From: Lutimonas halocynthiae
Lineage (GTDB): Bacteria; Bacteroidota; Bacteroidia; Flavobacteriales; Flavobacteriaceae
NCBI RefSeq assembly: GCF_030409835.1
Contig: NZ_JAUFQO010000004.1
Coordinates: 62,001-126,000, forward strand
Direction: 5' to 3'
Length of the DNA: 64,000 nt
Shown piece after piece: positions 1 through 64,000 of this stretch. Below the pieces are notes generated by a model, which was given only the letters and a program-made list of their open reading frames with translations, was not told the DNA's origin and searched no databases. Within the stretch, counting starts at the first letter, position 1. Every line of letters starts with the position of its first letter. Made by a program: the position numbers and the translations under genes.

Positions 1-548
1 AATGCATCAAAGACATGTTTAACAGATCTAAACATGGTATTTTGTTTTCTCAGGAAATAACTATGGAGATCATGCCCAGGTTAATGGCACTTCCTAAATT
101 ACATGGCATTAATTACTTCTTAGAATTTATTTCAATTTTAAATGAATTGGCCATTTCCAAAGACCAGACACTGCTCTCTACACAGTTTTCTGAAATGAAT
201 GACTTTCAGAATAGCGAAAGCATCAAGAAAGTATATGAATTCATTCAGGAAAACTATCATCGTAAAATAGCACTGGAGGAAATTTCTCAACTCGTAAATA
301 TGAGTGCGGTTTCGTTTAATCGTTTTATAAAAAAAAGAACAGGGAAGACCTTTATCAATTATGTCAATGATACAAGAATCAGCTATGCCAGCAGGGCTCT
401 TATAGAATCTGAAAAAAGCATAGGTGAAATCAGTTTTCAATGTGGATTCAATAATATTGCTAATTTTAATCGCATCTTTAAAAGGTCCAAAGATTGTACG
501 CCAAGCGAATTCAGGAAAGAGTTTGTTGGTATGCAAAGGGTACTGTGA
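1..548 (+). CDS. AraC-family transcriptional regulator, C-terminal part
   Basis: The reading frame is open to the left edge of the window, so the N-terminal sensor or cupin part is missing and the first visible Met (base 15) is probably not the start. The last ~100 residues form the double helix-turn-helix of AraC/XylS regulators: a first HTH in the stretch IALEEISQLVNMS, then the hallmark second HTH with SIGEISFQCGFNNIANFNRIFK and the closing TPSEFRK. Such a protein binds DNA in the cytoplasm and usually responds to a small ligand. It points towards, and ends just before, the convergent PUL, so it may regulate sugar genes, but that is inference from position only. Its stop codon lies inside the 15-bp-period repeat described separately. 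Confidence 0.9.
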   Translation, partial: CIKDMFNRSKHGILFSQEITMEIMPRLMALPKLHGINYFLEFISILNELAISKDQTLLSTQFSEMNDFQNSESIKKVYEFIQENYHRKIALEEISQLVNMSAVSFNRFIKKRTGKTFINYVNDTRISYASRALIESEKSIGEISFQCGFNNIANFNRIFKRSKDCTPSEFRKEFVGMQRVL

Positions 549-602
549 AGGCCTCGCCCGTGAAGGCTTGAGAAGTGAAGGCTTCACGTCCGAACGGTTC
601 GG
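545..602. repeat. 15-bp-period palindromic repeat cluster, copy 1
   Basis: The octamer GTGAAGGC occurs at 545, 560 and 575, exactly 15 bp apart. The third copy runs into a perfect small palindrome (GTGAA-GGC-TTCAC, 575-587), followed by a second palindrome (CCGAA-cgg-TTCGG, 590-602). A related cluster lies at 58944-58996; the two share the sequence GAAGTGAAGGsTTCACkTCC. The first copy overlaps the stop codon of the AraC-type gene. Confidence 0.6.
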
Positions 603-608
603 TTATGA

Positions 609-646
609 ACAAAAAAACTCCCAAAAGTTTTGGCTTTCAGGAGTTT
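609..646 (-). terminator. Rho-independent terminator of the GPH-GH94 operon
   Basis: On the minus strand the arms AAACTCC and GGAGTTT (plus-strand 640-646 and 615-621) pair, with a nested CCAAAA/TTTTGG helix between them, and are followed by a run of seven T. It lies 24 bases beyond the stop of the GH94 gene. Confidence 0.7.
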
Positions 647-669
647 CATTCGGTAAAAATAGCAGTCTT

Positions 670-3105
670 TTATCCCATAATTATTTCAACTGTATGACTT
701 TTACCTTTCTCAAGTAGTGGAATTACATTTGAGTTTATGCTTTTACCATTAATGATCAATTCTTTTACGCCCTTACTCACATGATCCGGGTTTTTAATAA
801 TCAATTGATAAGTAGCTCCTCTGAATTTTCGTTGCATTTTAAAACCGTCCCAGCTTTTAGGAATACAAGGATCAACTCTTAAGCCATCATATTCTGGCCT
901 AACACCCAATATATACTGAGTAATCGCATAGAAATTCCATGAAGCAGTACCAGACAACCAAGAATTTTTAGCTTCCCCTGGTTTAAAGGCTTCCTTACCT
1001 GCAATCATCTGGCAATAAACATAAGGTTCAACTTTGTGCAATTCAGATATATCCTCCAGAAAACTAGGTGCAATTTTAGTATAGTAGTCATAGGCATTAT
1101 CTCCTCTTCCAATCATTGTTTCACCTATCATGATCCAAGGGTTGTTATGACAAAATATCCCTCCATTTTCTTTGTAACCAGCAGGATACGTAGAAATTTC
1201 TCCATATTCTATATGATACTTTGTAAAGGCAGGGTAATTAAGAACAACTCCGTATTCTGAATCGAGATGTTCTTTCACTGAATCAAGTGACTTTTTAACC
1301 AGGCCTTCTTCCTTACCAATTTCAGCCATGGTACACCAGCCTTGTGATTCTATAAAGATTTTTCCTTCCTCGTTTTCGTTGGACCCAATCTTCTTTCCAT
1401 AATAATCATAGGCTCTAAGGTACCAGTCTCCATCCCATCCATGTGCTTTTACGGCGGCGATCATGTTATCTACATGAGTCTGGGCCTCTGCAGCTTCAGT
1501 ATCTTTACCAACGTATTTACATAATTCAATATATTCTTTCCCGTAGACCACAAATAATCCGGCGATCATTAGTGATTCGGCAGTATCTCCTTTTTTATTT
1601 CCGGTAGTTTGAAATGACTCATTCGGGTCACTTGAAAAACAATTCAAATTCAAACAATCATTCCAATCAGCTCTACCGATTAATGGTAATTTATGCGGGC
1701 CCAGGTTGTTAACCACATGATAAAAAGAAGCTTTTAAATGATCAAAATGAGGTTTAGCTCTTGATGCATCATTGTCAAACGGGACCATTTCATCTAATAA
1801 GGAGAAATCTCCTGTTTCCTTGATATAGGCCGTTGTAGAAAGTATTAACCAAAGTGGGTCATCATTGAAATCACCTCCGACTGCAGAATTTCCTTTTTTA
1901 GTCAATGGCTGGTATTGATGATAGCATGAACCATCTTCAAACTGAGTCGAAGCAATATCAAAAATTCTTTCTCTTGCTCTTTCCGGTATTTGATGGACAA
2001 AACCAATCAGATCCTGATTTGAATCTCTAAAGCCCATACCTCTTCCGATTCCAGATTCAAAAAATGAAGCCGAACGAGACATATTAAACGTGACCATACA
2101 CTGGTACTGATTCCAAATATTCACCATTCGGTCAAGTCTGTCATCCCCTGATTCAATAGATATGGTACATAAAAGATCGTCCCAATAGGCGGCTAAAGCA
2201 TCATAAGCAGCATCTACTTTGGCAACCGTATCAAATTTTTCAATCATTGCCTTTGCAGGATTCTTATTGATTACCCCTTTAGACTCCCATTTCTCATCTT
2301 CATTCACTTCAACATAACCCAGCATAAAAACCAAGTCCTTTTGCTCTCCTGGCTGCAATTCTATTTCCAGATAGTGAGAAGCTATTGGTGACCAACCATG
2401 GGCAATCGTATTGCCAGGTTCACCCTTCGTTACTGTGTCAGGGCTGTCAAACCCGTTATACAAACCAATAAATGACTCTCTGTCTGTATCAAATCCTTGG
2501 ATTTCTTCATTTACTGAATAGAAAGCATAATGATTACGTCTTTCTTTAAATTCAGTTTTATGATAGATAACACTATCCTCTATTTCAACTTCCCCTGTAT
2601 TAAAATTCCGTTGGAAATTAGTCATATCATCTTCTGCATTCCAAAGGCACCATTCTACAAAAGAGAATAGTTTTAATTTTTTAGTTTCAGTGCTGTCATT
2701 TCTCACACTTACTTTCTGAATCTCACCCCAGAATCCCAAAGGGATAAACTGCAGGACTTCTGTTGTAACACCATTCTTAGAACCTTTGATCTTTGAATAG
2801 CTCATACCGTGTCGGCACTCATAACTATCTAATTCAGTTTTTACCGGCTTCCAGCCTGGTGACCAAACGGTATCACCATCCTTGATATAAAAATATTTAC
2901 CTCCATCATCTACGGGTACATTATTATACCTGTAACGCGTGAGACGTCTGAATTTTGCATCTTTATAAAAAGTATAGCCTCCACCTGTATTTGAAGTCAG
3001 AGAGAAAAAATCTTCATTACCCAGATAGTTAATCCAAGGGTAAGGAGTTTTAGGGTTAGTAATTACGTATTCCCTGTTCGCATCGTCAAAATGACCGTAT
3101 TTCAT
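670..3105 (-). CDS. GH94 disaccharide phosphorylase (cellobiose/laminaribiose phosphorylase-like)
   Basis: An 811-residue cytoplasmic protein without signal peptide, the usual length of cellobiose phosphorylases. The start [15 protein letters not shown], the N-terminal segments [12 protein letters not shown] and [12 protein letters not shown], and the DWND motif at residues 480-483, which carries the family's general acid, are typical of GH94. The reaction is reversible phosphorolysis of a beta-linked glucose disaccharide to glucose-1-phosphate plus glucose. By sequence it resembles cellobiose phosphorylase, but all other enzymes in the locus are for beta-1,3/1,6-glucan, so laminaribiose may be the real substrate; I cannot decide this by eye. 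It lies 25 bases downstream of the GPH symporter gene, under the same promoter, and is followed by a terminator. This suggests uptake of a disaccharide and ATP-sparing phosphorolysis in the cytoplasm. Confidence 0.9.
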
Positions 3106-3130
3106 TTGTTCAAAAATTTATAACTTAATT

Positions 3131-4744
3131 CTAATTGGTACTTTCTTTTAATCTTCTATTATTCAATTCAGTAGTAACCTCATCAATTTTTTTCTGATTC
3201 AATGGGTAAATGAGCATAAAACCAGCCGCCAATACAGTAATAACTGCAGGAACCCAACTCATCAGCATGATAATACCCGGAACCGCACCTTCAATTGAGG
3301 CTGCGTCCTGCCCATTATAGTGAAATGCGCCCAAGACCAGCCCTATTATAGCACCTGCTATACCTCCACCAAATTTAGTAGCAAATGAACCCGCTGAGTA
3401 GATCAGTCCAGTTGCCCTTCTTCCATTCTTAAATTCAGAATAATCCGCAGCATCACCTAGCATCACAAAGAAAAGTGTCGGGAAAATTGCTGAGGCGAAT
3501 TCAGATACAACCCCTAAGACAAATACAGCTTCATAATCGGTTGGGCCTAGAAAAAAGAAGAGTGAATTCACAGCTCCTGAAAAAAGAAGGGCAGCAATGA
3601 ATAGGTTGCGTTTTCCGAATCTTTTCCCTAAAGGAGCGGTAATCATGGCTCCTCCAATTGAAGCGAACATAAGCGCTATTAAAAATGAGGCTGCCAGTAA
3701 TTGGTTATTCAAATAATGTGTAAAATAAATAATTACTATTCCTTGCTTAATAGAGTTGTAAACATTGAATAATAATCCAATAACCAACAATACCAGCCAA
3801 GGCTTGTTTGTTACTAAATCTTTAAGATCTCTTTTTAAATTATTTTTCTGTGCTTTTGGGGGAAGCACACGTTCTTTTGTTGTATAAAATGTTATGAACA
3901 TAAACAAGCTCAGAAAGATAGACATGATATACATAGAGTTACTATATCCTTTTTTCTGATCGATGAGCGAAATACTCGCAGCTTCTATATTCGCTTCACC
4001 ACTTACTATAAATGCATATTTTTCATTGGCCTCAATAGAAAAACTTTTACCATGTGTTGGTTTGTTATCCTCTGCACTTAAAGTATTGTCATCCCAAATG
4101 AAGTCTGCAATACCATTCTCTGTTTTGATATTGACATTCTCCACATTGTCAGGTGCAGATACAGTGACTCTAAACTTTTCTTCTTCTAATTTATCTATGA
4201 CAATATCCGGGTTTACGTTTCCAAAATGGGCCACTAAAAAAAGTAAGGCTCCCTGCACCAACATCCCGCCTCCAAAAGCACCGACCATTCTAAAAGAACC
4301 TAAACTTGTCCTTTCCTTATCGTCACCGGTCATAACTGCCATGAGGGCCCCATAAGGAACATTGTTAGCCGTATATATTAAAGTGAAAAAGATATAGGTG
4401 ACATAAGCATAAACGATCTTTCCTGAAGAGCTCAGGTCAGGAGCTGTAAATAGCATAGATAAAATAATTCCTAAGGGTATGGCGGTCCAAAGAATCCAAG
4501 GTCTGAATTTTCCGTATTTTGATTTCGTACGGTCACCGATCACTCCCATCAAAACGTCGCTTATCCCATCACTAAATCTAGCGACTAGGAATAATACCCC
4601 GACAGTAACCGGGCTTAGCCCAAAAACATCAGTATAAAAAATAAACAGAAAAGTGGCGACTCCTCTCCAGGCAATATTCGCTGCACCATCGCCTAAGCCA
4701 TAGCCCAATTTCTCTTTTAAGGATAATTTATTTAAGTCTGACAT
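3131..4744 (-). CDS. GPH-family sugar:cation symporter (MFS) with extra soluble insert
   Basis: A 537-residue inner-membrane transporter. The N-terminus (KEKLGYGLGDGAANIAW), the segment ARFSDGISDVLMGVIGDRTKSKYGKFRPWI and the later GKRFGKRN loop are those of the glycoside-pentoside-hexuronide symporters. It is longer than the usual 450-480 residues because of a hydrophilic stretch of about 100 residues (about 175-275) after the fifth membrane segment, which the standard topology puts in the periplasm. It is the first gene of a two-gene operon with the GH94 phosphorylase, so it probably imports a glucan disaccharide or short oligosaccharide. The promoter in front of it carries the shared PUL motif. 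Family certain; substrate inferred from context. Confidence 0.9.
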   Translation of the reverse strand: MSDLNKLSLKEKLGYGLGDGAANIAWRGVATFLFIFYTDVFGLSPVTVGVLFLVARFSDGISDVLMGVIGDRTKSKYGKFRPWILWTAIPLGIILSMLFTAPDLSSSGKIVYAYVTYIFFTLIYTANNVPYGALMAVMTGDDKERTSLGSFRMVGAFGGGMLVQGALLFLVAHFGNVNPDIVIDKLEEEKFRVTVSAPDNVENVNIKTENGIADFIWDDNTLSAEDNKPTHGKSFSIEANEKYAFIVSGEANIEAASISLIDQKKGYSNSMYIMSIFLSLFMFITFYTTKERVLPPKAQKNNLKRDLKDLVTNKPWLVLLVIGLLFNVYNSIKQGIVIIYFTHYLNNQLLAASFLIALMFASIGGAMITAPLGKRFGKRNLFIAALLFSGAVNSLFFFLGPTDYEAVFVLGVVSEFASAIFPTLFFVMLGDAADYSEFKNGRRATGLIYSAGSFATKFGGGIAGAIIGLVLGAFHYNGQDAASIEGAVPGIIMLMSWVPAVITVLAAGFMLIYPLNQKKIDEVTTELNNRRLKESTN

Positions 4745-4772
4745 TATTCTCTAAATCTTAATATTTGCCTTC

Positions 4773-4817
4773 CAAAATTACATATCTATCAATTAAGGAA
4801 TTGATACTATTTTGTCA
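4773..4817 (-). promoter_or_regulatory. Promoter of GPH-GH94 operon with upstream PUL motif
   Basis: On the minus strand TAATTTTG (4780 to 4773) matches the Bacteroidota -7 box TAnnTTTG and lies about 30 bases before the start codon. I see no good -33 TTTG. Instead the 15-mer GATACTATTTTGTCA (plus strand, 4803-4817) begins 23 bases upstream of the -7 box. A near-identical 15-mer has the same 23-base offset at the promoter near 23.94 kb, which suggests an activator site standing in for the -33 box. Confidence 0.6.
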
Positions 4818-5027
4818 TTAACGAATCCTTTCTTGGAAATTTTCGACCTAAATCCCTTTATAATTCCAAAATAAAAGCTAAAATTATTTTTTATATCTCA
4901 ATTAATAATTTGATTTACAGTCTTTTAATGCTATTAGTCAGGGTTCAATCAACAGCTTACACGCCTTAAAAACTTATTAATATGGATATTACAAAATTCA
5001 AAAACTTTGACAGTTACTCAGCTATAA

Positions 5028-5065
5028 AATAAAAAAGGCTAAGTGAGGATGCCTCACTTAGCCTT
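5028..5065 (-). terminator. Rho-independent terminator of sugar porter gene
   Basis: A perfect 14-bp stem (5035-5048 with 5052-5065, loop ATG) is followed on the minus strand by TTTTTTATTTTAT. It lies about 100 bases past the stop of the sugar porter. Confidence 0.9.
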
Positions 5066-5161
5066 GATAAATTATAATTAATAAAGTAAAATTCTAATCT
5101 GTATGAATTACCCAACCGTTACTAAATCGGTATAAAACAACTATTTGCTTTGTATCGTCTG

Positions 5162-6619
5162 TTAGCTATTACCCTGATTAAAGGTAGCTTCCATTTCTTC
5201 AAGTGTCTTCCCTTTTGTTTCAGGAATCCATTTCCAGGTAAAGAAGATGATGAAAACAATAAAGGCTGAGAATAAAAAGTAGGGTAATGAATTATTCCAG
5301 GTACCTCCGTCGGCAACCAATCTATTTGCGTCACTTTCAACTACAATTGGAAAGGATTGAGAAACAAAATAATTGGCTAGCCATTGTGCAGCAACCGCAA
5401 TTGCCATGGCTGTACTCCTGATACTATTAGGAAAGATCTCAGATAATAAAACCCAAACAATCGGCCCCATAGACATAGCAAACGAACCAATAAACATAAG
5501 AATACCCACCAAACAAATAATTCCTTCTGTTGAAGATATTGCGGGTAATCCTGCCGAATTCACCGCTGAATAGTCGCTCAAATACAAGGTAAAGCCCATG
5601 ATTAAGAATCCGAGTAACATACCAAATCCACCTATAATCAATAAAGGTTTTCTACCCAGTTTATCTACTGTAAACATGGCAATAAACGTAAATAACAAAT
5701 TCACAGTCGCCAAGAGTATTTGTTGTAATAATACATCCTCCTTACCAAAACCAAGTGCCTGCTCAAATATATCGGCACCATAATACAGTACGGCGTTAAT
5801 ACCTGTAAATTGCTGTAATACTGAAAGCACTGTCCCGATTACTACAATAGGAAACAGCGATTTTTGAAATATAGATGCCTTTTTAACGGATCCTTCTTGT
5901 TGTATAGATTCTTTAATATCAAAATACTCCTTATCAGCCATTTCCTGCCCGTGAATCGCCACTAAAACATTCTTAGCTTCTTCTTCTCTTCCTTTAATCA
6001 TCAGCCAACGAGGGCTTTTAGGCACCATAAATAACAAGATGAAAAAAGCCAGTGCCGGGATCATTTCTGACCAGAACATATACCTCCATCCATAATCGAT
6101 ATTCTCTTGTTCAGTCAATCCGTTACCAATAAAATAAGTAACAAGAAAAACTACGAAAAATCCAATTACCACCGCCATTTGATAGTAAGTAACCAGTGTT
6201 CCTCTAATTTTAGCTGGTGCAATTTCTGCGATATACATTGGTGCATTCATTGATGCCATACCAATAGCAATACCTCCAAGAACCCTGAAAATAACCATTA
6301 AGGTCATAGATTCGGGTAAGATTGCTGGAAGTCCGGATCCCCAAGCTGAAATAGCAAATAAAACGGCAGAAACGATTAAAGATTTTTTTCTTCCAATTGA
6401 CTTTGAAATAAGTCCTGCAGAGGCGGCTCCTAAAAGTGCTCCTAAAAGTGCACTACTGACTATAAATCCTTTTAACCAACCGGTTAATTCAAAATATTTC
6501 GAAAAATAAAACTGTGTTCCATTAATCACACCTGTATCATATCCAAAAAGCAATCCCCCTAGGGTAATGACAATGGTTACGAAATAAATATTAATTCTTT
6601 TTGTATTAGTTTGTCCCAT
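5162..6619 (-). CDS. Sugar porter family MFS transporter
   Basis: A 485-residue protein with 12 predicted membrane segments. Diagnostic sugar-porter motifs are visible: GGLLFGYDTGVINGT in segment 1, SIGRKKSL after segment 2, PMYIAEIAPAKIRG after segment 4, VPKSPRWL after segment 6, LQQFTGINAVLYYG in segment 7, DKLGRKPLL, and the C-terminal PETKGKTLEEME. The family moves monosaccharides, usually glucose or xylose, by proton symport or facilitated diffusion across the inner membrane. Here it most likely imports glucose freed in the periplasm by the PUL hydrolases. It has its own terminator; a separate promoter upstream is likely but no clear TAnnTTTG box is visible. Confidence 0.92.
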   Translation of the reverse strand: MGQTNTKRINIYFVTIVITLGGLLFGYDTGVINGTQFYFSKYFELTGWLKGFIVSSALLGALLGAASAGLISKSIGRKKSLIVSAVLFAISAWGSGLPAILPESMTLMVIFRVLGGIAIGMASMNAPMYIAEIAPAKIRGTLVTYYQMAVVIGFFVVFLVTYFIGNGLTEQENIDYGWRYMFWSEMIPALAFFILLFMVPKSPRWLMIKGREEEAKNVLVAIHGQEMADKEYFDIKESIQQEGSVKKASIFQKSLFPIVVIGTVLSVLQQFTGINAVLYYGADIFEQALGFGKEDVLLQQILLATVNLLFTFIAMFTVDKLGRKPLLIIGGFGMLLGFLIMGFTLYLSDYSAVNSAGLPAISSTEGIICLVGILMFIGSFAMSMGPIVWVLLSEIFPNSIRSTAMAIAVAAQWLANYFVSQSFPIVVESDANRLVADGGTWNNSLPYFLFSAFIVFIIFFTWKWIPETKGKTLEEMEATFNQGNS

Positions 6620-6739
6620 AATTAGTAAGTAGTTTGAAAAAATTTGCTCAGCAAGATAGAAGTTATTTTTGATTAATAATAGTACTTATGAAGATTTTGA
6701 AGGCTCATAGGTTGATAAATGAATAGGCTTCATGGGCTA

Positions 6740-8248
6740 TTATAATTCCTTATAAGCAGTATCAAGCCAATTCATTCTTTCAATATACCAGTTTTTTAAG
6801 TGATCAACCTCAGCTTGATGCGTGTCAAAAAATACAGGATTAGGCCACACATAACGTCCGAAAAGATCCCACTTCTGGTCATTCTCATACTGAGACCACC
6901 TCAATTGAGTTGCATAAAAATCGATTTTTTCTAAAATAAAATTCTGGTTATCTCTAAAATAAAGAAAGCGACTCTTCACTTTTTCTACGAATGCTGCATC
7001 TTCAAACAGTCTGTCAAACCAAGCGTGATCTTTTACCCAAAAACCTGTTGGATATTGGCAATCAGAATAATAAACATTTCCAAAGGCCAAATCGAAATCC
7101 CATAAAGGACCCATTTTAATCTTTTCACCAGGAATTACATTAAGAAAGATGCTTGAAAAATTTCTGGAATCTTGATTTTTAGTGATCTCATTAATAAGGT
7201 ACCAGTCAATAAAACTATCAATATCAATGTATTTGGCATATCCTTGATTAGGATCGGTAAACTGAGATCCCATCAAAACATCCTCAAACTCATTGACCAA
7301 TTCACTTACATAGATATACTCATTGCTATTATACTCCGTATCAGGCTCTTTAATATTAATTAAAAATGCGTCAGTTCTGAAATAAACATCATCAGCATCT
7401 AACCTTTCCAACTGATCAATTTCCAATAAATAACCTGTATCTCCCAACTGAACCCGATTATCACTTTCCTCGACTTTTTGCGTGATATTGTAAGTGCCAT
7501 TATACGTTCCGTTGATAACAACTTCCGTGAATACACTTTGTGGTGTGTAATCCAATTGACTCAAATAACCCATTTCAAAGGCGATTTTGTTTCTTATCAA
7601 GGTCTTATCAGAGAATTCAGCCAAGAATATCCATTTTTTATCCTGCGGCATTCCAAGCATTTCTGTCTTATCATCGAACTTTAACTGAAAGGGTTTTTTC
7701 GGATGAATACCCCAAGTTGAATTACCCCTCCCGCGAATTTTCATTTCCGTTGAAGTTAAATCTGAAAAATTACGACCACCCTTCATAGCTATCGATCCTG
7801 TAAAATAATCTTCCTTAGAATCTATCTCCTCACCATTACTAGTTTCCAGATAAATAATCGGCAAACCAGTAAAATAGGCTATATCCACTTCATATTGACC
7901 AGATTTACCATCTGAAGTCGTTACCCTGTAGTTTTGTACTTCTGTAAAATCATTTGCAGTTTGACCACTAATTTGCACTTTATTATTGATCAGCACTTCA
8001 GAGCCTTTATGTTTAAAGCTGGCAACCATATTTTCGATATCGGCCTCCAGTGGCAGTCTTCCACTTATGATCTCATTTTCAATATCAGCAAACTGATCCC
8101 AGTTCATCTTAGGATTACTGGATTGTAAAAAAGAAAACTCAGTGATTTCTGTTCGTTCAACTGCAGGTTCAATTTTTGTAGAGTCGTCACTACATGACGA
8201 TAAAATCATCATAGGGATGACCAACAATACTGACAAAATGTTTTTCAT
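6740..8248 (-). CDS. CotH-kinase-like lipoprotein
   Basis: About 502 residues from Met at 8248, chosen because it gives a compact lipoprotein signal (MKNILSVLLVIPMMILSSC); an upstream ATG at 8266 would add only six residues. The central part has the features of the CotH domain: MKIRGRGNSTWGIHPKKPF, a KWIFLAEFSDKTLIRNKIAF block and MGPLWDFDLAFGN. CotH proteins are atypical protein kinases known from spore coats and fungal surfaces; in Bacteroidota they are common as lipoproteins of unproven activity and often sit in polysaccharide loci. The lipobox LSSC predicts attachment to the outer membrane or surface. It sits between the ten-gene glucan operon and the sugar porter on the same strand, so it probably belongs to the PUL, perhaps as a binding protein. 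Function unproven. Confidence 0.8.
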   Translation of the reverse strand: MKNILSVLLVIPMMILSSCSDDSTKIEPAVERTEITEFSFLQSSNPKMNWDQFADIENEIISGRLPLEADIENMVASFKHKGSEVLINNKVQISGQTANDFTEVQNYRVTTSDGKSGQYEVDIAYFTGLPIIYLETSNGEEIDSKEDYFTGSIAMKGGRNFSDLTSTEMKIRGRGNSTWGIHPKKPFQLKFDDKTEMLGMPQDKKWIFLAEFSDKTLIRNKIAFEMGYLSQLDYTPQSVFTEVVINGTYNGTYNITQKVEESDNRVQLGDTGYLLEIDQLERLDADDVYFRTDAFLINIKEPDTEYNSNEYIYVSELVNEFEDVLMGSQFTDPNQGYAKYIDIDSFIDWYLINEITKNQDSRNFSSIFLNVIPGEKIKMGPLWDFDLAFGNVYYSDCQYPTGFWVKDHAWFDRLFEDAAFVEKVKSRFLYFRDNQNFILEKIDFYATQLRWSQYENDQKWDLFGRYVWPNPVFFDTHQAEVDHLKNWYIERMNWLDTAYKEL

Positions 8249-8400
8249 AGCAAATAATATGTACAATAATTAACGGAACACTTTTTTGGATATTGCAAAA
8301 AAATCTTACTTTTCAACACGATTCATTCTTGCCAAAAATAAATTGTTTTATTGACTCTTCTTCTGACAATTATCACTTGATATAAACTTTAGAAATTTAT

Positions 8401-9165
8401 TTATTGATATACCCTCACATAATCAATTACAAATTCCTGAGGAAAAATACTGTCATCCACTTCAGCTCCTCCAAAATTACCGCCTATTGCCACATTTAGA
8501 ATCATATAGAAAGGCTGATCAAAAGGCCAAACTTCAACAGATTTATTTTTTGGTAGAAAAGAGTAAAAAAGTTTTTTATCAATATAAAAATCGATCTTGT
8601 CTTTGGTCCAGTCGATTGCATAAATATGAAACCCTTCTTCTATTCCCTTCACTACATCCTTTCTTGTATTAATTGAAGACCCATGACTATCTGCAGTATG
8701 AAGCGTGGTGAAAATTGTCTCTGGCTCCTTTCCTACGTATTCTAAGATATCGATCTCACCACATAAAGGCCATCCCACTTCTTTAATATTAGAGCCTAAC
8801 ATCCAAAATGCCGGCCATAAACCTTTCCCTGTGGGCAATTTTGCTTTTACTTCAATTTTGCCATATTGAAATTCTAGATTCCCTTGGGTGTTTATTTTTG
8901 ATGAAGAATAGCCATCGTTTTCATGCCTGGCTGTAAGTGTTAAGAGACCATCTTTTAACTCATGGTTCTTCTCGGTATAAATCTGAAGTTCGTTATTTCC
9001 CCAACCGCATAAATTAGGGCAGCCGTCTCCAAGTTCAAAATTCCAGATCTCACTATTAAGGTTCTCACCATCAAAATTATCTTCCCAGACAAGTTCTCTT
9101 TCTTGTGCAGACAAAGTAGCACTTGAGATAAGAATGAAAAAAAGAATTGCATTAATGCGTCTCAT
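8401..9165 (-). CDS. GH16 beta-1,3-glucanase (laminarinase), secreted
   Basis: A compact 254-residue protein: a signal peptide (cleavage after about residue 20, LSA-QE) followed only by the GH16 jelly-roll. The catalytic signature GEIDILEYVG places the nucleophile at Glu137, Asp139 and the acid/base at Glu142, with the extra residue typical of laminarinases. WPAFWMLGSN before it and IDYVRVYQ at the end are also typical. It cuts internal beta-1,3 bonds of laminarin. There is no lipobox, so it is probably periplasmic or secreted, unlike the two larger lipoprotein GH16s of the locus. It is the last gene of the ten-gene operon, 20 bases after the GH17 gene; no clear terminator follows. Confidence 0.92.
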   Translation of the reverse strand: MRRINAILFFILISSATLSAQERELVWEDNFDGENLNSEIWNFELGDGCPNLCGWGNNELQIYTEKNHELKDGLLTLTARHENDGYSSSKINTQGNLEFQYGKIEVKAKLPTGKGLWPAFWMLGSNIKEVGWPLCGEIDILEYVGKEPETIFTTLHTADSHGSSINTRKDVVKGIEEGFHIYAIDWTKDKIDFYIDKKLFYSFLPKNKSVEVWPFDQPFYMILNVAIGGNFGGAEVDDSIFPQEFVIDYVRVYQ

Positions 9166-9185
9166 AATTTTTAAAAGAATTTTGA

Positions 9186-10115
9186 TTAGCTTTCAAATAA
9201 CTCCTGCATAACCTTTTTAGGTTTACGATTCACCGTAAAAAGCCCCCAATGCTTTTCAGGTTCCAGTGCTTCATTAGAACCTTTCCAGGATTCATCAAAC
9301 GCTTCAAAAACAAAAGTAAGAATATTGGCATCCTTGCTCCAGTCTATTAGATCATTATAGTAGATTCGCTGAAACTCCTCATTCACATTGCTAGGACAGA
9401 TTCCTTTTCCATTTGAAAAAGTTGTCCAACCGGCTTCAGTAATCACCACGGGTGTATTTGGATAAGTGTCGGCAACAGCGTAGTAGTTTTGTTTCGTATA
9501 TTCCATGGCCTCATGAATTCTCTTATATTCCCATACCGGATAAGTATGAATTGAAATAAAATCAACTTCTTCAACCAAATCTTTTAATTTATCCAGCCAA
9601 GGCAGATAGTTTTCGCAAAACGTTACAGGTTGTTTAGCTTCTCTTTTTATCATCCGTACATACTCAATAACGTTTTGAACCGGCACATAATGATCTGTCC
9701 AATCAACACAGGCCTCGTTACCCGCCGATAAACAGCATATGATATCAGGATATTCATTTGCTAAATCTATAAGTTTCTTAATCTGTTTTAAATTGATCAA
9801 TTTATTCTCTTCTAATTGATCTGCAGAATAAGTTCCTCCCCAAGGACAACCATAATTATTAGCTTCAGCAACTATATAAGCACCGAGCATTATTTTAAAA
9901 TTAAAGTTCTCTTTTTGGATAACTTCTAAAACAGTTTCAGCATGTGGATCACAGTCATATAGGCGTAGGTATTGCCAATGGTGATGAAGCATAAGAAGAT
10001 CTTCTTTAATTTCTTCATAGCTGGGTACAATACCTCCCGGCCTTTGACCTTCTCGGAAGCCAGAATAACAAATAGCTTTTCCGGGTGCCAAGTTTAATGC
10101 TGTCGTGTATTTCAT
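9186..10115 (-). CDS. GH17-like beta-glucanase, no signal peptide
   Basis: 309 residues and no signal peptide, hence predicted cytoplasmic. The TIM-barrel catalytic positions are intact: acid/base Glu134 in AGNEA and nucleophile Glu227 in ITEAGW. The N-terminal CYSGFREGQRPG replaces the FSPYxEGQ of its neighbours. GH17 enzymes hydrolyse or transglycosylate beta-1,3-glucans. It is more diverged from the two neighbouring GH17 modules than they are from each other and is closer to the lipoprotein GH17 at 16044 (shared GNEA and HTYP motifs). It follows the preceding GH17 by 40 bases in the same operon. A role on imported oligosaccharides is inferred from the missing export signal. Confidence 0.85.
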   Translation of the reverse strand: MKYTTALNLAPGKAICYSGFREGQRPGGIVPSYEEIKEDLLMLHHHWQYLRLYDCDPHAETVLEVIQKENFNFKIMLGAYIVAEANNYGCPWGGTYSADQLEENKLINLKQIKKLIDLANEYPDIICCLSAGNEACVDWTDHYVPVQNVIEYVRMIKREAKQPVTFCENYLPWLDKLKDLVEEVDFISIHTYPVWEYKRIHEAMEYTKQNYYAVADTYPNTPVVITEAGWTTFSNGKGICPSNVNEEFQRIYYNDLIDWSKDANILTFVFEAFDESWKGSNEALEPEKHWGLFTVNRKPKKVMQELFES

Positions 10116-10155
10116 TTTTGGTTTATTGGTTAACGTTTTGACCCTTAAAAATCAT

Positions 10156-11043
10156 TTAAAATTTCTTTAGTTTTTCATCTTTGTCCCAAAGGCCCCAAAA
10201 AGCGCCAACATCACCTTCCGATCCTACTTTCCATGATTCATCAAAAGAGGAAAAGTAGAAAATATCTATCTCGTCTTCATTTGACCATAGTTGTGTATTG
10301 ATAAAATATTTCATCGCATTAGTAAATGAAGGGTGTGAGCCCTGAAAACTTCCTCCCATAGATGGCCATCCGGTTTCAGAAATAATCACCTTTTTTCCAT
10401 TGGCTGCTTTAACGGCCTGATTATACATTTCCTTCATATAAATTAAGGAGTACTCTAAACTACATCCTTCCCAAAATGGATAACAATTTGCCAATATCAC
10501 ATCACAAGCTTCTGTAATTCTCGGGCGGTTTGAAAACTCATAATAAGCATCTACATAGCCCATAGGAATTTCCGGAATCGCCTCTTTTACCTGATGCATA
10601 AAAGCCAATAATTCATCTTCAGATAAGTCTTTGCGATACATTACCTCATTACCAACCGCAGCAATATCAACATATCCTTCTTTAGCCAATTTAATTAAGT
10701 TGGCTATTTCTCGTTTATTGATTTCCGGATCATCTCCTAACCAGGCACCAACCATCGTTTTAATACCATATTCATGGGCGATACGAGGGATTGCTTCATT
10801 TCCATCGGTACACGAAAATGAACGAATCCATTTCGTATAAGGTTTTATTATTTTCATCCTCCTCCTGATCTGCTCCTCAGAAATCTGATCTCCAGGCCCT
10901 TGACCTTCTTCATAAGGGCTAAAACACAAACCGTGCATTCCATTTTTCAATAGCCTCTTATATAAATTCTTTAACCCTTTATCGGTTTTATCAGCTTGAT
11001 CTATTCCAATTAATGACCTTATTTTTCCTGCTCTAACAGACAT
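10156..11043 (-). CDS. GH17 beta-1,3-glucanase, cytoplasmic paralogue of the fused GH17 domain
   Basis: 295 residues, no signal peptide. Catalytic residues are Glu133 (VGNEV) and Glu223 (ISETGWP). By eye well over half of its residues match the C-terminal GH17 domain of the transporter fusion directly upstream, including FSCTDGNE, NCYPFWEG and YFSSFDESWKV, so the two arose by tandem duplication. The gap to the fusion gene is two bases, implying translational coupling. Predicted to trim beta-1,3-gluco-oligosaccharides in the cytoplasm, feeding the phosphorylases; it could instead act as a transglycosylase, as some GH17s do. Confidence 0.88.
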   Translation of the reverse strand: MSVRAGKIRSLIGIDQADKTDKGLKNLYKRLLKNGMHGLCFSPYEEGQGPGDQISEEQIRRRMKIIKPYTKWIRSFSCTDGNEAIPRIAHEYGIKTMVGAWLGDDPEINKREIANLIKLAKEGYVDIAAVGNEVMYRKDLSEDELLAFMHQVKEAIPEIPMGYVDAYYEFSNRPRITEACDVILANCYPFWEGCSLEYSLIYMKEMYNQAVKAANGKKVIISETGWPSMGGSFQGSHPSFTNAMKYFINTQLWSNEDEIDIFYFSSFDESWKVGSEGDVGAFWGLWDKDEKLKKF

Positions 11044-11045
11044 AA

Positions 11046-13394
11046 TTATATGTTTTTTAATTTTTCATTTTTATCCCAAATTCCCCAACGTTGACCTACG
11101 TCACCTTCGTGATGCACTTTCCAAGATTCATCAAACGACGAGAAATAATACAATTCCACCCCTTCTTTATCTGCCCATTTATTAGCATTAATAAAGTATT
11201 TCAGGGCATTTTCCTGAGACGGAATTGCTTCGTTGATTGAACCTCCTTCACTGGGCCAGCCAGTTTCAGAAATAATTACGGGTTTGCCTTTTGCAATACC
11301 TTTTGTGACCTTATACATATGGTTTAAATAAATAGTTGCCTGATCTATAGGATACCCTTCCCAAAAAGGATAGCAATTAACCAGGATAATATCGCAGGCT
11401 TCAACAAGCTCAGGATGTTCTATAAATTTATAATAGGCATCTACATAAGCAACTGGAATATCTGGTAATGCTTCTTTTACTTTTTCAATATAGTCCAGTA
11501 ATTCTTGCGCTGTTAAATCGTTTCGAAGTAATACTTCGTTACCAACAACGGCTATATCAACATATCCTTTTTTGGCAAGATCAATTAAGGCGTTAATCTC
11601 AATATCATTTTGAGCTTTATCATGCCCTACCCAGGCACCAACCATTGTTTTCAAGCCTTTTTCACGCGCTGTTTTTGGAATGATCTCATTTCCATCTGTA
11701 CAAGAAAAAGAACGAACCCCTTTCGTGTAAGGTGTAATGATATCCATACGTTTTTGAATTTGTTCTGCAGACAAGATGTCACCAATTTCCTGACCTTCTG
11801 CATAAGGGCTAAAACAGATACCTGATAGTCCATCATTCAATGACTGCGAATAGAGTTTTTTGATTTCTGTTTTAGATTTTGTGCTAAAATCAATATCAGT
11901 TTTTAAGCCAATATCCAAATCAACAGAGGCTAGTGACAATAATTTACCGCTTTGGTAATGATCACTTAATTCATTTGTAGGTGTTGTGGAATTGCGCTTA
12001 TCCAATTCTGTACGAATTTCATTCGCGCGCTCTTCTGTCACATCATAATTCTTCATAATCAGCATGGCAATAATGGTTCCTACCATTGGGAAAAAGCAAA
12101 AGAATGCGTGCAATCCATCAACCGCTCCTTGTTGATCTGTCGTTGCTAAATCTGGATTAAAGCCAACCACACCAATAATTACACCACTAAGTGCACCGGC
12201 TATTGCAAAACCAACTTTAACCATCCACCAATAAATGGCACCAAAAATACCTTCTCGCCTTTTACCTGACCTCAATTCATCAATATCGATTACATCAGCT
12301 GTCATTGACATCATGATGGTAAATAAGCTCCCTATACCAAAAGAGAAAAAGGGAAGTGCAATAAGGTAAAGCCAAGGTTTTCCGGGTATAAAAAGAAAAT
12401 ACATCATGACGTAGCCTATAAGAGAAATACCCTGTGCCCACATAAATGCTTTTATCTTGCCCATTTTTTTTGACATCCAAGTAACTAACGGAATTACGAT
12501 AAAAGTCGTACCTAAAGCTCCAATACAACCAAACAATGCAACCCAAATACCGGTAGCGGCTGCATCACCATTAAATAATCTATATACAATCACAAAATAG
12601 GTTAGGGCAGCTACGGTATTAAATGCATTAAAAATTAAAAATGTGGCACCACATATCTTTCTAAATTCTGCTATTTTAAACGCATCTTTAAAGCTTTCCA
12701 CAATTTTTATTAGACTACCTCCAATATTAGAGGTATTCAGTGGCTCATAATTTTCCTCAAGGGTCGACTTACTTTTAATAAATATAGCAGGTACCATCGC
12801 TGCAATTGCACAAGGTACTGCAACCCAAATTGCTAAATCACGAATCGCAACCTCTTGAGATGGAAACCATTCCGGATCATCCATAATCACCCAGAACCAT
12901 GGAGCAATGACCCAAGCCCACTGCCCAATCCATTGCGCTACAGCCATGATATTGGTTCTCTCGTGAAAATCATTACTCATTTCGTATCCCATAGCTACAT
13001 AGGGTACGCTAAAAAAGGTAAGCCCTAAATAAAAAACAACCGACCATAAAAAGAAATACCAAAAATTATATTGCAAAGAATTATCTGCATAGAGCTGCCA
13101 CATAATAGTAAATGCTACGCCCATGATAACCGCACCAATTAAAACATAGGGTTTCCGTCTTCCCCATTTCGATTTGGTATTATCAGAAATGAAACCCATT
13201 ATAGGATCCGTAATGGCATCAAAAACTCTTGGAAAAAAATAAACAAGAGACCACATCCATCCATTAAATCCAAAGGATTGCACTAGAGAAACCATAAATA
13301 TTCCGAGAATAGCTGGAAACATTTGATTGGCAAACATTCCGACCCCAAAGGCTAATTTTTGACCGAACGGGACTTTTGTAGAAACTGTAGACAT
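11046..13394 (-). CDS. GPH/MFS transporter fused to a GH17 glycoside hydrolase
   Basis: One continuous 782-residue frame with two complete modules. Residues about 1-470 are a 12-segment GPH symporter (FGQKLAFGVGMFANQMFP; FDAITDPIMGFISDNTKSKWGRRKPYV; DELRSGKRREGIFGA). A linker of about 25 residues leads to a full GH17 domain (about 490-782) with acid/base Glu620 (VGNEV) and nucleophile Glu710 (ISETGWP). Both ends of GPH carriers lie in the cytoplasm, so the hydrolase should sit at the inner mouth of the carrier. Predicted job: import beta-1,3-gluco-oligosaccharides and cleave them on arrival. No stop or frame change occurs at the joint, and the downstream GH17 gene is a close paralogue of the fused domain. 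I know of no characterised carrier-GH17 fusion. Modules certain, coupling inferred. Confidence 0.9.
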   Translation of the reverse strand: MSTVSTKVPFGQKLAFGVGMFANQMFPAILGIFMVSLVQSFGFNGWMWSLVYFFPRVFDAITDPIMGFISDNTKSKWGRRKPYVLIGAVIMGVAFTIMWQLYADNSLQYNFWYFFLWSVVFYLGLTFFSVPYVAMGYEMSNDFHERTNIMAVAQWIGQWAWVIAPWFWVIMDDPEWFPSQEVAIRDLAIWVAVPCAIAAMVPAIFIKSKSTLEENYEPLNTSNIGGSLIKIVESFKDAFKIAEFRKICGATFLIFNAFNTVAALTYFVIVYRLFNGDAAATGIWVALFGCIGALGTTFIVIPLVTWMSKKMGKIKAFMWAQGISLIGYVMMYFLFIPGKPWLYLIALPFFSFGIGSLFTIMMSMTADVIDIDELRSGKRREGIFGAIYWWMVKVGFAIAGALSGVIIGVVGFNPDLATTDQQGAVDGLHAFFCFFPMVGTIIAMLIMKNYDVTEERANEIRTELDKRNSTTPTNELSDHYQSGKLLSLASVDLDIGLKTDIDFSTKSKTEIKKLYSQSLNDGLSGICFSPYAEGQEIGDILSAEQIQKRMDIITPYTKGVRSFSCTDGNEIIPKTAREKGLKTMVGAWVGHDKAQNDIEINALIDLAKKGYVDIAVVGNEVLLRNDLTAQELLDYIEKVKEALPDIPVAYVDAYYKFIEHPELVEACDIILVNCYPFWEGYPIDQATIYLNHMYKVTKGIAKGKPVIISETGWPSEGGSINEAIPSQENALKYFINANKWADKEGVELYYFSSFDESWKVHHEGDVGQRWGIWDKNEKLKNI

Positions 13395-13431
13395 ATAATT
13401 AGTTTTAGTTAGTAAGCAACAGGAATGGATC

Positions 13432-14928
13432 CTACTGTTGACCTTGTATTAATATTGTTTGAATCGCTTTTTCATTTATGCTAATATCTATTGTTTTTTC
13501 ATCTAGGGACAAAGTGAAATTCTTCGATGTATCTCCTTCATTAAACACCACTACAGCAATTGAACCATCTTGATTTTTTGCAGCAGTGACCATTAAAGAT
13601 TCATCTGAATTTTCAAATCCGATACGCGTTGCACCAGGTCTTATAAATTTACTGAAATGACTTAGTGCATAATAGATCGGGGTAAAGTAAACTTCGTCAT
13701 TTTCAGGATCCACGATTACCGGTGCTAAACACCAATTTTCAAACCAGTTTGGGCCTCCTTGCTTATCAAGAACCATATTCCAATCTATCCAACCATCTAC
13801 CCAATTATTCATACATCCGATTATATCTCTCGCATAGCGATTAACAGGTGCATATTTAGGATGTAAATATTTTTGATCTTCCGGCGCCCAATCCCATCCC
13901 CAATCTGTAGATTCTTTCGACCAGTACCATTGATCATCCTGCCATTTAGGGATTTCAGAATCACCGCAGGCCTCAGATTGAATTAAATATTTGTCAGGAG
14001 CCTTTTCATGTGTATATTGAAGTGATTCCGGAAAATAATCATAGGTGCTTGCATACCAGTGTACTGCTGTACCATCATAGTATTTGGAAGACGCTTCGTC
14101 TTTGAACATTACATCAGCCCATTCTTTCAACTCTTCGCCTCGGTTTTGATCATAGCCAAGGATTTTAACATCGTGACCATCTGATTCTAGTTTTGGCCCA
14201 AGATGATGTTGAACAAAATCAGTCATCTCTTCTGGCGTAAAATGCATACTCTCCCAGTTGTTATTGTTACCTAAAGGTTCGTTTTCTACAGTGAAGCCCC
14301 AAATATCAATCCCTTCCGATTTATAAGCTTCTATATATTTTGAAAAAAATAAGGCCCATGTATCTTTATATTCAGGCAATAATTTACCCCCGCGCCAGTC
14401 ATTATTATCTTTCATCCAAGGTGGTGCAGTCCATGGGGATGAGAGAATTTTAAATCCGTCTTTTGATATAGCCATGGCGTCTTTAATCATTGGGATCAAA
14501 TCATCACGGTCTTCATCAATTGAAAAACTTTTCAAGTCTTTATCTCCTTCAACAGGAGCATAGGAATAATTACTTAAGGAGAAATCGCAAGAATTCATAT
14601 GCGTTCGAGTGAGCGAATACCTGGCTCCTTCTTCTCCAAAATAAGCCTCAAGAACTTTTCCCCGATTTTCTTTACTCAAGTTGTTTAATAGATATGCCGA
14701 AGACTCTGTAAAAGAGCCTCCAAATCCAGTGATCGTTTGGAAGGTATCCTCAGGTGATAATTGTATAGACGATTTTTCATCGCCTATAGAAAACTCCTTT
14801 ATCTGTGTAAGTTTATTCCCTCCAGCTGAAGTTTCATAAACAGCTACCTCTAATTCCATATGTTTAGTATTACATCCCATCAAGGTCATGATTATTAAGG
14901 TGTACATGAAGTAATTAAACTGTTTCAC
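13432..14928 (-). CDS. GH30 beta-glucanase lipoprotein (probable beta-1,6-glucanase)
   Basis: GH30 enzyme with the GFGGSFTESSA N-terminal motif, acid/base Glu217 in VENEP, nucleophile Glu319 in QSEAC (numbered from the start used here), and the C-terminal beta-sandwich (SKFIRPGATRIG). The frame stays open up to an ATG at 14988, which overlaps the previous gene, but that would put about 20 extra residues before the signal. I prefer GTG at 14928, which gives the lipoprotein signal MKQFNYFMYTLIIMTLMGC; ATG at 14907 is the other option. Together with its paralogue at 22414 it probably removes or cuts beta-1,6-linked glucose at laminarin branches, outside the cytoplasm. GH30 also includes glucosylceramidases and xylanases; the context favours glucanase. 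Confidence 0.88.
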   Translation of the reverse strand: MKQFNYFMYTLIIMTLMGCNTKHMELEVAVYETSAGGNKLTQIKEFSIGDEKSSIQLSPEDTFQTITGFGGSFTESSAYLLNNLSKENRGKVLEAYFGEEGARYSLTRTHMNSCDFSLSNYSYAPVEGDKDLKSFSIDEDRDDLIPMIKDAMAISKDGFKILSSPWTAPPWMKDNNDWRGGKLLPEYKDTWALFFSKYIEAYKSEGIDIWGFTVENEPLGNNNNWESMHFTPEEMTDFVQHHLGPKLESDGHDVKILGYDQNRGEELKEWADVMFKDEASSKYYDGTAVHWYASTYDYFPESLQYTHEKAPDKYLIQSEACGDSEIPKWQDDQWYWSKESTDWGWDWAPEDQKYLHPKYAPVNRYARDIIGCMNNWVDGWIDWNMVLDKQGGPNWFENWCLAPVIVDPENDEVYFTPIYYALSHFSKFIRPGATRIGFENSDESLMVTAAKNQDGSIAVVVFNEGDTSKNFTLSLDEKTIDISINEKAIQTILIQGQQ

Positions 14929-14971
14929 ATATGTATATTTAAACAAAGTCGTACGATGGTTCCTTTTATTT

Positions 14972-16000
14972 TTATTCGGATAATCCATTATAAATTGTTT
15001 TTACAACATCAAATGTTTCTTTTTTATTCCGGTCTATATCAACAATTCCCCAATACTCTTCATTAGGAGTTCCATCATAGGGTACACCAGTACTATTAGG
15101 CGCCCATCCACCAATATCTTGTGAGGCATTATCCCCTGCTTTCCACCATTCATCTGAAAAGGAAAATAAAGTTACACCTGAACATATTTCCATATTATTA
15201 AAAACGCTTTCCAATATTTTGGCATTGGCTCCAGCCTGGGCTTTTTCATTTACGCCTTGTTCATACCCTTCCTTTGAGATCGTCATATAACTATCACCTC
15301 CAGCTTCAGATAAGTACATGGGTTTTTCACTTACCGCCTTCCACTGATCATAAATATCTCCTGGTTTATCCCAACGATAAACATTCATACCCCAAACGTC
15401 TATATTTGGACATGAAGAAAGCGCTAATGTATCAGGTAACTCACCGTGAGCAGTAGTTACCGGGTGGGTCGCGTCATTTTCATGAATGATTTTAGCAGCA
15501 TTGTTCATAGCTGTATACCAGTTTTTGATATCTCCTTCAAACCATTCCGGATGATAATTGTACTCGTTACCAAGTTCCCATAGCAAAATGGCTTCATGTG
15601 TTTTGTATTTATTTACATAATCGATAAATGTGCCCGAAAGAATATCAAAATTTCCGCCTTGATTGTAACCAAATCCAATGATCACTTTTATACCCGCAGC
15701 GTGAATCTCATCCAGTACGGCTTCATCGTCGATCGGCCCATATACTCTTATCGTATTTATTCCGGCCTCAACCATAAGTGCTAAATCCTGAGTTAAATTT
15801 CCAAAACTTCTGACATCACTATTCTTCGGCACAGGGTTGTAGCAAATGCCTTTGATAACATAAGGATGGCCATCAACCATAATTTGACGACCTGATATCT
15901 CTACAGATTGATTCGTAAAAGGTGAACCGCACCAAATCAGCGTTCCAACAAAAAGAAAAAGAGCGATTTTACTGAATTTTATTAAATTAATTTTGTTCAT
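14972..16000 (-). CDS. Clan GH-A glycoside hydrolase, family not assigned
   Basis: 342 residues with a hydrophobic N-terminal signal. It is a small TIM-barrel hydrolase: strand-4 acid/base motif ELGNEYN (Glu146) and strand-7 nucleophile YLSEAGG (Glu232). The opening, with the phrases VDGHPYVIKGICYNPVP and NTIRVYGPIDD, resembles the catalytic barrel of GH2 and of GH72 glucanosyltransferases, and GH158 endo-beta-1,3-glucanases are another candidate. I cannot name the family with certainty. The Cys at residue 24 follows a Trp (LIWC), an atypical lipobox, so lipid attachment is uncertain. It lies between a GH17 and a GH30 in the ten-gene operon, so an extracytoplasmic beta-1,3-glucan activity is likely. 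Confidence 0.75.
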   Translation of the reverse strand: MNKINLIKFSKIALFLFVGTLIWCGSPFTNQSVEISGRQIMVDGHPYVIKGICYNPVPKNSDVRSFGNLTQDLALMVEAGINTIRVYGPIDDEAVLDEIHAAGIKVIIGFGYNQGGNFDILSGTFIDYVNKYKTHEAILLWELGNEYNYHPEWFEGDIKNWYTAMNNAAKIIHENDATHPVTTAHGELPDTLALSSCPNIDVWGMNVYRWDKPGDIYDQWKAVSEKPMYLSEAGGDSYMTISKEGYEQGVNEKAQAGANAKILESVFNNMEICSGVTLFSFSDEWWKAGDNASQDIGGWAPNSTGVPYDGTPNEEYWGIVDIDRNKKETFDVVKTIYNGLSE

Positions 16001-16043
16001 TTATTATCCTTTCAATATTCTGTGTACTACCTATTCATTATTC

Positions 16044-17330
16044 TTATTCAGCATTTTCATTCAGGGTTGGGGGTGGTAAAACATCATTCATCAATTTTTC
16101 CTCATCTCCATTATAAGTTTTCTCAATAGGATTCCCACCTCTTGTCAATCCCTTAAAAATGCCACTATCGACCATATTCCATAAAGCATATTTCGCTTGA
16201 CCTTCTTTGGTGAACAAGCCAAAATGATTTTCAGAACCCATCGGATTCTTCGAATCTTTCCATGGCTCATTAAATCCTTCAAAATAAAAACATGATATAC
16301 CGGCTTCATTTGTCCATTCTCGCATGAATTTATAATACATGCCTGATTTATACTCATCAGTTGCTCTGGATCCCGTGGAACTATAGAAATCCCCGGGTTT
16401 TGAAACGGTAGCCCAGCCTGTTTCGCCAATATGAATAGGTTTGTTAACCCCTATACTTTTCATATAACCTGAAACACTGTCATACTGCTTCTTTGCAAAA
16501 GCCTGTGCACGGATCATAGCAGCATCAATTTTCTCCATATCAGATAACTTCTCATTGTCTTCTACAATCCAAAATTCAGGGTTGTAGTGAGTATTGTGAT
16601 AAGGATAGGTGTGCATCGAGATATAATCTACAGCGTTATATAATTTTTCAAGATCCTCGGTGTGATACTCTGCACCGCCTCCTCCCCAGGAAGAAAAATC
16701 ATCTGAACTGGTGATCCACAGGTCTTTGGGAAGTTCTCCTGCTTCTTTTAATCCTTGTAAATGGTTCACCCATTTTAAAATAACTGAAGGCTGAACAAAA
16801 TACGTTGCTGCCCAATGCACCATGGCCTCATTTCCCACGGCAATCACTTTAACGATATCAGGATATTTTCTTGCCAAATGTGCAGCCACCAATATTTGTC
16901 CTTCATTGGCTTCACTCTCCTGGTCATGATCAGGTTCTAACCCCGTCCATGCATTCTTGCAATCGATCCAGGCACCTAACATGACATACATTTCAAACTT
17001 TGGATCTTCTTCCTTTAATTCAGAAATTGCTTTTAAGAGATTCGTGGCCTGCGGCAAGTGAACCTTGTAAGTACGAACAATTTTAACACCCATTGCTGCC
17101 ATAATTCTCATATCCTCTTTAAGCTCATCTATTGCAGGCTCAATGCCGTGATCGACATCTCTATAACCTCCATAAGACATGGCCAAATAATCGGGATTTC
17201 CTAATATTTCAGCAGCTGTTATCTGTTTTTCTTCAATCACAGTTTCTGTTTCTTTTTTTGTATTATTTACACATCCTGTAGCCATAATCAGTATGGTAAG
17301 AATGATTAAACTTCTTAATTTAACTTTCAT
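16044..17330 (-). CDS. GH17 beta-1,3-glucanase lipoprotein
   Basis: 428 residues from Met at 17330; the frame is open upstream to 17414, but that would overlap the phosphorylase gene and hide the signal. From 17330 the protein begins with a lipoprotein signal ending IMATGC. The GH17 barrel has acid/base Glu168 (VGNEA) and nucleophile Glu303 (IGETGW), with an insertion between them that makes it longer than the cytoplasmic GH17s of the locus. It ends with an acidic, proline-containing tail. Predicted to work on the cell surface or in the periplasm on laminarin or its larger fragments. It starts seven bases after the stop of the phosphorylase gene, within the operon. Confidence 0.9.
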   Translation of the reverse strand: MKVKLRSLIILTILIMATGCVNNTKKETETVIEEKQITAAEILGNPDYLAMSYGGYRDVDHGIEPAIDELKEDMRIMAAMGVKIVRTYKVHLPQATNLLKAISELKEEDPKFEMYVMLGAWIDCKNAWTGLEPDHDQESEANEGQILVAAHLARKYPDIVKVIAVGNEAMVHWAATYFVQPSVILKWVNHLQGLKEAGELPKDLWITSSDDFSSWGGGGAEYHTEDLEKLYNAVDYISMHTYPYHNTHYNPEFWIVEDNEKLSDMEKIDAAMIRAQAFAKKQYDSVSGYMKSIGVNKPIHIGETGWATVSKPGDFYSSTGSRATDEYKSGMYYKFMREWTNEAGISCFYFEGFNEPWKDSKNPMGSENHFGLFTKEGQAKYALWNMVDSGIFKGLTRGGNPIEKTYNGDEEKLMNDVLPPPTLNENAE

Positions 17331-17337
17331 TTTATCC

Positions 17338-20300
17338 CTATTTTTTAAATGAAACAATGATCTGACTGATCTCCCCTGTTCTTTTAAAAACTTTCTTACT
17401 TGTGTCAAAATCAATATTTAAGTCGGTAAACTCTAAAGAAGGTCCTCGATTAAATTCAACTTTTAAAGCCTCTTTTTCAGAAAGCTTGTATACAACTGGA
17501 ATCTGGCAATAGGTAAAACAAAGAGAATTCTTATCAACTTCAATCTCTTTTAATTCCTTGTCTATATTCAAATATGAAAAAGTCATAGGTTCCTTTAGAA
17601 ATTCATCTTTTCTAAGCAAACGAGGATTGAACATAATTTTACCTTCTGACACAGATATGCCTAATTCACCAAATCTGCTTAAAATATCTTCTTTTACCTG
17701 TCCTGTCATCCCGGGTTGCTGTGCCCCTTTGCTTCCTGGAGTATGAGAATAGGGGTCGGTTGGAAAAGCACCATACAATTCAGGAGACTTATGAACCCCA
17801 ATTCCCTCATTGGCTTCGTAATAGTGGTCTAATAATTTGCCGACAACAACATCATCTTCGTCATTCTTAACAGCTAATAAACATGTTTCCTGAATGCTTA
17901 AAACCAATTTTGACACCATATGCCAATAAATGGAACCTAAGCCTTCGTAACCAAAAAATGTTCCGGATCTTCCAGTGAACGATTTATGATCAAAAATGCC
18001 TTCGAAGACATCCAGCAGGGTCTGCGTATCCTTATTGACAAGTGATTCGTATTCTTCTGGTAATTCAGACAAGGCTTGCTTCAAACTATCTGCATTGTTA
18101 AATGTTCCGTTAAAATGACAGATACCATTCACATCCATTTCGATAATCTGTTTATTACCGTCTTTTAACAGCTGCTGTAGTAAATCTGATCGCTTCACTT
18201 TTCCGGAAGGGATATTATTCTTTACATCAAATCTTGGTAATTCTTTATTGGGATACAATATGTAACTGTATTGATCTGATCTGAACAAAGCACTATTCTT
18301 CAAGGCATCTAAAACTTCTAAAGAGTCTTTGCCTGTAATGAATCCCGAGCTTAAAACAGCCACTTGGCCTTCTAACATTTCAGGTAAATAAGAAATAGAT
18401 ACTTCAGAATTACCCTCTACCGTCATCAAATTATAAGCATGGTACAAATTATCCTTTCTTTTGTTGGCAACTATCGTATGGTCTAAGAATTGTTTCGAGA
18501 TTTCTAAAAATCGCAATAAATCTTTTTTCGAAATGGAATCTTTATCACTTGAAAAACCGTTTTCATATATTCCTGTTCTATAATCACTGGCAGCAATTCC
18601 CAACCCGTCAAGAACTGTTTTCCGATCTTTATCTGAAACCGTTCCTGAAAGTATGTGTTTGTTTTCAGTGAATGTTTCCAGCACTTTTTCAAAAAAGAGT
18701 GCTAATTCTATTGAGACTTCATTTTCTTTAGTCGACGCATTTTGGACTATTCCTTCAAAGAAATTTATAAAACGTCTCAGATAATAAAGCGTCACCATAG
18801 ATACTCCGTTTCCTACCAAGGCATTATTGGCATCATTCCATTCTGGTCTTTGAGTGTTCATCCAAATACCTCCTTCAGGAATAAAGTTTGATATTTTTGC
18901 CAGTACAGTTGCCAATAATTTTTCAATAAGATTTACTTTATAGATAAAAAAGTTTTTGTCTCTAAGTAAAGCCCCATCCGCACCTAATTCAATTCTTTTT
19001 TGGGCAATTCTTTCATCTGCCTCATGATCAAAGTCTATGGTATCTTTTGGATTCAATAAAATGTCTTGATAACTCTTAATTCTATAAGGTACATTAGCAT
19101 AGACAAATATTTCCTGATCAAAGTAGGTAGCCAGTTGATTTGGGTAATAATCTTCAATAAACTCCAAGAATTTTAAGAGGTAGATGATTTGATGATCTCC
19201 CCAATACCCAATATATGACCATGGATCATCTGGTTCAATTGTCTCCCAATCAAACCCATCCTTTGTCACCCTGTATGGATTATAGCCATCAAAAGTTGTT
19301 GCATTCAAGAATTTATGAATCATACTTTCAATAAACTCCGGATACGAATGCGCTAAGGCTTCCCAGTTTTGAAAAATATCTCTCCAGTTACCTTCATAGT
19401 CCAGAATTTTTGAACCATCTAATTCACTGGTCGTGTTGATTGAAAACTTATTCCAAGGCCTGCTTGGGTCACCATGTCTTCTACTAAACTTAAGTGGCAT
19501 GTATTCGGCAGCCAGTCTCTTAAAGTTTTTATCCTCATTATTCTTAGCCAAATCCTTTAAATGACTTAGCATAAACAATTCAGGAAGATTTTTAAGCAGG
19601 TCTTCTTTCTTCTTAAATACTTTTTTATTGGCAGTCTCTAGATACTTTAAAAAATCCCATTTTTCAATTTGATAGCCATCGTCAAATATACCACCGCGCA
19701 TGATATTGAAAAGCGTGTTGGCAAAATGTCTTGTATTCATTAATTTATCAGCGGTTAATTGCATGGCATCTGAAGCGGCATTCAACTCTAATAAATTTTT
19801 TGATCCTAATTCGATATCTTCTTGAATGAAACCATTAAGATCTGTTTCATTTTTAATCAATTCAGCAATTTCACTGATGTTTACCATTGTTTGGTTGACA
19901 TTTGCAACCAGCATCCAGGATTTTTTAGAATTAGGTTCTAAAGTTATATCTGAACTAACAAAATAAGCTCCTTTCTCAGCTTTGACGTCTACTTCCTGAG
20001 TAATTTCTTTTCCTTTTCTGAAATTATCAATTTGCAATGATGATAATAAATAAGTAGGATTATCAATTCCTGTTGACCATACTACTGTAGCTTTTAAAGC
20101 TTCGCTAGGCTCTGCTTTATCCACTATGATCGCACTTAAAGCATATATCCCTATACCAGCTTCAACTTCTAATTCACATTTCTTATAAGCATCTACTAAA
20201 TTACTCCTGTCATTTTGTAAGCCGGCATTAACGCCATAAGGCAGTATATTTTGAATCCCATCTAAAACGCTCACTTGAATAACTGAAGAGGCATCATTGA

Positions 20301-20796
20301 TTAAAGTTGATTTTTTTACAAATCCGAACTTATCACTTGAATTCCATTGATACCTAAAAGTAAGACCAAAATCACTATTTGTTTCTTCAAAAATGACTTT
20401 ATTCCCGAAGCTATTTTTGTATAAGTTCCTTTGGATTTTGTAAATACCCGAATATCTTTCAGAAAAAGGTTCCCATAAATAGGTTTTACCCTCCTTACGA
20501 ATCTGTAAGATCGTTTTACTTCCGGTGATATCAGCCGATTCTGTTATTTTATCATCAGTGTAGTAGGGAAACAATGACGATTCAGAATCTTTCCTACCTG
20601 CTGACAATCCTCCATTGCTCGAAATAAACATCCAATGATTTGAATCGCTCACAATACTCATGAAAAAAGGTCTCATGGCATCATTATTCGAAATTCTATA
20701 ATAATCTTCATTCTCAAAGGATATTAATTCACCTTTGATTTCTTTTGATCCAAATGTAGTTTTATTGTTTCCTACGTAGATTTGATTTACACTCAT
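17338..20796 (-). CDS. Clan GH-Q phosphorylase, GH149-like beta-1,3-oligoglucan phosphorylase
   Basis: A 1152-residue cytoplasmic protein (no signal). The catalytic-domain motif RPEWNDANNALVGNG, near residue 653, is the counterpart of the DWND motif of GH94 and carries the expected general acid. Other conserved patches are KFSRRHGDPSRPWNKF and NWRDIFQNWEAL. Length and motifs fit GH149 (about 1100 residues, common in Bacteroidota beta-glucan loci) better than GH94; GH161 is the other possibility. The reaction would be stepwise phosphorolysis of beta-1,3-gluco-oligosaccharides to glucose-1-phosphate and a shortened chain. With the GH94 enzyme it gives the locus a fully phosphorolytic end stage. 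It lies 66 bases behind the sugar porter and seven bases before the GH17 lipoprotein in the operon. Confidence 0.8.
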   Translation of the reverse strand: MSVNQIYVGNNKTTFGSKEIKGELISFENEDYYRISNNDAMRPFFMSIVSDSNHWMFISSNGGLSAGRKDSESSLFPYYTDDKITESADITGSKTILQIRKEGKTYLWEPFSERYSGIYKIQRNLYKNSFGNKVIFEETNSDFGLTFRYQWNSSDKFGFVKKSTLINDASSVIQVSVLDGIQNILPYGVNAGLQNDRSNLVDAYKKCELEVEAGIGIYALSAIIVDKAEPSEALKATVVWSTGIDNPTYLLSSLQIDNFRKGKEITQEVDVKAEKGAYFVSSDITLEPNSKKSWMLVANVNQTMVNISEIAELIKNETDLNGFIQEDIELGSKNLLELNAASDAMQLTADKLMNTRHFANTLFNIMRGGIFDDGYQIEKWDFLKYLETANKKVFKKKEDLLKNLPELFMLSHLKDLAKNNEDKNFKRLAAEYMPLKFSRRHGDPSRPWNKFSINTTSELDGSKILDYEGNWRDIFQNWEALAHSYPEFIESMIHKFLNATTFDGYNPYRVTKDGFDWETIEPDDPWSYIGYWGDHQIIYLLKFLEFIEDYYPNQLATYFDQEIFVYANVPYRIKSYQDILLNPKDTIDFDHEADERIAQKRIELGADGALLRDKNFFIYKVNLIEKLLATVLAKISNFIPEGGIWMNTQRPEWNDANNALVGNGVSMVTLYYLRRFINFFEGIVQNASTKENEVSIELALFFEKVLETFTENKHILSGTVSDKDRKTVLDGLGIAASDYRTGIYENGFSSDKDSISKKDLLRFLEISKQFLDHTIVANKRKDNLYHAYNLMTVEGNSEVSISYLPEMLEGQVAVLSSGFITGKDSLEVLDALKNSALFRSDQYSYILYPNKELPRFDVKNNIPSGKVKRSDLLQQLLKDGNKQIIEMDVNGICHFNGTFNNADSLKQALSELPEEYESLVNKDTQTLLDVFEGIFDHKSFTGRSGTFFGYEGLGSIYWHMVSKLVLSIQETCLLAVKNDEDDVVVGKLLDHYYEANEGIGVHKSPELYGAFPTDPYSHTPGSKGAQQPGMTGQVKEDILSRFGELGISVSEGKIMFNPRLLRKDEFLKEPMTFSYLNIDKELKEIEVDKNSLCFTYCQIPVVYKLSEKEALKVEFNRGPSLEFTDLNIDFDTSKKVFKRTGEISQIIVSFKK

Positions 20797-20862
20797 TACA
20801 ATAATTTTTCAGTATCTATAATTTTTATCTATTTCGCAACATGCCTATTTACGTATTCAATA

Positions 20863-22374
20863 TCAGTTCGTTAACAGCTCTTCAACTTCCTCTAAGCTTT
20901 TCCCTTTGGTTTCTATCACATATTTTTTAACAAACACTAAAGACAATAGCGCCATGCCTGCATAAATAGCAAATGTTACGGTAGGGCCTAAGTTGGTCAG
21001 TTCCCACGGAAAGAATTGTGTCACCGTATAGCTTACCAAAGAATTAAAGAATCCCACAACTGAAATAGCAATTCCTTTTATATTTCCTGGAAATATTTCG
21101 GATAATAGGGTCCACATAACCGGACCTAGTGAAATGGCAAAAGCAGCAACATACAACAGAATGGCGATTAATACCATCGTCGCATTAATACTGATAAAGT
21201 TTTTGATTTCGTTTCGCTTAAAACTAAATAATTGCGCCTCATTCAACAAAGGGCCGACAGCCTCAAATATTTCATTTTGAGAATTATAAGTTTCTCCTTC
21301 TAATGCAGTCAAAGCCGTCTTCATTTCCTGGTTTTCAATTTTTTCTAATGTTGAAGAATTGATGTCATAGGTGGCATTATTAAATGCCAAAGTGGCCATA
21401 GTTAAGGCGATTGTCATAGCGGTGGTACCGATAATTAATAGTGGCTTTCTACCCAATTTATCTATTAATCTAATCGCAACTAAAGTAAATACCAAATTTG
21501 TTAATCCTACAACTATAGCTTGCAGGAATGAACTATCTGTACTTCCTCCCGCCTGCTCAAAAATAGTTGGGGCATAATAAAAAATGGCATTGATCCCTGT
21601 AATCTGTTGAAAGAAAGCGATCCCTAATGCTATGATCATTATGGTTTTCATTCGGCTACTGAACAGATCTGAAAAAGTTCCTTTAGCTTCTTTTTTAGCA
21701 ATTCCTCTCTGGATTTCTTCAATCGTTAACTGGGCGTATTCTTTCCCGCCAATTTTAATCAGAACCTTTTCAGCGATCTTTACTAAATTCAATCTTTGGA
21801 TCAACCAACGTGGACTTCTTGGCACTGCAAAAAGTGCTATAAAATAAAACATCGCAGGAATCGCTTCAACTCCCAGCATCCACCTCCAACTTTCACCTTC
21901 TAAATCTTTTAAGAAATAATTAGAAAAATAGGCAACTGATATACCGATTACAATATTTAATTGGTTCAATGAAACCAGGCTTCCTCTTAGCTTAGGAGGT
22001 GCTATTTCAGCAATATAAATGGGTGCTATTAAAATTGCGCCACCTATCCCAATACCACCAATAATTCTGGCAATTACAAAAGACACATAAGTTGTAGCTG
22101 TTGCTGACCAAAGAGCTGAGATCGTAAAAAGCATGGCTGTGATCAGCAGTACTTTTTTCCTACCGAATTTATCACTCATAGGGCCTGCAACAATATTTCC
22201 GGCCATAGCACCGAATATGACGCAACCTACTGAAAAACCTAATTCCCAATCTGACATTTCAAAATAGGTTCGGATACCGCTAATGGCCCCTGAGATTACA
22301 GCGCTGTCAAATCCCAAAAGGAATCCGCCCAAGGCAACGATAAAACTGATAAACAGCGTGTATGATTTATTCAT
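20863..22374 (-). CDS. Sugar porter family MFS transporter
   Basis: 503 residues, 12 membrane segments, with sugar-porter motifs GGFLLGFDSAVISGAI, DKFGRKKVL, PIYIAEIAPPKLRGS, VPRSPRWLI, FQQITGINAIFYY, DKLGRKPLL and the C-terminal ETKGKSLEEVEE. A hydrophilic stretch of about 65 residues (about 340-405) separates two C-terminal membrane segments and makes it longer than the other sugar porter of the locus. Likely substrate: glucose or a small glucose product released in the periplasm. It is the second gene of the ten-gene operon, 39 bases after GH30. The locus thus has four MFS carriers of two subfamilies. Confidence 0.92.
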   Translation of the reverse strand: MNKSYTLFISFIVALGGFLLGFDSAVISGAISGIRTYFEMSDWELGFSVGCVIFGAMAGNIVAGPMSDKFGRKKVLLITAMLFTISALWSATATTYVSFVIARIIGGIGIGGAILIAPIYIAEIAPPKLRGSLVSLNQLNIVIGISVAYFSNYFLKDLEGESWRWMLGVEAIPAMFYFIALFAVPRSPRWLIQRLNLVKIAEKVLIKIGGKEYAQLTIEEIQRGIAKKEAKGTFSDLFSSRMKTIMIIALGIAFFQQITGINAIFYYAPTIFEQAGGSTDSSFLQAIVVGLTNLVFTLVAIRLIDKLGRKPLLIIGTTAMTIALTMATLAFNNATYDINSSTLEKIENQEMKTALTALEGETYNSQNEIFEAVGPLLNEAQLFSFKRNEIKNFISINATMVLIAILLYVAAFAISLGPVMWTLLSEIFPGNIKGIAISVVGFFNSLVSYTVTQFFPWELTNLGPTVTFAIYAGMALLSLVFVKKYVIETKGKSLEEVEELLTN

Positions 22375-22413
22375 AATGTAAGAATTGGATATTTGATTAA
22401 TTGTTCATTCTAT

Positions 22414-23910
22414 CTATTTTAAGACTAGAGTCTGTATCCCATGAGCGGGCATAGACAATTTAGCTGTTTTTTGATCGAGGCTCAACATATAATTAAGTGC
22501 TTCGTCACTTGTATTCATTGCCACTACAACCACGCTTCCATCTGTATTAAGAAATGACGTTGCACTAAGATGATTAGCGGTGGTTCCTGTTGAAATTCTT
22601 TTGGCACCAGGCCTTATAAATTTTGAAAAATGCCCAATATAATAATACGACCTTGTCAACATCAATTTCCCTGTTTCAGTATTCCCATGAACCGGAGAAA
22701 AACAAAGATTACCCACATGATTAGGGCCACCGGTTTGATCCAGTAAAATATTCCAATCTGTCCATGCAACAGTCCCGTTATTGAAATCATTGATCATGGC
22801 TTTTCCGTATCTCTCTGCCAACTTTGGATCATCCTCATTTAACCTTTCAAGGTCATACCCTTCATTGCATCCTTCTGTGAAGATAAGTTTTTTGTCAGGA
22901 TAAGCATCATTTACACCTGCCACGTTTTTATACATGGGTGTTCCGTCTTTCCAGTCTTCATACCAATGAAAGCCTGTTCCCCAAACATATTTGTTAGCTT
23001 CGGGATCACTTAAAATCACATTTGCCCGTTCAAACAATAAATCTCTATTATGATCCCAAACGATTACTTTTTTGTCTCCCATTCCTGATTTCTCAAGAGT
23101 TGGCCCTAAAAAATTCTTTAAAAAATCTCTTTCTTCTTCAGCCGAGTAGATACATGATTCCCATCGCTGTGTTGCCATTGGCTCATTCTGTATACTTAAT
23201 CCCCAAATCGGAATACCTTCTTTTTCATAAGCCTCAATAAATTTCACGTAATAATTAGCCCAAGACTGATAGAATTCTGGTTTTAATTTTCCGCCTTGAA
23301 GCATGTTCCCGTTTGTTTTCATAAAAGCAGGTGGACTCCACGGGCTGGCATACATTAATAATTCTCCTCCGGCAGCTTCTATCGCTTTTTTGGTAAAAGG
23401 CAGACGAAATTTTCTATCTTGATCGATATTAAAAGTTTTTAATTCAGCATCTCCTTCCTCCACATAAGTGTAGCTTCCACTAGAGAAGTCACAACTATGG
23501 ATAATGGTTCTTGCCAATGAATATCCAATCCCTTTATCGATGCTATAATAAGCTTCCATAAATAGATCCTGCTGGTCTTTGTCAAGCTTGTAAAAAGTTT
23601 CAGCAGAAGCATCGGTTAAAGCAGCACCGATACCTACAAAAGTTTGATGTAAACGATCTCTATTAACAAGAATTGAAGCTTCGGTTTCAAGAGGTTGCTT
23701 AAATTTTTCAAAACTTACTGTTCCTGTATGTGAAAGGTTAAGATCTGTTTGATGAGCCGTAGTATAAACGGCTGTTTCAGAAATACGCATAGGTGTTGCT
23801 TCTTTTTCTACTTCAGGCGACTCCTTAACGGCTTTTTCACATGCAATTAACACTAACATGATGAGCATTGTTGTCAAGAATAATTTTGAAATATTTTTTT
23901 TATTTCTCAT
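22414..23910 (-). CDS. GH30 beta-glucanase lipoprotein (probable beta-1,6-glucanase)
   Basis: 498 residues with a lipoprotein signal ending LVLIAC. GH30 features: FVGIGAALTDASAETF, acid/base Glu243 in IQNEP, nucleophile Glu346 in FTEGC, and the C-terminal sandwich starting GHFSKFIRPGAKRI. It is paralogous to the GH30 at 13432 but clearly diverged; the different surroundings of the nucleophile (TEGCNEG against SEACGDS) suggest different subfamilies or specificities. It is the first gene of the ten-gene operon, directly behind a promoter with the shared PUL motif, so it would be among the most strongly induced genes. Substrate beta-1,6-glucan or laminarin branches is inferred from the context. 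Confidence 0.9.
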   Translation of the reverse strand: MRNKKNISKLFLTTMLIMLVLIACEKAVKESPEVEKEATPMRISETAVYTTAHQTDLNLSHTGTVSFEKFKQPLETEASILVNRDRLHQTFVGIGAALTDASAETFYKLDKDQQDLFMEAYYSIDKGIGYSLARTIIHSCDFSSGSYTYVEEGDAELKTFNIDQDRKFRLPFTKKAIEAAGGELLMYASPWSPPAFMKTNGNMLQGGKLKPEFYQSWANYYVKFIEAYEKEGIPIWGLSIQNEPMATQRWESCIYSAEEERDFLKNFLGPTLEKSGMGDKKVIVWDHNRDLLFERANVILSDPEANKYVWGTGFHWYEDWKDGTPMYKNVAGVNDAYPDKKLIFTEGCNEGYDLERLNEDDPKLAERYGKAMINDFNNGTVAWTDWNILLDQTGGPNHVGNLCFSPVHGNTETGKLMLTRSYYYIGHFSKFIRPGAKRISTGTTANHLSATSFLNTDGSVVVVAMNTSDEALNYMLSLDQKTAKLSMPAHGIQTLVLK

Positions 23911-23936
23911 ATGGCTCCAATTTATTAAGTCAATGC

Positions 23937-23981
23937 CAAATTTAATATTAATAATTAAATTCTATTGATACTATATTGGCA
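23937..23981 (-). promoter_or_regulatory. Promoter of the ten-gene glucan operon with PUL motif
   Basis: On the minus strand TAAATTTG (23944 to 23937) is a perfect TAnnTTTG -7 box, 27 bases before the GH30 start. The 15-mer GATACTATATTGGCA (plus strand 23967-23981) begins 23 bases upstream of that box, the same offset as at 4773-4817, and differs from that copy at two positions. No TTTG -33 box is present. The layout suggests an activator bound at the -35/-50 region. Confidence 0.6.
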
Positions 23982-23992
23982 ATCACCAAAAG

Positions 23993-24024
23993 CAAAAAAA
24001 CGCAGGCCCCCATTGCCTGCGTTT
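23993..24024 (-). terminator. Rho-independent terminator of the susCD operon
   Basis: Stem AAACGCAGGC/GCCTGCGTTT (23998-24007 with 24015-24024), seven-base loop, followed on the minus strand by seven T. It lies 15 bases after the GH16 stop and separates the susCD transcript from the downstream ten-gene operon, whose promoter follows at once. Confidence 0.92.
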
Positions 24025-24039
24025 CAAATAATAACTATT

Positions 24040-25680
24040 TTATTGGTAAACCCTTACATAGTCGATTTCCATAACTGACTCAGTAAAGTCAGGATCAATC
24101 GTTCCTCCAAGGTTACCACCCATTGCTATATTCAATATCAAGAACTGAGAGGCGTTAAAAGGCCATGTACTTTCATCCTGAACAGAAGGTTTGTAAGTAT
24201 AGAATCTTTCATCATCGATAAGAAAACTTATTTGGCTCTCAGACCAGATCACTGAATAAACGTGGAATTCTGTTGTTTCATTTGTAATCGAAGTACTTTT
24301 CACATTAATCGTGGCTCCTGAGCTCGAAGGGGTATGCAGGGCACTTTGCACAGTTCCTGGATTATTACCAACATACTCCATAACATCAATTTCTCCACAT
24401 TTTGGCCATCCAACTATTGAAAAATTAGAGCCTAACATCCATATGGCAGGCCATGTTCCTCCTCCACCAGGTAATTTTGCTCTAACATCCATTCTACCAT
24501 AGGTAAAGTCAAATTTTCCTTCAGTCTTCAAACGAGAAGAAGTATATTCTTCTCCTTCAAAGTTTTCCTTCTTCGCTGTAATTTTTAATAAACCATCTGC
24601 TACGATAACATTTTCAGGTCTGTCTGTATAATACTGTGATTCGAAATTTCCCCAACCATTGTTTCCTGTTCCGATATCATAATTCCAGTTAGCTGTTAAT
24701 GGAGCTCCATCAACATCAAACTCATCTTGCCATATCAAATCTGAATACTCTGGATCAGGGCCTGGACCACTTCCAGCCTCTACGCTTGAAAATATATGGT
24801 ACCATGCTAATTCGTTTCTTTGCTGAATCACACGTACTACCAATTCCTCATTCGTAATAGACATAATCTCATAAGAACTAGAATTAACAAAATAACTCAT
24901 AAAACCGTCATTAGTAAAGTCCATGTTCACTCCTGTAGATGGATTTACTCCTGAATTAATCGGGCTGAACAATACTTCTTTGTTCCCAGAGGTATCATAA
25001 GGATAACAAGCATCACCTCCTGGACCAGGCTCTCCAATAGCATCCTGAATCTCATCAGCATGGAAAAAAGTATTCCCTTGGTTTTCTAAGGTATAACCAT
25101 AAGTTCCGTCGCCGTTATCAGAAAATGTTAGTACATCTTCATATAAACATAATCCTTCTTTTTCATTTGGAGCTGCAGCATAATAGGTAGGGTCAGATAC
25201 CACTTCACCCGCATCGTTAAACAGTGGTCCAACACCTAAATGGCCCGAAACATCCTGTTTCCAATACCATTTCTTTGAACTATTGTTGGTAAGTGATTTA
25301 ATAAGATCTTGTGGAACTTCAAAATCAACAAAAACCTCTACTTCTTCTGTGATACTAGAGGAAACTCCCCCTTCACCAAAAGCAACGATTTTGACCAAAT
25401 ACGTATTTGTACCCGTCTTTTTATAATAATTTGAAGCTTTACCATTTGATGAAACAAATGCATCTTCACTATCGCTATTTCCAAAGTAAAAGTGGTAATT
25501 CAGCGCTTCTGAAGCTGTTGCCTGAAAGTTGACAAGTCCAGAACCATCAGCAGAAACATCTGCTATCAACCCCAGGTTCGTGGGGACGTATAAGGTGCCC
25601 AGCTGAGGTACTTCCTCCTGACATCCATTGATAATAAATAGCATTATCAATGAGAATACGATTTTATTGATTGTTTTCAT
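24040..25680 (-). CDS. GH16 laminarinase lipoprotein with N-terminal accessory domains
   Basis: 546 residues with a lipoprotein signal ending IINGC. Order: a PKD/Ig-like domain (about 30-115), a domain of about 170 residues beginning LTNNSSKKWYWKQDVSGHLGVGP (about 130-300), a Gly/Pro-rich linker (GSGPGPDPEYSD), then the GH16 domain with nucleophile Glu430, Asp432 and acid/base Glu435 in GEIDVMEYVG. Last gene of the susC-susD-SGBP-GH16 operon, a position typical for the surface endo-enzyme that makes fragments small enough for SusC. It closely resembles the GH16 lipoprotein at 36637 in domain order and sequence, a duplication within the locus. Confidence 0.93.
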   Translation of the reverse strand: MKTINKIVFSLIMLFIINGCQEEVPQLGTLYVPTNLGLIADVSADGSGLVNFQATASEALNYHFYFGNSDSEDAFVSSNGKASNYYKKTGTNTYLVKIVAFGEGGVSSSITEEVEVFVDFEVPQDLIKSLTNNSSKKWYWKQDVSGHLGVGPLFNDAGEVVSDPTYYAAAPNEKEGLCLYEDVLTFSDNGDGTYGYTLENQGNTFFHADEIQDAIGEPGPGGDACYPYDTSGNKEVLFSPINSGVNPSTGVNMDFTNDGFMSYFVNSSSYEIMSITNEELVVRVIQQRNELAWYHIFSSVEAGSGPGPDPEYSDLIWQDEFDVDGAPLTANWNYDIGTGNNGWGNFESQYYTDRPENVIVADGLLKITAKKENFEGEEYTSSRLKTEGKFDFTYGRMDVRAKLPGGGGTWPAIWMLGSNFSIVGWPKCGEIDVMEYVGNNPGTVQSALHTPSSSGATINVKSTSITNETTEFHVYSVIWSESQISFLIDDERFYTYKPSVQDESTWPFNASQFLILNIAMGGNLGGTIDPDFTESVMEIDYVRVYQ

Positions 25681-25709
25681 ATTAAAGTCGTTTTATCTGT
25701 TAGACATTT

Positions 25710-28700
25710 CTAGTTATGAAAATATACGTTGTCAACATATACAGTATTGTTTCCAGTTGGTACACCAACAAAAATGATTTGTGCAATATTGGCTCTTGTC
25801 GTTAAACCTGTGAAATCTGATAGATCTAAATCCAGACTAACCCATTCTCCCTGGGCAGGGCTGGTAATCGTAATTTCATGTTCCACATCATCTCCTCCAC
25901 CAAATCCACCATCAGCTCCAAAATCAACAAGTTTCACTTTAAACTCAGTAAAGTCAGCAGACCATACATCAAGATGGAATTGTGTCATTAAAGTAGCGTC
26001 TATCTGAGCAGTTACAGTCTCGATTCCTACGAAATCCAAAGCACTGTACTTTTTAGTTGCATTACCATCAACAGCAACGTCTTCAAGTGTTGCAGAAGAC
26101 CAATCGGTTCTCCAAGTATCAACTGTAACATCATCATAAGCATCACTAAACATTGAAATTACATTGGCAGCTGCCACTCCAGGTGCTGGCGCAGCAGTGG
26201 TTGGTTCTGTTGCCGGTGTTCCACCTCCGGTACCATCGTTATAGAAATAAACATTATCAACAAAAACCGTATTACTTCCCGTTGGAGCACCTACAAATAT
26301 ATACTGTGCAATATGCCCTCTTGCAGTCAATCCGGTGAATTCACTCATTGGAATATCCAAACTAACCCATTCTTCTTGAGAAGGATTGTCAATAGTGATT
26401 TCATGTTCTGAATCATCTCCTCCTCCAAACATTCCATCAGCTCCAAAATCAACTAACTTAACTTTAAAAGTTGTAAAATCAGCAGACCATACATCAGTTC
26501 TAAAATGAGTCATGTTACTCGCATCAACTGTTGAAGAAACCGTTTCAATTCCTACAAAATCTAAAGCACTGTATTTTTTCATTGCACTTCCATCAATGGT
26601 AACATCTTCAAGCGTAGCTGATGACCAATCTGTTCTCCAAGTGTCAACTGTAACATCCGTGTAAGCATCGCTGAATAAAGATGTAACATTCGCCTGATCT
26701 TGTCCTGGAGTTGGTGCAGCAGTTGTTGGTTCGTCAGATCCACCACCACTACTTGATGACAACGTAATATTATCAAAATAGACTATGTTATCCTGCGTTC
26801 TCGCATCGAAGTCTGGAAATACTACGATTGCGTCAATATCAGTAGAAGAAGGCTCTCCTATTTTACCTGAAAAATCAAATACAATTTCTTCCCATTCGTT
26901 TACCTTGGTGTTTTTTATTTTTATTTCACCAGTAGATGCTTTATTTGACTCAAATTTAATTCCTACATCACTAATTACAGATTTCCAAACCATGATGGAT
27001 ACTGTACTATTTGATGCATCAAGCGTGAATTTTTGACTCAATTGAGTTACTGTTCCGGCATAATCTGCCCCACCAAATGGTGCTGTGAATTTAGCAACAG
27101 TTGCTGTAGCATTGGCTCCTGACATATCAGGATTAGCAATTACTTCTAATGGAGGAGTATCTGCTTCGAAAACATCCCATTTAGAGCTTCCACCTGTTTC
27201 AGGCGTTTCAAAGTCTATAGGAAAGCTTGTTGGTCCTGCTGTACCTCCGCCATTATCATCACCAGCTACTTGTTTTAAGTTATCAAAATAATAAACAGCA
27301 TCATCACAAGCATTATCTCTGTCAAAGTATACAATTATACTCTTGAAAGTCTTATCTGAATGTGCTGAGAAATCAAATGTTAGTTCTTCCCACTCACCTA
27401 CTTTAGACATGTCTTGATTAATCGCAACCAGAGGATCTGTGTTAGGGAAAGGTTCAAATTCTAACTGTAACGTAACAGTTGTTGTTTTAGACTCACCATA
27501 AACCATCAACTTAAATGCTTTATTAGGAGCGCTCGTAAGATCTATCGCATTAGCTAGGGGTTTACCAACACCTGACCAGGTTTCGCAACCAGCTGTCTTA
27601 ATATAACTCTGTACATTACAACTTTCGTTGATACCTGTGGCCTTAGGGTTGTCTACTATTTCAGAAGCAATGTTTCCGAATGGCTCAAAGCTATGCGCAA
27701 TATCTTTTGTTTTAAAGGTCCAATTGATATCTCCATTTGCAGGATCAATATTCTCTTCTGTTTCTTCAACACAATTCAAGTCAGCAGCTTCTTGTTCAAT
27801 ATCATCAAGATAGAATGTACCCGCTGATTCTCCAGGTCCATCAATAAAGATAACCATCGTGCCATATTTACCTGTTGGTACAAATGGCTGTCCATTAGTT
27901 TCATCTCCGTCTATAAAACTCTTAACTGCATCAGTAGCATAATTAAAACTCAATAATTCCCATCCTGTACCACCATGGGTTGCAGTTACTTCATTTTCTC
28001 TTTCACCATCTACACCACCTTCAAATTTCAACAATACTGGTAGCGTTACGTCTGACCAAAATTTAATAGTAATGGTTTTGTTTTCTCCACCAAAATCAAC
28101 CGGTGTTCCAAGATCAGCAGCCACTCCTTCCCAGTTCACACCAGAATTTGTTACGGCACCTACTTTTGATGCTTCAGCATTTACGCCTGATAAATCAGGA
28201 TTGTCAACTACTTCAAATGTAGTTCCGCCAAATGTTCCAAAAGCATAGTTCACTGCTGGGTCATCAAAAGTAATAGGCAAAGCCATAGCTCCTGATGCAT
28301 CTCCTATAGTTATATCTTCAGTGTATTCCAATGTTTCAGCACTCGCCCCTTTGGCAACTACTCTCACTGTATAATCTCCAGATACTTCATAAATATGCTC
28401 AATTTCGCTATCAGGCATCAATTGAGATGGTTCTTCATCTTCCACATCTCCAAAATAAACATCAAACATAGTTGCGTTGTCAGCACTTGCGCTTACTTTT
28501 ATTAATTTTGGATTAGGATTGCTTTGATCTATGGTAACCTCCAAATTCTCTGGAGCACTAAATGACACATTAATCACTTGTGTAAACTCACTTGTCAATG
28601 CAGTTGATCCAACTCCTACAACTCTTACGCTAAATTGACCTTCAGCATAAACGTGATCAAGCGAACCTCCTGGGGTTACCACCTCTGGTGTTTCATCTTC

Positions 28701-28913
28701 AACGTCTCCAAAGTAGACATTAAACTCTTGTGCTCCTTCTCCTGAAGGAGTTACAGTTACCAGTCCTGAATCATCCTGAGCGATTTCAAAAACACTCGTG
28801 ACGTTTGTCGGAGCAGATATTTCTTGAAAAGCATAAGAGACCTCGTTATCTTCACAAGCAATAAATGCCGATCCAAAAATAATTAATACTAAAAGGGTTT
28901 TTAAATATTTCAT
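25710..28913 (-). CDS. Multimodular surface glycan-binding lipoprotein (SusE/F position)
   Basis: 1067 residues with a lipoprotein signal ending AFIAC. After it come two related Ig/PKD-like domains (about 30-120 and 120-205, each with a VYFGDVEDE segment), then five beta-sandwich modules resembling carbohydrate-binding modules: about 207-375, 395-560, 567-725, 740-895 and 915-1067. The last two are a recent tandem duplication (unit 525 bp, 175 codons; identical runs such as VDTWRTDWSSATLEDV and KYSALDFVGIETV). Ser/Gly/Thr-rich linkers separate modules 3, 4 and 5. No catalytic motif is visible. Directly downstream of susD, so the predicted role is to capture laminarin at the cell surface. Binding is inferred from position and fold; I did not recognise a named CBM family. 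Confidence 0.82.
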   Translation of the reverse strand: MKYLKTLLVLIIFGSAFIACEDNEVSYAFQEISAPTNVTSVFEIAQDDSGLVTVTPSGEGAQEFNVYFGDVEDETPEVVTPGGSLDHVYAEGQFSVRVVGVGSTALTSEFTQVINVSFSAPENLEVTIDQSNPNPKLIKVSASADNATMFDVYFGDVEDEEPSQLMPDSEIEHIYEVSGDYTVRVVAKGASAETLEYTEDITIGDASGAMALPITFDDPAVNYAFGTFGGTTFEVVDNPDLSGVNAEASKVGAVTNSGVNWEGVAADLGTPVDFGGENKTITIKFWSDVTLPVLLKFEGGVDGERENEVTATHGGTGWELLSFNYATDAVKSFIDGDETNGQPFVPTGKYGTMVIFIDGPGESAGTFYLDDIEQEAADLNCVEETEENIDPANGDINWTFKTKDIAHSFEPFGNIASEIVDNPKATGINESCNVQSYIKTAGCETWSGVGKPLANAIDLTSAPNKAFKLMVYGESKTTTVTLQLEFEPFPNTDPLVAINQDMSKVGEWEELTFDFSAHSDKTFKSIIVYFDRDNACDDAVYYFDNLKQVAGDDNGGGTAGPTSFPIDFETPETGGSSKWDVFEADTPPLEVIANPDMSGANATATVAKFTAPFGGADYAGTVTQLSQKFTLDASNSTVSIMVWKSVISDVGIKFESNKASTGEIKIKNTKVNEWEEIVFDFSGKIGEPSSTDIDAIVVFPDFDARTQDNIVYFDNITLSSSSGGGSDEPTTAAPTPGQDQANVTSLFSDAYTDVTVDTWRTDWSSATLEDVTIDGSAMKKYSALDFVGIETVSSTVDASNMTHFRTDVWSADFTTFKVKLVDFGADGMFGGGDDSEHEITIDNPSQEEWVSLDIPMSEFTGLTARGHIAQYIFVGAPTGSNTVFVDNVYFYNDGTGGGTPATEPTTAAPAPGVAAANVISMFSDAYDDVTVDTWRTDWSSATLEDVAVDGNATKKYSALDFVGIETVTAQIDATLMTQFHLDVWSADFTEFKVKLVDFGADGGFGGGDDVEHEITITSPAQGEWVSLDLDLSDFTGLTTRANIAQIIFVGVPTGNNTVYVDNVYFHN
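25713..26762 (-). repeat. Tandem 525-bp duplication inside the glycan-binding lipoprotein gene
   Basis: Two in-frame units (about 25713-26237 and 26238-26762) encode modules 5 and 4 of the lipoprotein. Matching landmarks, for example the stretch beginning CAAT(C)xGTTCTCCAAG at 26101 and 26626, are exactly 525 bp apart. The copies remain very similar at DNA level, so the duplication is young or kept alike by recombination. Confidence 0.8.
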
Positions 28914-28934
28914 CTTTCTTCTTTTTATTTATTT

Positions 28935-30398
28935 TTAATAACCGGGGTTTTGTGCCCAACGATCTCCTGCTAATTCTATTTCTATTGAAGGAATTGGGAA
29001 CAATTCGTGTTTCCCACTTGTAAATCCTTGAATTTCTTGTGCGGCTCTGCCAGTTCTTACCAGATCAAAAAATTGATGACCTTCACCCAACAATTCCAAA
29101 CGTCTTTCTTGATAAATGGCACTTGTTAATGATGTACCTGTCTCATTTGATTCTGCTAATCCAGCTCTAACTCTTACACGATTCAAATAAAGCAGTGCCT
29201 TACTGTCATCAAGACCACCTCTATTATATGCTTCTGCAGCCATTAACAATACATCTGCCAGACGAATTGCTCTGTAATTATTAGGATTAGTAAGATTCGC
29301 ATCTCCTGTATTCAAATCACCTTGACGTGCTATATATTTTCTGTTAAAAAATCCGGTATGCTCATATCCTTCTGCATAAGTTGCTCCGGTTTCTGCAGAC
29401 CAGGCAACAATATCAAGAATGGCAACATCCTTACGCAAGTCAGCTGCTTCATACTGATCAGCTGCTTCTTGTGTTGGCACATTAAAGCTAAATCCTGAAT
29501 CAAATGTAGGACCACTATAGTTTCTGATACCGTTAAAACCAACTGCTACATTCCCTTCACTACATTGAAGACATCCAAACCCGGCTCCCTCTTTATCAGT
29601 GTACTGCACTTCAAAGATGGATTCGTTATTGTTTTCTCCTTCTTGTTCAAAAATCGTATTGTAATCAGTTGTTAAAGTATAAGGCCCGGCAATCACTTGC
29701 TCAAAGGCACCAGCTGCATCTGAAAATTTTTCCTGATACAAATAGATCTTACCCAGAAGCGCTTGAGCTGCACCTTTTGTAGCACGTCCTGTTTCTGCTT
29801 CTTCCCATGATACTGGTAAATTTTCAGAAGCGAAAATCAAATCACTCTCTAACTGAGCATAAATTTCTGCTTTTGGTGTTCTGTCTAATTCAAACTGATC
29901 ACCAAACTGAATTCTTTTATCAACTGCAAACGGAACATCTCCGAACCATTTGACCAATTCAAAATAATAGTAAGCTCTTAAAAAACGGGCTTGAGCAAGT
30001 ACTTCATTTTTATTGGTAAATTCTGTTTTGCCTTGAAACTCCATGATATAATTCGCACGATTTACTCCTGCGTACATCCAACTCCATATATCTCTGAGTT
30101 GCGCGTTAACAGGTGTATGAATCATGTCATCAATTTCTTGGATTCCAACGACATCATTTGCGCTTTCACCACCAGCTAAGGTATTGTTCGAAGCAATTTC
30201 TCCGAGCATGACATTTATATATGAAGATTGTAAAAGATCATATGCTCCTATTAAAGCCTCCTGATAGTCACCTTCGCTATTAAAATAGTCTTCAGAATTC
30301 TGATCCTGCGATTCAACATCCACAAAATCATCACTGCATGACGTAACTATTGTAAATACAAATACAAATAGTATTGATGTTATTTTAAGTGTTTTCAT
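28935..30398 (-). CDS. susD: SusD/RagB-family glycan-binding lipoprotein
   Basis: 487 residues, lipoprotein signal ending TIVTSC, then the SusD fold: NSEGDYQEALIGAYDLLQ near the N-terminus, the helical TPR core with ARFLRAYYYFELVKWFGDVP, and the C-terminal RRLELLGEGHQFFDLVRTG typical of the family. SusD caps the SusC barrel at the outer surface and helps hand the oligosaccharide over. The gene ends 21 bases before the lipoprotein gene and follows susC by five bases. Confidence 0.95.
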   Translation of the reverse strand: MKTLKITSILFVFVFTIVTSCSDDFVDVESQDQNSEDYFNSEGDYQEALIGAYDLLQSSYINVMLGEIASNNTLAGGESANDVVGIQEIDDMIHTPVNAQLRDIWSWMYAGVNRANYIMEFQGKTEFTNKNEVLAQARFLRAYYYFELVKWFGDVPFAVDKRIQFGDQFELDRTPKAEIYAQLESDLIFASENLPVSWEEAETGRATKGAAQALLGKIYLYQEKFSDAAGAFEQVIAGPYTLTTDYNTIFEQEGENNNESIFEVQYTDKEGAGFGCLQCSEGNVAVGFNGIRNYSGPTFDSGFSFNVPTQEAADQYEAADLRKDVAILDIVAWSAETGATYAEGYEHTGFFNRKYIARQGDLNTGDANLTNPNNYRAIRLADVLLMAAEAYNRGGLDDSKALLYLNRVRVRAGLAESNETGTSLTSAIYQERRLELLGEGHQFFDLVRTGRAAQEIQGFTSGKHELFPIPSIEIELAGDRWAQNPGY

Positions 30399-30403
30399 AG
30401 TTA

Positions 30404-33400
30404 TTAAAATTTAAGATTTACACCTAACATATAGGTTCTTGGAACAGGATAAAATCCTTGATCTATACCTCCTCCAATAGGTTCACCGGTAGATGCCGAT
30501 GGGTCATATCCTGTATACTTTGTAAATGTATATGCGTTATTAACTGAAGTGTATAATCTGAATTTGTCAATACCCTTCGAATTATCTGTGTTAAATGTAT
30601 AGCCCAATTGAATATTTTGAATTCTCAAATAGGAACCATCTTCTACATAAAAGTCTGAAAACAATCCGTTTGAATTGGCTCCTGTAGTAACTCTATGGAA
30701 CGAATCAGTACTACCTTCACCAGTCCACCTATTCAAAAAATAAGCACTTCTGTTCGTCAAGGGTTGGTTACGCTCATAATTTCTGACAATCTCATTGCCT
30801 ATTGAAGCGAAAAAGTACATTCCAAAATCCCAACGTTTATAGTTCATTCCTAAATTAAGACCCATGGTCCATGGTGCAATCGGATCTCCAATATAAGTTC
30901 TGTCATCCTCGTTAATCTGTCCGTCATTATTTGTATCAACATAGCGCAAGTCTCCGGGTGAAGCATTGGTTTGCGTAGCATGACTAGCAACTTCATCTTC
31001 ATTTTGAAAAACACCATCGGTTTTAAGTCCATAGAAATAACCAATAGGCTGACCAACTTCCATCCTTGATGGTGGCTCTTGTCCTACACCGAATGAACCT
31101 CCGGTAACAAAACCATTGTCGCTTGACACAAAAGTTACTTCATTGTTTAGATACGTCATGTTATAACTGATATTGAATCTAAAATCATCTGAGATATCTT
31201 CTCTATAAGCGATCTGAAATTCAAATCCTTTATTTTCAACAGACCCGGCATTGACAATAGGCGGTCTTGAACCAGGAGCAGCTGCTCCTAAGATTCCTGA
31301 AACCTGAGGAACCAATAATAAATCATCTGTCGTTTTATTAAAGTAATCCATCGTGACATCAATCTTGTTATCCAAAAATTTCATATCAAGACCAATATCA
31401 AGTGTTTTTTGTTTTTCCCATTGTATCTCTGGATTGGCCAAAGCTCCTTCGGCCTTACCGTAGATCAATTCATCATTTAAAACATAGGTAGCTTCTCCAT
31501 TTAGAAGAGAGACATAACCATAATCAGGAATACGATCATTACCAACGATTCCGTAACTCCCTCTCAATTTTAAGAAATTAAGCCATGAGGTTTTCTCCAT
31601 AAAAGATTCATCTGTCATGACCCATCCCGCTGAAACCGATGGAAAATAACCAGCTCTGTTTTCAGGACCAAATCTTGTAGATGCATCTCTACGCAAAACA
31701 ACAGATATCAAATACTTTCCTTTGTAATCGTATTGGGCTCTTGTGAAATACGAAAGTAATCTTGTATCATATGTGTCACCTCCGTTTATATAATTATCCA
31801 CAACATCTGATGCATTCTCAATACTGGCATTTTCAAAAGAGTTATCAGGAATATCAAATCCTGTAAATCCAGAAAACTGACCCGTTGATTGAAATACAGA
31901 CATCGCAAGAAGCGCTGTAAGGTTATGTGTATCCGCCCAACTGTTTTTATAAGTTACAAAATTGTCCCAAGTATAATCTCTGTAGATATTCTGGTATTCA
32001 TTAACACTATTTCTAGTAACATTAAATACCTTTCCTGAACCATAATATACTTCAGGCATAAATACCTTTCCTGTTACTTCCGAATAGTTGAACTGAAACC
32101 TTGATTCAGCAGTAAAATGCTCTAAAAATGAATAGTTCAAACCAACGACTCCGGTAATCTTGTCTACATGGGTTTCATTAAAGGTGTTTTCAATTTGAGC
32201 TACTGGATTAATTACTTCATTTCCTAAGCCTTCTGCCAAGGTGTATTCTCCATTTGCATCTGTTACTGTCAAATCTGGAGCCATATTCAAAGCATTAAAC
32301 AAAACCGAACCCAAAGCGTTTTCAGAAAGATTCTTTCTGTTCGTCTTTGTATAGATAGCAGAGGTATTCAATTTGAAATTCTTCAAAAAATCCAAGTTAT
32401 AATTAACCCTACCTGTAAAACGATTGAAGTTAGCATCACTACCACCAACTATACCGTCTTGAGTCAAATAAGAAGTTCCAACAGAAAGTTTTGAATCTTC
32501 CCAACCCTTATTCACTGCAAAATTTACATTTGCAATAGGAGCTGTCTGGAATATTTCATTTTGCCAGTCAGTTCCTTTTCCTAGTGTGGTAAAGTCACTG
32601 TATGGAGGAGTATCTCCACCTGCTGCATAACTTTCATTAACCAGCACGCCATATTCTGTTGCATTTAAAGACGGAATTTTTCTGGTTGTTTCTTGTATAC
32701 CAGCATAAGTATCCAAATCAAATTTTAAGTCACTGCTTTTGGTACCTGATTTAGTTGTAATCAGTATTACTCCATTTGCAGCCCTAACTCCATATATACC
32801 TGCCGTAGCATCCTTCAGTACATTTATACTTTCTATATCATTAGGATTAATAACACTTAAGTCTTCAATCACAGCTCCATCTACAAGTATAAGTGGATCA
32901 TTATTACCATTTGTTGTAACACCCCTGATTCGAATATTAGAGGAACTACCTGGAGAACCTGAATTAGATGTAATATTCACACCTGATACCTGCCCTTGCA
33001 GTGCTTGTTCCACCCTAACCGGGTTTAATTTCTCAATGGTTTCAGACCCCACAACTGCAACTGCACCGGTGATCTCCTTTTTAGACTGGGTTCCATAACC
33101 AATCAATATCACTTCATCCAAAGACTCCGCATCTTCGATTAAAGTAATGTTTAACGCATCAGCATTCTCGATTTGAACCTCATAGGTTTCAAAGCCTATA
33201 TAAGAAAAAACGAGAACTGAAGAAATAGGAACATCTTCGAGAACGAAGTTTCCATCAAAATCAGTGGCTGTTCCAGTACTTGTTCCTTTAATCAAAATAC
33301 TAACACCTGGTAAAGGAGAATCAGCACCTTCATTAACCGCTCCTGTTACTGTTACATTTTGAGCCGCAGCCGAAACAACAATAAAAAGGAAAACGAAAAA

Positions 33401-33418
33401 AATTATTTTTGACTTCAT
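30404..33418 (-). CDS. susC: SusC-type TonB-dependent outer-membrane transporter
   Basis: 1004 residues from Met at 33418. The frame extends 22 codons further upstream, but only this start gives a signal peptide (MKSKIIFFVFLFIVVSAAAQ). Order: carboxypeptidase-like N-terminal extension (PLPGVSILIKGTSTGTATD), plug domain with GSPGSSSNIRIRGV and DPLILVDGAVI, then the 22-strand barrel ending RTYMLGVNLKF. It imports glucan oligosaccharides into the periplasm with energy from TonB-ExbBD. It is the first gene of the susC-susD-SGBP-GH16 operon; the region in front of it carries several candidate regulator half-sites. Confidence 0.95.
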   Translation of the reverse strand: MKSKIIFFVFLFIVVSAAAQNVTVTGAVNEGADSPLPGVSILIKGTSTGTATDFDGNFVLEDVPISSVLVFSYIGFETYEVQIENADALNITLIEDAESLDEVILIGYGTQSKKEITGAVAVVGSETIEKLNPVRVEQALQGQVSGVNITSNSGSPGSSSNIRIRGVTTNGNNDPLILVDGAVIEDLSVINPNDIESINVLKDATAGIYGVRAANGVILITTKSGTKSSDLKFDLDTYAGIQETTRKIPSLNATEYGVLVNESYAAGGDTPPYSDFTTLGKGTDWQNEIFQTAPIANVNFAVNKGWEDSKLSVGTSYLTQDGIVGGSDANFNRFTGRVNYNLDFLKNFKLNTSAIYTKTNRKNLSENALGSVLFNALNMAPDLTVTDANGEYTLAEGLGNEVINPVAQIENTFNETHVDKITGVVGLNYSFLEHFTAESRFQFNYSEVTGKVFMPEVYYGSGKVFNVTRNSVNEYQNIYRDYTWDNFVTYKNSWADTHNLTALLAMSVFQSTGQFSGFTGFDIPDNSFENASIENASDVVDNYINGGDTYDTRLLSYFTRAQYDYKGKYLISVVLRRDASTRFGPENRAGYFPSVSAGWVMTDESFMEKTSWLNFLKLRGSYGIVGNDRIPDYGYVSLLNGEATYVLNDELIYGKAEGALANPEIQWEKQKTLDIGLDMKFLDNKIDVTMDYFNKTTDDLLLVPQVSGILGAAAPGSRPPIVNAGSVENKGFEFQIAYREDISDDFRFNISYNMTYLNNEVTFVSSDNGFVTGGSFGVGQEPPSRMEVGQPIGYFYGLKTDGVFQNEDEVASHATQTNASPGDLRYVDTNNDGQINEDDRTYIGDPIAPWTMGLNLGMNYKRWDFGMYFFASIGNEIVRNYERNQPLTNRSAYFLNRWTGEGSTDSFHRVTTGANSNGLFSDFYVEDGSYLRIQNIQLGYTFNTDNSKGIDKFRLYTSVNNAYTFTKYTGYDPSASTGEPIGGGIDQGFYPVPRTYMLGVNLKF

Positions 33419-33530
33419 ACAATTAAATTTGAATCTGAAAATTAATTGACATGAACACCTTTTCAATAAAAAAAGCCTATACAAAAAACATACGGCTCAA
33501 TTCAGCTTTAAGATAATTGAGTATAGAATA

Positions 33531-33586
33531 GTGACAAAATAGTATCGAAAATACCGATATAATTGGTATTTGGAGAGATGGGTATT
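33531..33586 (-). promoter_or_regulatory. Candidate regulator sites upstream of susC
   Basis: Between the regulator gene and susC lie an inverted repeat AAATACC-N9-GGTATTT (33549-33555 with 33565-33571) and a further GGTATT at 33581, so AATACC/GGTATT half-sites recur every 15-16 bp. Next to them, on the minus strand, is GATACTATTTTGTCA (33545 to 33531), identical to the motif at 4803-4817 but in the opposite orientation relative to its gene. No convincing TAnnTTTG box could be found in front of susC. Confidence 0.45.
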
Positions 33587-33699
33587 GAAATAATAAAGAA
33601 TAAAATAAAATATAAAAAACCACCTATACAAGGCTGAAATTGGTGTTTGTTGTAGTAATGTTGTAGTAAAATTGACTTATTGTTAACACCTGTAGGGTC

Positions 33700-36504
33700 T
33701 TAAATTTCCAAAATATAATCAATTAAGTTCACTGAGTGCTCCAGACTCATTTTTTTTCGCAGTCTATATCTTTTAATTTCCACACTTCTCACCGAGATAT
33801 TCAGCAAGGGAGCTATTTCTTTAGAGCTAAGATTTAATCTTAAAAAAGCACAGAATTTCAAATCATTTGCGGTTAATTCAGGATGCTTGTTTTTCATCTT
33901 ATTTAAAAAATCCTTATCAGCATTATTAAAGGCCTCTTTGAAAAACTCCCAATCACTATTGTTACTAAGGTTTTTATCGATGACTCTCGCCACTTCTTTT
34001 CTTGATGCGGTATCTTCCAATTGCAATAAATCATTTTTTATTCCCTGCAAAAGTTCATTTTTATTAATTAGACTCATAGCTGTGGTGGCCAGCTCTCTGT
34101 TCTTACTTTCTAATTCAGATTTGAGACGGTCATTTTTTAACTTCATGATCTCCTGGCTACTTTCCAACTGCGACAATTCTATTTTTTTCTTATTATCTTG
34201 AATCAACCGATTCCTCTGGTTCTTATAATATTGAACAAAAATCCTGTTAATAACCAACAAAATCAATAGAACCGTAAGTACATACAAAATTACAGCCAAA
34301 TTAGACCAGTACCAGGGTTTTGCAATATTAAAACTATAAGAAGCCGTATTCTTGGTGAGTTGGTTGCCAACCCTACCCCTAACATTAATCTTATAGTCAC
34401 CAAAAGGTAAATTCTCTAAGGAGATGTTAGGCTCGCTCATCCACTTGCTCCAATCCTCATATAAGCCCACCAGCTGATACTGATATAAAACTTGAGCATA
34501 TTTATCATAGTTTGCAATACTATAGGATACAATCAAACTATTCCTGTCAAAACTAAATTCACCCGATTCTTTGATGCTCACATTTTTATTTTCAGCATTT
34601 TGAAATTTTTCCTGAACAGCGTCAATTTGTATGGTGTAATCCTTTTCCTGAAACTTGCGAACATCAAGTACAGCATATCCATTGGCAGTACCTATAACGA
34701 AGTTGCCCTGAGAACTCACTGAAATGTTCTCATAGCCGGTTAAGCCTTGATTCTGCCTAAAAAAATTCGGGATAGAGATCGTTTCTTTTTCTGGCTTGCC
34801 GTCAAAACTATCCTGCTTGACGTAAATAATGTTCTGAGGAGAAAACCCCCATAATGTACCATTCTCCTCTTCTACACTCAATTTCCCGAAAACGGCATCA
34901 TCCTTATTAAAAAAAAGCGCTGTAAAAAGGCTGTCTTTTACTAAAGTTGTGGCTTTATGGTTAAAATTATATACGCCTTGATTCGAAGCATACAGAATCT
35001 TATGCTGATACCTGAAAATATTCGAATCAAATCCTACCGGCCCCAAAACCGCAAGATTTTTCATTGACGTATATTCTTTTTCTAAATCCAAAACATGAAT
35101 CCCCTTAAACTCGTGATTTACAACTATTTTGTACTTATCTGCAAACACGAACGATTTTGACGACATATCAAATCCCTCAATATTGTTCTTAAAAACCCAT
35201 TGCCCATCTACTTTCTCGAGAACGCTAAGCCCTCCGTAATTTCCCTGAATCAATAAATCTTTATTGCCAGGAACCGGCTTTACTTCCCACGTTCCTGATT
35301 CCAAATAAATCGGAGTGGCCTTTTCTCCTTTTATAATAAAGGTTCCCCTTGTATGTGAACAGAATACCGTCCCATTAATATTTTTTAAATTCCAGACCTG
35401 ACCTGATGTTCCTTTCACTAATTTAAACTTGCCCTCGTCATTAAGTCGCCTGGCAAATAACCCTTGATTTGTTCCTAAATACAATACGTCATTGTGTTCC
35501 AATGTTGCATAAACAGCTCCAATTTCACCCTTAGAATCAATAAAGACTTTAAAAACTGATTCCAGATTCACCACACTTATCCCATTGTCCAAACCAAGCC
35601 ATAAATTATCATCCTCATCTTCAAAAGCAGTAAGTATCGTATTATTAGCCAGTCCATTTTCCTGATTCATTTTCTCAAGAAGCACACCTTCTTTACTAAT
35701 TCGAATGTATCCTCCTGAAATTGTACCCATCACAAAACTTCCATCCCTGAGTCTCAGGCTTGAATAAAGTAATAAATCTGAATCTTGGCTCGATCGATCA
35801 ATTTCCCATTCCGTCACACGATCATCTTCAAGGAAATAAAACCTTCCTTTTTCCGATAAAATTAAAAGTTTCCCTTCCTGCTGATATAAACCAACTATAA
35901 AGTTATCTGTAAAAATCGGGTGATTTGATTCAAGGACAACATTTCCGTTCTGAATGCTATACAAGCCTCCATCGCCTTTTTGAATATATAGTTTATCCTT
36001 AAGATTAAATATTTTTGCTCTGGGAATCACAAAATCAATGACTTCGAAGGATTCATCCAGCGTATTATAGATATATAACCTGTCTAAAGACTGGAACAAA
36101 ACCCATTCTTCGCGAGAAGTGATATTCCAGAAATGTTCATCATCTATTAAGGGTTTTGATAATTTATCCAGTAAGGAGGTATACTCAAGACTCCCCAGCT
36201 CGTTTCTTTTCCAGAAACCAAACTCCATATAACATCCAGAATATATCAATCCATCTTTCTCATAAACAGCGCGAATGATCGTACCATTAGGTGATGGATA
36301 TAATTTCCAAACTGCCCCGTTAAATTCTAGCAAGCCGCTATTATTCCCGAAAAACAAATGCTTTTCATCATTTTGTGTTATGGACCAATTCTGATTACCA
36401 GCGGCATAATCTAACAGCCCATAATTTTGAACAGGAGGTAATTCCTGAGCAGACAAGACCTGAACAAAAAAAATACATAACAATACAAGATAAATTCTCC
36501 TCAT
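33700..36504 (-). CDS. Membrane-bound one-component regulator: beta-propeller, Y_Y_Y domain, LuxR-type HTH
   Basis: 934 residues: signal peptide (cleaved near LSAQE), a large periplasmic sensor of propeller-type repeats (for example LWGFSPQN, WLGLDNGISV), a Y_Y_Y (triple-tyrosine) domain at about 650-725 (YQYQLVGLYEDWSKW), one membrane segment at about 731-757, a cytoplasmic coiled coil (about 760-835), and a C-terminal LuxR/GerE-type HTH (about 877-934; LSSKEIAPLLNISVRSVEIKRYRLRKKM). There is no histidine kinase or receiver domain, so it differs from the hybrid two-component regulators of many PULs; sensing and DNA binding would be joined through the membrane. It lies directly upstream of susC on the same strand with its own promoter, so it is the most likely PUL regulator. 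Confidence 0.88.
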   Translation of the reverse strand: MRRIYLVLLCIFFVQVLSAQELPPVQNYGLLDYAAGNQNWSITQNDEKHLFFGNNSGLLEFNGAVWKLYPSPNGTIIRAVYEKDGLIYSGCYMEFGFWKRNELGSLEYTSLLDKLSKPLIDDEHFWNITSREEWVLFQSLDRLYIYNTLDESFEVIDFVIPRAKIFNLKDKLYIQKGDGGLYSIQNGNVVLESNHPIFTDNFIVGLYQQEGKLLILSEKGRFYFLEDDRVTEWEIDRSSQDSDLLLYSSLRLRDGSFVMGTISGGYIRISKEGVLLEKMNQENGLANNTILTAFEDEDDNLWLGLDNGISVVNLESVFKVFIDSKGEIGAVYATLEHNDVLYLGTNQGLFARRLNDEGKFKLVKGTSGQVWNLKNINGTVFCSHTRGTFIIKGEKATPIYLESGTWEVKPVPGNKDLLIQGNYGGLSVLEKVDGQWVFKNNIEGFDMSSKSFVFADKYKIVVNHEFKGIHVLDLEKEYTSMKNLAVLGPVGFDSNIFRYQHKILYASNQGVYNFNHKATTLVKDSLFTALFFNKDDAVFGKLSVEEENGTLWGFSPQNIIYVKQDSFDGKPEKETISIPNFFRQNQGLTGYENISVSSQGNFVIGTANGYAVLDVRKFQEKDYTIQIDAVQEKFQNAENKNVSIKESGEFSFDRNSLIVSYSIANYDKYAQVLYQYQLVGLYEDWSKWMSEPNISLENLPFGDYKINVRGRVGNQLTKNTASYSFNIAKPWYWSNLAVILYVLTVLLILLVINRIFVQYYKNQRNRLIQDNKKKIELSQLESSQEIMKLKNDRLKSELESKNRELATTAMSLINKNELLQGIKNDLLQLEDTASRKEVARVIDKNLSNNSDWEFFKEAFNNADKDFLNKMKNKHPELTANDLKFCAFLRLNLSSKEIAPLLNISVRSVEIKRYRLRKKMSLEHSVNLIDYILEI

Positions 36505-36579
36505 AATTAGTAACCGGATATATATAATACCTAACTAGAACTAACGAAAGTTTATTTCTGCTCACAGGTTCAATCCCGA

Positions 36580-36587
36580 CAAATATA
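36580..36587 (-). promoter_or_regulatory. Probable -7 box of the regulator gene
   Basis: On the minus strand TATATTTG matches TAnnTTTG and lies 75 bases upstream of the start codon. No good -33 TTTG lies at the usual distance. Confidence 0.4.
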
Positions 36588-36636
36588 AAGTATTTTATAC
36601 CGTTGTGACCGAAAGCATGTTCAACTAGGTCAGAGA

Positions 36637-38265
36637 TTATTGATATACTCTTACGTAATCAATAATCATTTCTGATTCTGAAAATGAGGCATCAATAGTG
36701 CCACCTAGGTTTCCTCCCATTGCAATATTCATAATAAGAAATTGACTCGCATCAAAGGGCCAGTTGTCATTTGTTTGAATCACTGGATTATAGGTGTAAA
36801 ACCTTTCTCCATCAAGTAAAAATGAAATTTGATCCTCTGACCATATCATCGAATAAATATGATATGCATCATTCTCATTCTCGATATCTGTCTTTTTATA
36901 ATTCGTGGTACTCCCAAAGCTCGAGGGTGTATGAAGTGCGCTCTGAATATGCCCCGGAGTGTTCCCTATATATTCCATAATATCTATTTCACCACATGCT
37001 GGCCATCCAACAGAAGTAATATTAGATCCTAACATCCAAAGCGCTGGCCAGGTACCACCTCCAGATGGCAATTTTGCTCTTATATCCACGCGTCCATACC
37101 TGAAACTATATTTCCCTTGTGTCTTAAGCCTTGTAGAAGTATAGGATGATCCGCTAAAAGATTCTTTTTTTGCTATAATCTTAAGAACTCCATCCTCAAC
37201 AATTACATTATCAGGTCTATCGGTATAATACTGTTTCTCATTGTTCCCCCAGCCCAAACCTGGCTGATTTGCTCCACTTCCATCTCCAATATCATAGGCC
37301 CACTTATTCGCATCCGGAGATCCATCTGCGTCAAATTCATCTCCCCAAACAAGGTTTTTATATTCCGGGTCAGCAGGGATTTCGGCTTTTTCTTCTGTTG
37401 TTAGGACAAAAAACCAACCATTCCCATCGTCACCTTCGGTTCTAAGTATCAAATCTTTTTCAGTTCTTGCAAGAATATCATAAACATGAGTTCCGCCAAT
37501 ATAAAATCCCAGAAACGCATTTCCGGATAAATACAGACTTTCAACACCGCCAATTGATGCATATTGCCATTCTTCCTTATAATCACTTAAAGGATAGTTT
37601 TCAATTTCTTCATCTTCATTTGGAGCTTCAGCAGAACTACCCAAGTCATTGGTCAAAGGCCCTTCTTTTCCATATACAGCACCACCTGTCTTATGCTCAA
37701 ACGATTTGTCGGTTACAAAATAGTAAGTATCATCATACATACTTGTATACTCTTTTTCAAAGGCTTTAGCAGCCCAATACTCAGGTGTTGATGCTCCTAA
37801 TGGTCCAACTCCCATATGTCCTCCTACTTCGCTCTTTATTCTCCACTTTTGGGAACCATTATTTGTCAATAATGATAACAAATCTGTTGGAACCTCATAT
37901 TCTCTCTTTACTTCAATGATGACATTCTTATTAACCGCACCATTACTTTGACCAACCGCCTGAATTTTAACATCATAGACCTGAATCCCAGGAGTCTCAA
38001 AAGTTAGTGATAACCTACCATTAACCATGGCTTGAGATAACCCGTCATATTCTAAGCGAAACCCACTGGCATTATCAGCTGTAGCAGTAAAATTTACCAC
38101 GCCACTTCCATCACCTTCGGGATTACTCGCGGTTGCTCCAACAATATCAGTTGTCACCACGAGATTCGATACAGGCAATGTCTTGGGAATTTCGGGATCA
38201 GAATCCCCTCCACAACTCATCAAAAATCCAGTTAATAAAATATAGAGCAAAAAGTTAGTTTTCAT
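36637..38265 (-). CDS. GH16 laminarinase lipoprotein with N-terminal accessory domains
   Basis: 542 residues with a lipoprotein signal ending FLMSC. A PKD/Ig-like domain (about 30-120) is followed by the domain beginning LTNNGSQKWRIKSEVGGHMGVGP (about 130-290) and the GH16 jelly-roll with nucleophile Glu426 and acid/base Glu431 in GEIDIMEYIG. It is the paralogue of the GH16 at the end of the susCD operon, but sits alone upstream of the regulator gene, after an 826-bp AT-rich region. That position fits a separately controlled, perhaps constitutive, surface enzyme that releases the inducer; this is inference. Confidence 0.93.
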   Translation of the reverse strand: MKTNFLLYILLTGFLMSCGGDSDPEIPKTLPVSNLVVTTDIVGATASNPEGDGSGVVNFTATADNASGFRLEYDGLSQAMVNGRLSLTFETPGIQVYDVKIQAVGQSNGAVNKNVIIEVKREYEVPTDLLSLLTNNGSQKWRIKSEVGGHMGVGPLGASTPEYWAAKAFEKEYTSMYDDTYYFVTDKSFEHKTGGAVYGKEGPLTNDLGSSAEAPNEDEEIENYPLSDYKEEWQYASIGGVESLYLSGNAFLGFYIGGTHVYDILARTEKDLILRTEGDDGNGWFFVLTTEEKAEIPADPEYKNLVWGDEFDADGSPDANKWAYDIGDGSGANQPGLGWGNNEKQYYTDRPDNVIVEDGVLKIIAKKESFSGSSYTSTRLKTQGKYSFRYGRVDIRAKLPSGGGTWPALWMLGSNITSVGWPACGEIDIMEYIGNTPGHIQSALHTPSSFGSTTNYKKTDIENENDAYHIYSMIWSEDQISFLLDGERFYTYNPVIQTNDNWPFDASQFLIMNIAMGGNLGGTIDASFSESEMIIDYVRVYQ

Positions 38266-39091
38266 AAGAATTATAATTTTCTGAAATTTAAAAAAACTAA
38301 TTGAGTCCTCATAAAAAAAATAGACACAATCTGTTCTTGATTAAAATAAAAAATTTCTCTACTTATTCTGAACTAAAAAAAAACCTTCGACACACTTAAA
38401 ATGATCGATTTATTTTTACATTTTTATTGATTAAAAATCTGGCAATAAAATTTAATTTTAGATATTTTTTATCGAATAGTGATTTTTGCATATTCATAAT
38501 TTACACCAAATAAAAGTCATGCCAAACAGCAGGTTTTTGATCATCCAAAAAATCTGATTTTGATTATTTACTCTCGTGTATTTTATATAAATTAGGGCTC
38601 TCATTTAATAATTTATTGAAAATTTCATCATTTTACAAAAATTAAAACTATTTGTTTTAATAATTCAATTTAACAGACTGGTATATATATCTTTAAACTA
38701 AATAATAAAATTTAATTTTTTCAATAATATTCACTATAGAAAAATCTTATAGTGAAGAAAAAATAATACTTAAAGTGTTGATTAACAATATTATATATTA
38801 ATTATACTATTATAAAGCACTTTTTTAACTATTTTGAAATCTCAAGGTGAAAATAATATGATTTCCAAAGAAATAACACACAGTTATCCTCCTCTATCTC
38901 AATAACAATCAGTGCCATTTATTTTGATCCTTAACCAGCAATTTTACAAAAGTAAAACCATCAAATAAAACAAATACAAATCATCTAAAAATAATAAAAG
39001 ACAGAAAAATAATAAAAAAATCAGGCCTGTTTGATCGCTAAAAATAGTAACTTTATAAGACACTTAATTTGGCTAAAAAAAACGCATCAAC
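38266..39091. other. 826-bp AT-rich gap at the right border of the PUL
   Basis: No open frame with coding character. Visible items: an inverted repeat TTCACTATA-N9-TATAGTGAA (38730-38756); the sequence TATCGAATAGTGA (38470-38482), which matches TATAGAATAGTGA upstream of susC (33522-33534) at 12 of 13 positions; and a minus-strand TACTTTTG box (38954 to 38947). The start regions of the divergent GH16 and DUF302 genes lie at its ends, so it should contain both promoters, but neither can be placed with certainty. Confidence 0.6.
38730..38756. repeat. Inverted repeat with 9-bp arms
   Basis: Perfect arms TTCACTATA (38730-38738) and TATAGTGAA (38748-38756) separated by nine bases. It is not followed by a T-run on the plus strand, so a terminator is unlikely; it could be a binding site for a dimeric regulator. 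Chance is possible in sequence this AT-rich. Confidence 0.4.
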
Positions 39092-39481
39092 ATGAACTAC
39101 TATATCAATAAAACATTAAAGAACATTTCTTTTGAAGAAGGAATTGAAAGAATTACGGAAACTTTAAAGACAGAAGGTTTTGGCATACTCACCGTTATAG
39201 ATCTCAAGGAAACTTTAAAAAAGAAATTGGATGTTGACTTTTATAACTACAAAATTCTAGGGGCCTGCAACCCTCAATTCGCTTATAAAGCACTTCAAGC
39301 AGAAGACAAAATTGGAACCATGCTACCATGCAATGTCATTGTACAGGAAAAAATCAAAGGTGAGATAGAAATATCCGCAGTTGACCCTATGGCCTCCATG
39401 CAAGCTGTAGAAAATCAAAATCTGGGTGACTTGGCAACAGAAGTCAGAATGAAACTCGAAAACTGCATCAACAAACTATAA
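39092..39481 (+). CDS. DUF302 domain protein
   Basis: 129 residues, one DUF302 domain: an N-terminal SFEEGIERITETLKTEGFGILTVID, the KILGACNPQFAYKAL core and the MLPCNVIVQEK segment are the family pattern. No signal peptide. Members are found across bacteria, often near stress or envelope genes, and have no established biochemical role. It is divergent from the PUL across the AT-rich gap and is not followed by a co-oriented gene nearby, so it is probably monocistronic. Confidence 0.9.
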   Translation: MNYYINKTLKNISFEEGIERITETLKTEGFGILTVIDLKETLKKKLDVDFYNYKILGACNPQFAYKALQAEDKIGTMLPCNVIVQEKIKGEIEISAVDPMASMQAVENQNLGDLATEVRMKLENCINKL

Positions 39482-39505
39482 GACCTTACTCATTGGGCAT
39501 AATTC

Positions 39506-40057
39506 CTATAAGGCTATAAAGCCCTCATAAGCGTATTTAAAAGGCTTTTGACCCGAAGAAACCCATTTGCCTGCTAAATAATCCCAATAGCCATAATTAA
39601 GAGTAAAACCAGACAAAGTGACTCGATAAACATCCCTACCATCCTTTTCACCAAAGAATTCTATTTCTAAGCGATCTCCGTTATCGCCATTTGTATACCA
39701 TTGTGATTCGCCCTGACCATCAGCGGCGTGAACAAACTGCAAGTTATAGGTCCCCACATCCCCCGTTTGGCTATAAACGTAGCTGCCTTCGAGTAATGAT
39801 GAGCTTGATTTTGGGCTAAAAATGATTAAATCATAGAGATCAGACTCTGGAATGGGCTCGAGTAATCTTAATTGATCTTCAGCCTGCCCACCACCTGCTT
39901 TTACCCATGACATCTCACCAGTTATGCTAAAAACCTCCCCATCAAGCACATACTCATTGACAATTGGCTCAACAGGAGCATCACTGCTTGAGCATGAAAC
40001 CAAAAGCTTCAAGCAAGCAAAAAACAGCAATAAAACGTAAAGAATTCGACCATTCAT
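39506..40057 (-). CDS. Hypothetical lipoprotein
   Basis: 183 residues from Met at 40057, chosen because it gives a clean lipoprotein signal (MNGRILYVLLLFFACLKLLVSC); an open extension to 40147 would overlap the start of the helicase gene on the other strand. The mature part is predicted to be mostly beta-strand (for example EYVLDGEVFSITGEMSW, RDVYRVTLSGFTLNYGYW). I recognise no family. Probably anchored in the outer membrane. Its start region is divergent from the helicase gene. Confidence 0.7.
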   Translation of the reverse strand: MNGRILYVLLLFFACLKLLVSCSSSDAPVEPIVNEYVLDGEVFSITGEMSWVKAGGGQAEDQLRLLEPIPESDLYDLIIFSPKSSSSLLEGSYVYSQTGDVGTYNLQFVHAADGQGESQWYTNGDNGDRLEIEFFGEKDGRDVYRVTLSGFTLNYGYWDYLAGKWVSSGQKPFKYAYEGFIAL

Positions 40058-40110
40058 ATAATCAAAACTAATATTTATCGAACTAATGATAGATTTCCCG
40101 AATGTATAAT

Positions 40111-40118
40111 TAATTTTG
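40111..40118 (+). promoter_or_regulatory. Probable -7 box of the helicase gene
   Basis: TAATTTTG fits TAnnTTTG and lies 19 bases before the ATG, implying a very short leader. A -33 box at the standard distance is not evident. Confidence 0.4.
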
Positions 40119-40137
40119 TAAAAAATAAACATGTACC

Positions 40138-41478
40138 ATGAAATCATTTGAGGACTTAAAAATCAACAAGCCACAATTAAAAGCTTTAGTTGATATGGGC
40201 ATCACATCACCCACCCCGATACAAGAGAGATCAATACCGGCTGTTAACTCAGGAAATGACATGGTAGGGCTTGCACAAACAGGAACAGGAAAGACACTCG
40301 CCTACCTCCTTCCCGTACTTAAGTCACTGACCTATTCAGAACAAATCCACCCAAGAGTTCTTATTCTTGTTCCCACAAGAGAATTGGTAACTCAGGTAGT
40401 TGCCGTAGCCGAACAACTATCTGCTTATCAAAATGTGCGTATTGCAGGCGTTTATGGAGGAGTGAATATCAATAATCAAAAAGACTTAGTCAGCAAAGGA
40501 CTTGATATTCTAGTGGCCACACCGGGAAGGTTATTTGACCTTGCCGTTTCAGGGGTTCTTCGACTCGCCTCAATTCAAAAATTAGTACTTGACGAAGTTG
40601 ATGAAATGCTTTTTATTGGTTTCAGACCTCAATTATTAAACATCCTTGACATATTACCCAAAAAGCGCCAGAGCATTATGTTCTCTGCTACTATAACGGA
40701 TGATGTAGAGGAAATGATTCAAGGCTTCTTCAATAGACCGAAAAAAATAGAAATCGTTCCGGTTGGAACTCCTTTGGAAAAAATAACCCAAATAGGCATC
40801 TCTGTACCTAATTACAAGACCAAAGTAAACTACCTCAGACATACACTTCGTAAAGATTCTCTCGATAAAGTATTGGTCTTTACAAAGAATAAAAAAATTG
40901 CAGACAGGCTTTTTACAGAATTAAGTGAAGATTTCAAGGACGAAATAGACCTTATACATTCTAACAAATCTCAAAACTATCGCTTTCAAGCAATTGAAAA
41001 GTTCCAAAGTGGTGAGGCGAGAATCTTAATTGCAACCGATATCGTTTCAAGAGGGATGGACATCTTAGGTGTAAGCCATGTCATAAACTTTGACGCACCC
41101 AGATACCCCGAACAGTACATTCATAGAATAGGAAGAACAGGGCGCGCAAGAAAAAGTGGAGAAGCCATCTTTTTATTCATTCCAAGCGAAGAAGAAGCGC
41201 TTTTGGAAATTGAGATATTGATGCAAACCGAAATTCCGATTAAAAGCCTGCCAGAAGAAGTTGAGATCTCCAAAATACTCATGCCGGAAGAAAAAGACAA
41301 GAGTTCAGAAAAAGAGATTGGCAGTAATCTAAAAAAGATTGAAAAACCGGGCTCGGCATTTCATGAAAAAAGCGAAAAAAATAGAAAAGTAAATTTAGGC
41401 GGATCTTATAAAAGAGAAATCAAAAAAAAGTATAAAAAGCCTAAAACCAGACCTCCCAAGACGAAAGGAAAAAAATAG
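40138..41478 (+). CDS. DEAD-box ATP-dependent RNA helicase (RhlE-like) with DEVD box
   Basis: 446 residues with all helicase motifs: Q motif (TSPTPIQERSIP), Walker A AQTGTGKT, PTRELV, TPGRL, motif II DEVD, motif III SAT, then ATDIVSRGMD and HRIGRTGRA in the second RecA domain. The tail (about 390-446) is Lys/Arg-rich and low in complexity, typical of RNA-binding extensions. Motif II reads DEVD instead of DEAD; the catalytic Asp-Glu and final Asp are kept, so activity should be intact. Probable role: cold-adapted remodelling of RNA or ribosome assembly. Two tandem putative small RNA units follow within 260 bases. Confidence 0.93.
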   Translation: MKSFEDLKINKPQLKALVDMGITSPTPIQERSIPAVNSGNDMVGLAQTGTGKTLAYLLPVLKSLTYSEQIHPRVLILVPTRELVTQVVAVAEQLSAYQNVRIAGVYGGVNINNQKDLVSKGLDILVATPGRLFDLAVSGVLRLASIQKLVLDEVDEMLFIGFRPQLLNILDILPKKRQSIMFSATITDDVEEMIQGFFNRPKKIEIVPVGTPLEKITQIGISVPNYKTKVNYLRHTLRKDSLDKVLVFTKNKKIADRLFTELSEDFKDEIDLIHSNKSQNYRFQAIEKFQSGEARILIATDIVSRGMDILGVSHVINFDAPRYPEQYIHRIGRTGRARKSGEAIFLFIPSEEEALLEIEILMQTEIPIKSLPEEVEISKILMPEEKDKSSEKEIGSNLKKIEKPGSAFHEKSEKNRKVNLGGSYKREIKKKYKKPKTRPPKTKGKK

Positions 41479-41531
41479 TTGAATCCTACTCAAAAAATAA
41501 TTACATTTTTTTGCGATTTTTTTTCGACACA

Positions 41532-41647
41532 TTACAATATAAGAAATCTATATGCGTTGTATTATCTCATTAGTTTTTATTTTAAAACTAGGGAAAATTG
41601 TTATTGTTAAAGAAGAGAACTCTCCTGTAAAAGGGAGAGTTTTTTTA
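41532..41647 (+). ncRNA. Putative small RNA, unit 1 of a tandem pair
   Basis: No open frame. The unit shares a 26-base identical block (41553-41578) and a 37-base identical block (41579-41615) with unit 2, 202-206 bases downstream. Within it a hairpin TAGTTTT/AAAACTA (41571-41577 with 41584-41590) is followed by a conserved single-stranded stretch, then a terminator stem (41618-41625 with 41634-41641, eight-base loop) and a T-run. Strand is set by the T-run. The exact 5' end is unknown. Both units share TTACAATATAA about 20 bases before the first block, perhaps part of a promoter. Confidence 0.55.
41618..41647 (+). terminator. Rho-independent terminator of small RNA unit 1
   Basis: Stem AACTCTCC/GGAGAGTT, eight-base loop, then a run of T. 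It could also end the helicase transcript. Confidence 0.85.
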
Positions 41648-41733
41648 TGCTTATTATTTTCCTGATTACATGACTTAAATTAGATCCAACCTAAAGTGTT
41701 AATTTAAAAAAAATTCAATTTATTTTTAAGCCT

Positions 41734-41853
41734 TTACAATATAAAAAACTTTGTTGCGTTGTATTATCTCATTAGTTTTTTTTTATTTTAAAACTAGGGA
41801 AAATTGTTATTGTTAAAGAAGGAAAACCCTCCAAGTAATTGGAGGGTTTTTTC
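41734..41853 (+). ncRNA. Putative small RNA, unit 2 of a tandem pair
   Basis: Second copy of the unit described at 41532. The first hairpin is kept although its loop has four extra T (41781-41784). The terminator stem has the same geometry and the same eight-base loop length as unit 1, but differs by a base-pair change that preserves pairing (ACTCTCC/GGAGAGT against ACCCTCC/GGAGGGT). Conserved structure with changed sequence argues for a structured transcript and not a mere DNA repeat. Flavobacterial RNA families such as Flavo-1 are a possible relation, which I cannot test here. Confidence 0.55.
41824..41853 (+). terminator. Rho-independent terminator of small RNA unit 2
   Basis: Stem AAACCCTCC/GGAGGGTTT (41824-41832 with 41841-41849) and T-run to 41852. 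It may also serve the convergent phosphatase gene, though the minus-strand T-run is only four bases. Confidence 0.88.
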
Positions 41854-41882
41854 TTTTTAAAAAGTATTTTATTTACTGGTTT

Positions 41883-43523
41883 TTACTTCAATGCTGACTT
41901 CAAAACTTTCCCCGTATTACTGTTTGGGAATTGAATTTGAAGCAAGTTCGAAACTGTTGGCGCAATATCTATAATCTCGACATAATCCCTGCTTCTACCG
42001 GTTTTAATACCCTTACCAAAAAACATAATCGGTACGTGCGTGTCATAATTATAACCCGAGCCGTGAGTGGTACCCGTCTCTCTCATATATATAGTCGCTG
42101 GATTTGGTATCATCACAATATCTCCAGAAAATTTTTGATTGTAACCGTTTTGAACATAACTCAATATCCCTGACTGAAAATCAGTTGTTTGAAGCGTCTT
42201 GGCTGTCAACACCTTGTGGACACCTTCGTAATTAATGATTTCCTGGGCCAATTTTTCTGCCACTGTATTGGCATCAAGCTTAAGACGATCTAAAACCTCG
42301 CGGTTCAGAAAAACCTGGAAATTGGAAAAGTTTTCGATAAGGTCTGGCACACCATAATACTTCTCTCCCAAATCTTTCAAATACTCCCTGAACAATGAAT
42401 AGTCAAAATATCCTGCTGGAATCTTTAAGGATTTAAGATAAGCAGGAACAGGGACCACAGCATGATCAGCTGTCAAAAATAATGTATAATTATCAACACC
42501 TAAGTTCTTATCAAGGTATTTTAACAGCTCAGCCATCTCTAAGTCAAGCCTTAAGTAAGTATCTTCAATTTCCTTTGAATCAGACCCGTACCTATGCCCA
42601 ATATAATCAGGGCTTGAAAAACTAATAGCTAAAAAATCTGTATAATCTCTTTGCCCCAATTCTTCTCCTTCTATAGCTGCAATAGCAAATTCCTTTAAAA
42701 TAGAATTCCCATATGGCGTCTCTTTAATCAAATCAAAGTTTCCGTTTTGCTCACTTAGTTTTTTCAATTCATGTGGGAAAACCGGTTTTTCTTCCCCTAC
42801 AAAAACTCCTTCATAAGGATTATCATCAGCAATACTTTCTTTATAAGATTTTATGGGATATAAAGTCTCCCAATCATTTTTCATATATTTTCTAGGAAAC
42901 TCCTTTTTATTAAAATCAATTACCCATTTTGGAAGTTCCTCCATATAAAAACCAGATGTAATAAACTTTCCTTCATCCTTCCCAACGAACCAGTATGAGC
43001 CATTCGATGTATGCCCTCCAGGCAATACAGCCGAACGATCTTTGAGCCCAATTGCTATGGTCTTCCCATTCATATTCTGAGCCAACCTAAGTTCATCTGT
43101 GACGGTTGTTGCCAATAGTCTAACCGGAGATTTTTGTTCATAAGGCAGTTCAGTACCAATAGCTTTAAAATTAAAATCATCTACACAGTAGATCATTTTT
43201 TTCAAATACTTATCATACCAATCATTCGCAACTATTCCATGCCCACTCCCTGTGGTACCAGTATAAACAGAGGCATGTCCAACCGCTGTGACCGTAGGAA
43301 CATAATTAAAATGGGCATTTTCAAAATTATAACCTTCTCTTAAGATTCTTTTAAAGCCTTCTTCTCCATAACGATCATAAAATCTGGTCAGATAATCGTA
43401 TCTCATTTGATCTACTATGATTCCAACAACTAGCTTCGGCCTGTCTACGGTTGTTATGTCTTGACCAAAACTCTGTACACTTGAAAATAAAAGGAATAAT
43501 CCCAATAACGCTTTTCTTATCAT
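41883..43523 (-). CDS. pafA: PafA-like alkaline phosphatase / type I phosphodiesterase family
   Basis: 546 residues from Met at 43523, which gives the signal peptide MIRKALLGLFLLFSSVQSFG; the open extension upstream lacks one. It belongs to the alkaline phosphatase superfamily: metal-binding GIIVDQMRYDY, nucleophile Thr in VPTVTAVGHAS, the Asn of VANDWYD, and KDRSAVLPGGH with the Lys and Arg that mark PafA phosphomonoesterases. Metal ligands follow in SSPDYIGHRYG, TADHAVVP and GTTHGSGYNYD. It releases phosphate from many organic phosphate esters in the periplasm. PafA enzymes in Bacteroidota work without repression by phosphate, but regulation here cannot be read from the sequence. Confidence 0.88.
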   Translation of the reverse strand: MIRKALLGLFLLFSSVQSFGQDITTVDRPKLVVGIIVDQMRYDYLTRFYDRYGEEGFKRILREGYNFENAHFNYVPTVTAVGHASVYTGTTGSGHGIVANDWYDKYLKKMIYCVDDFNFKAIGTELPYEQKSPVRLLATTVTDELRLAQNMNGKTIAIGLKDRSAVLPGGHTSNGSYWFVGKDEGKFITSGFYMEELPKWVIDFNKKEFPRKYMKNDWETLYPIKSYKESIADDNPYEGVFVGEEKPVFPHELKKLSEQNGNFDLIKETPYGNSILKEFAIAAIEGEELGQRDYTDFLAISFSSPDYIGHRYGSDSKEIEDTYLRLDLEMAELLKYLDKNLGVDNYTLFLTADHAVVPVPAYLKSLKIPAGYFDYSLFREYLKDLGEKYYGVPDLIENFSNFQVFLNREVLDRLKLDANTVAEKLAQEIINYEGVHKVLTAKTLQTTDFQSGILSYVQNGYNQKFSGDIVMIPNPATIYMRETGTTHGSGYNYDTHVPIMFFGKGIKTGRSRDYVEIIDIAPTVSNLLQIQFPNSNTGKVLKSALK

Positions 43524-43608
43524 TTGTTTTTTTTTGGCTAAATTTAAGGATAAAAGCTTTTTAATTGCGAATATGTCTGCCAAATTTTAATATTTTAGCG
43601 TTATAGTA

Positions 43609-44355
43609 ATGCTTATGAAATACTTGCAAAATATTGGATTATATTTTATCATGTTGGGCCAGGTCTTTAAAAAACCGCAGAAAAGATCAGTTTTTAGAGA
43701 AAGTCTTTTTAAGGAAGTTGATGAATTAGGCCTCAAATCAATTGGTATTGTTGCTTTTATATCGTTTTTCGTTGGAGGCGTTGTCGCGATACAAACAGCC
43801 TTAAACGTTGACAGTCCTTGGATTCCTAAATACCTCATTGGCTTTGCGACGAAAAGATCAATAATCCTTGAATTTGCACCCACCTTTATGTCAATCATTT
43901 TGGCCGGTAAAGTTGGCTCCTATATCACTTCAAGTATCGGAACGATGAGGGTTACAGAGCAAATTGACGCCTTAGAAGTTATGGGAGTTAATGCTTTAAA
44001 TTATTTAGTTTTACCCAAGGTGATCGCCGCTGTATTTTTCTATCCTTTTATCGTTCTATTGGCTATGTTTCTAGGCATATTTGGAGGATGGGTTTCAGGA
44101 TTTATGACAGGACTCTTTACATCAGACAGTTATATAACAGGTATCCAAATGGATTTTCAGCCTTATCTCGTGAGATATGCCATCATTAAAACAATGGTTT
44201 TCGCATTCTGCATATCAACGATACCTTCCTTTTATGGTTTTTACGTCAAAGGCGGATCACTGGAAGTAGGAAAAGCCAGTACACAGGCCGTGGTTTGGAC
44301 CAGTATCGTTATCATATTATTAAATTATTTCTTAACTCAAATGCTTTTAGGATAG
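43609..44355 (+). CDS. mlaE: MlaE-type ABC transporter permease
   Basis: 248 residues, five to six membrane segments, with the MlaE signatures FVGGVVAIQTAL, APTFMSIILAGKVGSYITSSIGTMRVTEQIDALEVMG, and the C-terminal GGSLEVGKASTQAVVWTS. This permease works with MlaF in moving phospholipids between the inner and outer membranes. A second in-frame Met (43615) could also be the start. It abuts mlaF with no gap. The MCE-domain partner MlaD is not in this window. Confidence 0.93.
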   Translation: MLMKYLQNIGLYFIMLGQVFKKPQKRSVFRESLFKEVDELGLKSIGIVAFISFFVGGVVAIQTALNVDSPWIPKYLIGFATKRSIILEFAPTFMSIILAGKVGSYITSSIGTMRVTEQIDALEVMGVNALNYLVLPKVIAAVFFYPFIVLLAMFLGIFGGWVSGFMTGLFTSDSYITGIQMDFQPYLVRYAIIKTMVFAFCISTIPSFYGFYVKGGSLEVGKASTQAVVWTSIVIILLNYFLTQMLLG

Positions 44356-45117
44356 ATGATAGAAGTTACTGACATACACAAATCATTTGGCGACCAGGAA
44401 ATCCTGAAAGGGATTTCAGCCACTTTTCACAAGGGCGATACCAGTATGATCATTGGAACCAGTGGATCTGGAAAAACGGTATTTTTAAAATGTTTGCTAG
44501 GCCTTTTCTCACCTGAACAAGGCGATATCTGTTATGACAATAGGCATTATAGTAAAATGTCATTGTCAGAAAAAAGAGAACTGCGTAAAGAAATTGGTAT
44601 GGTATTCCAAGGCGGAGCGCTCTTTGATTCTGAAACAATTGAAGACAATATCAAATTCCCATTGAAGATGTTTACGAAGCAGACTGATGAGGAAATGAGA
44701 GACAGGGTAAATTTCGTATTGAACAGAGTGAATCTTGAAAATGTCAACAATAAATTTCCGGCAGAACTATCCGGAGGTATGCAAAAACGGGTTGCAATAG
44801 CCAGAGCCATTGTTATGAATCCAAAATATTTATTCTGTGATGAACCAAATTCAGGGCTTGACCCCAAAACGGCTATCATCATTGATAATTTAATACAAGA
44901 GATCACAGACGAATACCAAATGATTACGATTATCAATTCTCATGATATGAATTCTGTCATGGAAATAGGAGAGAAAATTATTTTTCTCAAGCAAGGACTT
45001 AAAGAGTGGGAAGGTTCTTTTAAAACCATCTTTAAAACTAATAACGAGGCCGTTACAGACTTTGTTTATTCCTCAAATCTTTATAAAAAAGTAAGGGAAG
45101 CTTACAATAATGGCTAG
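44356..45117 (+). CDS. mlaF: MlaF-type ABC transporter ATPase
   Basis: 253 residues. Walker A GTSGSGKT, Q-loop MVFQGGALFDSETIEDNI (typical of MlaF), signature LSGGMQKRVAIARA, Walker B LFCDEPNSGLDP and the switch His in NSHDM. Together with the overlapping-operon partner MlaE it forms an inner-membrane lipid transporter. Its ATG follows the mlaE stop directly. The gene is convergent with the aspartyl protease gene, three bases apart. Confidence 0.93.
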   Translation: MIEVTDIHKSFGDQEILKGISATFHKGDTSMIIGTSGSGKTVFLKCLLGLFSPEQGDICYDNRHYSKMSLSEKRELRKEIGMVFQGGALFDSETIEDNIKFPLKMFTKQTDEEMRDRVNFVLNRVNLENVNNKFPAELSGGMQKRVAIARAIVMNPKYLFCDEPNSGLDPKTAIIIDNLIQEITDEYQMITIINSHDMNSVMEIGEKIIFLKQGLKEWEGSFKTIFKTNNEAVTDFVYSSNLYKKVREAYNNG

Positions 45118-45120
45118 AAA

Positions 45121-46335
45121 CTAATCTGCCTTTTGAACATTTGGCGCTAAGTAGTATTTCTCTAATTTTATTTGCTTGGCTTTGCTCGAATCGTCCTTAA
45201 CAATGATATTTAATTCATGGTCATCTTGAAGAGGAGATGCTTTCACCAATAAATCGCAAATATCCATAGAAGCGGTATCGAGCTCATTAATTTTAATGAT
45301 GCTATCTCCGGATTTCAACCTTGTCGACAAATCTTCATCCCACACTATACCAACTACAACCTGGCCATTTTTGACCGTTGGACTAAATGACCAAACTTCT
45401 TCCTGAAGATCAACTTTATGATCAAAAGCTTCAAAATAGAAGCGCTTCTGTTTAAAATTAAGTGTAGCCTTGCCATAACTGAGTAAATCAGCTCCTATTC
45501 TTGATTTAACGGCCGTTGTAGAGATACTTATAACATTTGCGAACTCAGTGCCCAGAAAATCAATTGAGGGCAGCTGAACCCTATAATGAGTTGTTGGTTC
45601 AGAGACACCAAACAGACCGACTCCTTTATATCCTTGAGCCGAATCTATATGGCTAAAAACCTGAAGCTGTTTCAATTTTTTAAAACTATTAAATGAAAGA
45701 TCGTAAAACCCTTCAGCTCCAGTATCCAACAATACCTGCTCTCCTGCTCTGCCCTCTCCATTAAGCCTAATCCAAATATAAGGGCTGCTCTGATTACTAT
45801 TCAAAGCCATATTAAGATAATCCAAATCCTCAAGACCCAATTTCTTTACTTGATCAGTCAGGATAATCTGTTTTTTCTTTGCATCAATCTGAACAATAGC
45901 ATTTCGAACTAAATTACTCCCAATGATCCCGTCAATCTTCAAACAGTCAAAAAGGAAATTACTCATGGTATCATTGACAATAGCAGGAGAATTTTTAAAA
46001 CTTACACCACCAATGTCAAGCAAAGGAATCATGACAACATTCAATGGCCGCCTTTTATCGTTAGCATCTTTTACCTGAATGGTTTGAAGGGCTTTAGTTT
46101 GAATCAGATCCTTAAGAGAATGACTGATAAGATTAGGAGCACCTGTATCAAATAAAAACCGATACGTTTGACCTTGAATCTTAACCGGTATAATAATTTT
46201 ATTCTTTAATTCAGTATACGCAACTTCAGTGTAGTAGTTCTTTTTAGCAGCTTTACCTTTATTAAAATTGACATTTTGCGCAAAAATGGGCAGGGAGAAA
46301 AACAATATCAGCAGCCATACAGGAGTTGCTCTCAT
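45121..46335 (-). CDS. Retropepsin-like aspartyl protease with PDZ domain
   Basis: 404 residues with a signal peptide (cleavage near IFAQ). Two aspartyl-protease half-sites are present: FLFDTGAPNLIS (about residue 62) and VLLDTGAEGFYD (about residue 204), so this is a two-lobed retropepsin-like protein in one chain. The C-terminal ~90 residues (SGDSIIKINELDTASMDICDLL) form a PDZ domain. Predicted periplasmic protease or peptide-binding protein; substrate unknown. Such DTGA-PDZ proteins are common in Bacteroidota. Confidence 0.85.
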   Translation of the reverse strand: MRATPVWLLILFFSLPIFAQNVNFNKGKAAKKNYYTEVAYTELKNKIIIPVKIQGQTYRFLFDTGAPNLISHSLKDLIQTKALQTIQVKDANDKRRPLNVVMIPLLDIGGVSFKNSPAIVNDTMSNFLFDCLKIDGIIGSNLVRNAIVQIDAKKKQIILTDQVKKLGLEDLDYLNMALNSNQSSPYIWIRLNGEGRAGEQVLLDTGAEGFYDLSFNSFKKLKQLQVFSHIDSAQGYKGVGLFGVSEPTTHYRVQLPSIDFLGTEFANVISISTTAVKSRIGADLLSYGKATLNFKQKRFYFEAFDHKVDLQEEVWSFSPTVKNGQVVVGIVWDEDLSTRLKSGDSIIKINELDTASMDICDLLVKASPLQDDHELNIIVKDDSSKAKQIKLEKYYLAPNVQKAD

Positions 46336-46367
46336 GAAAAATATTCAGTTAACTTTTATGAAACGAT

Positions 46368-47816
46368 TTATGGGAGTTCTCTAATTTCAATGTTTTTAAG
46401 ATCTAATCGTGCCTCCATCCATTCTTTCAGTTTCTTTTCATCTTGTCTCCGTTGCTTTTTACCGACAAGTGGCTTCCACTTTACAGAGATAATATTAGCC
46501 GTGTCAATTTTTTCGAAATCTGAAACAAATTCTTGCGCAAAGCTCACTTTTTTCAAACCATTATAATTTATGCCAATCTCTTTAACAACACGATCAAACA
46601 GCACTTCATTATCATAGTATCTCCGTAAATCTTTTTCCAATTTACTTATCCTTATCTCCTTTTCTTTAATGGTCTCATCCCTGGAAATCAACATCCTGTT
46701 ACTATCCATGTACAAGTCTTTAATTTGGTCAATATCCTCTCTCAACCTGGAATCATCCTGACTCTGCAAGATAGTTAGCTTCGTATCCTTTAGGCCCAGC
46801 TCCTCCATATCAACTTGCCATCTCTCCCGGTCAGCAGCATTATAATCATTCCCAAAGATGTACAACTTAATCTCTTTAGATTGATAATCAACACTTTCAC
46901 TAGGATCGCCAATAATATTAACTCCTTGCTCCTGCAGGTCTCTGATAAACCTTTCGGCTTTCGTATCATAATCATTTATGAGATACAACAGATAGAATTG
47001 ATACACACTAAAACCCAAAACGACAACAGCAATCAATGAGGCAATTCTCGAAATTCTTTTTCTTTTGGCTTGGTTAATATATTTAAGCATCGGAAATCTT
47101 AAATATTTGGTAATCGCAAAAGCAGCCAGGGCAATGAAAATAGAGTTTATGGTAAATAGAAATATAGCACCTCCAAAATAATTAAACTGACCTGTAGCAA
47201 GACCAAAGCCTGCAGTACACAAAGGTGGCATCAGCGCGGTTGCAATCGCTACACCCGCTACCGTGTTGAATTGCGCCTTTGGGCGGCTAATCGCAATAAT
47301 TAATGCCAAACCACCAGTCATGGCAATTAACACATCTCTTACATCAGGTTTTGTACGGGCCAATATTTCTGGAGTCGCCTCTTTAAAAATTGGGATACTA
47401 AAAAACAAGAACGAGGTTAAAAGGCTCAAGAAAACCATAGCCCCAAAATTGATCACTGAAGCTTTCAAGGTATCTACGTCGTTTACCCCAATTGAAAATC
47501 CAATCCCAAGTATAGGACCCATCAAGGGAGAAATAAGCATCGCTCCAATTACAACTGCAGTTGAACTCACATTTAATCCAATCGATGCAATCAGAATTGA
47601 GAAAACAAGAATCCAGGCTGTTTGCCCTTTAATGGAAACTCCTTCCCTTATAATTTTAGCCGTAGCCTCTTTATCAGTGCCGGTTTTTATATTCAGAAGC
47701 TGTGGAATATATTCCTTTAGACTCTGAAAAAAACCTTTAAATTCCTTTTGAACATCCTCTTTGTGCTCGTTGAATTTTTTATCTTGTTCTAACTGAACTT
47801 TGTCTTTTTCATCCAT
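46368..47816 (-). CDS. DUF389 integral membrane protein
   Basis: 482 residues. The DUF389 core lies in the first half: GQTAWILVFSILIASIGLNVSSTAVVIGAMLISPLMGPILGIG and VAGVAIATALMPPLCTAGFGLATG are the family's two conserved membrane blocks. After six to seven membrane segments comes a hydrophilic, partly coiled-coil C-terminal half (about 300-482) that contains a predicted coiled coil (LISRDETIKEKEIRISKLEKDLRRY). The family is widespread and functionally uncharacterised. It lies 43 bases behind the mannose-1-phosphate guanylyltransferase gene on the same strand. Confidence 0.88.
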   Translation of the reverse strand: MDEKDKVQLEQDKKFNEHKEDVQKEFKGFFQSLKEYIPQLLNIKTGTDKEATAKIIREGVSIKGQTAWILVFSILIASIGLNVSSTAVVIGAMLISPLMGPILGIGFSIGVNDVDTLKASVINFGAMVFLSLLTSFLFFSIPIFKEATPEILARTKPDVRDVLIAMTGGLALIIAISRPKAQFNTVAGVAIATALMPPLCTAGFGLATGQFNYFGGAIFLFTINSIFIALAAFAITKYLRFPMLKYINQAKRKRISRIASLIAVVVLGFSVYQFYLLYLINDYDTKAERFIRDLQEQGVNIIGDPSESVDYQSKEIKLYIFGNDYNAADRERWQVDMEELGLKDTKLTILQSQDDSRLREDIDQIKDLYMDSNRMLISRDETIKEKEIRISKLEKDLRRYYDNEVLFDRVVKEIGINYNGLKKVSFAQEFVSDFEKIDTANIISVKWKPLVGKKQRRQDEKKLKEWMEARLDLKNIEIRELP

Positions 47817-47859
47817 AAAATTGGGCGCTTACTACTCTGCATAGTAAATGTACTAAAAA

Positions 47860-48930
47860 TTAGTTAGCAGGAAATAACTCATCTACTTTCTTAGACACCT
47901 GTTTAATCTCTTGTTCTTCAGATTTAGGATAAATCATTATGGTGTCTTTTGTCTCAACAACTATATAATCGCTGATTCCTGAGATAATGATTCGCTTCCC
48001 ACTTTGAGTACTAACCATATTATTTTTTGCATCCATGAAATACCCCTTGGCGTTAACAAGGGCATTATTACTATCATCCTTTGATAATTTATCATAAAGA
48101 GAACCCCAGGTACCCAGATCATTCCAACCAAAATCAGTAGCCATCACATATACATTTGACGCTTTCTCCATAATTCCGTAATCGATAGAAATATTTTCAG
48201 CTTTAGGATAATTTACTTCTATAAACCCTACTTCTTCATTTGAATTCCAACAGGAGGTTCCCTTTTGGAATAAAGCATACATGGAAGGAAGACTACTTTC
48301 AAATGATTTGAGAATACTCTGCACACTCCATATGAAGATTCCTGCATTCCAAAGGTAATTTCCCTCTGCCAAGAATTTTTCAGCCGTTGCTACATCTGGT
48401 TTTTCAGTGAAATTTTTTACTTTTTTCACTTCTTCAATTGAATCATCATGTTGAATATAGCCAAAACCAGTATTTGGTCCTGTAGGTTTTATTCCTAAGG
48501 TCATTAGAAAATCATTTTTCTGACAGGTTTCAAAGGCAGACTCAATATTTTTTACAAATTCTTCTTCATTTTCTATAAAATGATCAGAAGGAGCAACAAT
48601 CATTACTGCATCTTTATTCTGGTCAGCAATCTTAAGCGCACTATACAAAATACAAGGTGATGTATTTCTCATCGCCGGCTCTAACAAAACCTGATTTTCA
48701 CTAACCTGAGGCAAATGCTGCATAACCAGGTCTTTATACCTTTTGTTTGTCGCAATTAAAATCTGCTCAACGGGAATCAATTTTGACAATCGGTTAAAGG
48801 TTTGTTGTATAAGTGACTGACCAGTACCTAACATATCGTGAAACTGTTTGGGATTTTCTGGCGTACTGACTGGCCAAAATCGGGAACCTACCCCACCGGC
48901 CATAATAACTGCGTAATAATTCTTGTTCAT
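47860..48930 (-). CDS. manC: Mannose-1-phosphate guanylyltransferase
   Basis: 356 residues, cytoplasmic. The nucleotidyltransferase signature AVIMAGGVGSRFWPVS and the family motifs PKQFHDMLG, LEPAMRNTSPCI, MIVAPSDHFI, FTEKPDVATAEKFL, GNYLWNAGIFIW and DFGWNDLGTW are all present. It makes GDP-mannose from mannose-1-phosphate and GTP for polysaccharide and glycoprotein synthesis. It is the short, single-domain form without the isomerase extension. It lies five bases after the SprT gene, with SDR and SprT in the same run. Confidence 0.93.
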   Translation of the reverse strand: MNKNYYAVIMAGGVGSRFWPVSTPENPKQFHDMLGTGQSLIQQTFNRLSKLIPVEQILIATNKRYKDLVMQHLPQVSENQVLLEPAMRNTSPCILYSALKIADQNKDAVMIVAPSDHFIENEEEFVKNIESAFETCQKNDFLMTLGIKPTGPNTGFGYIQHDDSIEEVKKVKNFTEKPDVATAEKFLAEGNYLWNAGIFIWSVQSILKSFESSLPSMYALFQKGTSCWNSNEEVGFIEVNYPKAENISIDYGIMEKASNVYVMATDFGWNDLGTWGSLYDKLSKDDSNNALVNAKGYFMDAKNNMVSTQSGKRIIISGISDYIVVETKDTIMIYPKSEEQEIKQVSKKVDELFPAN

Positions 48931-48935
48931 AATTT

Positions 48936-49535
48936 TTATTTAATTATATCAACCTCTGCATGAGGATGAAAAATGTACTTTCTATCTGTCAGGACCTCCA
49001 CACATTCATATCTGGTGCGTCTTTTGTCACCCTTTATAAAAGTTCTGTTGTGATACTGAAATTTACTTCTGTCAGGAATTTCAAAAATAAGCTTTTTATC
49101 ATTTTGCTTGTCATATTTTCGAAATGCTAATGACAACTTAACATCGCCGTCACTGCTCGCCTTTGGATTGATTAAATAATGAGCTAATTCACTCAATATA
49201 TCCTCTGGAAAAATTTCAGGTCTAAGAAAAGGCAACATCAGTAATTTAAAGTTCCGCTTCCATTGGACTCCATGCGGTTTGACTTTTTTATACTCCTGAA
49301 AAGTAACCAAATGCGCAAACTCATGCATAAGCGTCAACAAAAACCTATATGCGTTTAAATCATTATTAATGGTTATTTGAATTTTACCATCAAAATACCT
49401 CTTAAAATCTCCGTGCTTACTGCGTCTTTTGTTGACAATTTTTAGATGACAAGGATAACGATCAATCACGTCAAGCACCATAGCCACCGCTTCATCAGGC
49501 ACGTATTTTTCGAGAATTTCTCTTTTTGTTTCCAA
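48936..49535 (-). CDS. SprT-like zinc metalloprotease domain protein
   Basis: 199 residues. The zinc site HEFAH (His71, Glu72, His75) and the downstream HGVQWKRNF match SprT/Spartan-type domains. In eukaryotes Spartan removes DNA-protein crosslinks; the bacterial proteins are little studied. No signal peptide, so cytoplasmic. It sits between SDR and manC on the same strand, gaps 38 and 5 bases, probably one transcript; no functional link between these is evident. Confidence 0.85.
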   Translation of the reverse strand: METKREILEKYVPDEAVAMVLDVIDRYPCHLKIVNKRRSKHGDFKRYFDGKIQITINNDLNAYRFLLTLMHEFAHLVTFQEYKKVKPHGVQWKRNFKLLMLPFLRPEIFPEDILSELAHYLINPKASSDGDVKLSLAFRKYDKQNDKKLIFEIPDRSKFQYHNRTFIKGDKRRTRYECVEVLTDRKYIFHPHAEVDIIK

Positions 49536-49573
49536 ACAGTTATCAATTAGCGATTGAGATCTTAATTCTTTAA

Positions 49574-50266
49574 TTATGGCGTGGAACTAGATACTTGCAG
49601 CACCTTTCCATTATAAACAGCATTCCCTTTCAAGGCAAAATCACCTATATAATCTGCCATGTCCTCAGCACTTATTGGGGCTTCATAGTCAGGAAAGGCT
49701 TCTTTCAACATTTCAGTTTGAACAGCTCCCAGGGCCAAAGCATTAAATTGTACTTCTCTCTCCTTATATTCTTCTGCAAGTAATTCCATTAATGTAATCA
49801 CAGCACCTTTAGACGAACTATAAGCCGAAAGGCCGGCAAACTTCATACTGCCTTGAATGCCTCCCATACTGCTAATGGCAACAACGTGACTACCGCCAAC
49901 TAGAAATGGATCCAATCTTCTGGTCAGCTCAGCAACTGCAAAAACATTCACCTGGTATATACTCAGAAAATCTTCACTTGTTGTTTCCTTAAAAGGCTTA
50001 TGCAGAAGAGCTCCTGCATTATGAATAACAATATCTACTTTATCCCAGTTTTCTTCAACATAACCCACTACCATTTTTATTCCGGCTCCTGTAGTTATAT
50101 CAGTCTCTAGAAATGTGACCTGCTCTCTGTTGGCTAAAATTGGATCAATGGATGCTGTATTCCTGCTCAAAGCGAGCAGTTGATGACCACTTGCTGCCAA
50201 TTTCTTTACGAGCTCCAATCCAATGCCCCGACTTGCTCCTGTTACCACTATTTTCTTTGAACTCAT
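49574..50266 (-). CDS. SDR-family oxidoreductase
   Basis: 230 residues with a classical short-chain dehydrogenase pattern: TGASRGIGLELV (cofactor loop), HNAGALL, the Ser of AISSMGG and the YSSSKGA catalytic Tyr-Lys. The Arg in the second strand region (LSRN) suggests NADP(H). Substrate unknown. A minus-strand TATTTTTG box at 50318-50311 is a possible promoter, overlapping the divergent amidohydrolase start. Confidence 0.9.
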   Translation of the reverse strand: MSSKKIVVTGASRGIGLELVKKLAASGHQLLALSRNTASIDPILANREQVTFLETDITTGAGIKMVVGYVEENWDKVDIVIHNAGALLHKPFKETTSEDFLSIYQVNVFAVAELTRRLDPFLVGGSHVVAISSMGGIQGSMKFAGLSAYSSSKGAVITLMELLAEEYKEREVQFNALALGAVQTEMLKEAFPDYEAPISAEDMADYIGDFALKGNAVYNGKVLQVSSSTP

Positions 50267-50317
50267 TTATTATTCATTTAAGCTTGTTATATTTATAGCA
50301 ATCAAACCACCAAAAAT

Positions 50318-51592
50318 ATGAAATATTTAAGCATCCTCTTCTTTTTGATGATCACATCTTTTACAATTGGTCAAACTACTTATTTACAATGTGGAAAATT
50401 GGTCGATACAAAAAATGGAAAAGTACTTGACAACATGACCATTATTATTGAAAACAATATGATCATGAATGTAGAAAATGGATTTAAAACTTCAGGTTCC
50501 GATCAGGATATCATTATTGACCTTAAGGATAAAACTGTACTCCCAGGATTAATAGACATGCACGTGCATCTGGAAGGAGAATCTAATCCTAAATCTTATT
50601 TGCAAAAGTTTACATTAAACACTTCTGACAGAGCATTGCGCGCCTCTTTCTATGCAAAAAAGACGCTCCAAGCCGGATTTACCACTGTAAGAGACTTAGG
50701 AGGCAGTGGCGCCAATATATCTCTGAGAAATGCCATAAATCAAGGTTTTGCTGAAGGCCCCAGAGTATATACCGCAGGTAAAGCTATTGGCACAACTGGA
50801 GGGCATGCAGACCCGAGCAATGGTGTAAGAAAAGAAATCATGGGAGATCCCGGACCAGCTGAAGGCGTTGTGAATGGGCCTGAAGATGCCAAAAAGGCGG
50901 TAAGACAGCGTTATAAAAATGGTGCTGATCTTATTAAAATTACCGCAACTGGAGGCGTTTTAAGCATGGCAAAAAACGGACAAAACCCACAATTCACGGT
51001 TGAAGAGATTAAAGCAATTTGTGAAACAGCAAAGGATTATGACATGCACGTGGCTGCGCATGCACATGGTGATGAAGGCATGCAGCGTGCCATTTTAGGA
51101 GGGGTTAAGACCATTGAACATGGCACCCTGATGAGTGACAAAACCATGGAAATGATGAAGGAGTATGATGTTTACTATGTACCAACCCTAACGGCGGGTA
51201 AAGAAGTAAGTGACAAGGCTAAAATCAAAGGATATTATCCTGACATCATTGTTCCAAAGGCCTTGGATATCGGACCAAAAATTCAGGGGACTTTTGCAAA
51301 AGCATATAAGAAAGGTGTGAAGATTGCCTTCGGAACTGATGCGGGCGTATTTCCTCACGGAATCAATGGTAAAGAATTTCGATACATGGTAGAAGTTGGT
51401 ATGACTGAAATGCATGCCATTCAATCGGCCACGATAACAAACGCACTTCTTCTTAAAAATGAGCAAATAGGTTCAATTGAAAAAGGAAACTACGCTGATA
51501 TCATTGCGGTTGATGAAGATCCAACTAAAAATATCAAAACCCTTGAGAATGTTGTATTTGTAATGAAAGATGGTATTGTCTACAAAAATTAG
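50318..51592 (+). CDS. Secreted amidohydrolase (prolidase / imidazolonepropionase-like)
   Basis: 424 residues with a signal peptide (MKYLSILFFLMITSFTIG). Metal-dependent hydrolase motifs: PGLIDMHVHLEGE, a Lys in LIKITATGGVLSM (candidate carbamylated ligand), AAHAHGDEGM, IEHGTLM and FGTDAGVFPHG. This subgroup includes Xaa-Pro dipeptidases and related carboxy-amidases; the true substrate cannot be deduced. Predicted periplasmic. Convergent with the beta-helix lipoprotein gene, 12 bases apart, without a visible terminator. Confidence 0.88.
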   Translation: MKYLSILFFLMITSFTIGQTTYLQCGKLVDTKNGKVLDNMTIIIENNMIMNVENGFKTSGSDQDIIIDLKDKTVLPGLIDMHVHLEGESNPKSYLQKFTLNTSDRALRASFYAKKTLQAGFTTVRDLGGSGANISLRNAINQGFAEGPRVYTAGKAIGTTGGHADPSNGVRKEIMGDPGPAEGVVNGPEDAKKAVRQRYKNGADLIKITATGGVLSMAKNGQNPQFTVEEIKAICETAKDYDMHVAAHAHGDEGMQRAILGGVKTIEHGTLMSDKTMEMMKEYDVYYVPTLTAGKEVSDKAKIKGYYPDIIVPKALDIGPKIQGTFAKAYKKGVKIAFGTDAGVFPHGINGKEFRYMVEVGMTEMHAIQSATITNALLLKNEQIGSIEKGNYADIIAVDEDPTKNIKTLENVVFVMKDGIVYKN

Positions 51593-51604
51593 AAATCTAA
51601 AAAT

Positions 51605-53122
51605 CTATTCTTCAAAAATAATGTGCTGGTAGGCTCCTATGTCTGGTAAAGACGTTCGATTTACGCCCAAAAGATCAAAAGGAACTTTTTGGGCTGCAGG
51701 TAAATCAGCATTGGCATTGGCATCTGAAGCTTCTCCAATAATAAATTCATTTTCATCTACATTCTTAAAGTCAGATTCTCCGTTGAATATATTGTTCTGG
51801 TATTTAGATTCATCTTCAAAATCATATAAGGGGTCATCTAAGAAATTACCGCTTGGATCAAAAAAACGCAACAAATTATTCTTAAAATTAAAATTGAATC
51901 CCGCCTGCATATTCTCATCAAGGACAAATTCTCTACTCTGATTACCTTCGATGATACAGTTTGTAAAATTTGCAGCTAAGAGATCATTTACGAGTAATTC
52001 ATCTGTATCAGTTGAAAATTGAAAATTATTAACCAACAAAGTGGGAAATTCCCTGATACTGCCAGACCAATAATTGGCAAGGGTAGTATGTGTGAAATTG
52101 TAAGACCCGCCTAATGTACAAGCCAAAGATGACCTTCCATTATTGGCAATTACTAAATTTGAACCAACAATATGCGTTGCCCTTCCGAACAAACCAAAAT
52201 TAGAAGTATTATAAATCTCTGTATTGAGAATTTTAAGTGTCGGTTCTTCAGAACTTCCCAAAGAATCCATCAAAACACCGATGGTATTGTTTTTAATGAT
52301 TGCGTGGTTGATAACGTGTTCCTTGCTGCCTGGTCTCAACCAAATGGTACCCCATTGACCGGCCACATTTTCATAAAATGGTTCTAGCCTGTCTCCTTGA
52401 ATAATCACTTTTTCATCCAAAGTGCCATTAATTTTCAGACTTCCCTCTTTTTCAACCAGCAAACCTGAGCCTTGATGAAAATGCACCCTTGCTCCTTTTT
52501 CTATGGTGAGGCTGTTCCCTTTGTTTACCCCTACATAACCATAAACAACGTACGGCTTGTCATTGGTCCAAACTGTGTTACCTTCCAAATAAAAGCCTTC
52601 AACAGTAATATCCTCTCCTTCATCGTCAACTCCAATTACTATCGTTTCCTTGATCCCCTGAGCATCTCGTTCTGGAAATAAAAAATGCGCATCCTGAACT
52701 AATGTCACTAATTTCACATCCTGCTGATTGCTTCCTTGATCAAAGACGATTGAATCGGTATATAGTGGGTCTGTAACTTTCGAAAAATCTATAGTAGCCT
52801 CGACAAAGACGTAAATACTGTCTTTTGGCAGGATCGTAATATTCTCAAATGACTTACCCGACTGCCCGTTTACATTCAGTCGGTAAAAAGATTGCGCTCC
52901 CCTTCCTAAACTGACATTTGGAATATTAATATGATTACCGGTCTTGTTATATATTTTAAAAGTTCTGGTGCTTGAACTCACATTTGTAAATACGGTATCA
53001 AGAAAAATCGTGTCACGAGAAAAAATCAATTCACCAGTACTGGGACTGGTTTCAAAAATTTCATCATTACATGAATGTAAGACTACAAAACCAAGAATTA
53101 TGAGAACTATATTACGAAGCAT
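51605..53122 (-). CDS. Right-handed beta-helix lipoprotein
   Basis: 505 residues with a lipoprotein signal ending VVLHSC. The N-terminal part (about 25-130) looks like an Ig-type beta-sandwich (SRDTIFLDTVFTNVSSSTRTFKIYN). From about 190 the pattern of short repeated strands (GSLTI-, GTLDEKVIIQGDR, QWGTIWLRPGSKEHVINHAIIKNNTIGV) fits a parallel beta-helix. No catalytic motif recognised. Proteins of this design in Bacteroidota are outer-membrane lipoproteins of unknown function. It follows the glutamine cyclotransferase by five bases, so the two are co-transcribed. Confidence 0.8.
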   Translation of the reverse strand: MLRNIVLIILGFVVLHSCNDEIFETSPSTGELIFSRDTIFLDTVFTNVSSSTRTFKIYNKTGNHINIPNVSLGRGAQSFYRLNVNGQSGKSFENITILPKDSIYVFVEATIDFSKVTDPLYTDSIVFDQGSNQQDVKLVTLVQDAHFLFPERDAQGIKETIVIGVDDEGEDITVEGFYLEGNTVWTNDKPYVVYGYVGVNKGNSLTIEKGARVHFHQGSGLLVEKEGSLKINGTLDEKVIIQGDRLEPFYENVAGQWGTIWLRPGSKEHVINHAIIKNNTIGVLMDSLGSSEEPTLKILNTEIYNTSNFGLFGRATHIVGSNLVIANNGRSSLACTLGGSYNFTHTTLANYWSGSIREFPTLLVNNFQFSTDTDELLVNDLLAANFTNCIIEGNQSREFVLDENMQAGFNFNFKNNLLRFFDPSGNFLDDPLYDFEDESKYQNNIFNGESDFKNVDENEFIIGEASDANANADLPAAQKVPFDLLGVNRTSLPDIGAYQHIIFEE

Positions 53123-53127
53123 CTTAT

Positions 53128-54144
53128 TTACTTTTCAATCAATTTTATCTCAAAAACCTTATTCCAATTTTTACCTGTAACATATAAGCGGTCGTTCTCG
53201 GCATCATATGCAATTCCATTCAGAACATTGTCTTCACCTTTTTGCCCAGCTTTAGATTGAAGGCCTTTTAAACTCACAATACCCTCAATCGCCCCGGTTG
53301 ACGGCTCAACGATCAAAATAGAGTTCTGCTGCCAAATATTGGCATATATTTTACCTCTAACAAATTCCAATTCGTTTAATTTTTCCGCCTTCCTTTTATT
53401 GGTATAAGTCTCAATATACGAAACCTCTTCAAAAGTTTCAGCATTTAAAAACCACATGCGCTCAGTTCCATCAGTTTTAACTAAGAAATCATTATTATGC
53501 GTTAAACCCCACCCTTCCTTACTTTGTCCGTAATCAAATGTATTCTCAAGTTTAAAACTTTCCAGGTCATAAATAAATCCTACTTTTTTTCTCCAGGTAA
53601 GCTGATAAATTTTACCATCCTTAATAGTCATCCCTTCACCAAAGTATTGTCTGTCAAGATCTATTTTTTTCAAAACCTTTCCTGTAGTGATTTCGGTTTT
53701 TCTTAAAGTTGATTTTCCATTTTGCCCGGTACTTTCATAAAAGTAACCATCATGATATACAAAACCCTGGGTGAATGCCTCGCTATCATGCGGATACTCA
53801 TTAACAACTTCATAAGTGTAAACCACAGGAGGTGTATGATTCAGGAAGTAAACCGTATTGTTCAGTCTTTTACTCTTTCCTTCATAAAAAATCATTGCTG
53901 ATATGGCCTGTTTCCCTAATTTAAACCCATTAATATCAATGGCCTCTGGATTTTCTATCAATTTACCATTAATGAAGTATTGAATAGAATCAATTGGATT
54001 ACCACTCTTTTCTTTTACATTAATTTTTAGAGGTTTATCAATCTGAATACTTTTGGGAGATTCCAAAACTAATTGATACTTATTGCCGCATGAATTCATG
54101 AAAAACAGTAATCCAAGCATTAAAATGGACGCAATTTTATTCAT
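53128..54144 (-). CDS. Glutaminyl-peptide cyclotransferase (five-bladed propeller type), lipoprotein
   Basis: 338 residues with a lipoprotein signal ending FFMNSC. A small beta-sandwich (about 25-105) precedes the propeller, which carries the glutamine cyclotransferase motifs NEYPHDSEAFTQGFVY, YFGEGMTIKDGKIYQLTW, SKEGWGLTH and LNELEFVRGKIYANIWQ. It converts N-terminal Gln of exported proteins to pyroglutamate, protecting them. Many secreted Bacteroidota proteins begin with Gln after signal cleavage (several here do), which fits an extracytoplasmic location. It is divergent from the rpmE2 gene. Confidence 0.9.
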   Translation of the reverse strand: MNKIASILMLGLLFFMNSCGNKYQLVLESPKSIQIDKPLKINVKEKSGNPIDSIQYFINGKLIENPEAIDINGFKLGKQAISAMIFYEGKSKRLNNTVYFLNHTPPVVYTYEVVNEYPHDSEAFTQGFVYHDGYFYESTGQNGKSTLRKTEITTGKVLKKIDLDRQYFGEGMTIKDGKIYQLTWRKKVGFIYDLESFKLENTFDYGQSKEGWGLTHNNDFLVKTDGTERMWFLNAETFEEVSYIETYTNKRKAEKLNELEFVRGKIYANIWQQNSILIVEPSTGAIEGIVSLKGLQSKAGQKGEDNVLNGIAYDAENDRLYVTGKNWNKVFEIKLIEK

Positions 54145-54179
54145 ATTATTTTTTTTTACTTAAAATAACTAAAATAATG

Positions 54180-54209
54180 TTTGAGATTTAAAAATATTAT
54201 TTAAATTTG
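54180..54209 (+). promoter_or_regulatory. Promoter of rpmE2
   Basis: TTTG (54180-54183) and TAAATTTG (54202-54209) separated by 18 bases, a textbook Bacteroidota housekeeping promoter. Predicted start near 54216, giving a leader of about 65 bases. A long leader is common in ribosomal protein genes and could hold a regulatory structure. Confidence 0.8.
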
Positions 54210-54282
54210 CACTCTCAAATTCGGCAAGTGCTGAATCTTCTTTTTAAGAGAGGCGAAAGTATAAAATTTAAATGAGTTAACG

Positions 54283-54534
54283 ATGAGAAAAGGAATACAT
54301 CCAGAAAATTATAGAATGGTAGCGTTTAAAGACATGTCTAACGGAGATGTTTTTTTAACAAAATCTACTGCCAATTCAAAAGAAACTATTGATGTTGAAG
54401 GTGCTGAATACCCATTAATTAAATTGGAAATTTCTCGTACTTCTCATCCATATTATACTGGTAAAATGAAATTGGTTGATACAGCTGGTCGAATTGACAA
54501 GTTCAAAAACAAATACGCTAAATTCAAAAAATAA
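54283..54534 (+). CDS. rpmE2: 50S ribosomal protein L31, type B
   Basis: 83 residues starting MRKGIHPENYRMVAFKDMS. Type B L31 lacks the zinc-binding CxxC pairs of type A and is the zinc-independent form; no Cys is present here. SRTSHPYYTGK is the family motif. Single gene with its own promoter and a strong terminator 30 bases after the stop. Confidence 0.97.
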   Translation: MRKGIHPENYRMVAFKDMSNGDVFLTKSTANSKETIDVEGAEYPLIKLEISRTSHPYYTGKMKLVDTAGRIDKFKNKYAKFKK

Positions 54535-54562
54535 GAATTTATCTATTTTTTATAATTTACAA

Positions 54563-54595
54563 AAAAGCCCTTTTGATGATCAAAAGGGCTTTTTC
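54563..54595 (+). terminator. Rho-independent terminator of rpmE2
   Basis: Stem AAAGCCCTTTTG/CAAAAGGGCTTT with a five-base loop and T-run. The A-run on the left side makes it potentially bidirectional. Confidence 0.93.
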
Positions 54596-54651
54596 TATTC
54601 ATGGTATACCATGAAATTTATCAACATTTCTGGGTAATTTTTCACAATTAA

Positions 54652-54682
54652 TTAGGTTAGGTTACTTTAATTTTTAACTTTG
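54652..54682 (+). promoter_or_regulatory. Probable promoter of the 54814 gene
   Basis: TAACTTTG (54675-54682) is a perfect -7 box; TTAG (54652-54655) is a one-mismatch -33 box with a 19-base spacer. The predicted leader is about 125 bases long. Confidence 0.5.
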
Positions 54683-54813
54683 TTTTAAGATTACTTAGAA
54701 TGCTTTGGCAAAGTAATTGCAATTACCCTCATAATAACTCCCCTCACATAACGTTAAATATATATAATAGAATTTAATTATTCGTTATATCTAATTATTT
54801 AAAAGATTGAATC

Positions 54814-55338
54814 ATGGAGATAAGCGAGGTAAAAGTTAGAAATGAGTTTTTTGTGTCTGCCCTTTTTGTTGAGAGCACGATTACAGATTACTTATCAGAA
54901 AAACTAAACATCACTGACAGTATCAACTCTGAATTTCTTGGAAATCATAATAAGGCACTTTCATTTAGCCAAAAAGTTGATGCCCTAATGGATTCAGTAA
55001 ATTTCTCAATCATAGATAAAAGTAAAATATCTGTGTTCAGAGAGATCTACTTGGAGTTTGTTGAAAATAAAGATGCATTTACACTGGAAGATAGTTTTAC
55101 TTCTTCTGATAGTAATGATGATTTCTTATTGATCCTTTATCCACAGAATGATTACCTCCCAAGAGAGGAGAAATTAATCAACGCCTGTTACCAATTGATT
55201 GGTGAGGTTTCTGAATTGGTTGCGGATCAAACACAAAAACCTGAAGTTAAAATGCCTAGAAGAAACCGTTTCTTCAATATTGAAAATTTAAAAGTCGGAA
55301 AATTCGCCATGCTTTTTTCCTTTTTATTTATTTCTTAG
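54814..55338 (+). CDS. Hypothetical protein, conserved type unknown
   Basis: 174 residues. I recognise no domain. The N-terminal half is helical and acidic (FVESTITDYLSEKLNI, SFSQKVDALMDSVNFS), resembling small helical proteins of Bacteroidota. A basic patch PRRNRFF is followed by a hydrophobic end (GKFAMLFSFLFIS) that could be a short C-terminal membrane anchor. Good coding character, its own likely promoter, and a terminator 26 bases after the stop support a real, monocistronic gene. Confidence 0.7.
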   Translation: MEISEVKVRNEFFVSALFVESTITDYLSEKLNITDSINSEFLGNHNKALSFSQKVDALMDSVNFSIIDKSKISVFREIYLEFVENKDAFTLEDSFTSSDSNDDFLLILYPQNDYLPREEKLINACYQLIGEVSELVADQTQKPEVKMPRRNRFFNIENLKVGKFAMLFSFLFIS

Positions 55339-55364
55339 GCTAACATAAAAATAGATTACTTGAA

Positions 55365-55394
55365 GATGACCGGATTCCGGTCATCTTTTTTTTT
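55365..55394 (+). terminator. Rho-independent terminator of the 54814 gene
   Basis: Perfect 9-bp stem GATGACCGG/CCGGTCATC with loop ATT, followed by nine T. Confidence 0.93.
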
Positions 55395-55411
55395 GTTAAA
55401 TTTGTAATGAC

Positions 55412-55843
55412 ATGGGAAAAATATACAGACAAGCGGTAATGGCAGTAATTATCAATGAAGAGTCAAAAGTTCTCATTGGTTACTCCCCTCGTGATAAAAG
55501 TTATAAATTTCCACAAGGAGGATTAGAAGCAAAAGAAAACCTTATTCAAGGAATCGAAAGAGAGCTGAAGGAAGAATTGAATTACCTCCTACATCACGAA
55601 TACATTGCCGAAGTCTATGAGGAAAAAGTAAGATACCCTTTTCCACCTGATTGCCACCCTGTTTATATGGGTCAGGAATTATCCATAGTAAAAATCAAAC
55701 ACCGACCTGATGCCGATATCATACCTCAAGATGATGAATTTGATAAATTGATTTGGATACATCCCCAAGACATTGGAACCTATAACTATGAATATCGATC
55801 AGATGCCTACAGAAAGGCGCTTACAATATGTGGTCTGATTTAA
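55412..55843 (+). CDS. Nudix hydrolase, RppH-like
   Basis: 143 residues. The Nudix box is GGLEAKENLIQGIERELKEE (about residues 36-55), fitting Gx5Ex7REUxEE; the following Gly is Asn. The FPQGG directly before it resembles RppH, which removes pyrophosphate from RNA 5' ends, but dinucleoside polyphosphate hydrolysis is equally possible. No signal peptide. A TAAATTTG sequence ends eight bases before the ATG; if used, the mRNA would be nearly leaderless. Convergent with bshC, two bases apart. Confidence 0.85.
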   Translation: MGKIYRQAVMAVIINEESKVLIGYSPRDKSYKFPQGGLEAKENLIQGIERELKEELNYLLHHEYIAEVYEEKVRYPFPPDCHPVYMGQELSIVKIKHRPDADIIPQDDEFDKLIWIHPQDIGTYNYEYRSDAYRKALTICGLI

Positions 55844-55845
55844 GT

Positions 55846-57444
55846 CTACGGACTTATTAAATCAAATTCTAGCTTCAACGGGTCTAACATACTGATTAAT
55901 AGTGGTATTAACTCATCTCCATAAATCTCATAAAACTCCGAAAAATTAGCTTGCCGCTCCTGCAAACTTTGTTTAGGAAAGAGTTCTTGTTGAATCTTTG
56001 TTATACGGCTTACGATCTCTCGATACTTTCTTTTCTGGGCTTTTAAGAGTCTTTTCTCCAAATGATCAAGCCCATTGAGTTGTTTCTTCTCTTGTGCCAA
56101 TACCGCTCCGGTAAATGACTTATCCGTTTTATCGGATAAGGCTTTTAAATCCGAAAACATGGCTTGCAAATTTTTACGTTGCTCTGTAAAATCAAGATTC
56201 AGATCAGAAATCTCCTTTACCTTTAATTTAATCAGGTCATTTTGCTTTAAAAATATTTCCTTTTCTGAAATATGAAGCCCCTGCATTTTTTTACGTTGCT
56301 TCTGATCAATAAGCAAAACAGAATTACGCAGCAGCAAGATTGGAAACGGAACAGAGACTTTCTTAAAAAAAGCCTTAAGCTGCAACCAATAAGCCATTTC
56401 TCCGCCTCCGCCTATATAACAAAGGTTTGGGAGTATTACTTCCTGATACAATGGTCTCATCAGCACATTCGGGCTAAACTTTTCAGGTGCGCTGTCAAGT
56501 AATTCCAATAGCTGCTCTTGTGAAAAGACCAAATCAGTATTGTTAATTTTATAAACGCCCTCTTCATAGAGAATTCTTTCTCTCAGGTTATCATCTAAAT
56601 AAAACAAATTAATTTCACGTGGATTAACCTGAATAGGATAATTCACACCCAATGCCTCATTTGTCTTCGAAACTTCTTTATAACTAGTCTGTTTGATCAG
56701 CTCTTCTCGCACATACGGGTTAAATAAACTTTTAAGCCCCTTATCATCTCCATCAATAATAACCAGACCATAATCGCCAAAGAGTTCATTTGCTAAAAAC
56801 CTGGTTGCTTCAGTTAAGGAACCGTGCTCCAAATACGATTGAGTGAATAGCGTTCTTAACCTTGCTGCATTCTTATTCTCACCTAGTATAGCATCTATTT
56901 CGCCATAAACCTTCCCCAGATCTTGAGTAGAGGCTCTTCCGACAGCTCCTTTAACATCCTTATTCCATTGGATTCTACGACCTTTAAAATTGAAGAAACT
57001 AATCTCTTCAAAATCGTGATCTTCTGTAGCCATCCAGTAAACAGGTATAAAATTATTCTCTGGAAAATTCTTTTTCAACTCTTTAGCCAGGTTGATGGCC
57101 GAAATGATCTTATAAAGAAAATATAAGGGCCCGGTGAAAAGATTTAATTGGTGGCCTGTGGTTACGGTATATGTGTTTGATTCTTTTAAAAGCGAAATAT
57201 GTTTCTTAGTGAGAGCAGAAAGTGTAAGCTGTTCAGTTTGCTCCATTAAACAAGAAGTCAACACCGCTCTTGTCGAAACGTCAAAGGCTTTTGATTTCTC
57301 CTCAATCTGTTTTCGAAATCCTTCAATGTCAGGGAAATTACCATAAAAATCTTCGACAGGTTCCTTTTGCTCAAGGTAATCAGACATGATTTTAGAAAAA
57401 TAACCGGTATCTTGAAATTTAATAGTTGAGTTTACTTGTCCCAA
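55846..57444 (-). CDS. bshC: Bacillithiol biosynthesis cysteine-adding enzyme BshC
   Basis: 532 residues, the usual length. Family motifs: TGHQLNLFTGPLYFLYKIISAI, PVYWMATEDHDFEEI, MRPLYQEVILPNLCYIGGGGEMAYWLQLK, plus the helical coiled-coil segment near the C-terminus (about 410-490). It adds cysteine to glucosaminyl-malate in the last step of bacillithiol synthesis, so this organism probably uses bacillithiol as low-molecular-weight thiol. The partners bshA and bshB are not in the window. Confidence 0.93.
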   Translation of the reverse strand: MGQVNSTIKFQDTGYFSKIMSDYLEQKEPVEDFYGNFPDIEGFRKQIEEKSKAFDVSTRAVLTSCLMEQTEQLTLSALTKKHISLLKESNTYTVTTGHQLNLFTGPLYFLYKIISAINLAKELKKNFPENNFIPVYWMATEDHDFEEISFFNFKGRRIQWNKDVKGAVGRASTQDLGKVYGEIDAILGENKNAARLRTLFTQSYLEHGSLTEATRFLANELFGDYGLVIIDGDDKGLKSLFNPYVREELIKQTSYKEVSKTNEALGVNYPIQVNPREINLFYLDDNLRERILYEEGVYKINNTDLVFSQEQLLELLDSAPEKFSPNVLMRPLYQEVILPNLCYIGGGGEMAYWLQLKAFFKKVSVPFPILLLRNSVLLIDQKQRKKMQGLHISEKEIFLKQNDLIKLKVKEISDLNLDFTEQRKNLQAMFSDLKALSDKTDKSFTGAVLAQEKKQLNGLDHLEKRLLKAQKRKYREIVSRITKIQQELFPKQSLQERQANFSEFYEIYGDELIPLLISMLDPLKLEFDLISP

Positions 57445-57593
57445 TGAATTGTAGTTTTTAGTAAAAATACATCTTTTTTAATCTTAAAAAAGGAGGTCCA
57501 ATTTTTTTAACCTTGTTTTAAGACGAAAACACGATGATCGTATTACAAAAATGACTCAACTATTAAAACTTATCATAAAACTAGCAAAGCTTA

Positions 57594-58904
57594 TTAGGCA
57601 GGAACACCATACAGATCAAAATCTGTCGCTTCAGTGATTTTAATATCAATAAATTGCCCAACCTGCAAATAATGAGCAGTTGCATCAACAATTACGTTAT
57701 TATCTACATCTGGGCTATCAAATTCTGTTCGTCCAATAAAGTAATTTCCTTCTTTGCGGTCAAACATACATTTAAAAGTCTTCCCAACTTTTTCTTGATT
57801 AAGATCAAATGAAATTTGGCCTTGAATATCCATCAACTCCGAGACGCGTTGCTCTTTAACCTCTTCAGGTACATCATCCTTCAATAAATAGGCATGTGTA
57901 TTTTCCTCATGAGAATAAGCAAAACACCCCATACGCTCAAACTTTGTATTCGTCACAAAGTCCTTTAGCTCCTGAAATTGTTCTTCCGTTTCACCTGGAT
58001 ACCCAGCAATAAGCGTAGTTCGAATAGCCATTTCAGGCACCCGTTGCCTAAATTTTTTGATCAAGTCAATGGTTTTATCAGAACTCGTTCCTCTCCTCAT
58101 TGACTTAAGCAATTCAGAATTAATATGTTGTAAAGGGATATCCAAATAATTACAAACCTTAGGCTCATCCCTCATGACATCTAATACATCTAAGGGGAAT
58201 CCAGTTGGAAAAGCATAATGAAGCCTGATCCATTCAATACCTTCAACTTTCACCAACTTCCTTAAAAGATCAGCCAAAGCTCTTTTTTTGTATATATCAA
58301 GACCATAATAAGTAAGGTCCTGGGCAATTAAAATCAATTCTTTTACCCCATTAGAAGCAAGTTTTTCCGCTTCAGTAACAAGATTTTCAATTGGCGTTGA
58401 AACATGTCCGCCTCTCATTAATGGAATGGCACAAAATGAACAAGGTCGATCACAACCTTCAGCAATTTTGAGATAAGCATAATGCTTAGGGGTAGTTGTT
58501 ACACGCTCACCAACAAGTTCATGCTTATAATCAGCCTCAAGTGCTTTTAATAAATTGGGTAAGTCATGTGTTCCAAAATACTGGTCTACGTCAGAAATTT
58601 CCTTTTCAAGATCTGGCTTATACCTTTCACTCAGACAACCCGTTACAAAAATCTTATCTACAGATCCTGCCTCCTTCTTATCTACATAATGCAAAATTGT
58701 ATTGACAGACTCTTCTTTGGCTTTTCCAATAAAGCCACAGGTATTGATGACAACAATATTACCATCATCGTTTTCATCCTCGTGAACAACGTCTTTATTG
58801 TTTGCTTTCAGCTGCCCCATTAGCACTTCGCTGTCATAAACATTTTTAGAGCAACCTAAAGTGACAACGTTAATTTTATTTTTCTTGGAAGATTTTGTTC
58901 GCAT
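57594..58904 (-). CDS. rimO: Ribosomal protein S12 methylthiotransferase RimO
   Basis: 436 residues with N-terminal UPF0004 domain (VVTLGCSKNVYDSE, CGFIGKAKEESVNTI, TGCLSERY), the radical-SAM cluster CDRPCSFCAIP, and the C-terminal TRAM domain (DFDLYGVP end). The ending and GLDIYKK segment are those of RimO, not MiaB. It methylthiolates the conserved Asp of S12 using two iron-sulfur clusters. It is downstream of ftsY on the same strand with the 15-bp-period repeat between them. Confidence 0.95.
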   Translation of the reverse strand: MRTKSSKKNKINVVTLGCSKNVYDSEVLMGQLKANNKDVVHEDENDDGNIVVINTCGFIGKAKEESVNTILHYVDKKEAGSVDKIFVTGCLSERYKPDLEKEISDVDQYFGTHDLPNLLKALEADYKHELVGERVTTTPKHYAYLKIAEGCDRPCSFCAIPLMRGGHVSTPIENLVTEAEKLASNGVKELILIAQDLTYYGLDIYKKRALADLLRKLVKVEGIEWIRLHYAFPTGFPLDVLDVMRDEPKVCNYLDIPLQHINSELLKSMRRGTSSDKTIDLIKKFRQRVPEMAIRTTLIAGYPGETEEQFQELKDFVTNTKFERMGCFAYSHEENTHAYLLKDDVPEEVKEQRVSELMDIQGQISFDLNQEKVGKTFKCMFDRKEGNYFIGRTEFDSPDVDNNVIVDATAHYLQVGQFIDIKITEATDFDLYGVPA

Positions 58905-58943
58905 AATTCTTGGATTCTTTCGATTTCATTTAAAATTTCTCAT

Positions 58944-58996
58944 CCGATCGGAAGTGAAGGGTTCACTTCCGAAGGGTTCACCTCCGAAGGTTGGCA
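58944..58996. repeat. 15-bp-period palindromic repeat cluster, copy 2
   Basis: Between ftsY and rimO. CCGATCGG (58944-58951) is followed by a perfect 10-bp hairpin CGGAAGTGAA/TTCACTTCCG (58949-58971), and by two tandem 15-mers GGGTTCACyTCCGAA (58959-58973, 58974-58988). It is related in sequence and in period to the cluster at 545-602. Confidence 0.6.
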
Positions 58997-59004
58997 AACC
59001 ACTT

Positions 59005-59961
59005 CTACTTAAAAAAAGAATCCACAAACTCTATTTTATTAAATACCTGAAGATCATCTATACCTTCTCCTACTCCTATATATTTTACGGGTACCTGGAA
59101 TTGATCTGAAATTCCGATGACCACGCCACCTTTTGCTGTACCGTCAAGTTTGGTAACCGCCAATGACGTCACTTCAGTTGCTTTGGTAAATTGCTTTGCC
59201 TGCTCAAAAGCGTTCTGTCCGGTAGATCCATCAAGCACCAATAGTACTTCGTCAGGTTTATCATCTGCTACCTTCTGCATAACCCTTTTAATTTTCGTCA
59301 ACTCATTCATAAGGTTCACCTTATTGTGCAAACGCCCTGCAGTATCTATGATTACCACATCTGCATCCTGTTTTACAGCTGACTGTAAAGTATCATAGGC
59401 TACTGAAGCCGGATCACTGCCCATATCCTGCCTAATCATTGGCACATCAACACGATCGGCCCATATCTGTAACTGATCTATGGCAGCTGCTCTAAAAGTA
59501 TCAGCCGCTCCAAGTACCACTTTAAGTCCTTGTTTTTTAAACTGAGATGCTAGTTTCCCTATGGTGGTGGTCTTTCCTACTCCATTAACCCCTACAACCA
59601 TGATCACGTAAGGCCTTTTAGCCGTTGAAGGAATGCCAAATTCAGTTTCATTACCTACGTTGGTTTTGGCCAACAAGGCCGCAATTTCTTCTCTTAGGAT
59701 CTGATTCAACTCATCCGTTCCAAAATATTTATCTTTTGAAACACGTGCTTCTATCTGCTCAATAATCTTAAGGGTTGTCTCAACACCAACATCTGAAGAC
59801 ACAAGCACTTCTTCAAGATTATCAAGAACATCATCATCAACCTTAGACTTCCCGGCAACCGCCTTTGAAAGTTTATTGAAGAAAGATGTTTTGGACTTTT
59901 CCAATCCTTTGTCTAAAGTCTCCTTCTTTTCTTTGGAAAATATATTTTTGAACAAACTCAT
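59005..59961 (-). CDS. ftsY: Signal recognition particle receptor FtsY
   Basis: 318 residues, the short form with little of the acidic N-terminal A domain. GTPase motifs: GVNGVGKTTTIGKLA (P-loop), DTFRAAAIDQL, DTAGRLHNK, TKLDGTAKGG. It docks the SRP-ribosome complex at the inner membrane for co-translational insertion. A TAACTTTG box 38 bases upstream (60006 to 59999, minus strand) probably starts its transcript after the terminator behind DUF4295. Confidence 0.96.
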   Translation of the reverse strand: MSLFKNIFSKEKKETLDKGLEKSKTSFFNKLSKAVAGKSKVDDDVLDNLEEVLVSSDVGVETTLKIIEQIEARVSKDKYFGTDELNQILREEIAALLAKTNVGNETEFGIPSTAKRPYVIMVVGVNGVGKTTTIGKLASQFKKQGLKVVLGAADTFRAAAIDQLQIWADRVDVPMIRQDMGSDPASVAYDTLQSAVKQDADVVIIDTAGRLHNKVNLMNELTKIKRVMQKVADDKPDEVLLVLDGSTGQNAFEQAKQFTKATEVTSLAVTKLDGTAKGGVVIGISDQFQVPVKYIGVGEGIDDLQVFNKIEFVDSFFK

Positions 59962-59998
59962 GATTAGTTTCTAATTAATTCAATTTTTTTAGCGACCA

Positions 59999-60006
59999 CA
60001 AAGTTA
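59999..60006 (-). promoter_or_regulatory. Probable -7 box of ftsY
   Basis: TAACTTTG on the minus strand matches TAnnTTTG and lies between the upstream terminator and ftsY. No clear -33 TTTG. Confidence 0.45.
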
Positions 60007-60043
60007 ACTAAAATTAAGGGGACCACCATTTGTCTTAAAATGC

Positions 60044-60075
60044 AAAAAAGCCACTTTCAAAAAGAAAGTAGCTTT
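60044..60075 (-). terminator. Rho-independent terminator of the rpmB-rpmG operon
   Basis: Stem AAAGCTACTTTC/GAAAGTGGCTTT (one G-U pair) with a five-base loop, then T-run on the minus strand. It separates DUF4295 from ftsY. Confidence 0.9.
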
Positions 60076-60098
60076 ATGTATATTAGAAAAAGTAAGTA

Positions 60099-60251
60099 TT
60101 ATTTCTTGCTCAAGAAATCATTTACTTTACTTGGATCCATAATGCTTTCAACAAATGTATAAGCACCTGATTTTTCAGATCTTACCATTTTTATAGCTTT
60201 GGTCAATCTATTTGACCCTGTTTGTAACGATGCTACTGATTTCTTTGCCAT
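60099..60251 (-). CDS. DUF4295 small protein
   Basis: 50 residues, starting MAKKSVASLQTGSNRLTK and ending VNDFLSKK. It is the small basic DUF4295 protein that sits behind L28 and L33 in Bacteroidota. Its lysine-rich start and constant link with ribosomal genes suggest a ribosome-associated role, unproven. It starts 44 bases after the rpmG stop and is followed by the operon terminator. Confidence 0.88.
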   Translation of the reverse strand: MAKKSVASLQTGSNRLTKAIKMVRSEKSGAYTFVESIMDPSKVNDFLSKK

Positions 60252-60295
60252 GTGTCAATTTTTATTAGACATTTCACGATTGTGAAAATCTATAA

Positions 60296-60481
60296 TTATT
60301 TTATTTCCTTGTGAACTGTCATTTTCTTTAAGATAGGATTGAATTTCTTCACTTCCAATCTATCAGGAGTATTTTTCTTATTCTTCGTTGTAATATAACG
60401 AGAAGTACCAGGTTGTCCTGAACCTTTATGTTCAGTACATTCTAAAATCACCTGAATTCTATTTCCTTTAGTCTTTGCCAT
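60296..60481 (-). CDS. rpmG: 50S ribosomal protein L33
   Basis: 61 residues, [19 protein letters not shown] and [22 protein letters not shown] being the family pattern. Only one Cys is present, so it is the zinc-free type. Second gene of the rpmB-rpmG-DUF4295 operon, six bases after rpmB. Confidence 0.97.
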
Positions 60482-60487
60482 CTCTTC

Positions 60488-60727
60488 TTATTTTTTTAGG
60501 AATCCATTTGCTCTTGCCTCTGCAATCACAGCTTCAACACCTTTTTTATTGATGTTCTTTAAAGCTCTCGTAGAAACCTTTAAAGTCACCCACTTATCTT
60601 CAGCTGGTAAATAAAAACGCTTTTTTACCAAATTTACATTGAACTTTCTCTTCGTTCTATTCATAGCGTGAGATACGTTGTTTCCAACCATTGCTCTCTT
60701 GCCCGTTAACTCACATACTCTTGACAT
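60488..60727 (-). CDS. rpmB: 50S ribosomal protein L28
   Basis: 79 residues, MSRVCELTGKRAMVGNNVSHA with KRKFNVNL and the C-terminal STRALKNINKKGVEAV, standard L28. It begins the three-gene operon; the promoter overlaps the 3' end of cinA. Confidence 0.97.
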   Translation of the reverse strand: MSRVCELTGKRAMVGNNVSHAMNRTKRKFNVNLVKKRFYLPAEDKWVTLKVSTRALKNINKKGVEAVIAEARANGFLKK

Positions 60728-60764
60728 TTCCTGACTGTTTTAATTCTTATTTCAAAACGAGGTG

Positions 60765-60796
60765 CAAAATTAAATATTCTTTCCTAATCTGACAAA
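60765..60796 (-). promoter_or_regulatory. Promoter of the rpmB operon
   Basis: On the minus strand TTTG (60796 to 60793), 20-base spacer, TAATTTTG (60772 to 60765). It matches the Bacteroidota consensus fully and overlaps the last codons of cinA. Confidence 0.78.
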
Positions 60797-62049
60797 CTAT
60801 TTAAGCTGTTTTTTAAAATTTCTTTTCTAAGCAGCTCCAAGGCTTTCACAGATGCCCTTTCAATTACTTTGGCTCTTGGCTTTCCAAAGAAAAATTCTTC
60901 AACATAAACTCCTGATGAGCTGGCAATTGCAATAAAAACAACGCCTACACTTTTATCCGTTTCATCTGTTGTTGGTCCGGCATTGCCTGTAGTTGCAATG
61001 GCATAATCAGTAGAGAATAAATCACGTGTTTTTGTAGCCATTTCTATAGCCACTTCTTTACTTACTACAGAGTGCCTTTTAATTAGCGCTGAAGATACGT
61101 GAAGAAGCTCCTCCTTTACTTTAGCAGAATAAGCAACCATTGCTCCTTTTAAAAATAAAGACGCCCCCGGAATAGCTGTGATCATTTTTGAAATATTACC
61201 ACCTGTACAACTTTCAGCTATACTCAAAGTTTCTTTACTATTTGACAGCAGTTCATTGACAGTTCTTTCTATAGAAGTATTTTCTTCTTCACCAACAAAA
61301 ATGTCCTTCACTAAAACCTTAAGTTTTACAACGTTTTCATCAAGGTCTGACATTAAAGATGTTTCCTCTACTCCTCTCGCTGTTAACCTAAGTCGAACCC
61401 GTCCGTAAGATGGCAAATAAGCCAGTTTAATAGAATCAGGAAGGCTATTCTCAAAATCAGTCAATCTTTCTGCAACCCTGCTCTCCCCTAATCCATATGT
61501 ATGCAGGGTTTTATGTGCAATAAAAGGCAAATGATAATCTTCTCTAAGTTTTGGCAATACTGAAGTAGTTATCAAACCTTTCATTTCATTTGGAACACCC
61601 GGAAGGGAAACAAAAACTTTTTTATTCCTTTCAAACCACATTCCGGAGGCAGTTCCTAAATGGTTTTTCATAATTGTGGCTTTTGCAGGAAGCATCGCCT
61701 GTTGAAGATCCATATCAGTAAAATTGTATTTTATCCTTCCAAACAAAAGCTTGATATGATTTTCGATTTCTTTGTTGTATTTCAATTCATCATCAAAATA
61801 TTCAACCAAAGTTAATTTGGTAATATCATCTTTGGTAGGTCCCAACCCACCTGTCATTATCACTATATCCGCATTTTGTTCGGCTTCTTCAATTGCCTTT
61901 AAAATATGCGCTCTATCATCTTGAATAGAAGTGATCTGATAAATCGATACCCCAATCTCATTGAGTCTCTGAGCCAACCATTGAGAGTTGGTATCAACTA
62001 TTTGCCCTATGAGAATTTCGTCTCCAATAGTGATGATTTCTGCCTTCAT
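60784..62049 (-). CDS. cinA: CinA family protein (NMN amidohydrolase / competence-damage protein)
   Basis: 421 residues from Met at 62049 (MKAEIITIGDEILIGQ), the conserved family start; the frame is open to 62091 but would include 14 unrelated residues and the promoter. N-terminal MoaB-like domain (TGGLGPTKDDITK) and C-terminal CinA_C domain (AESCTGGNISKMITAIPGAS; ATTGNAGPT). The family deamidates NMN in pyridine nucleotide recycling and also has ADP-ribose pyrophosphatase activity in some members. Confidence 0.94.
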   Translation of the reverse strand: MKAEIITIGDEILIGQIVDTNSQWLAQRLNEIGVSIYQITSIQDDRAHILKAIEEAEQNADIVIMTGGLGPTKDDITKLTLVEYFDDELKYNKEIENHIKLLFGRIKYNFTDMDLQQAMLPAKATIMKNHLGTASGMWFERNKKVFVSLPGVPNEMKGLITTSVLPKLREDYHLPFIAHKTLHTYGLGESRVAERLTDFENSLPDSIKLAYLPSYGRVRLRLTARGVEETSLMSDLDENVVKLKVLVKDIFVGEEENTSIERTVNELLSNSKETLSIAESCTGGNISKMITAIPGASLFLKGAMVAYSAKVKEELLHVSSALIKRHSVVSKEVAIEMATKTRDLFSTDYAIATTGNAGPTTDETDKSVGVVFIAIASSSGVYVEEFFFGKPRAKVIERASVKALELLRKEILKNSLNSLSD

Positions 62050-62072
62050 GTATATTTTAAAATTTTGGAGAA

Positions 62073-62080
62073 CAAATATA
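62073..62080 (-). promoter_or_regulatory. Probable -7 box of cinA
   Basis: TATATTTG on the minus strand, 24 bases before the chosen start. A TTTG 14 bases further upstream is too close to be a standard -33 box. Confidence 0.45.
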
Positions 62081-62177
62081 GGCATTGACAACTACAAATA
62101 ATTGAAACTCTAGACTCTCTCTCACGCTTCTAATTTTAATTTATATATTTAGCGGCTAAAACTAAATTAAACGATTC

Positions 62178-63674
62178 ATGAAAAAAACAATACTATCTGT
62201 CATTACGCTTTGCCTTGGGCTAAGCATGCAGGCTCAATCAGATGCTGAACTTGTCACTTCGACAGTTTTAAAAAGAGACATTGAAAGTCACGTATATTTC
62301 CTTGCCTCTGACGAATTAAAAGGAAGACAAACAGGATCAGACGAATTGAAAATTGCGGCGGCATATCTTTCGAATCACTTACGCAAATACGGGGTTAAAC
62401 CAGCTGGTGAAAATGGAAGTTTCTACCAAAATGTGCCGATGGAAACAGTGTCTGCACCTTCAAATATAAGTCTAAAATTAAATGATATCACAGGTGAACA
62501 ATTCTTGGGAATTTCTGTTAAAAATATTGATTATGACGGAGAGGCAGTATTTCTTGATTTTGGATCTAAGGAAGATTTTGAAAAAGTTGATGTGAAAGGG
62601 AAACTCGTTATTACCAAAGCAGGAAATTCTGAATCAACTAACATGAGATCTAAATTAATGGCAGGAAGAGATAAAAGAGGAAGAGCTAAAAATTTTGGAG
62701 CAGCCGGATTAATAGAATTAATCGAAGTTGATCAAAACATGTGGGATCGATATTCTCATTATTTTAACGAGGACAAGACGGGTCTTAAAAGCACAGAAGA
62801 AACTGAAAAGTTTGTTCACATTTATGTGGGCGATTCAGGCATGACCGGTGCCGCAAGTATGGCCAGTGCAAAATCAATCACGGCCAATTTAAAAGTAGAA
62901 GGAATTGCTGCCAAAGAATTCTCATCAAGAAATGTTGTTGGATATCTTGAAGGTTCTGATCCTAAGTTAAAAGATGAATTCATCATTTACTCTGCTCATT
63001 ATGATCATGTTGGAATCGGCAAACCAAATGCTGAAAATGACTCTATTTATAATGGTGCAAGAGACAATGCAATAGGTACCGTTACTGTGTTGAGTGCCGC
63101 CGAAAACCTTGCTAAATATCCGACAAAAAGATCTTCTCTGTTTATTTTGTTTACCGGTGAGGAAAAAGGATTACTGGGCAGTACTTATTATGCTGAAAAT
63201 CCGATGATACCATTAAATAAGATGGTATACTGTTTTAATAGTGACAACGGAGGTTATAACGACACATCGAAAGTAACCATTTTTGGTTTGAACCGAACAA
63301 CGGTTGCTCAGCATATCATTGACGGCGCCAAAGAATTTGGCCTCGAAGCTATAGATGATCCGGCTCCAGAGCAAAATCTTTTTGACCGATCAGATAATGT
63401 GAATTTTGCTAAAAAAGGTATTCCAGCTCCAACCTATAGTTTAGGCTTTACTGCGTTTGATGAAGAGGTAACAAAAACATACCATCAGGTTACTGATAAT
63501 CCCGAAACAGTTGACTACGACTATCTGGAAAAATTCTTCAGATCTTATGTCCTTACTTGCAGAATGATCTCCAATGATCCAAAAACACCGTTCTGGACTG
63601 AAGGTGATAAATACTACGAGGCGGGTGTAAAACTTTATTCTGAAAAGAAAGAAGAAGCTACTGTATTGGATTAA
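62178..63674 (+). CDS. M28-family zinc aminopeptidase, secreted
   Basis: 498 residues, signal peptide ending MQAQS. A PA-domain insert (about 110-240) precedes the M28 catalytic domain. Metal ligands: His in YSAHYDHVG, Asp in GARDNAIGT, Glu-Glu in FTGEEKGLLGS, Asp in NSDNGGYND and His in TYHQVTDNPET. Expected to cleave N-terminal residues from peptides in the periplasm or outside. Divergent from cinA. Confidence 0.92.
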   Translation: MKKTILSVITLCLGLSMQAQSDAELVTSTVLKRDIESHVYFLASDELKGRQTGSDELKIAAAYLSNHLRKYGVKPAGENGSFYQNVPMETVSAPSNISLKLNDITGEQFLGISVKNIDYDGEAVFLDFGSKEDFEKVDVKGKLVITKAGNSESTNMRSKLMAGRDKRGRAKNFGAAGLIELIEVDQNMWDRYSHYFNEDKTGLKSTEETEKFVHIYVGDSGMTGAASMASAKSITANLKVEGIAAKEFSSRNVVGYLEGSDPKLKDEFIIYSAHYDHVGIGKPNAENDSIYNGARDNAIGTVTVLSAAENLAKYPTKRSSLFILFTGEEKGLLGSTYYAENPMIPLNKMVYCFNSDNGGYNDTSKVTIFGLNRTTVAQHIIDGAKEFGLEAIDDPAPEQNLFDRSDNVNFAKKGIPAPTYSLGFTAFDEEVTKTYHQVTDNPETVDYDYLEKFFRSYVLTCRMISNDPKTPFWTEGDKYYEAGVKLYSEKKEEATVLD

Positions 63675-63686
63675 TATTTTTTGTAT

Positions 63687-63739
63687 TTTCATAGGGCTAA
63701 AAAAAATCGAGTTGTAACAAGATTTTTAGCCCTATGAAA
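63687..63739. repeat. Long imperfect inverted repeat after the M28 peptidase gene
   Basis: TTTCATAGGGCTAAAAA pairs with TTTTTAGCCCTATGAAA, with a three-base bulge and further pairing (ATC/GAT) around a 12-base loop. No T-run follows on either strand, so it may act as an mRNA 3' stem and not as a classical intrinsic terminator. Confidence 0.5.
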
Positions 63740-63809
63740 TTCTAATAATTCAATAAGATTCAATCTTTATCTAGTTTTTCACAGGATTTATTAACCAAAC
63801 ATTGAATCC

Positions 63810-64000
63810 ATGAAAAAACTTTTAATCTGTATTTTGATTGTAGGATTCAGTCTCCCCAGCTTTGGTCAAGAATTGCTGGTGAAGAGATTTGACGCAAACT
63901 ACAATGAAGTAAGCATAGATACATTTATGCTTGGTGACCTGATCATTATCGGGCATGCCAAACAAGGGAAAAACCCTCATTATTTTCAAGGAAAAATTAC
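63810..64000 (+). CDS. Secreted protein, truncated by window edge
   Basis: 63 codons visible, open to the right edge. A signal peptide is clear (MKKLLICILIVGFSLPSFGQ, cleavage before Gln/Glu), and the mature part begins ELLVKRFDANYNEVSIDTF. Too short to assign. Co-oriented with the peptidase gene 135 bases upstream, with the long hairpin between them. Confidence 0.7.
   Translation, partial: MKKLLICILIVGFSLPSFGQELLVKRFDANYNEVSIDTFMLGDLIIIGHAKQGKNPHYFQGKI

Follow-up and report, generated by a model that had tools for sequence, protein, structure and literature searches.

A carrier-GH17 fusion of the FbGH17B type in a laminarin locus of Lutimonas halocynthiae

The closest described system is FbGH17B of Formosa sp. 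Hel1_33_131, published in 2018, in which a GH17 domain is fused behind a 12-helix MFS carrier (PMC6246565; this and all other papers are cited here from excerpts). The protein was cloned and assayed on debranched laminarin, from which it releases glucose as an exo-beta-1,3-glucosidase; a coupling of hydrolysis and uptake was proposed at the same time, and the MFS-GH17 fusion was termed 'common among marine Flavobacteriia' (PMC6246565). A 2023 study reported GH17-MFS fusions from many bloom bacteria: among the expressed variant 1 laminarin loci that it examined, most had one, including those of SAR92, Luminiphilus and SAR86 (PMC10108472). Nothing on the fusion was found in the excerpts of PMC11345257 and PMC8371827. 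A first, sequence-only reading of the DNA analysed here knew of no characterised carrier-GH17 fusion; this novelty claim falls, since FbGH17B was published and assayed in 2018 and the 2023 study extends such fusions to many bacteria. The protein described below is real but not new in design, its architecture having been known since 2018.

We analysed a window of 64,000 nucleotides from Lutimonas halocynthiae and compared it with the Formosa locus. In genome G143, taken as that of Formosa, a GH17A gene is followed by a GH30 gene and then by a fusion gene, and the GH17A product is identical over 430/430 residues to 6FCG, which is FbGH17A (PMC13188888). Because of this neighbour, we take the G143 fusion as FbGH17B (FORMB_24740, AOR29491.1). 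The window fusion is homologous to it over the full length, with 65% identity over 785 columns and the same length of 782 residues, and the two loci have the order GH17A-GH30-fusion-GH17 in common, the window having an additional gene between GH17A and GH30.

The fusion gene lies at positions 11046..13394 on the minus strand of the window, as do all further window features given here, and encodes 782 residues in one uninterrupted frame; read on the plus strand, the same interval holds many stops. Pfam places MFS_2 at residues 16-454 (218.6 bits, cut-off 27) and Glyco_hydro_17 at residues 706-780 (52.2 bits, cut-off 28.2), that is, an N-terminal carrier and a C-terminal GH17 in a single frame, and the reading frame, Pfam, alignment, structure model and Foldseek together identify a GPH/MelB-like carrier fused to GH17, of the FbGH17B type. 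The structure model, computed from a 43-row alignment (mean pLDDT 84.4; pTM 0.61, at which the mutual placement of the carrier and GH17 domains is unreliable), predicts 12 MFS membrane helices across residues 10-447, with the fifth in three pieces and an extra helix at 221-240, then a short helix at 454-468, a low-confidence linker at about 470-507 and a beta/alpha barrel up to residue 780. On the gene, the carrier domain (residues 10-447) extends over 12054..13367, as delimited by loop charges, alignment, model and Foldseek; a cytoplasmic tail and low-confidence linker (residues 448-507) follow at 11874..12053, placed by joint gaps, loop charges and model, and the GH17 barrel (residues 508-780) at 11055..11873, placed by Pfam, model and Foldseek. 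Among solved structures, Foldseek returns MelB as the best match of the carrier domain and the GH17 enzyme RmBgt17A as that of the second domain (TM by target length 0.87 and 0.86, respectively). The window protein is thereby confirmed as an intact carrier-GH17 fusion with both catalytic glutamates, and the uninterrupted two-domain frame that the sequence-only reading described, with its 12-helix carrier and barrel, stands.

The same reading had considered that a sequencing error might hide a stop at the joint, and had proposed a search for the domain pair in other genomes. The pair recurs in 100 distinct frames, with the window's own gene twice among them and a few truncated at contig ends, and the gap between the aligned carrier and GH17 parts has a median of 30 residues (range 23-68). 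A joint kept in 100 distinct frames rules out a sequencing error and argues equally against chance read-through. Three-domain carriers of about 1025-1142 residues, as frame lengths had indicated, are not real: in four of these putative frames, translated with table 11, the stretch from carrier to GH17 is interrupted by several stops or by many.

We then counted stop-free matches spanning both domains, as judged by reading frames and with long frames proven broken excluded. Among the matches listed, the fusion is present in one frame in at least 18/299 genomes of the family, the window's own included, and in at least 15/395 genomes of a phylum sample; the own genome, G177 and G194 are shared between the two counts, G194 being counted on a frame that spans both domains even though its match is cut. 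Within the genus, the fusion is whole or nearly whole in 5/22 genomes and partial in one more (G003), and that of the congener G001 (taken as Lutimonas saemankumensis, NZ_JAIUZR010000006.1) is 82% identical to the window fusion. The G003 fusion is seemingly split, with matches at G003:C1:1041592-1043130 and 1156133-1156591, the match to fusion residues 1-153 lying about 113 kb from the match to residues 268-782. Two genomes of the genus hold unfused carriers 90-92% identical to the window's (L218 7658-9106 and L219 2972-4405); neither GH17 copy was found behind these carriers in the stretch fetched, which in L219 ends with the contig about 3 kb on.

Named fusion records come from Flavobacteriaceae, Cyclobacteriaceae, Flammeovirgaceae, Saprospiraceae, Lewinellaceae, Chitinophagaceae and others, and seven come from Betaproteobacteria, mostly Burkholderiales by title. 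In a whole-genome search, the seven betaproteobacterial genomes (L195, L196, L198, L201, L203, L204 and L206), picked because they hold the fusion, carry it at 58-59% identity, and the six of their carriers retained in the carrier tree group as a single clade within the Bacteroidota rows. Provided that the MAG assignments are right, the betaproteobacterial fusion was likely acquired by horizontal transfer.

The MFS_2 score and the MelB fold of the carrier assign it to the GPH/MFS_2 group. Its match to NCBIfam TIGR00792 (gph) spans the full model (1-437) and scores 187.9 bits, below the cut-off of 231.35, so that any sugar assigned to the carrier is putative. Residues D59 and D63 align with the cation-site D55 and D59 of MelB and are invariant across 43 aligned fusions, an alignment that fits cation symport and leaves the sugar unfixed.

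In MelB, the N- and C-termini are both cytoplasmic. We counted Lys and Arg in the loops of 96 aligned rows (the window's own sequence in twice), with loop borders drawn manually, guided by the hydropathy profile and the known MelB topology; the later structure model agrees with the hand-set helices. The loops on the N-terminal side carry a mean of 22.5 such residues over 104 positions, versus 2.8 over 60 positions on the other side. The loop charges and the MelB-like model thus show a predicted cytoplasmic location for the fused GH17 domain, in agreement with the cytoplasmic C-terminus assumed in the first reading. If the domain were instead periplasmic, it would feed the carrier from outside, a reading that is compatible with the coupling of hydrolysis and product uptake in PMC6246565, where the excerpt leaves the side of the domain unnamed. 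We consider this very unlikely, since the even number of helices, the positive-inside charge, the MelB-like model and fold match, and a soluble paralogue with no visible signal peptide all speak against it.

The catalytic pair of the fused domain, assigned by alignment, comprises E620 in VGNEV (11535..11537), the predicted acid/base, and E710 in SETGW (11265..11267), the predicted nucleophile; with the Pfam score above cut-off and the barrel fold, this pair identifies the domain as GH17. Both residues, which the first reading had pointed out, are kept in 99/99 fused and 152/152 stand-alone rows of our GH17 alignment (rows at least 45% identical and longer than 240 residues; the stand-alone rows include L111, a fused gene truncated where its contig stops, and number 151 without it). 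A dead enzyme in some relatives was considered when a first text pattern missed motifs in 20/100 frames, and both of them in 3/100, and is rejected on the 99/99 aligned rows.

The acceptor site of the soluble transglycosylase MlGH17B uses Tyr136, Trp191 and Glu192; FbGH17B has Met in place of Tyr136 and is reported as glucose-releasing, and the exchange Tyr102Ala abolished transfer in RmBgt17A (all as reported in PMC11005184). The Formosa fusion gene in G143 has Met at position 136 too. In the fused domain of the window, the equivalents are Leu623 (11526..11528, aligned with the acceptor-platform Tyr136 of PMC11005184), Trp678 and Glu679, so that the MlGH17B set is incomplete, whereas the soluble GH17 neighbour of 295 residues, which follows the MlGH17B numbering, has Tyr136, Trp191 and Glu192 all present. 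At position 136, 139/152 stand-alone rows of the alignment have Tyr (139/151 with L111 left out), versus 8/99 fused rows; the other 91 fused rows have Leu (58), Met (17), His (11), Phe (3) or Gln (2).

The absence of Tyr from the fused domains suggests a hydrolase beside a soluble transglycosylase, and we read the window's fused copy as a putative hydrolase because its acceptor-site Tyr is Leu and the soluble copy keeps the transglycosylase set. The fused GH17 could instead act mainly as a transglycosylase that makes longer or branched glucans out of the sugar coming in: its identity to the MlGH17B-type neighbour is 57%, all 99 fused rows retain the equivalents of Trp191 and Glu192, and its best-matching solved GH17 is the transferase RmBgt17A. 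Given the loss of Tyr in 91/99 fused rows, the effect of Tyr102Ala in RmBgt17A (PMC11005184) and the glucose released by FbGH17B (PMC6246565), we regard this as improbable. The hydrolase reading itself is weaker than the import scheme given below: one deep fused group mostly keeps Tyr (7/10 rows, the remaining three having Phe), Leu also occurs in 12/151 stand-alone rows, and Tyr loss and fusion form only 1-2 independent pairs in the tree, too few for statistics. We therefore infer the division of labour between the two copies from their residues.

To place the fused domains among their relatives, we built a GH17 tree from 205/251 sequences (near-copies removed at 88%, alignment columns 50 and 136 left out), a carrier tree from 147/180 sequences (near-copies removed at 93% within one state) and a check tree of 41 chosen rows; the two large trees are quick trees with likelihood-test support only and no outgroup. 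In the GH17 tree, 86 fused or cut-fused rows stand on one side of a branch with support 98, and 118 stand-alone rows together with one fused row (L113) stand on the other. None of these 118 stand-alone rows, which represent 151 before near-copy removal, belongs to the fused lineage. A further 39 stand-alone genes, several of which repeat genes already in the set (e.g. in L217, L220 and L249), all score as the soluble type with fused and soluble profiles built from our own rows, and none is a fused-lineage member. Judged by this tree, the fused GH17 forms a lineage separate from that of the neighbouring soluble GH17. The fusion label changes twice on the GH17 tree versus 26 times on the carrier tree, where at least 15 changes are forced by well-supported branches; thus carriers would often gain, lose or exchange the domain, and the domain is not found carrier-free.

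Fused-type GH17 domains also occur on a second carrier type (L099 4312-6891, L066 1498-3996 and L093 4488-6953, in G194, G659 and G089). These carriers are about 40% identical to the window's and group with stand-alone type-2 carriers; a tree that forces them into type 1 is worse by 149 log-likelihood units (AU p 0.00035, an optimistic value, as the group was chosen after the first tree was seen; the G089 carrier is on a long branch). The full fused frame is present in both G194 and G659, which are species of the same genus. Conversely, L113 3884-6346 (G357) joins a soluble-type GH17 to a type-1 carrier, probably as an independent fusion; a separate soluble copy was not seen in the 10.5 kb fetched from G357. 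In the excerpted literature searched, we found no mention of the second carrier type or of the L113 fusion, and the separateness of the fused lineage, its lack of free copies in the sample, the second carrier and the Tyr loss go beyond the published accounts found.

The genes around the fusion make up a laminarin locus of the type known from Formosa (PMC6246565), which bears out the beta-1,3-glucan context of the first reading. They run in the order SusC and SusD, a protein with a weak PKD match, GH16, GH30, a sugar porter, a GH149 phosphorylase, an FbGH17A-type GH17, a GH2-barrel protein, GH30, the fusion and the soluble GH17, followed by a third GH17-like protein, GH16 and a CotH-domain protein. 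The SusD and TonB-dependent SusC-like pair is found by profile match at 28935..33484, and the GH149 beta-1,3-oligosaccharide phosphorylase at 17338..20796 by its match to 6hq6 (1654.9 bits). The FbGH17A-type GH17 (16044..17414) scores 27.3 in Pfam, slightly below the cut-off of 28.2, and is 63% identical to the 6FCG-identical Formosa gene over about its last 300 residues. Pfam further identifies the protein with a GH2 barrel-domain match (14972..16000; 29.2 bits, cut-off 21), the GH30 (13432..14988), which is of debranching type in the Formosa locus (PMC6246565), the GH16 (8401..9165), laminarinase-like by context, and the CotH-domain protein (6740-8266) within the cluster.

The soluble MlGH17B-type GH17 (10156..11043, by Pfam and alignment) begins two bases past the end of the fusion gene and has no signal peptide visible by eye. 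A soluble GH17 lies directly behind 80 of the 94 type-1 fusions, is not there in 10 and is not visible in four. The third GH17-like protein (9186..10115, Pfam; 309 residues, again with no signal peptide visible by eye) shares about 31% identity with the fused domain across 189 residues and has relatives in many fetched loci (60 frames). Elsewhere in the window, at 670-3105 and 3131-4744, lie a GH94 phosphorylase whose match to 3qde (1375.6 bits) puts it near the cellobiose phosphorylases and, next to it, another GPH carrier, this one unfused; the two might form a further phosphorolytic route for glucans alongside the laminarin locus.

Taken together, we think it likely, with some room for doubt, that the window protein is an FbGH17B orthologue in a laminarin utilisation locus that operates by import and hydrolysis. 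From the enzyme families, short beta-1,3-oligosaccharides would be released from laminarin by periplasmic GH16 and GH17A, on the outer side of the inner membrane; the carrier would import these with a cation, the tethered GH17 would hydrolyse them at the inner membrane face, and the GH149 phosphorylase and the adjoining soluble GH17 would share the product. Tethering may lower the local oligosaccharide level and so help uptake, and it is plausible that hydrolysis by the tethered GH17 pulls uptake; the GH149 oligosaccharide phosphorylase of the locus could do the same low-oligosaccharide job. The excerpted accounts of the fusion yielded no test of whether cutting keeps cytoplasmic oligosaccharide low or pulls uptake.

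The fusion might also merely anchor and co-express two proteins acting on the same sugar, with uptake neither sped nor pulled by cutting, and we give this a chance not far short of even. The carrier does not need the fusion, as 46/140 type-1 carriers stand alone, including two in the same genus that are 92% and 90% identical (L013, L014), and a soluble GH17 and the GH149 phosphorylase are present in the same locus. Against mere anchoring, the fused GH17 lineage is only found carrier-attached in our sample, and on two carrier types, which hints that attachment itself is kept; its recurrence on the second type argues that the tether has a benefit. A fuller account goes beyond the import-and-hydrolysis scheme: the fused GH17 would be a lineage living only tethered to carriers, moved between two non-sister carrier types, having swapped transglycosylation for hydrolysis after fusion while its soluble sister is the transferase, so that carrier and enzyme form a one-polypeptide transport-and-digestion unit whose tether is itself selected. 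This account is tentative, and we would put it somewhat below an even chance.

Laminarin is a major marine carbon source, and taking it up through a carrier that has its own hydrolase is unusual. For specialists, the locus offers a clean pair in a tethered Leu-type and a soluble Tyr-type GH17, which provides a ready test of the effect of the tether on uptake and of single-residue control of hydrolysis versus transfer.

Finally, we compared the fusion with the known systems at the level of protein domains. Like FbGH17B, it combines an N-terminal 12-helix MFS carrier with a C-terminal GH17 that has a residue other than Tyr at position 136, here Leu versus Met in Formosa; the Formosa enzyme has been assayed, whereas the window enzyme is known here from sequence. 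Its fused domain belongs to a GH17 subgroup related to MlGH17B, the beta-1,3-glucanosyltransglycosylase of Muricauda lutaonensis, to which FbGH17B is 53% identical (PMC11005184). MlGH17B is a single-domain protein with Tyr136 and no signal peptide, in contrast to the fused domain with its Leu, and it is the window's soluble neighbour that shares its length of 295 residues and three named transfer residues. With MelB, the melibiose permease of the GPH family, the carrier shares the fold, 12 helices and two cation-site aspartates, but the identity in the structural match is 17%, the sugar specificity is not transferable and MelB has no attached enzyme. With RmBgt17A (4WTP/4WTR), the second domain shares the GH17 barrel, the catalytic Glu pair and the acceptor-site Trp and Glu, at 32% identity in the structural match, while RmBgt17A is a fungal transferase with no carrier attached.
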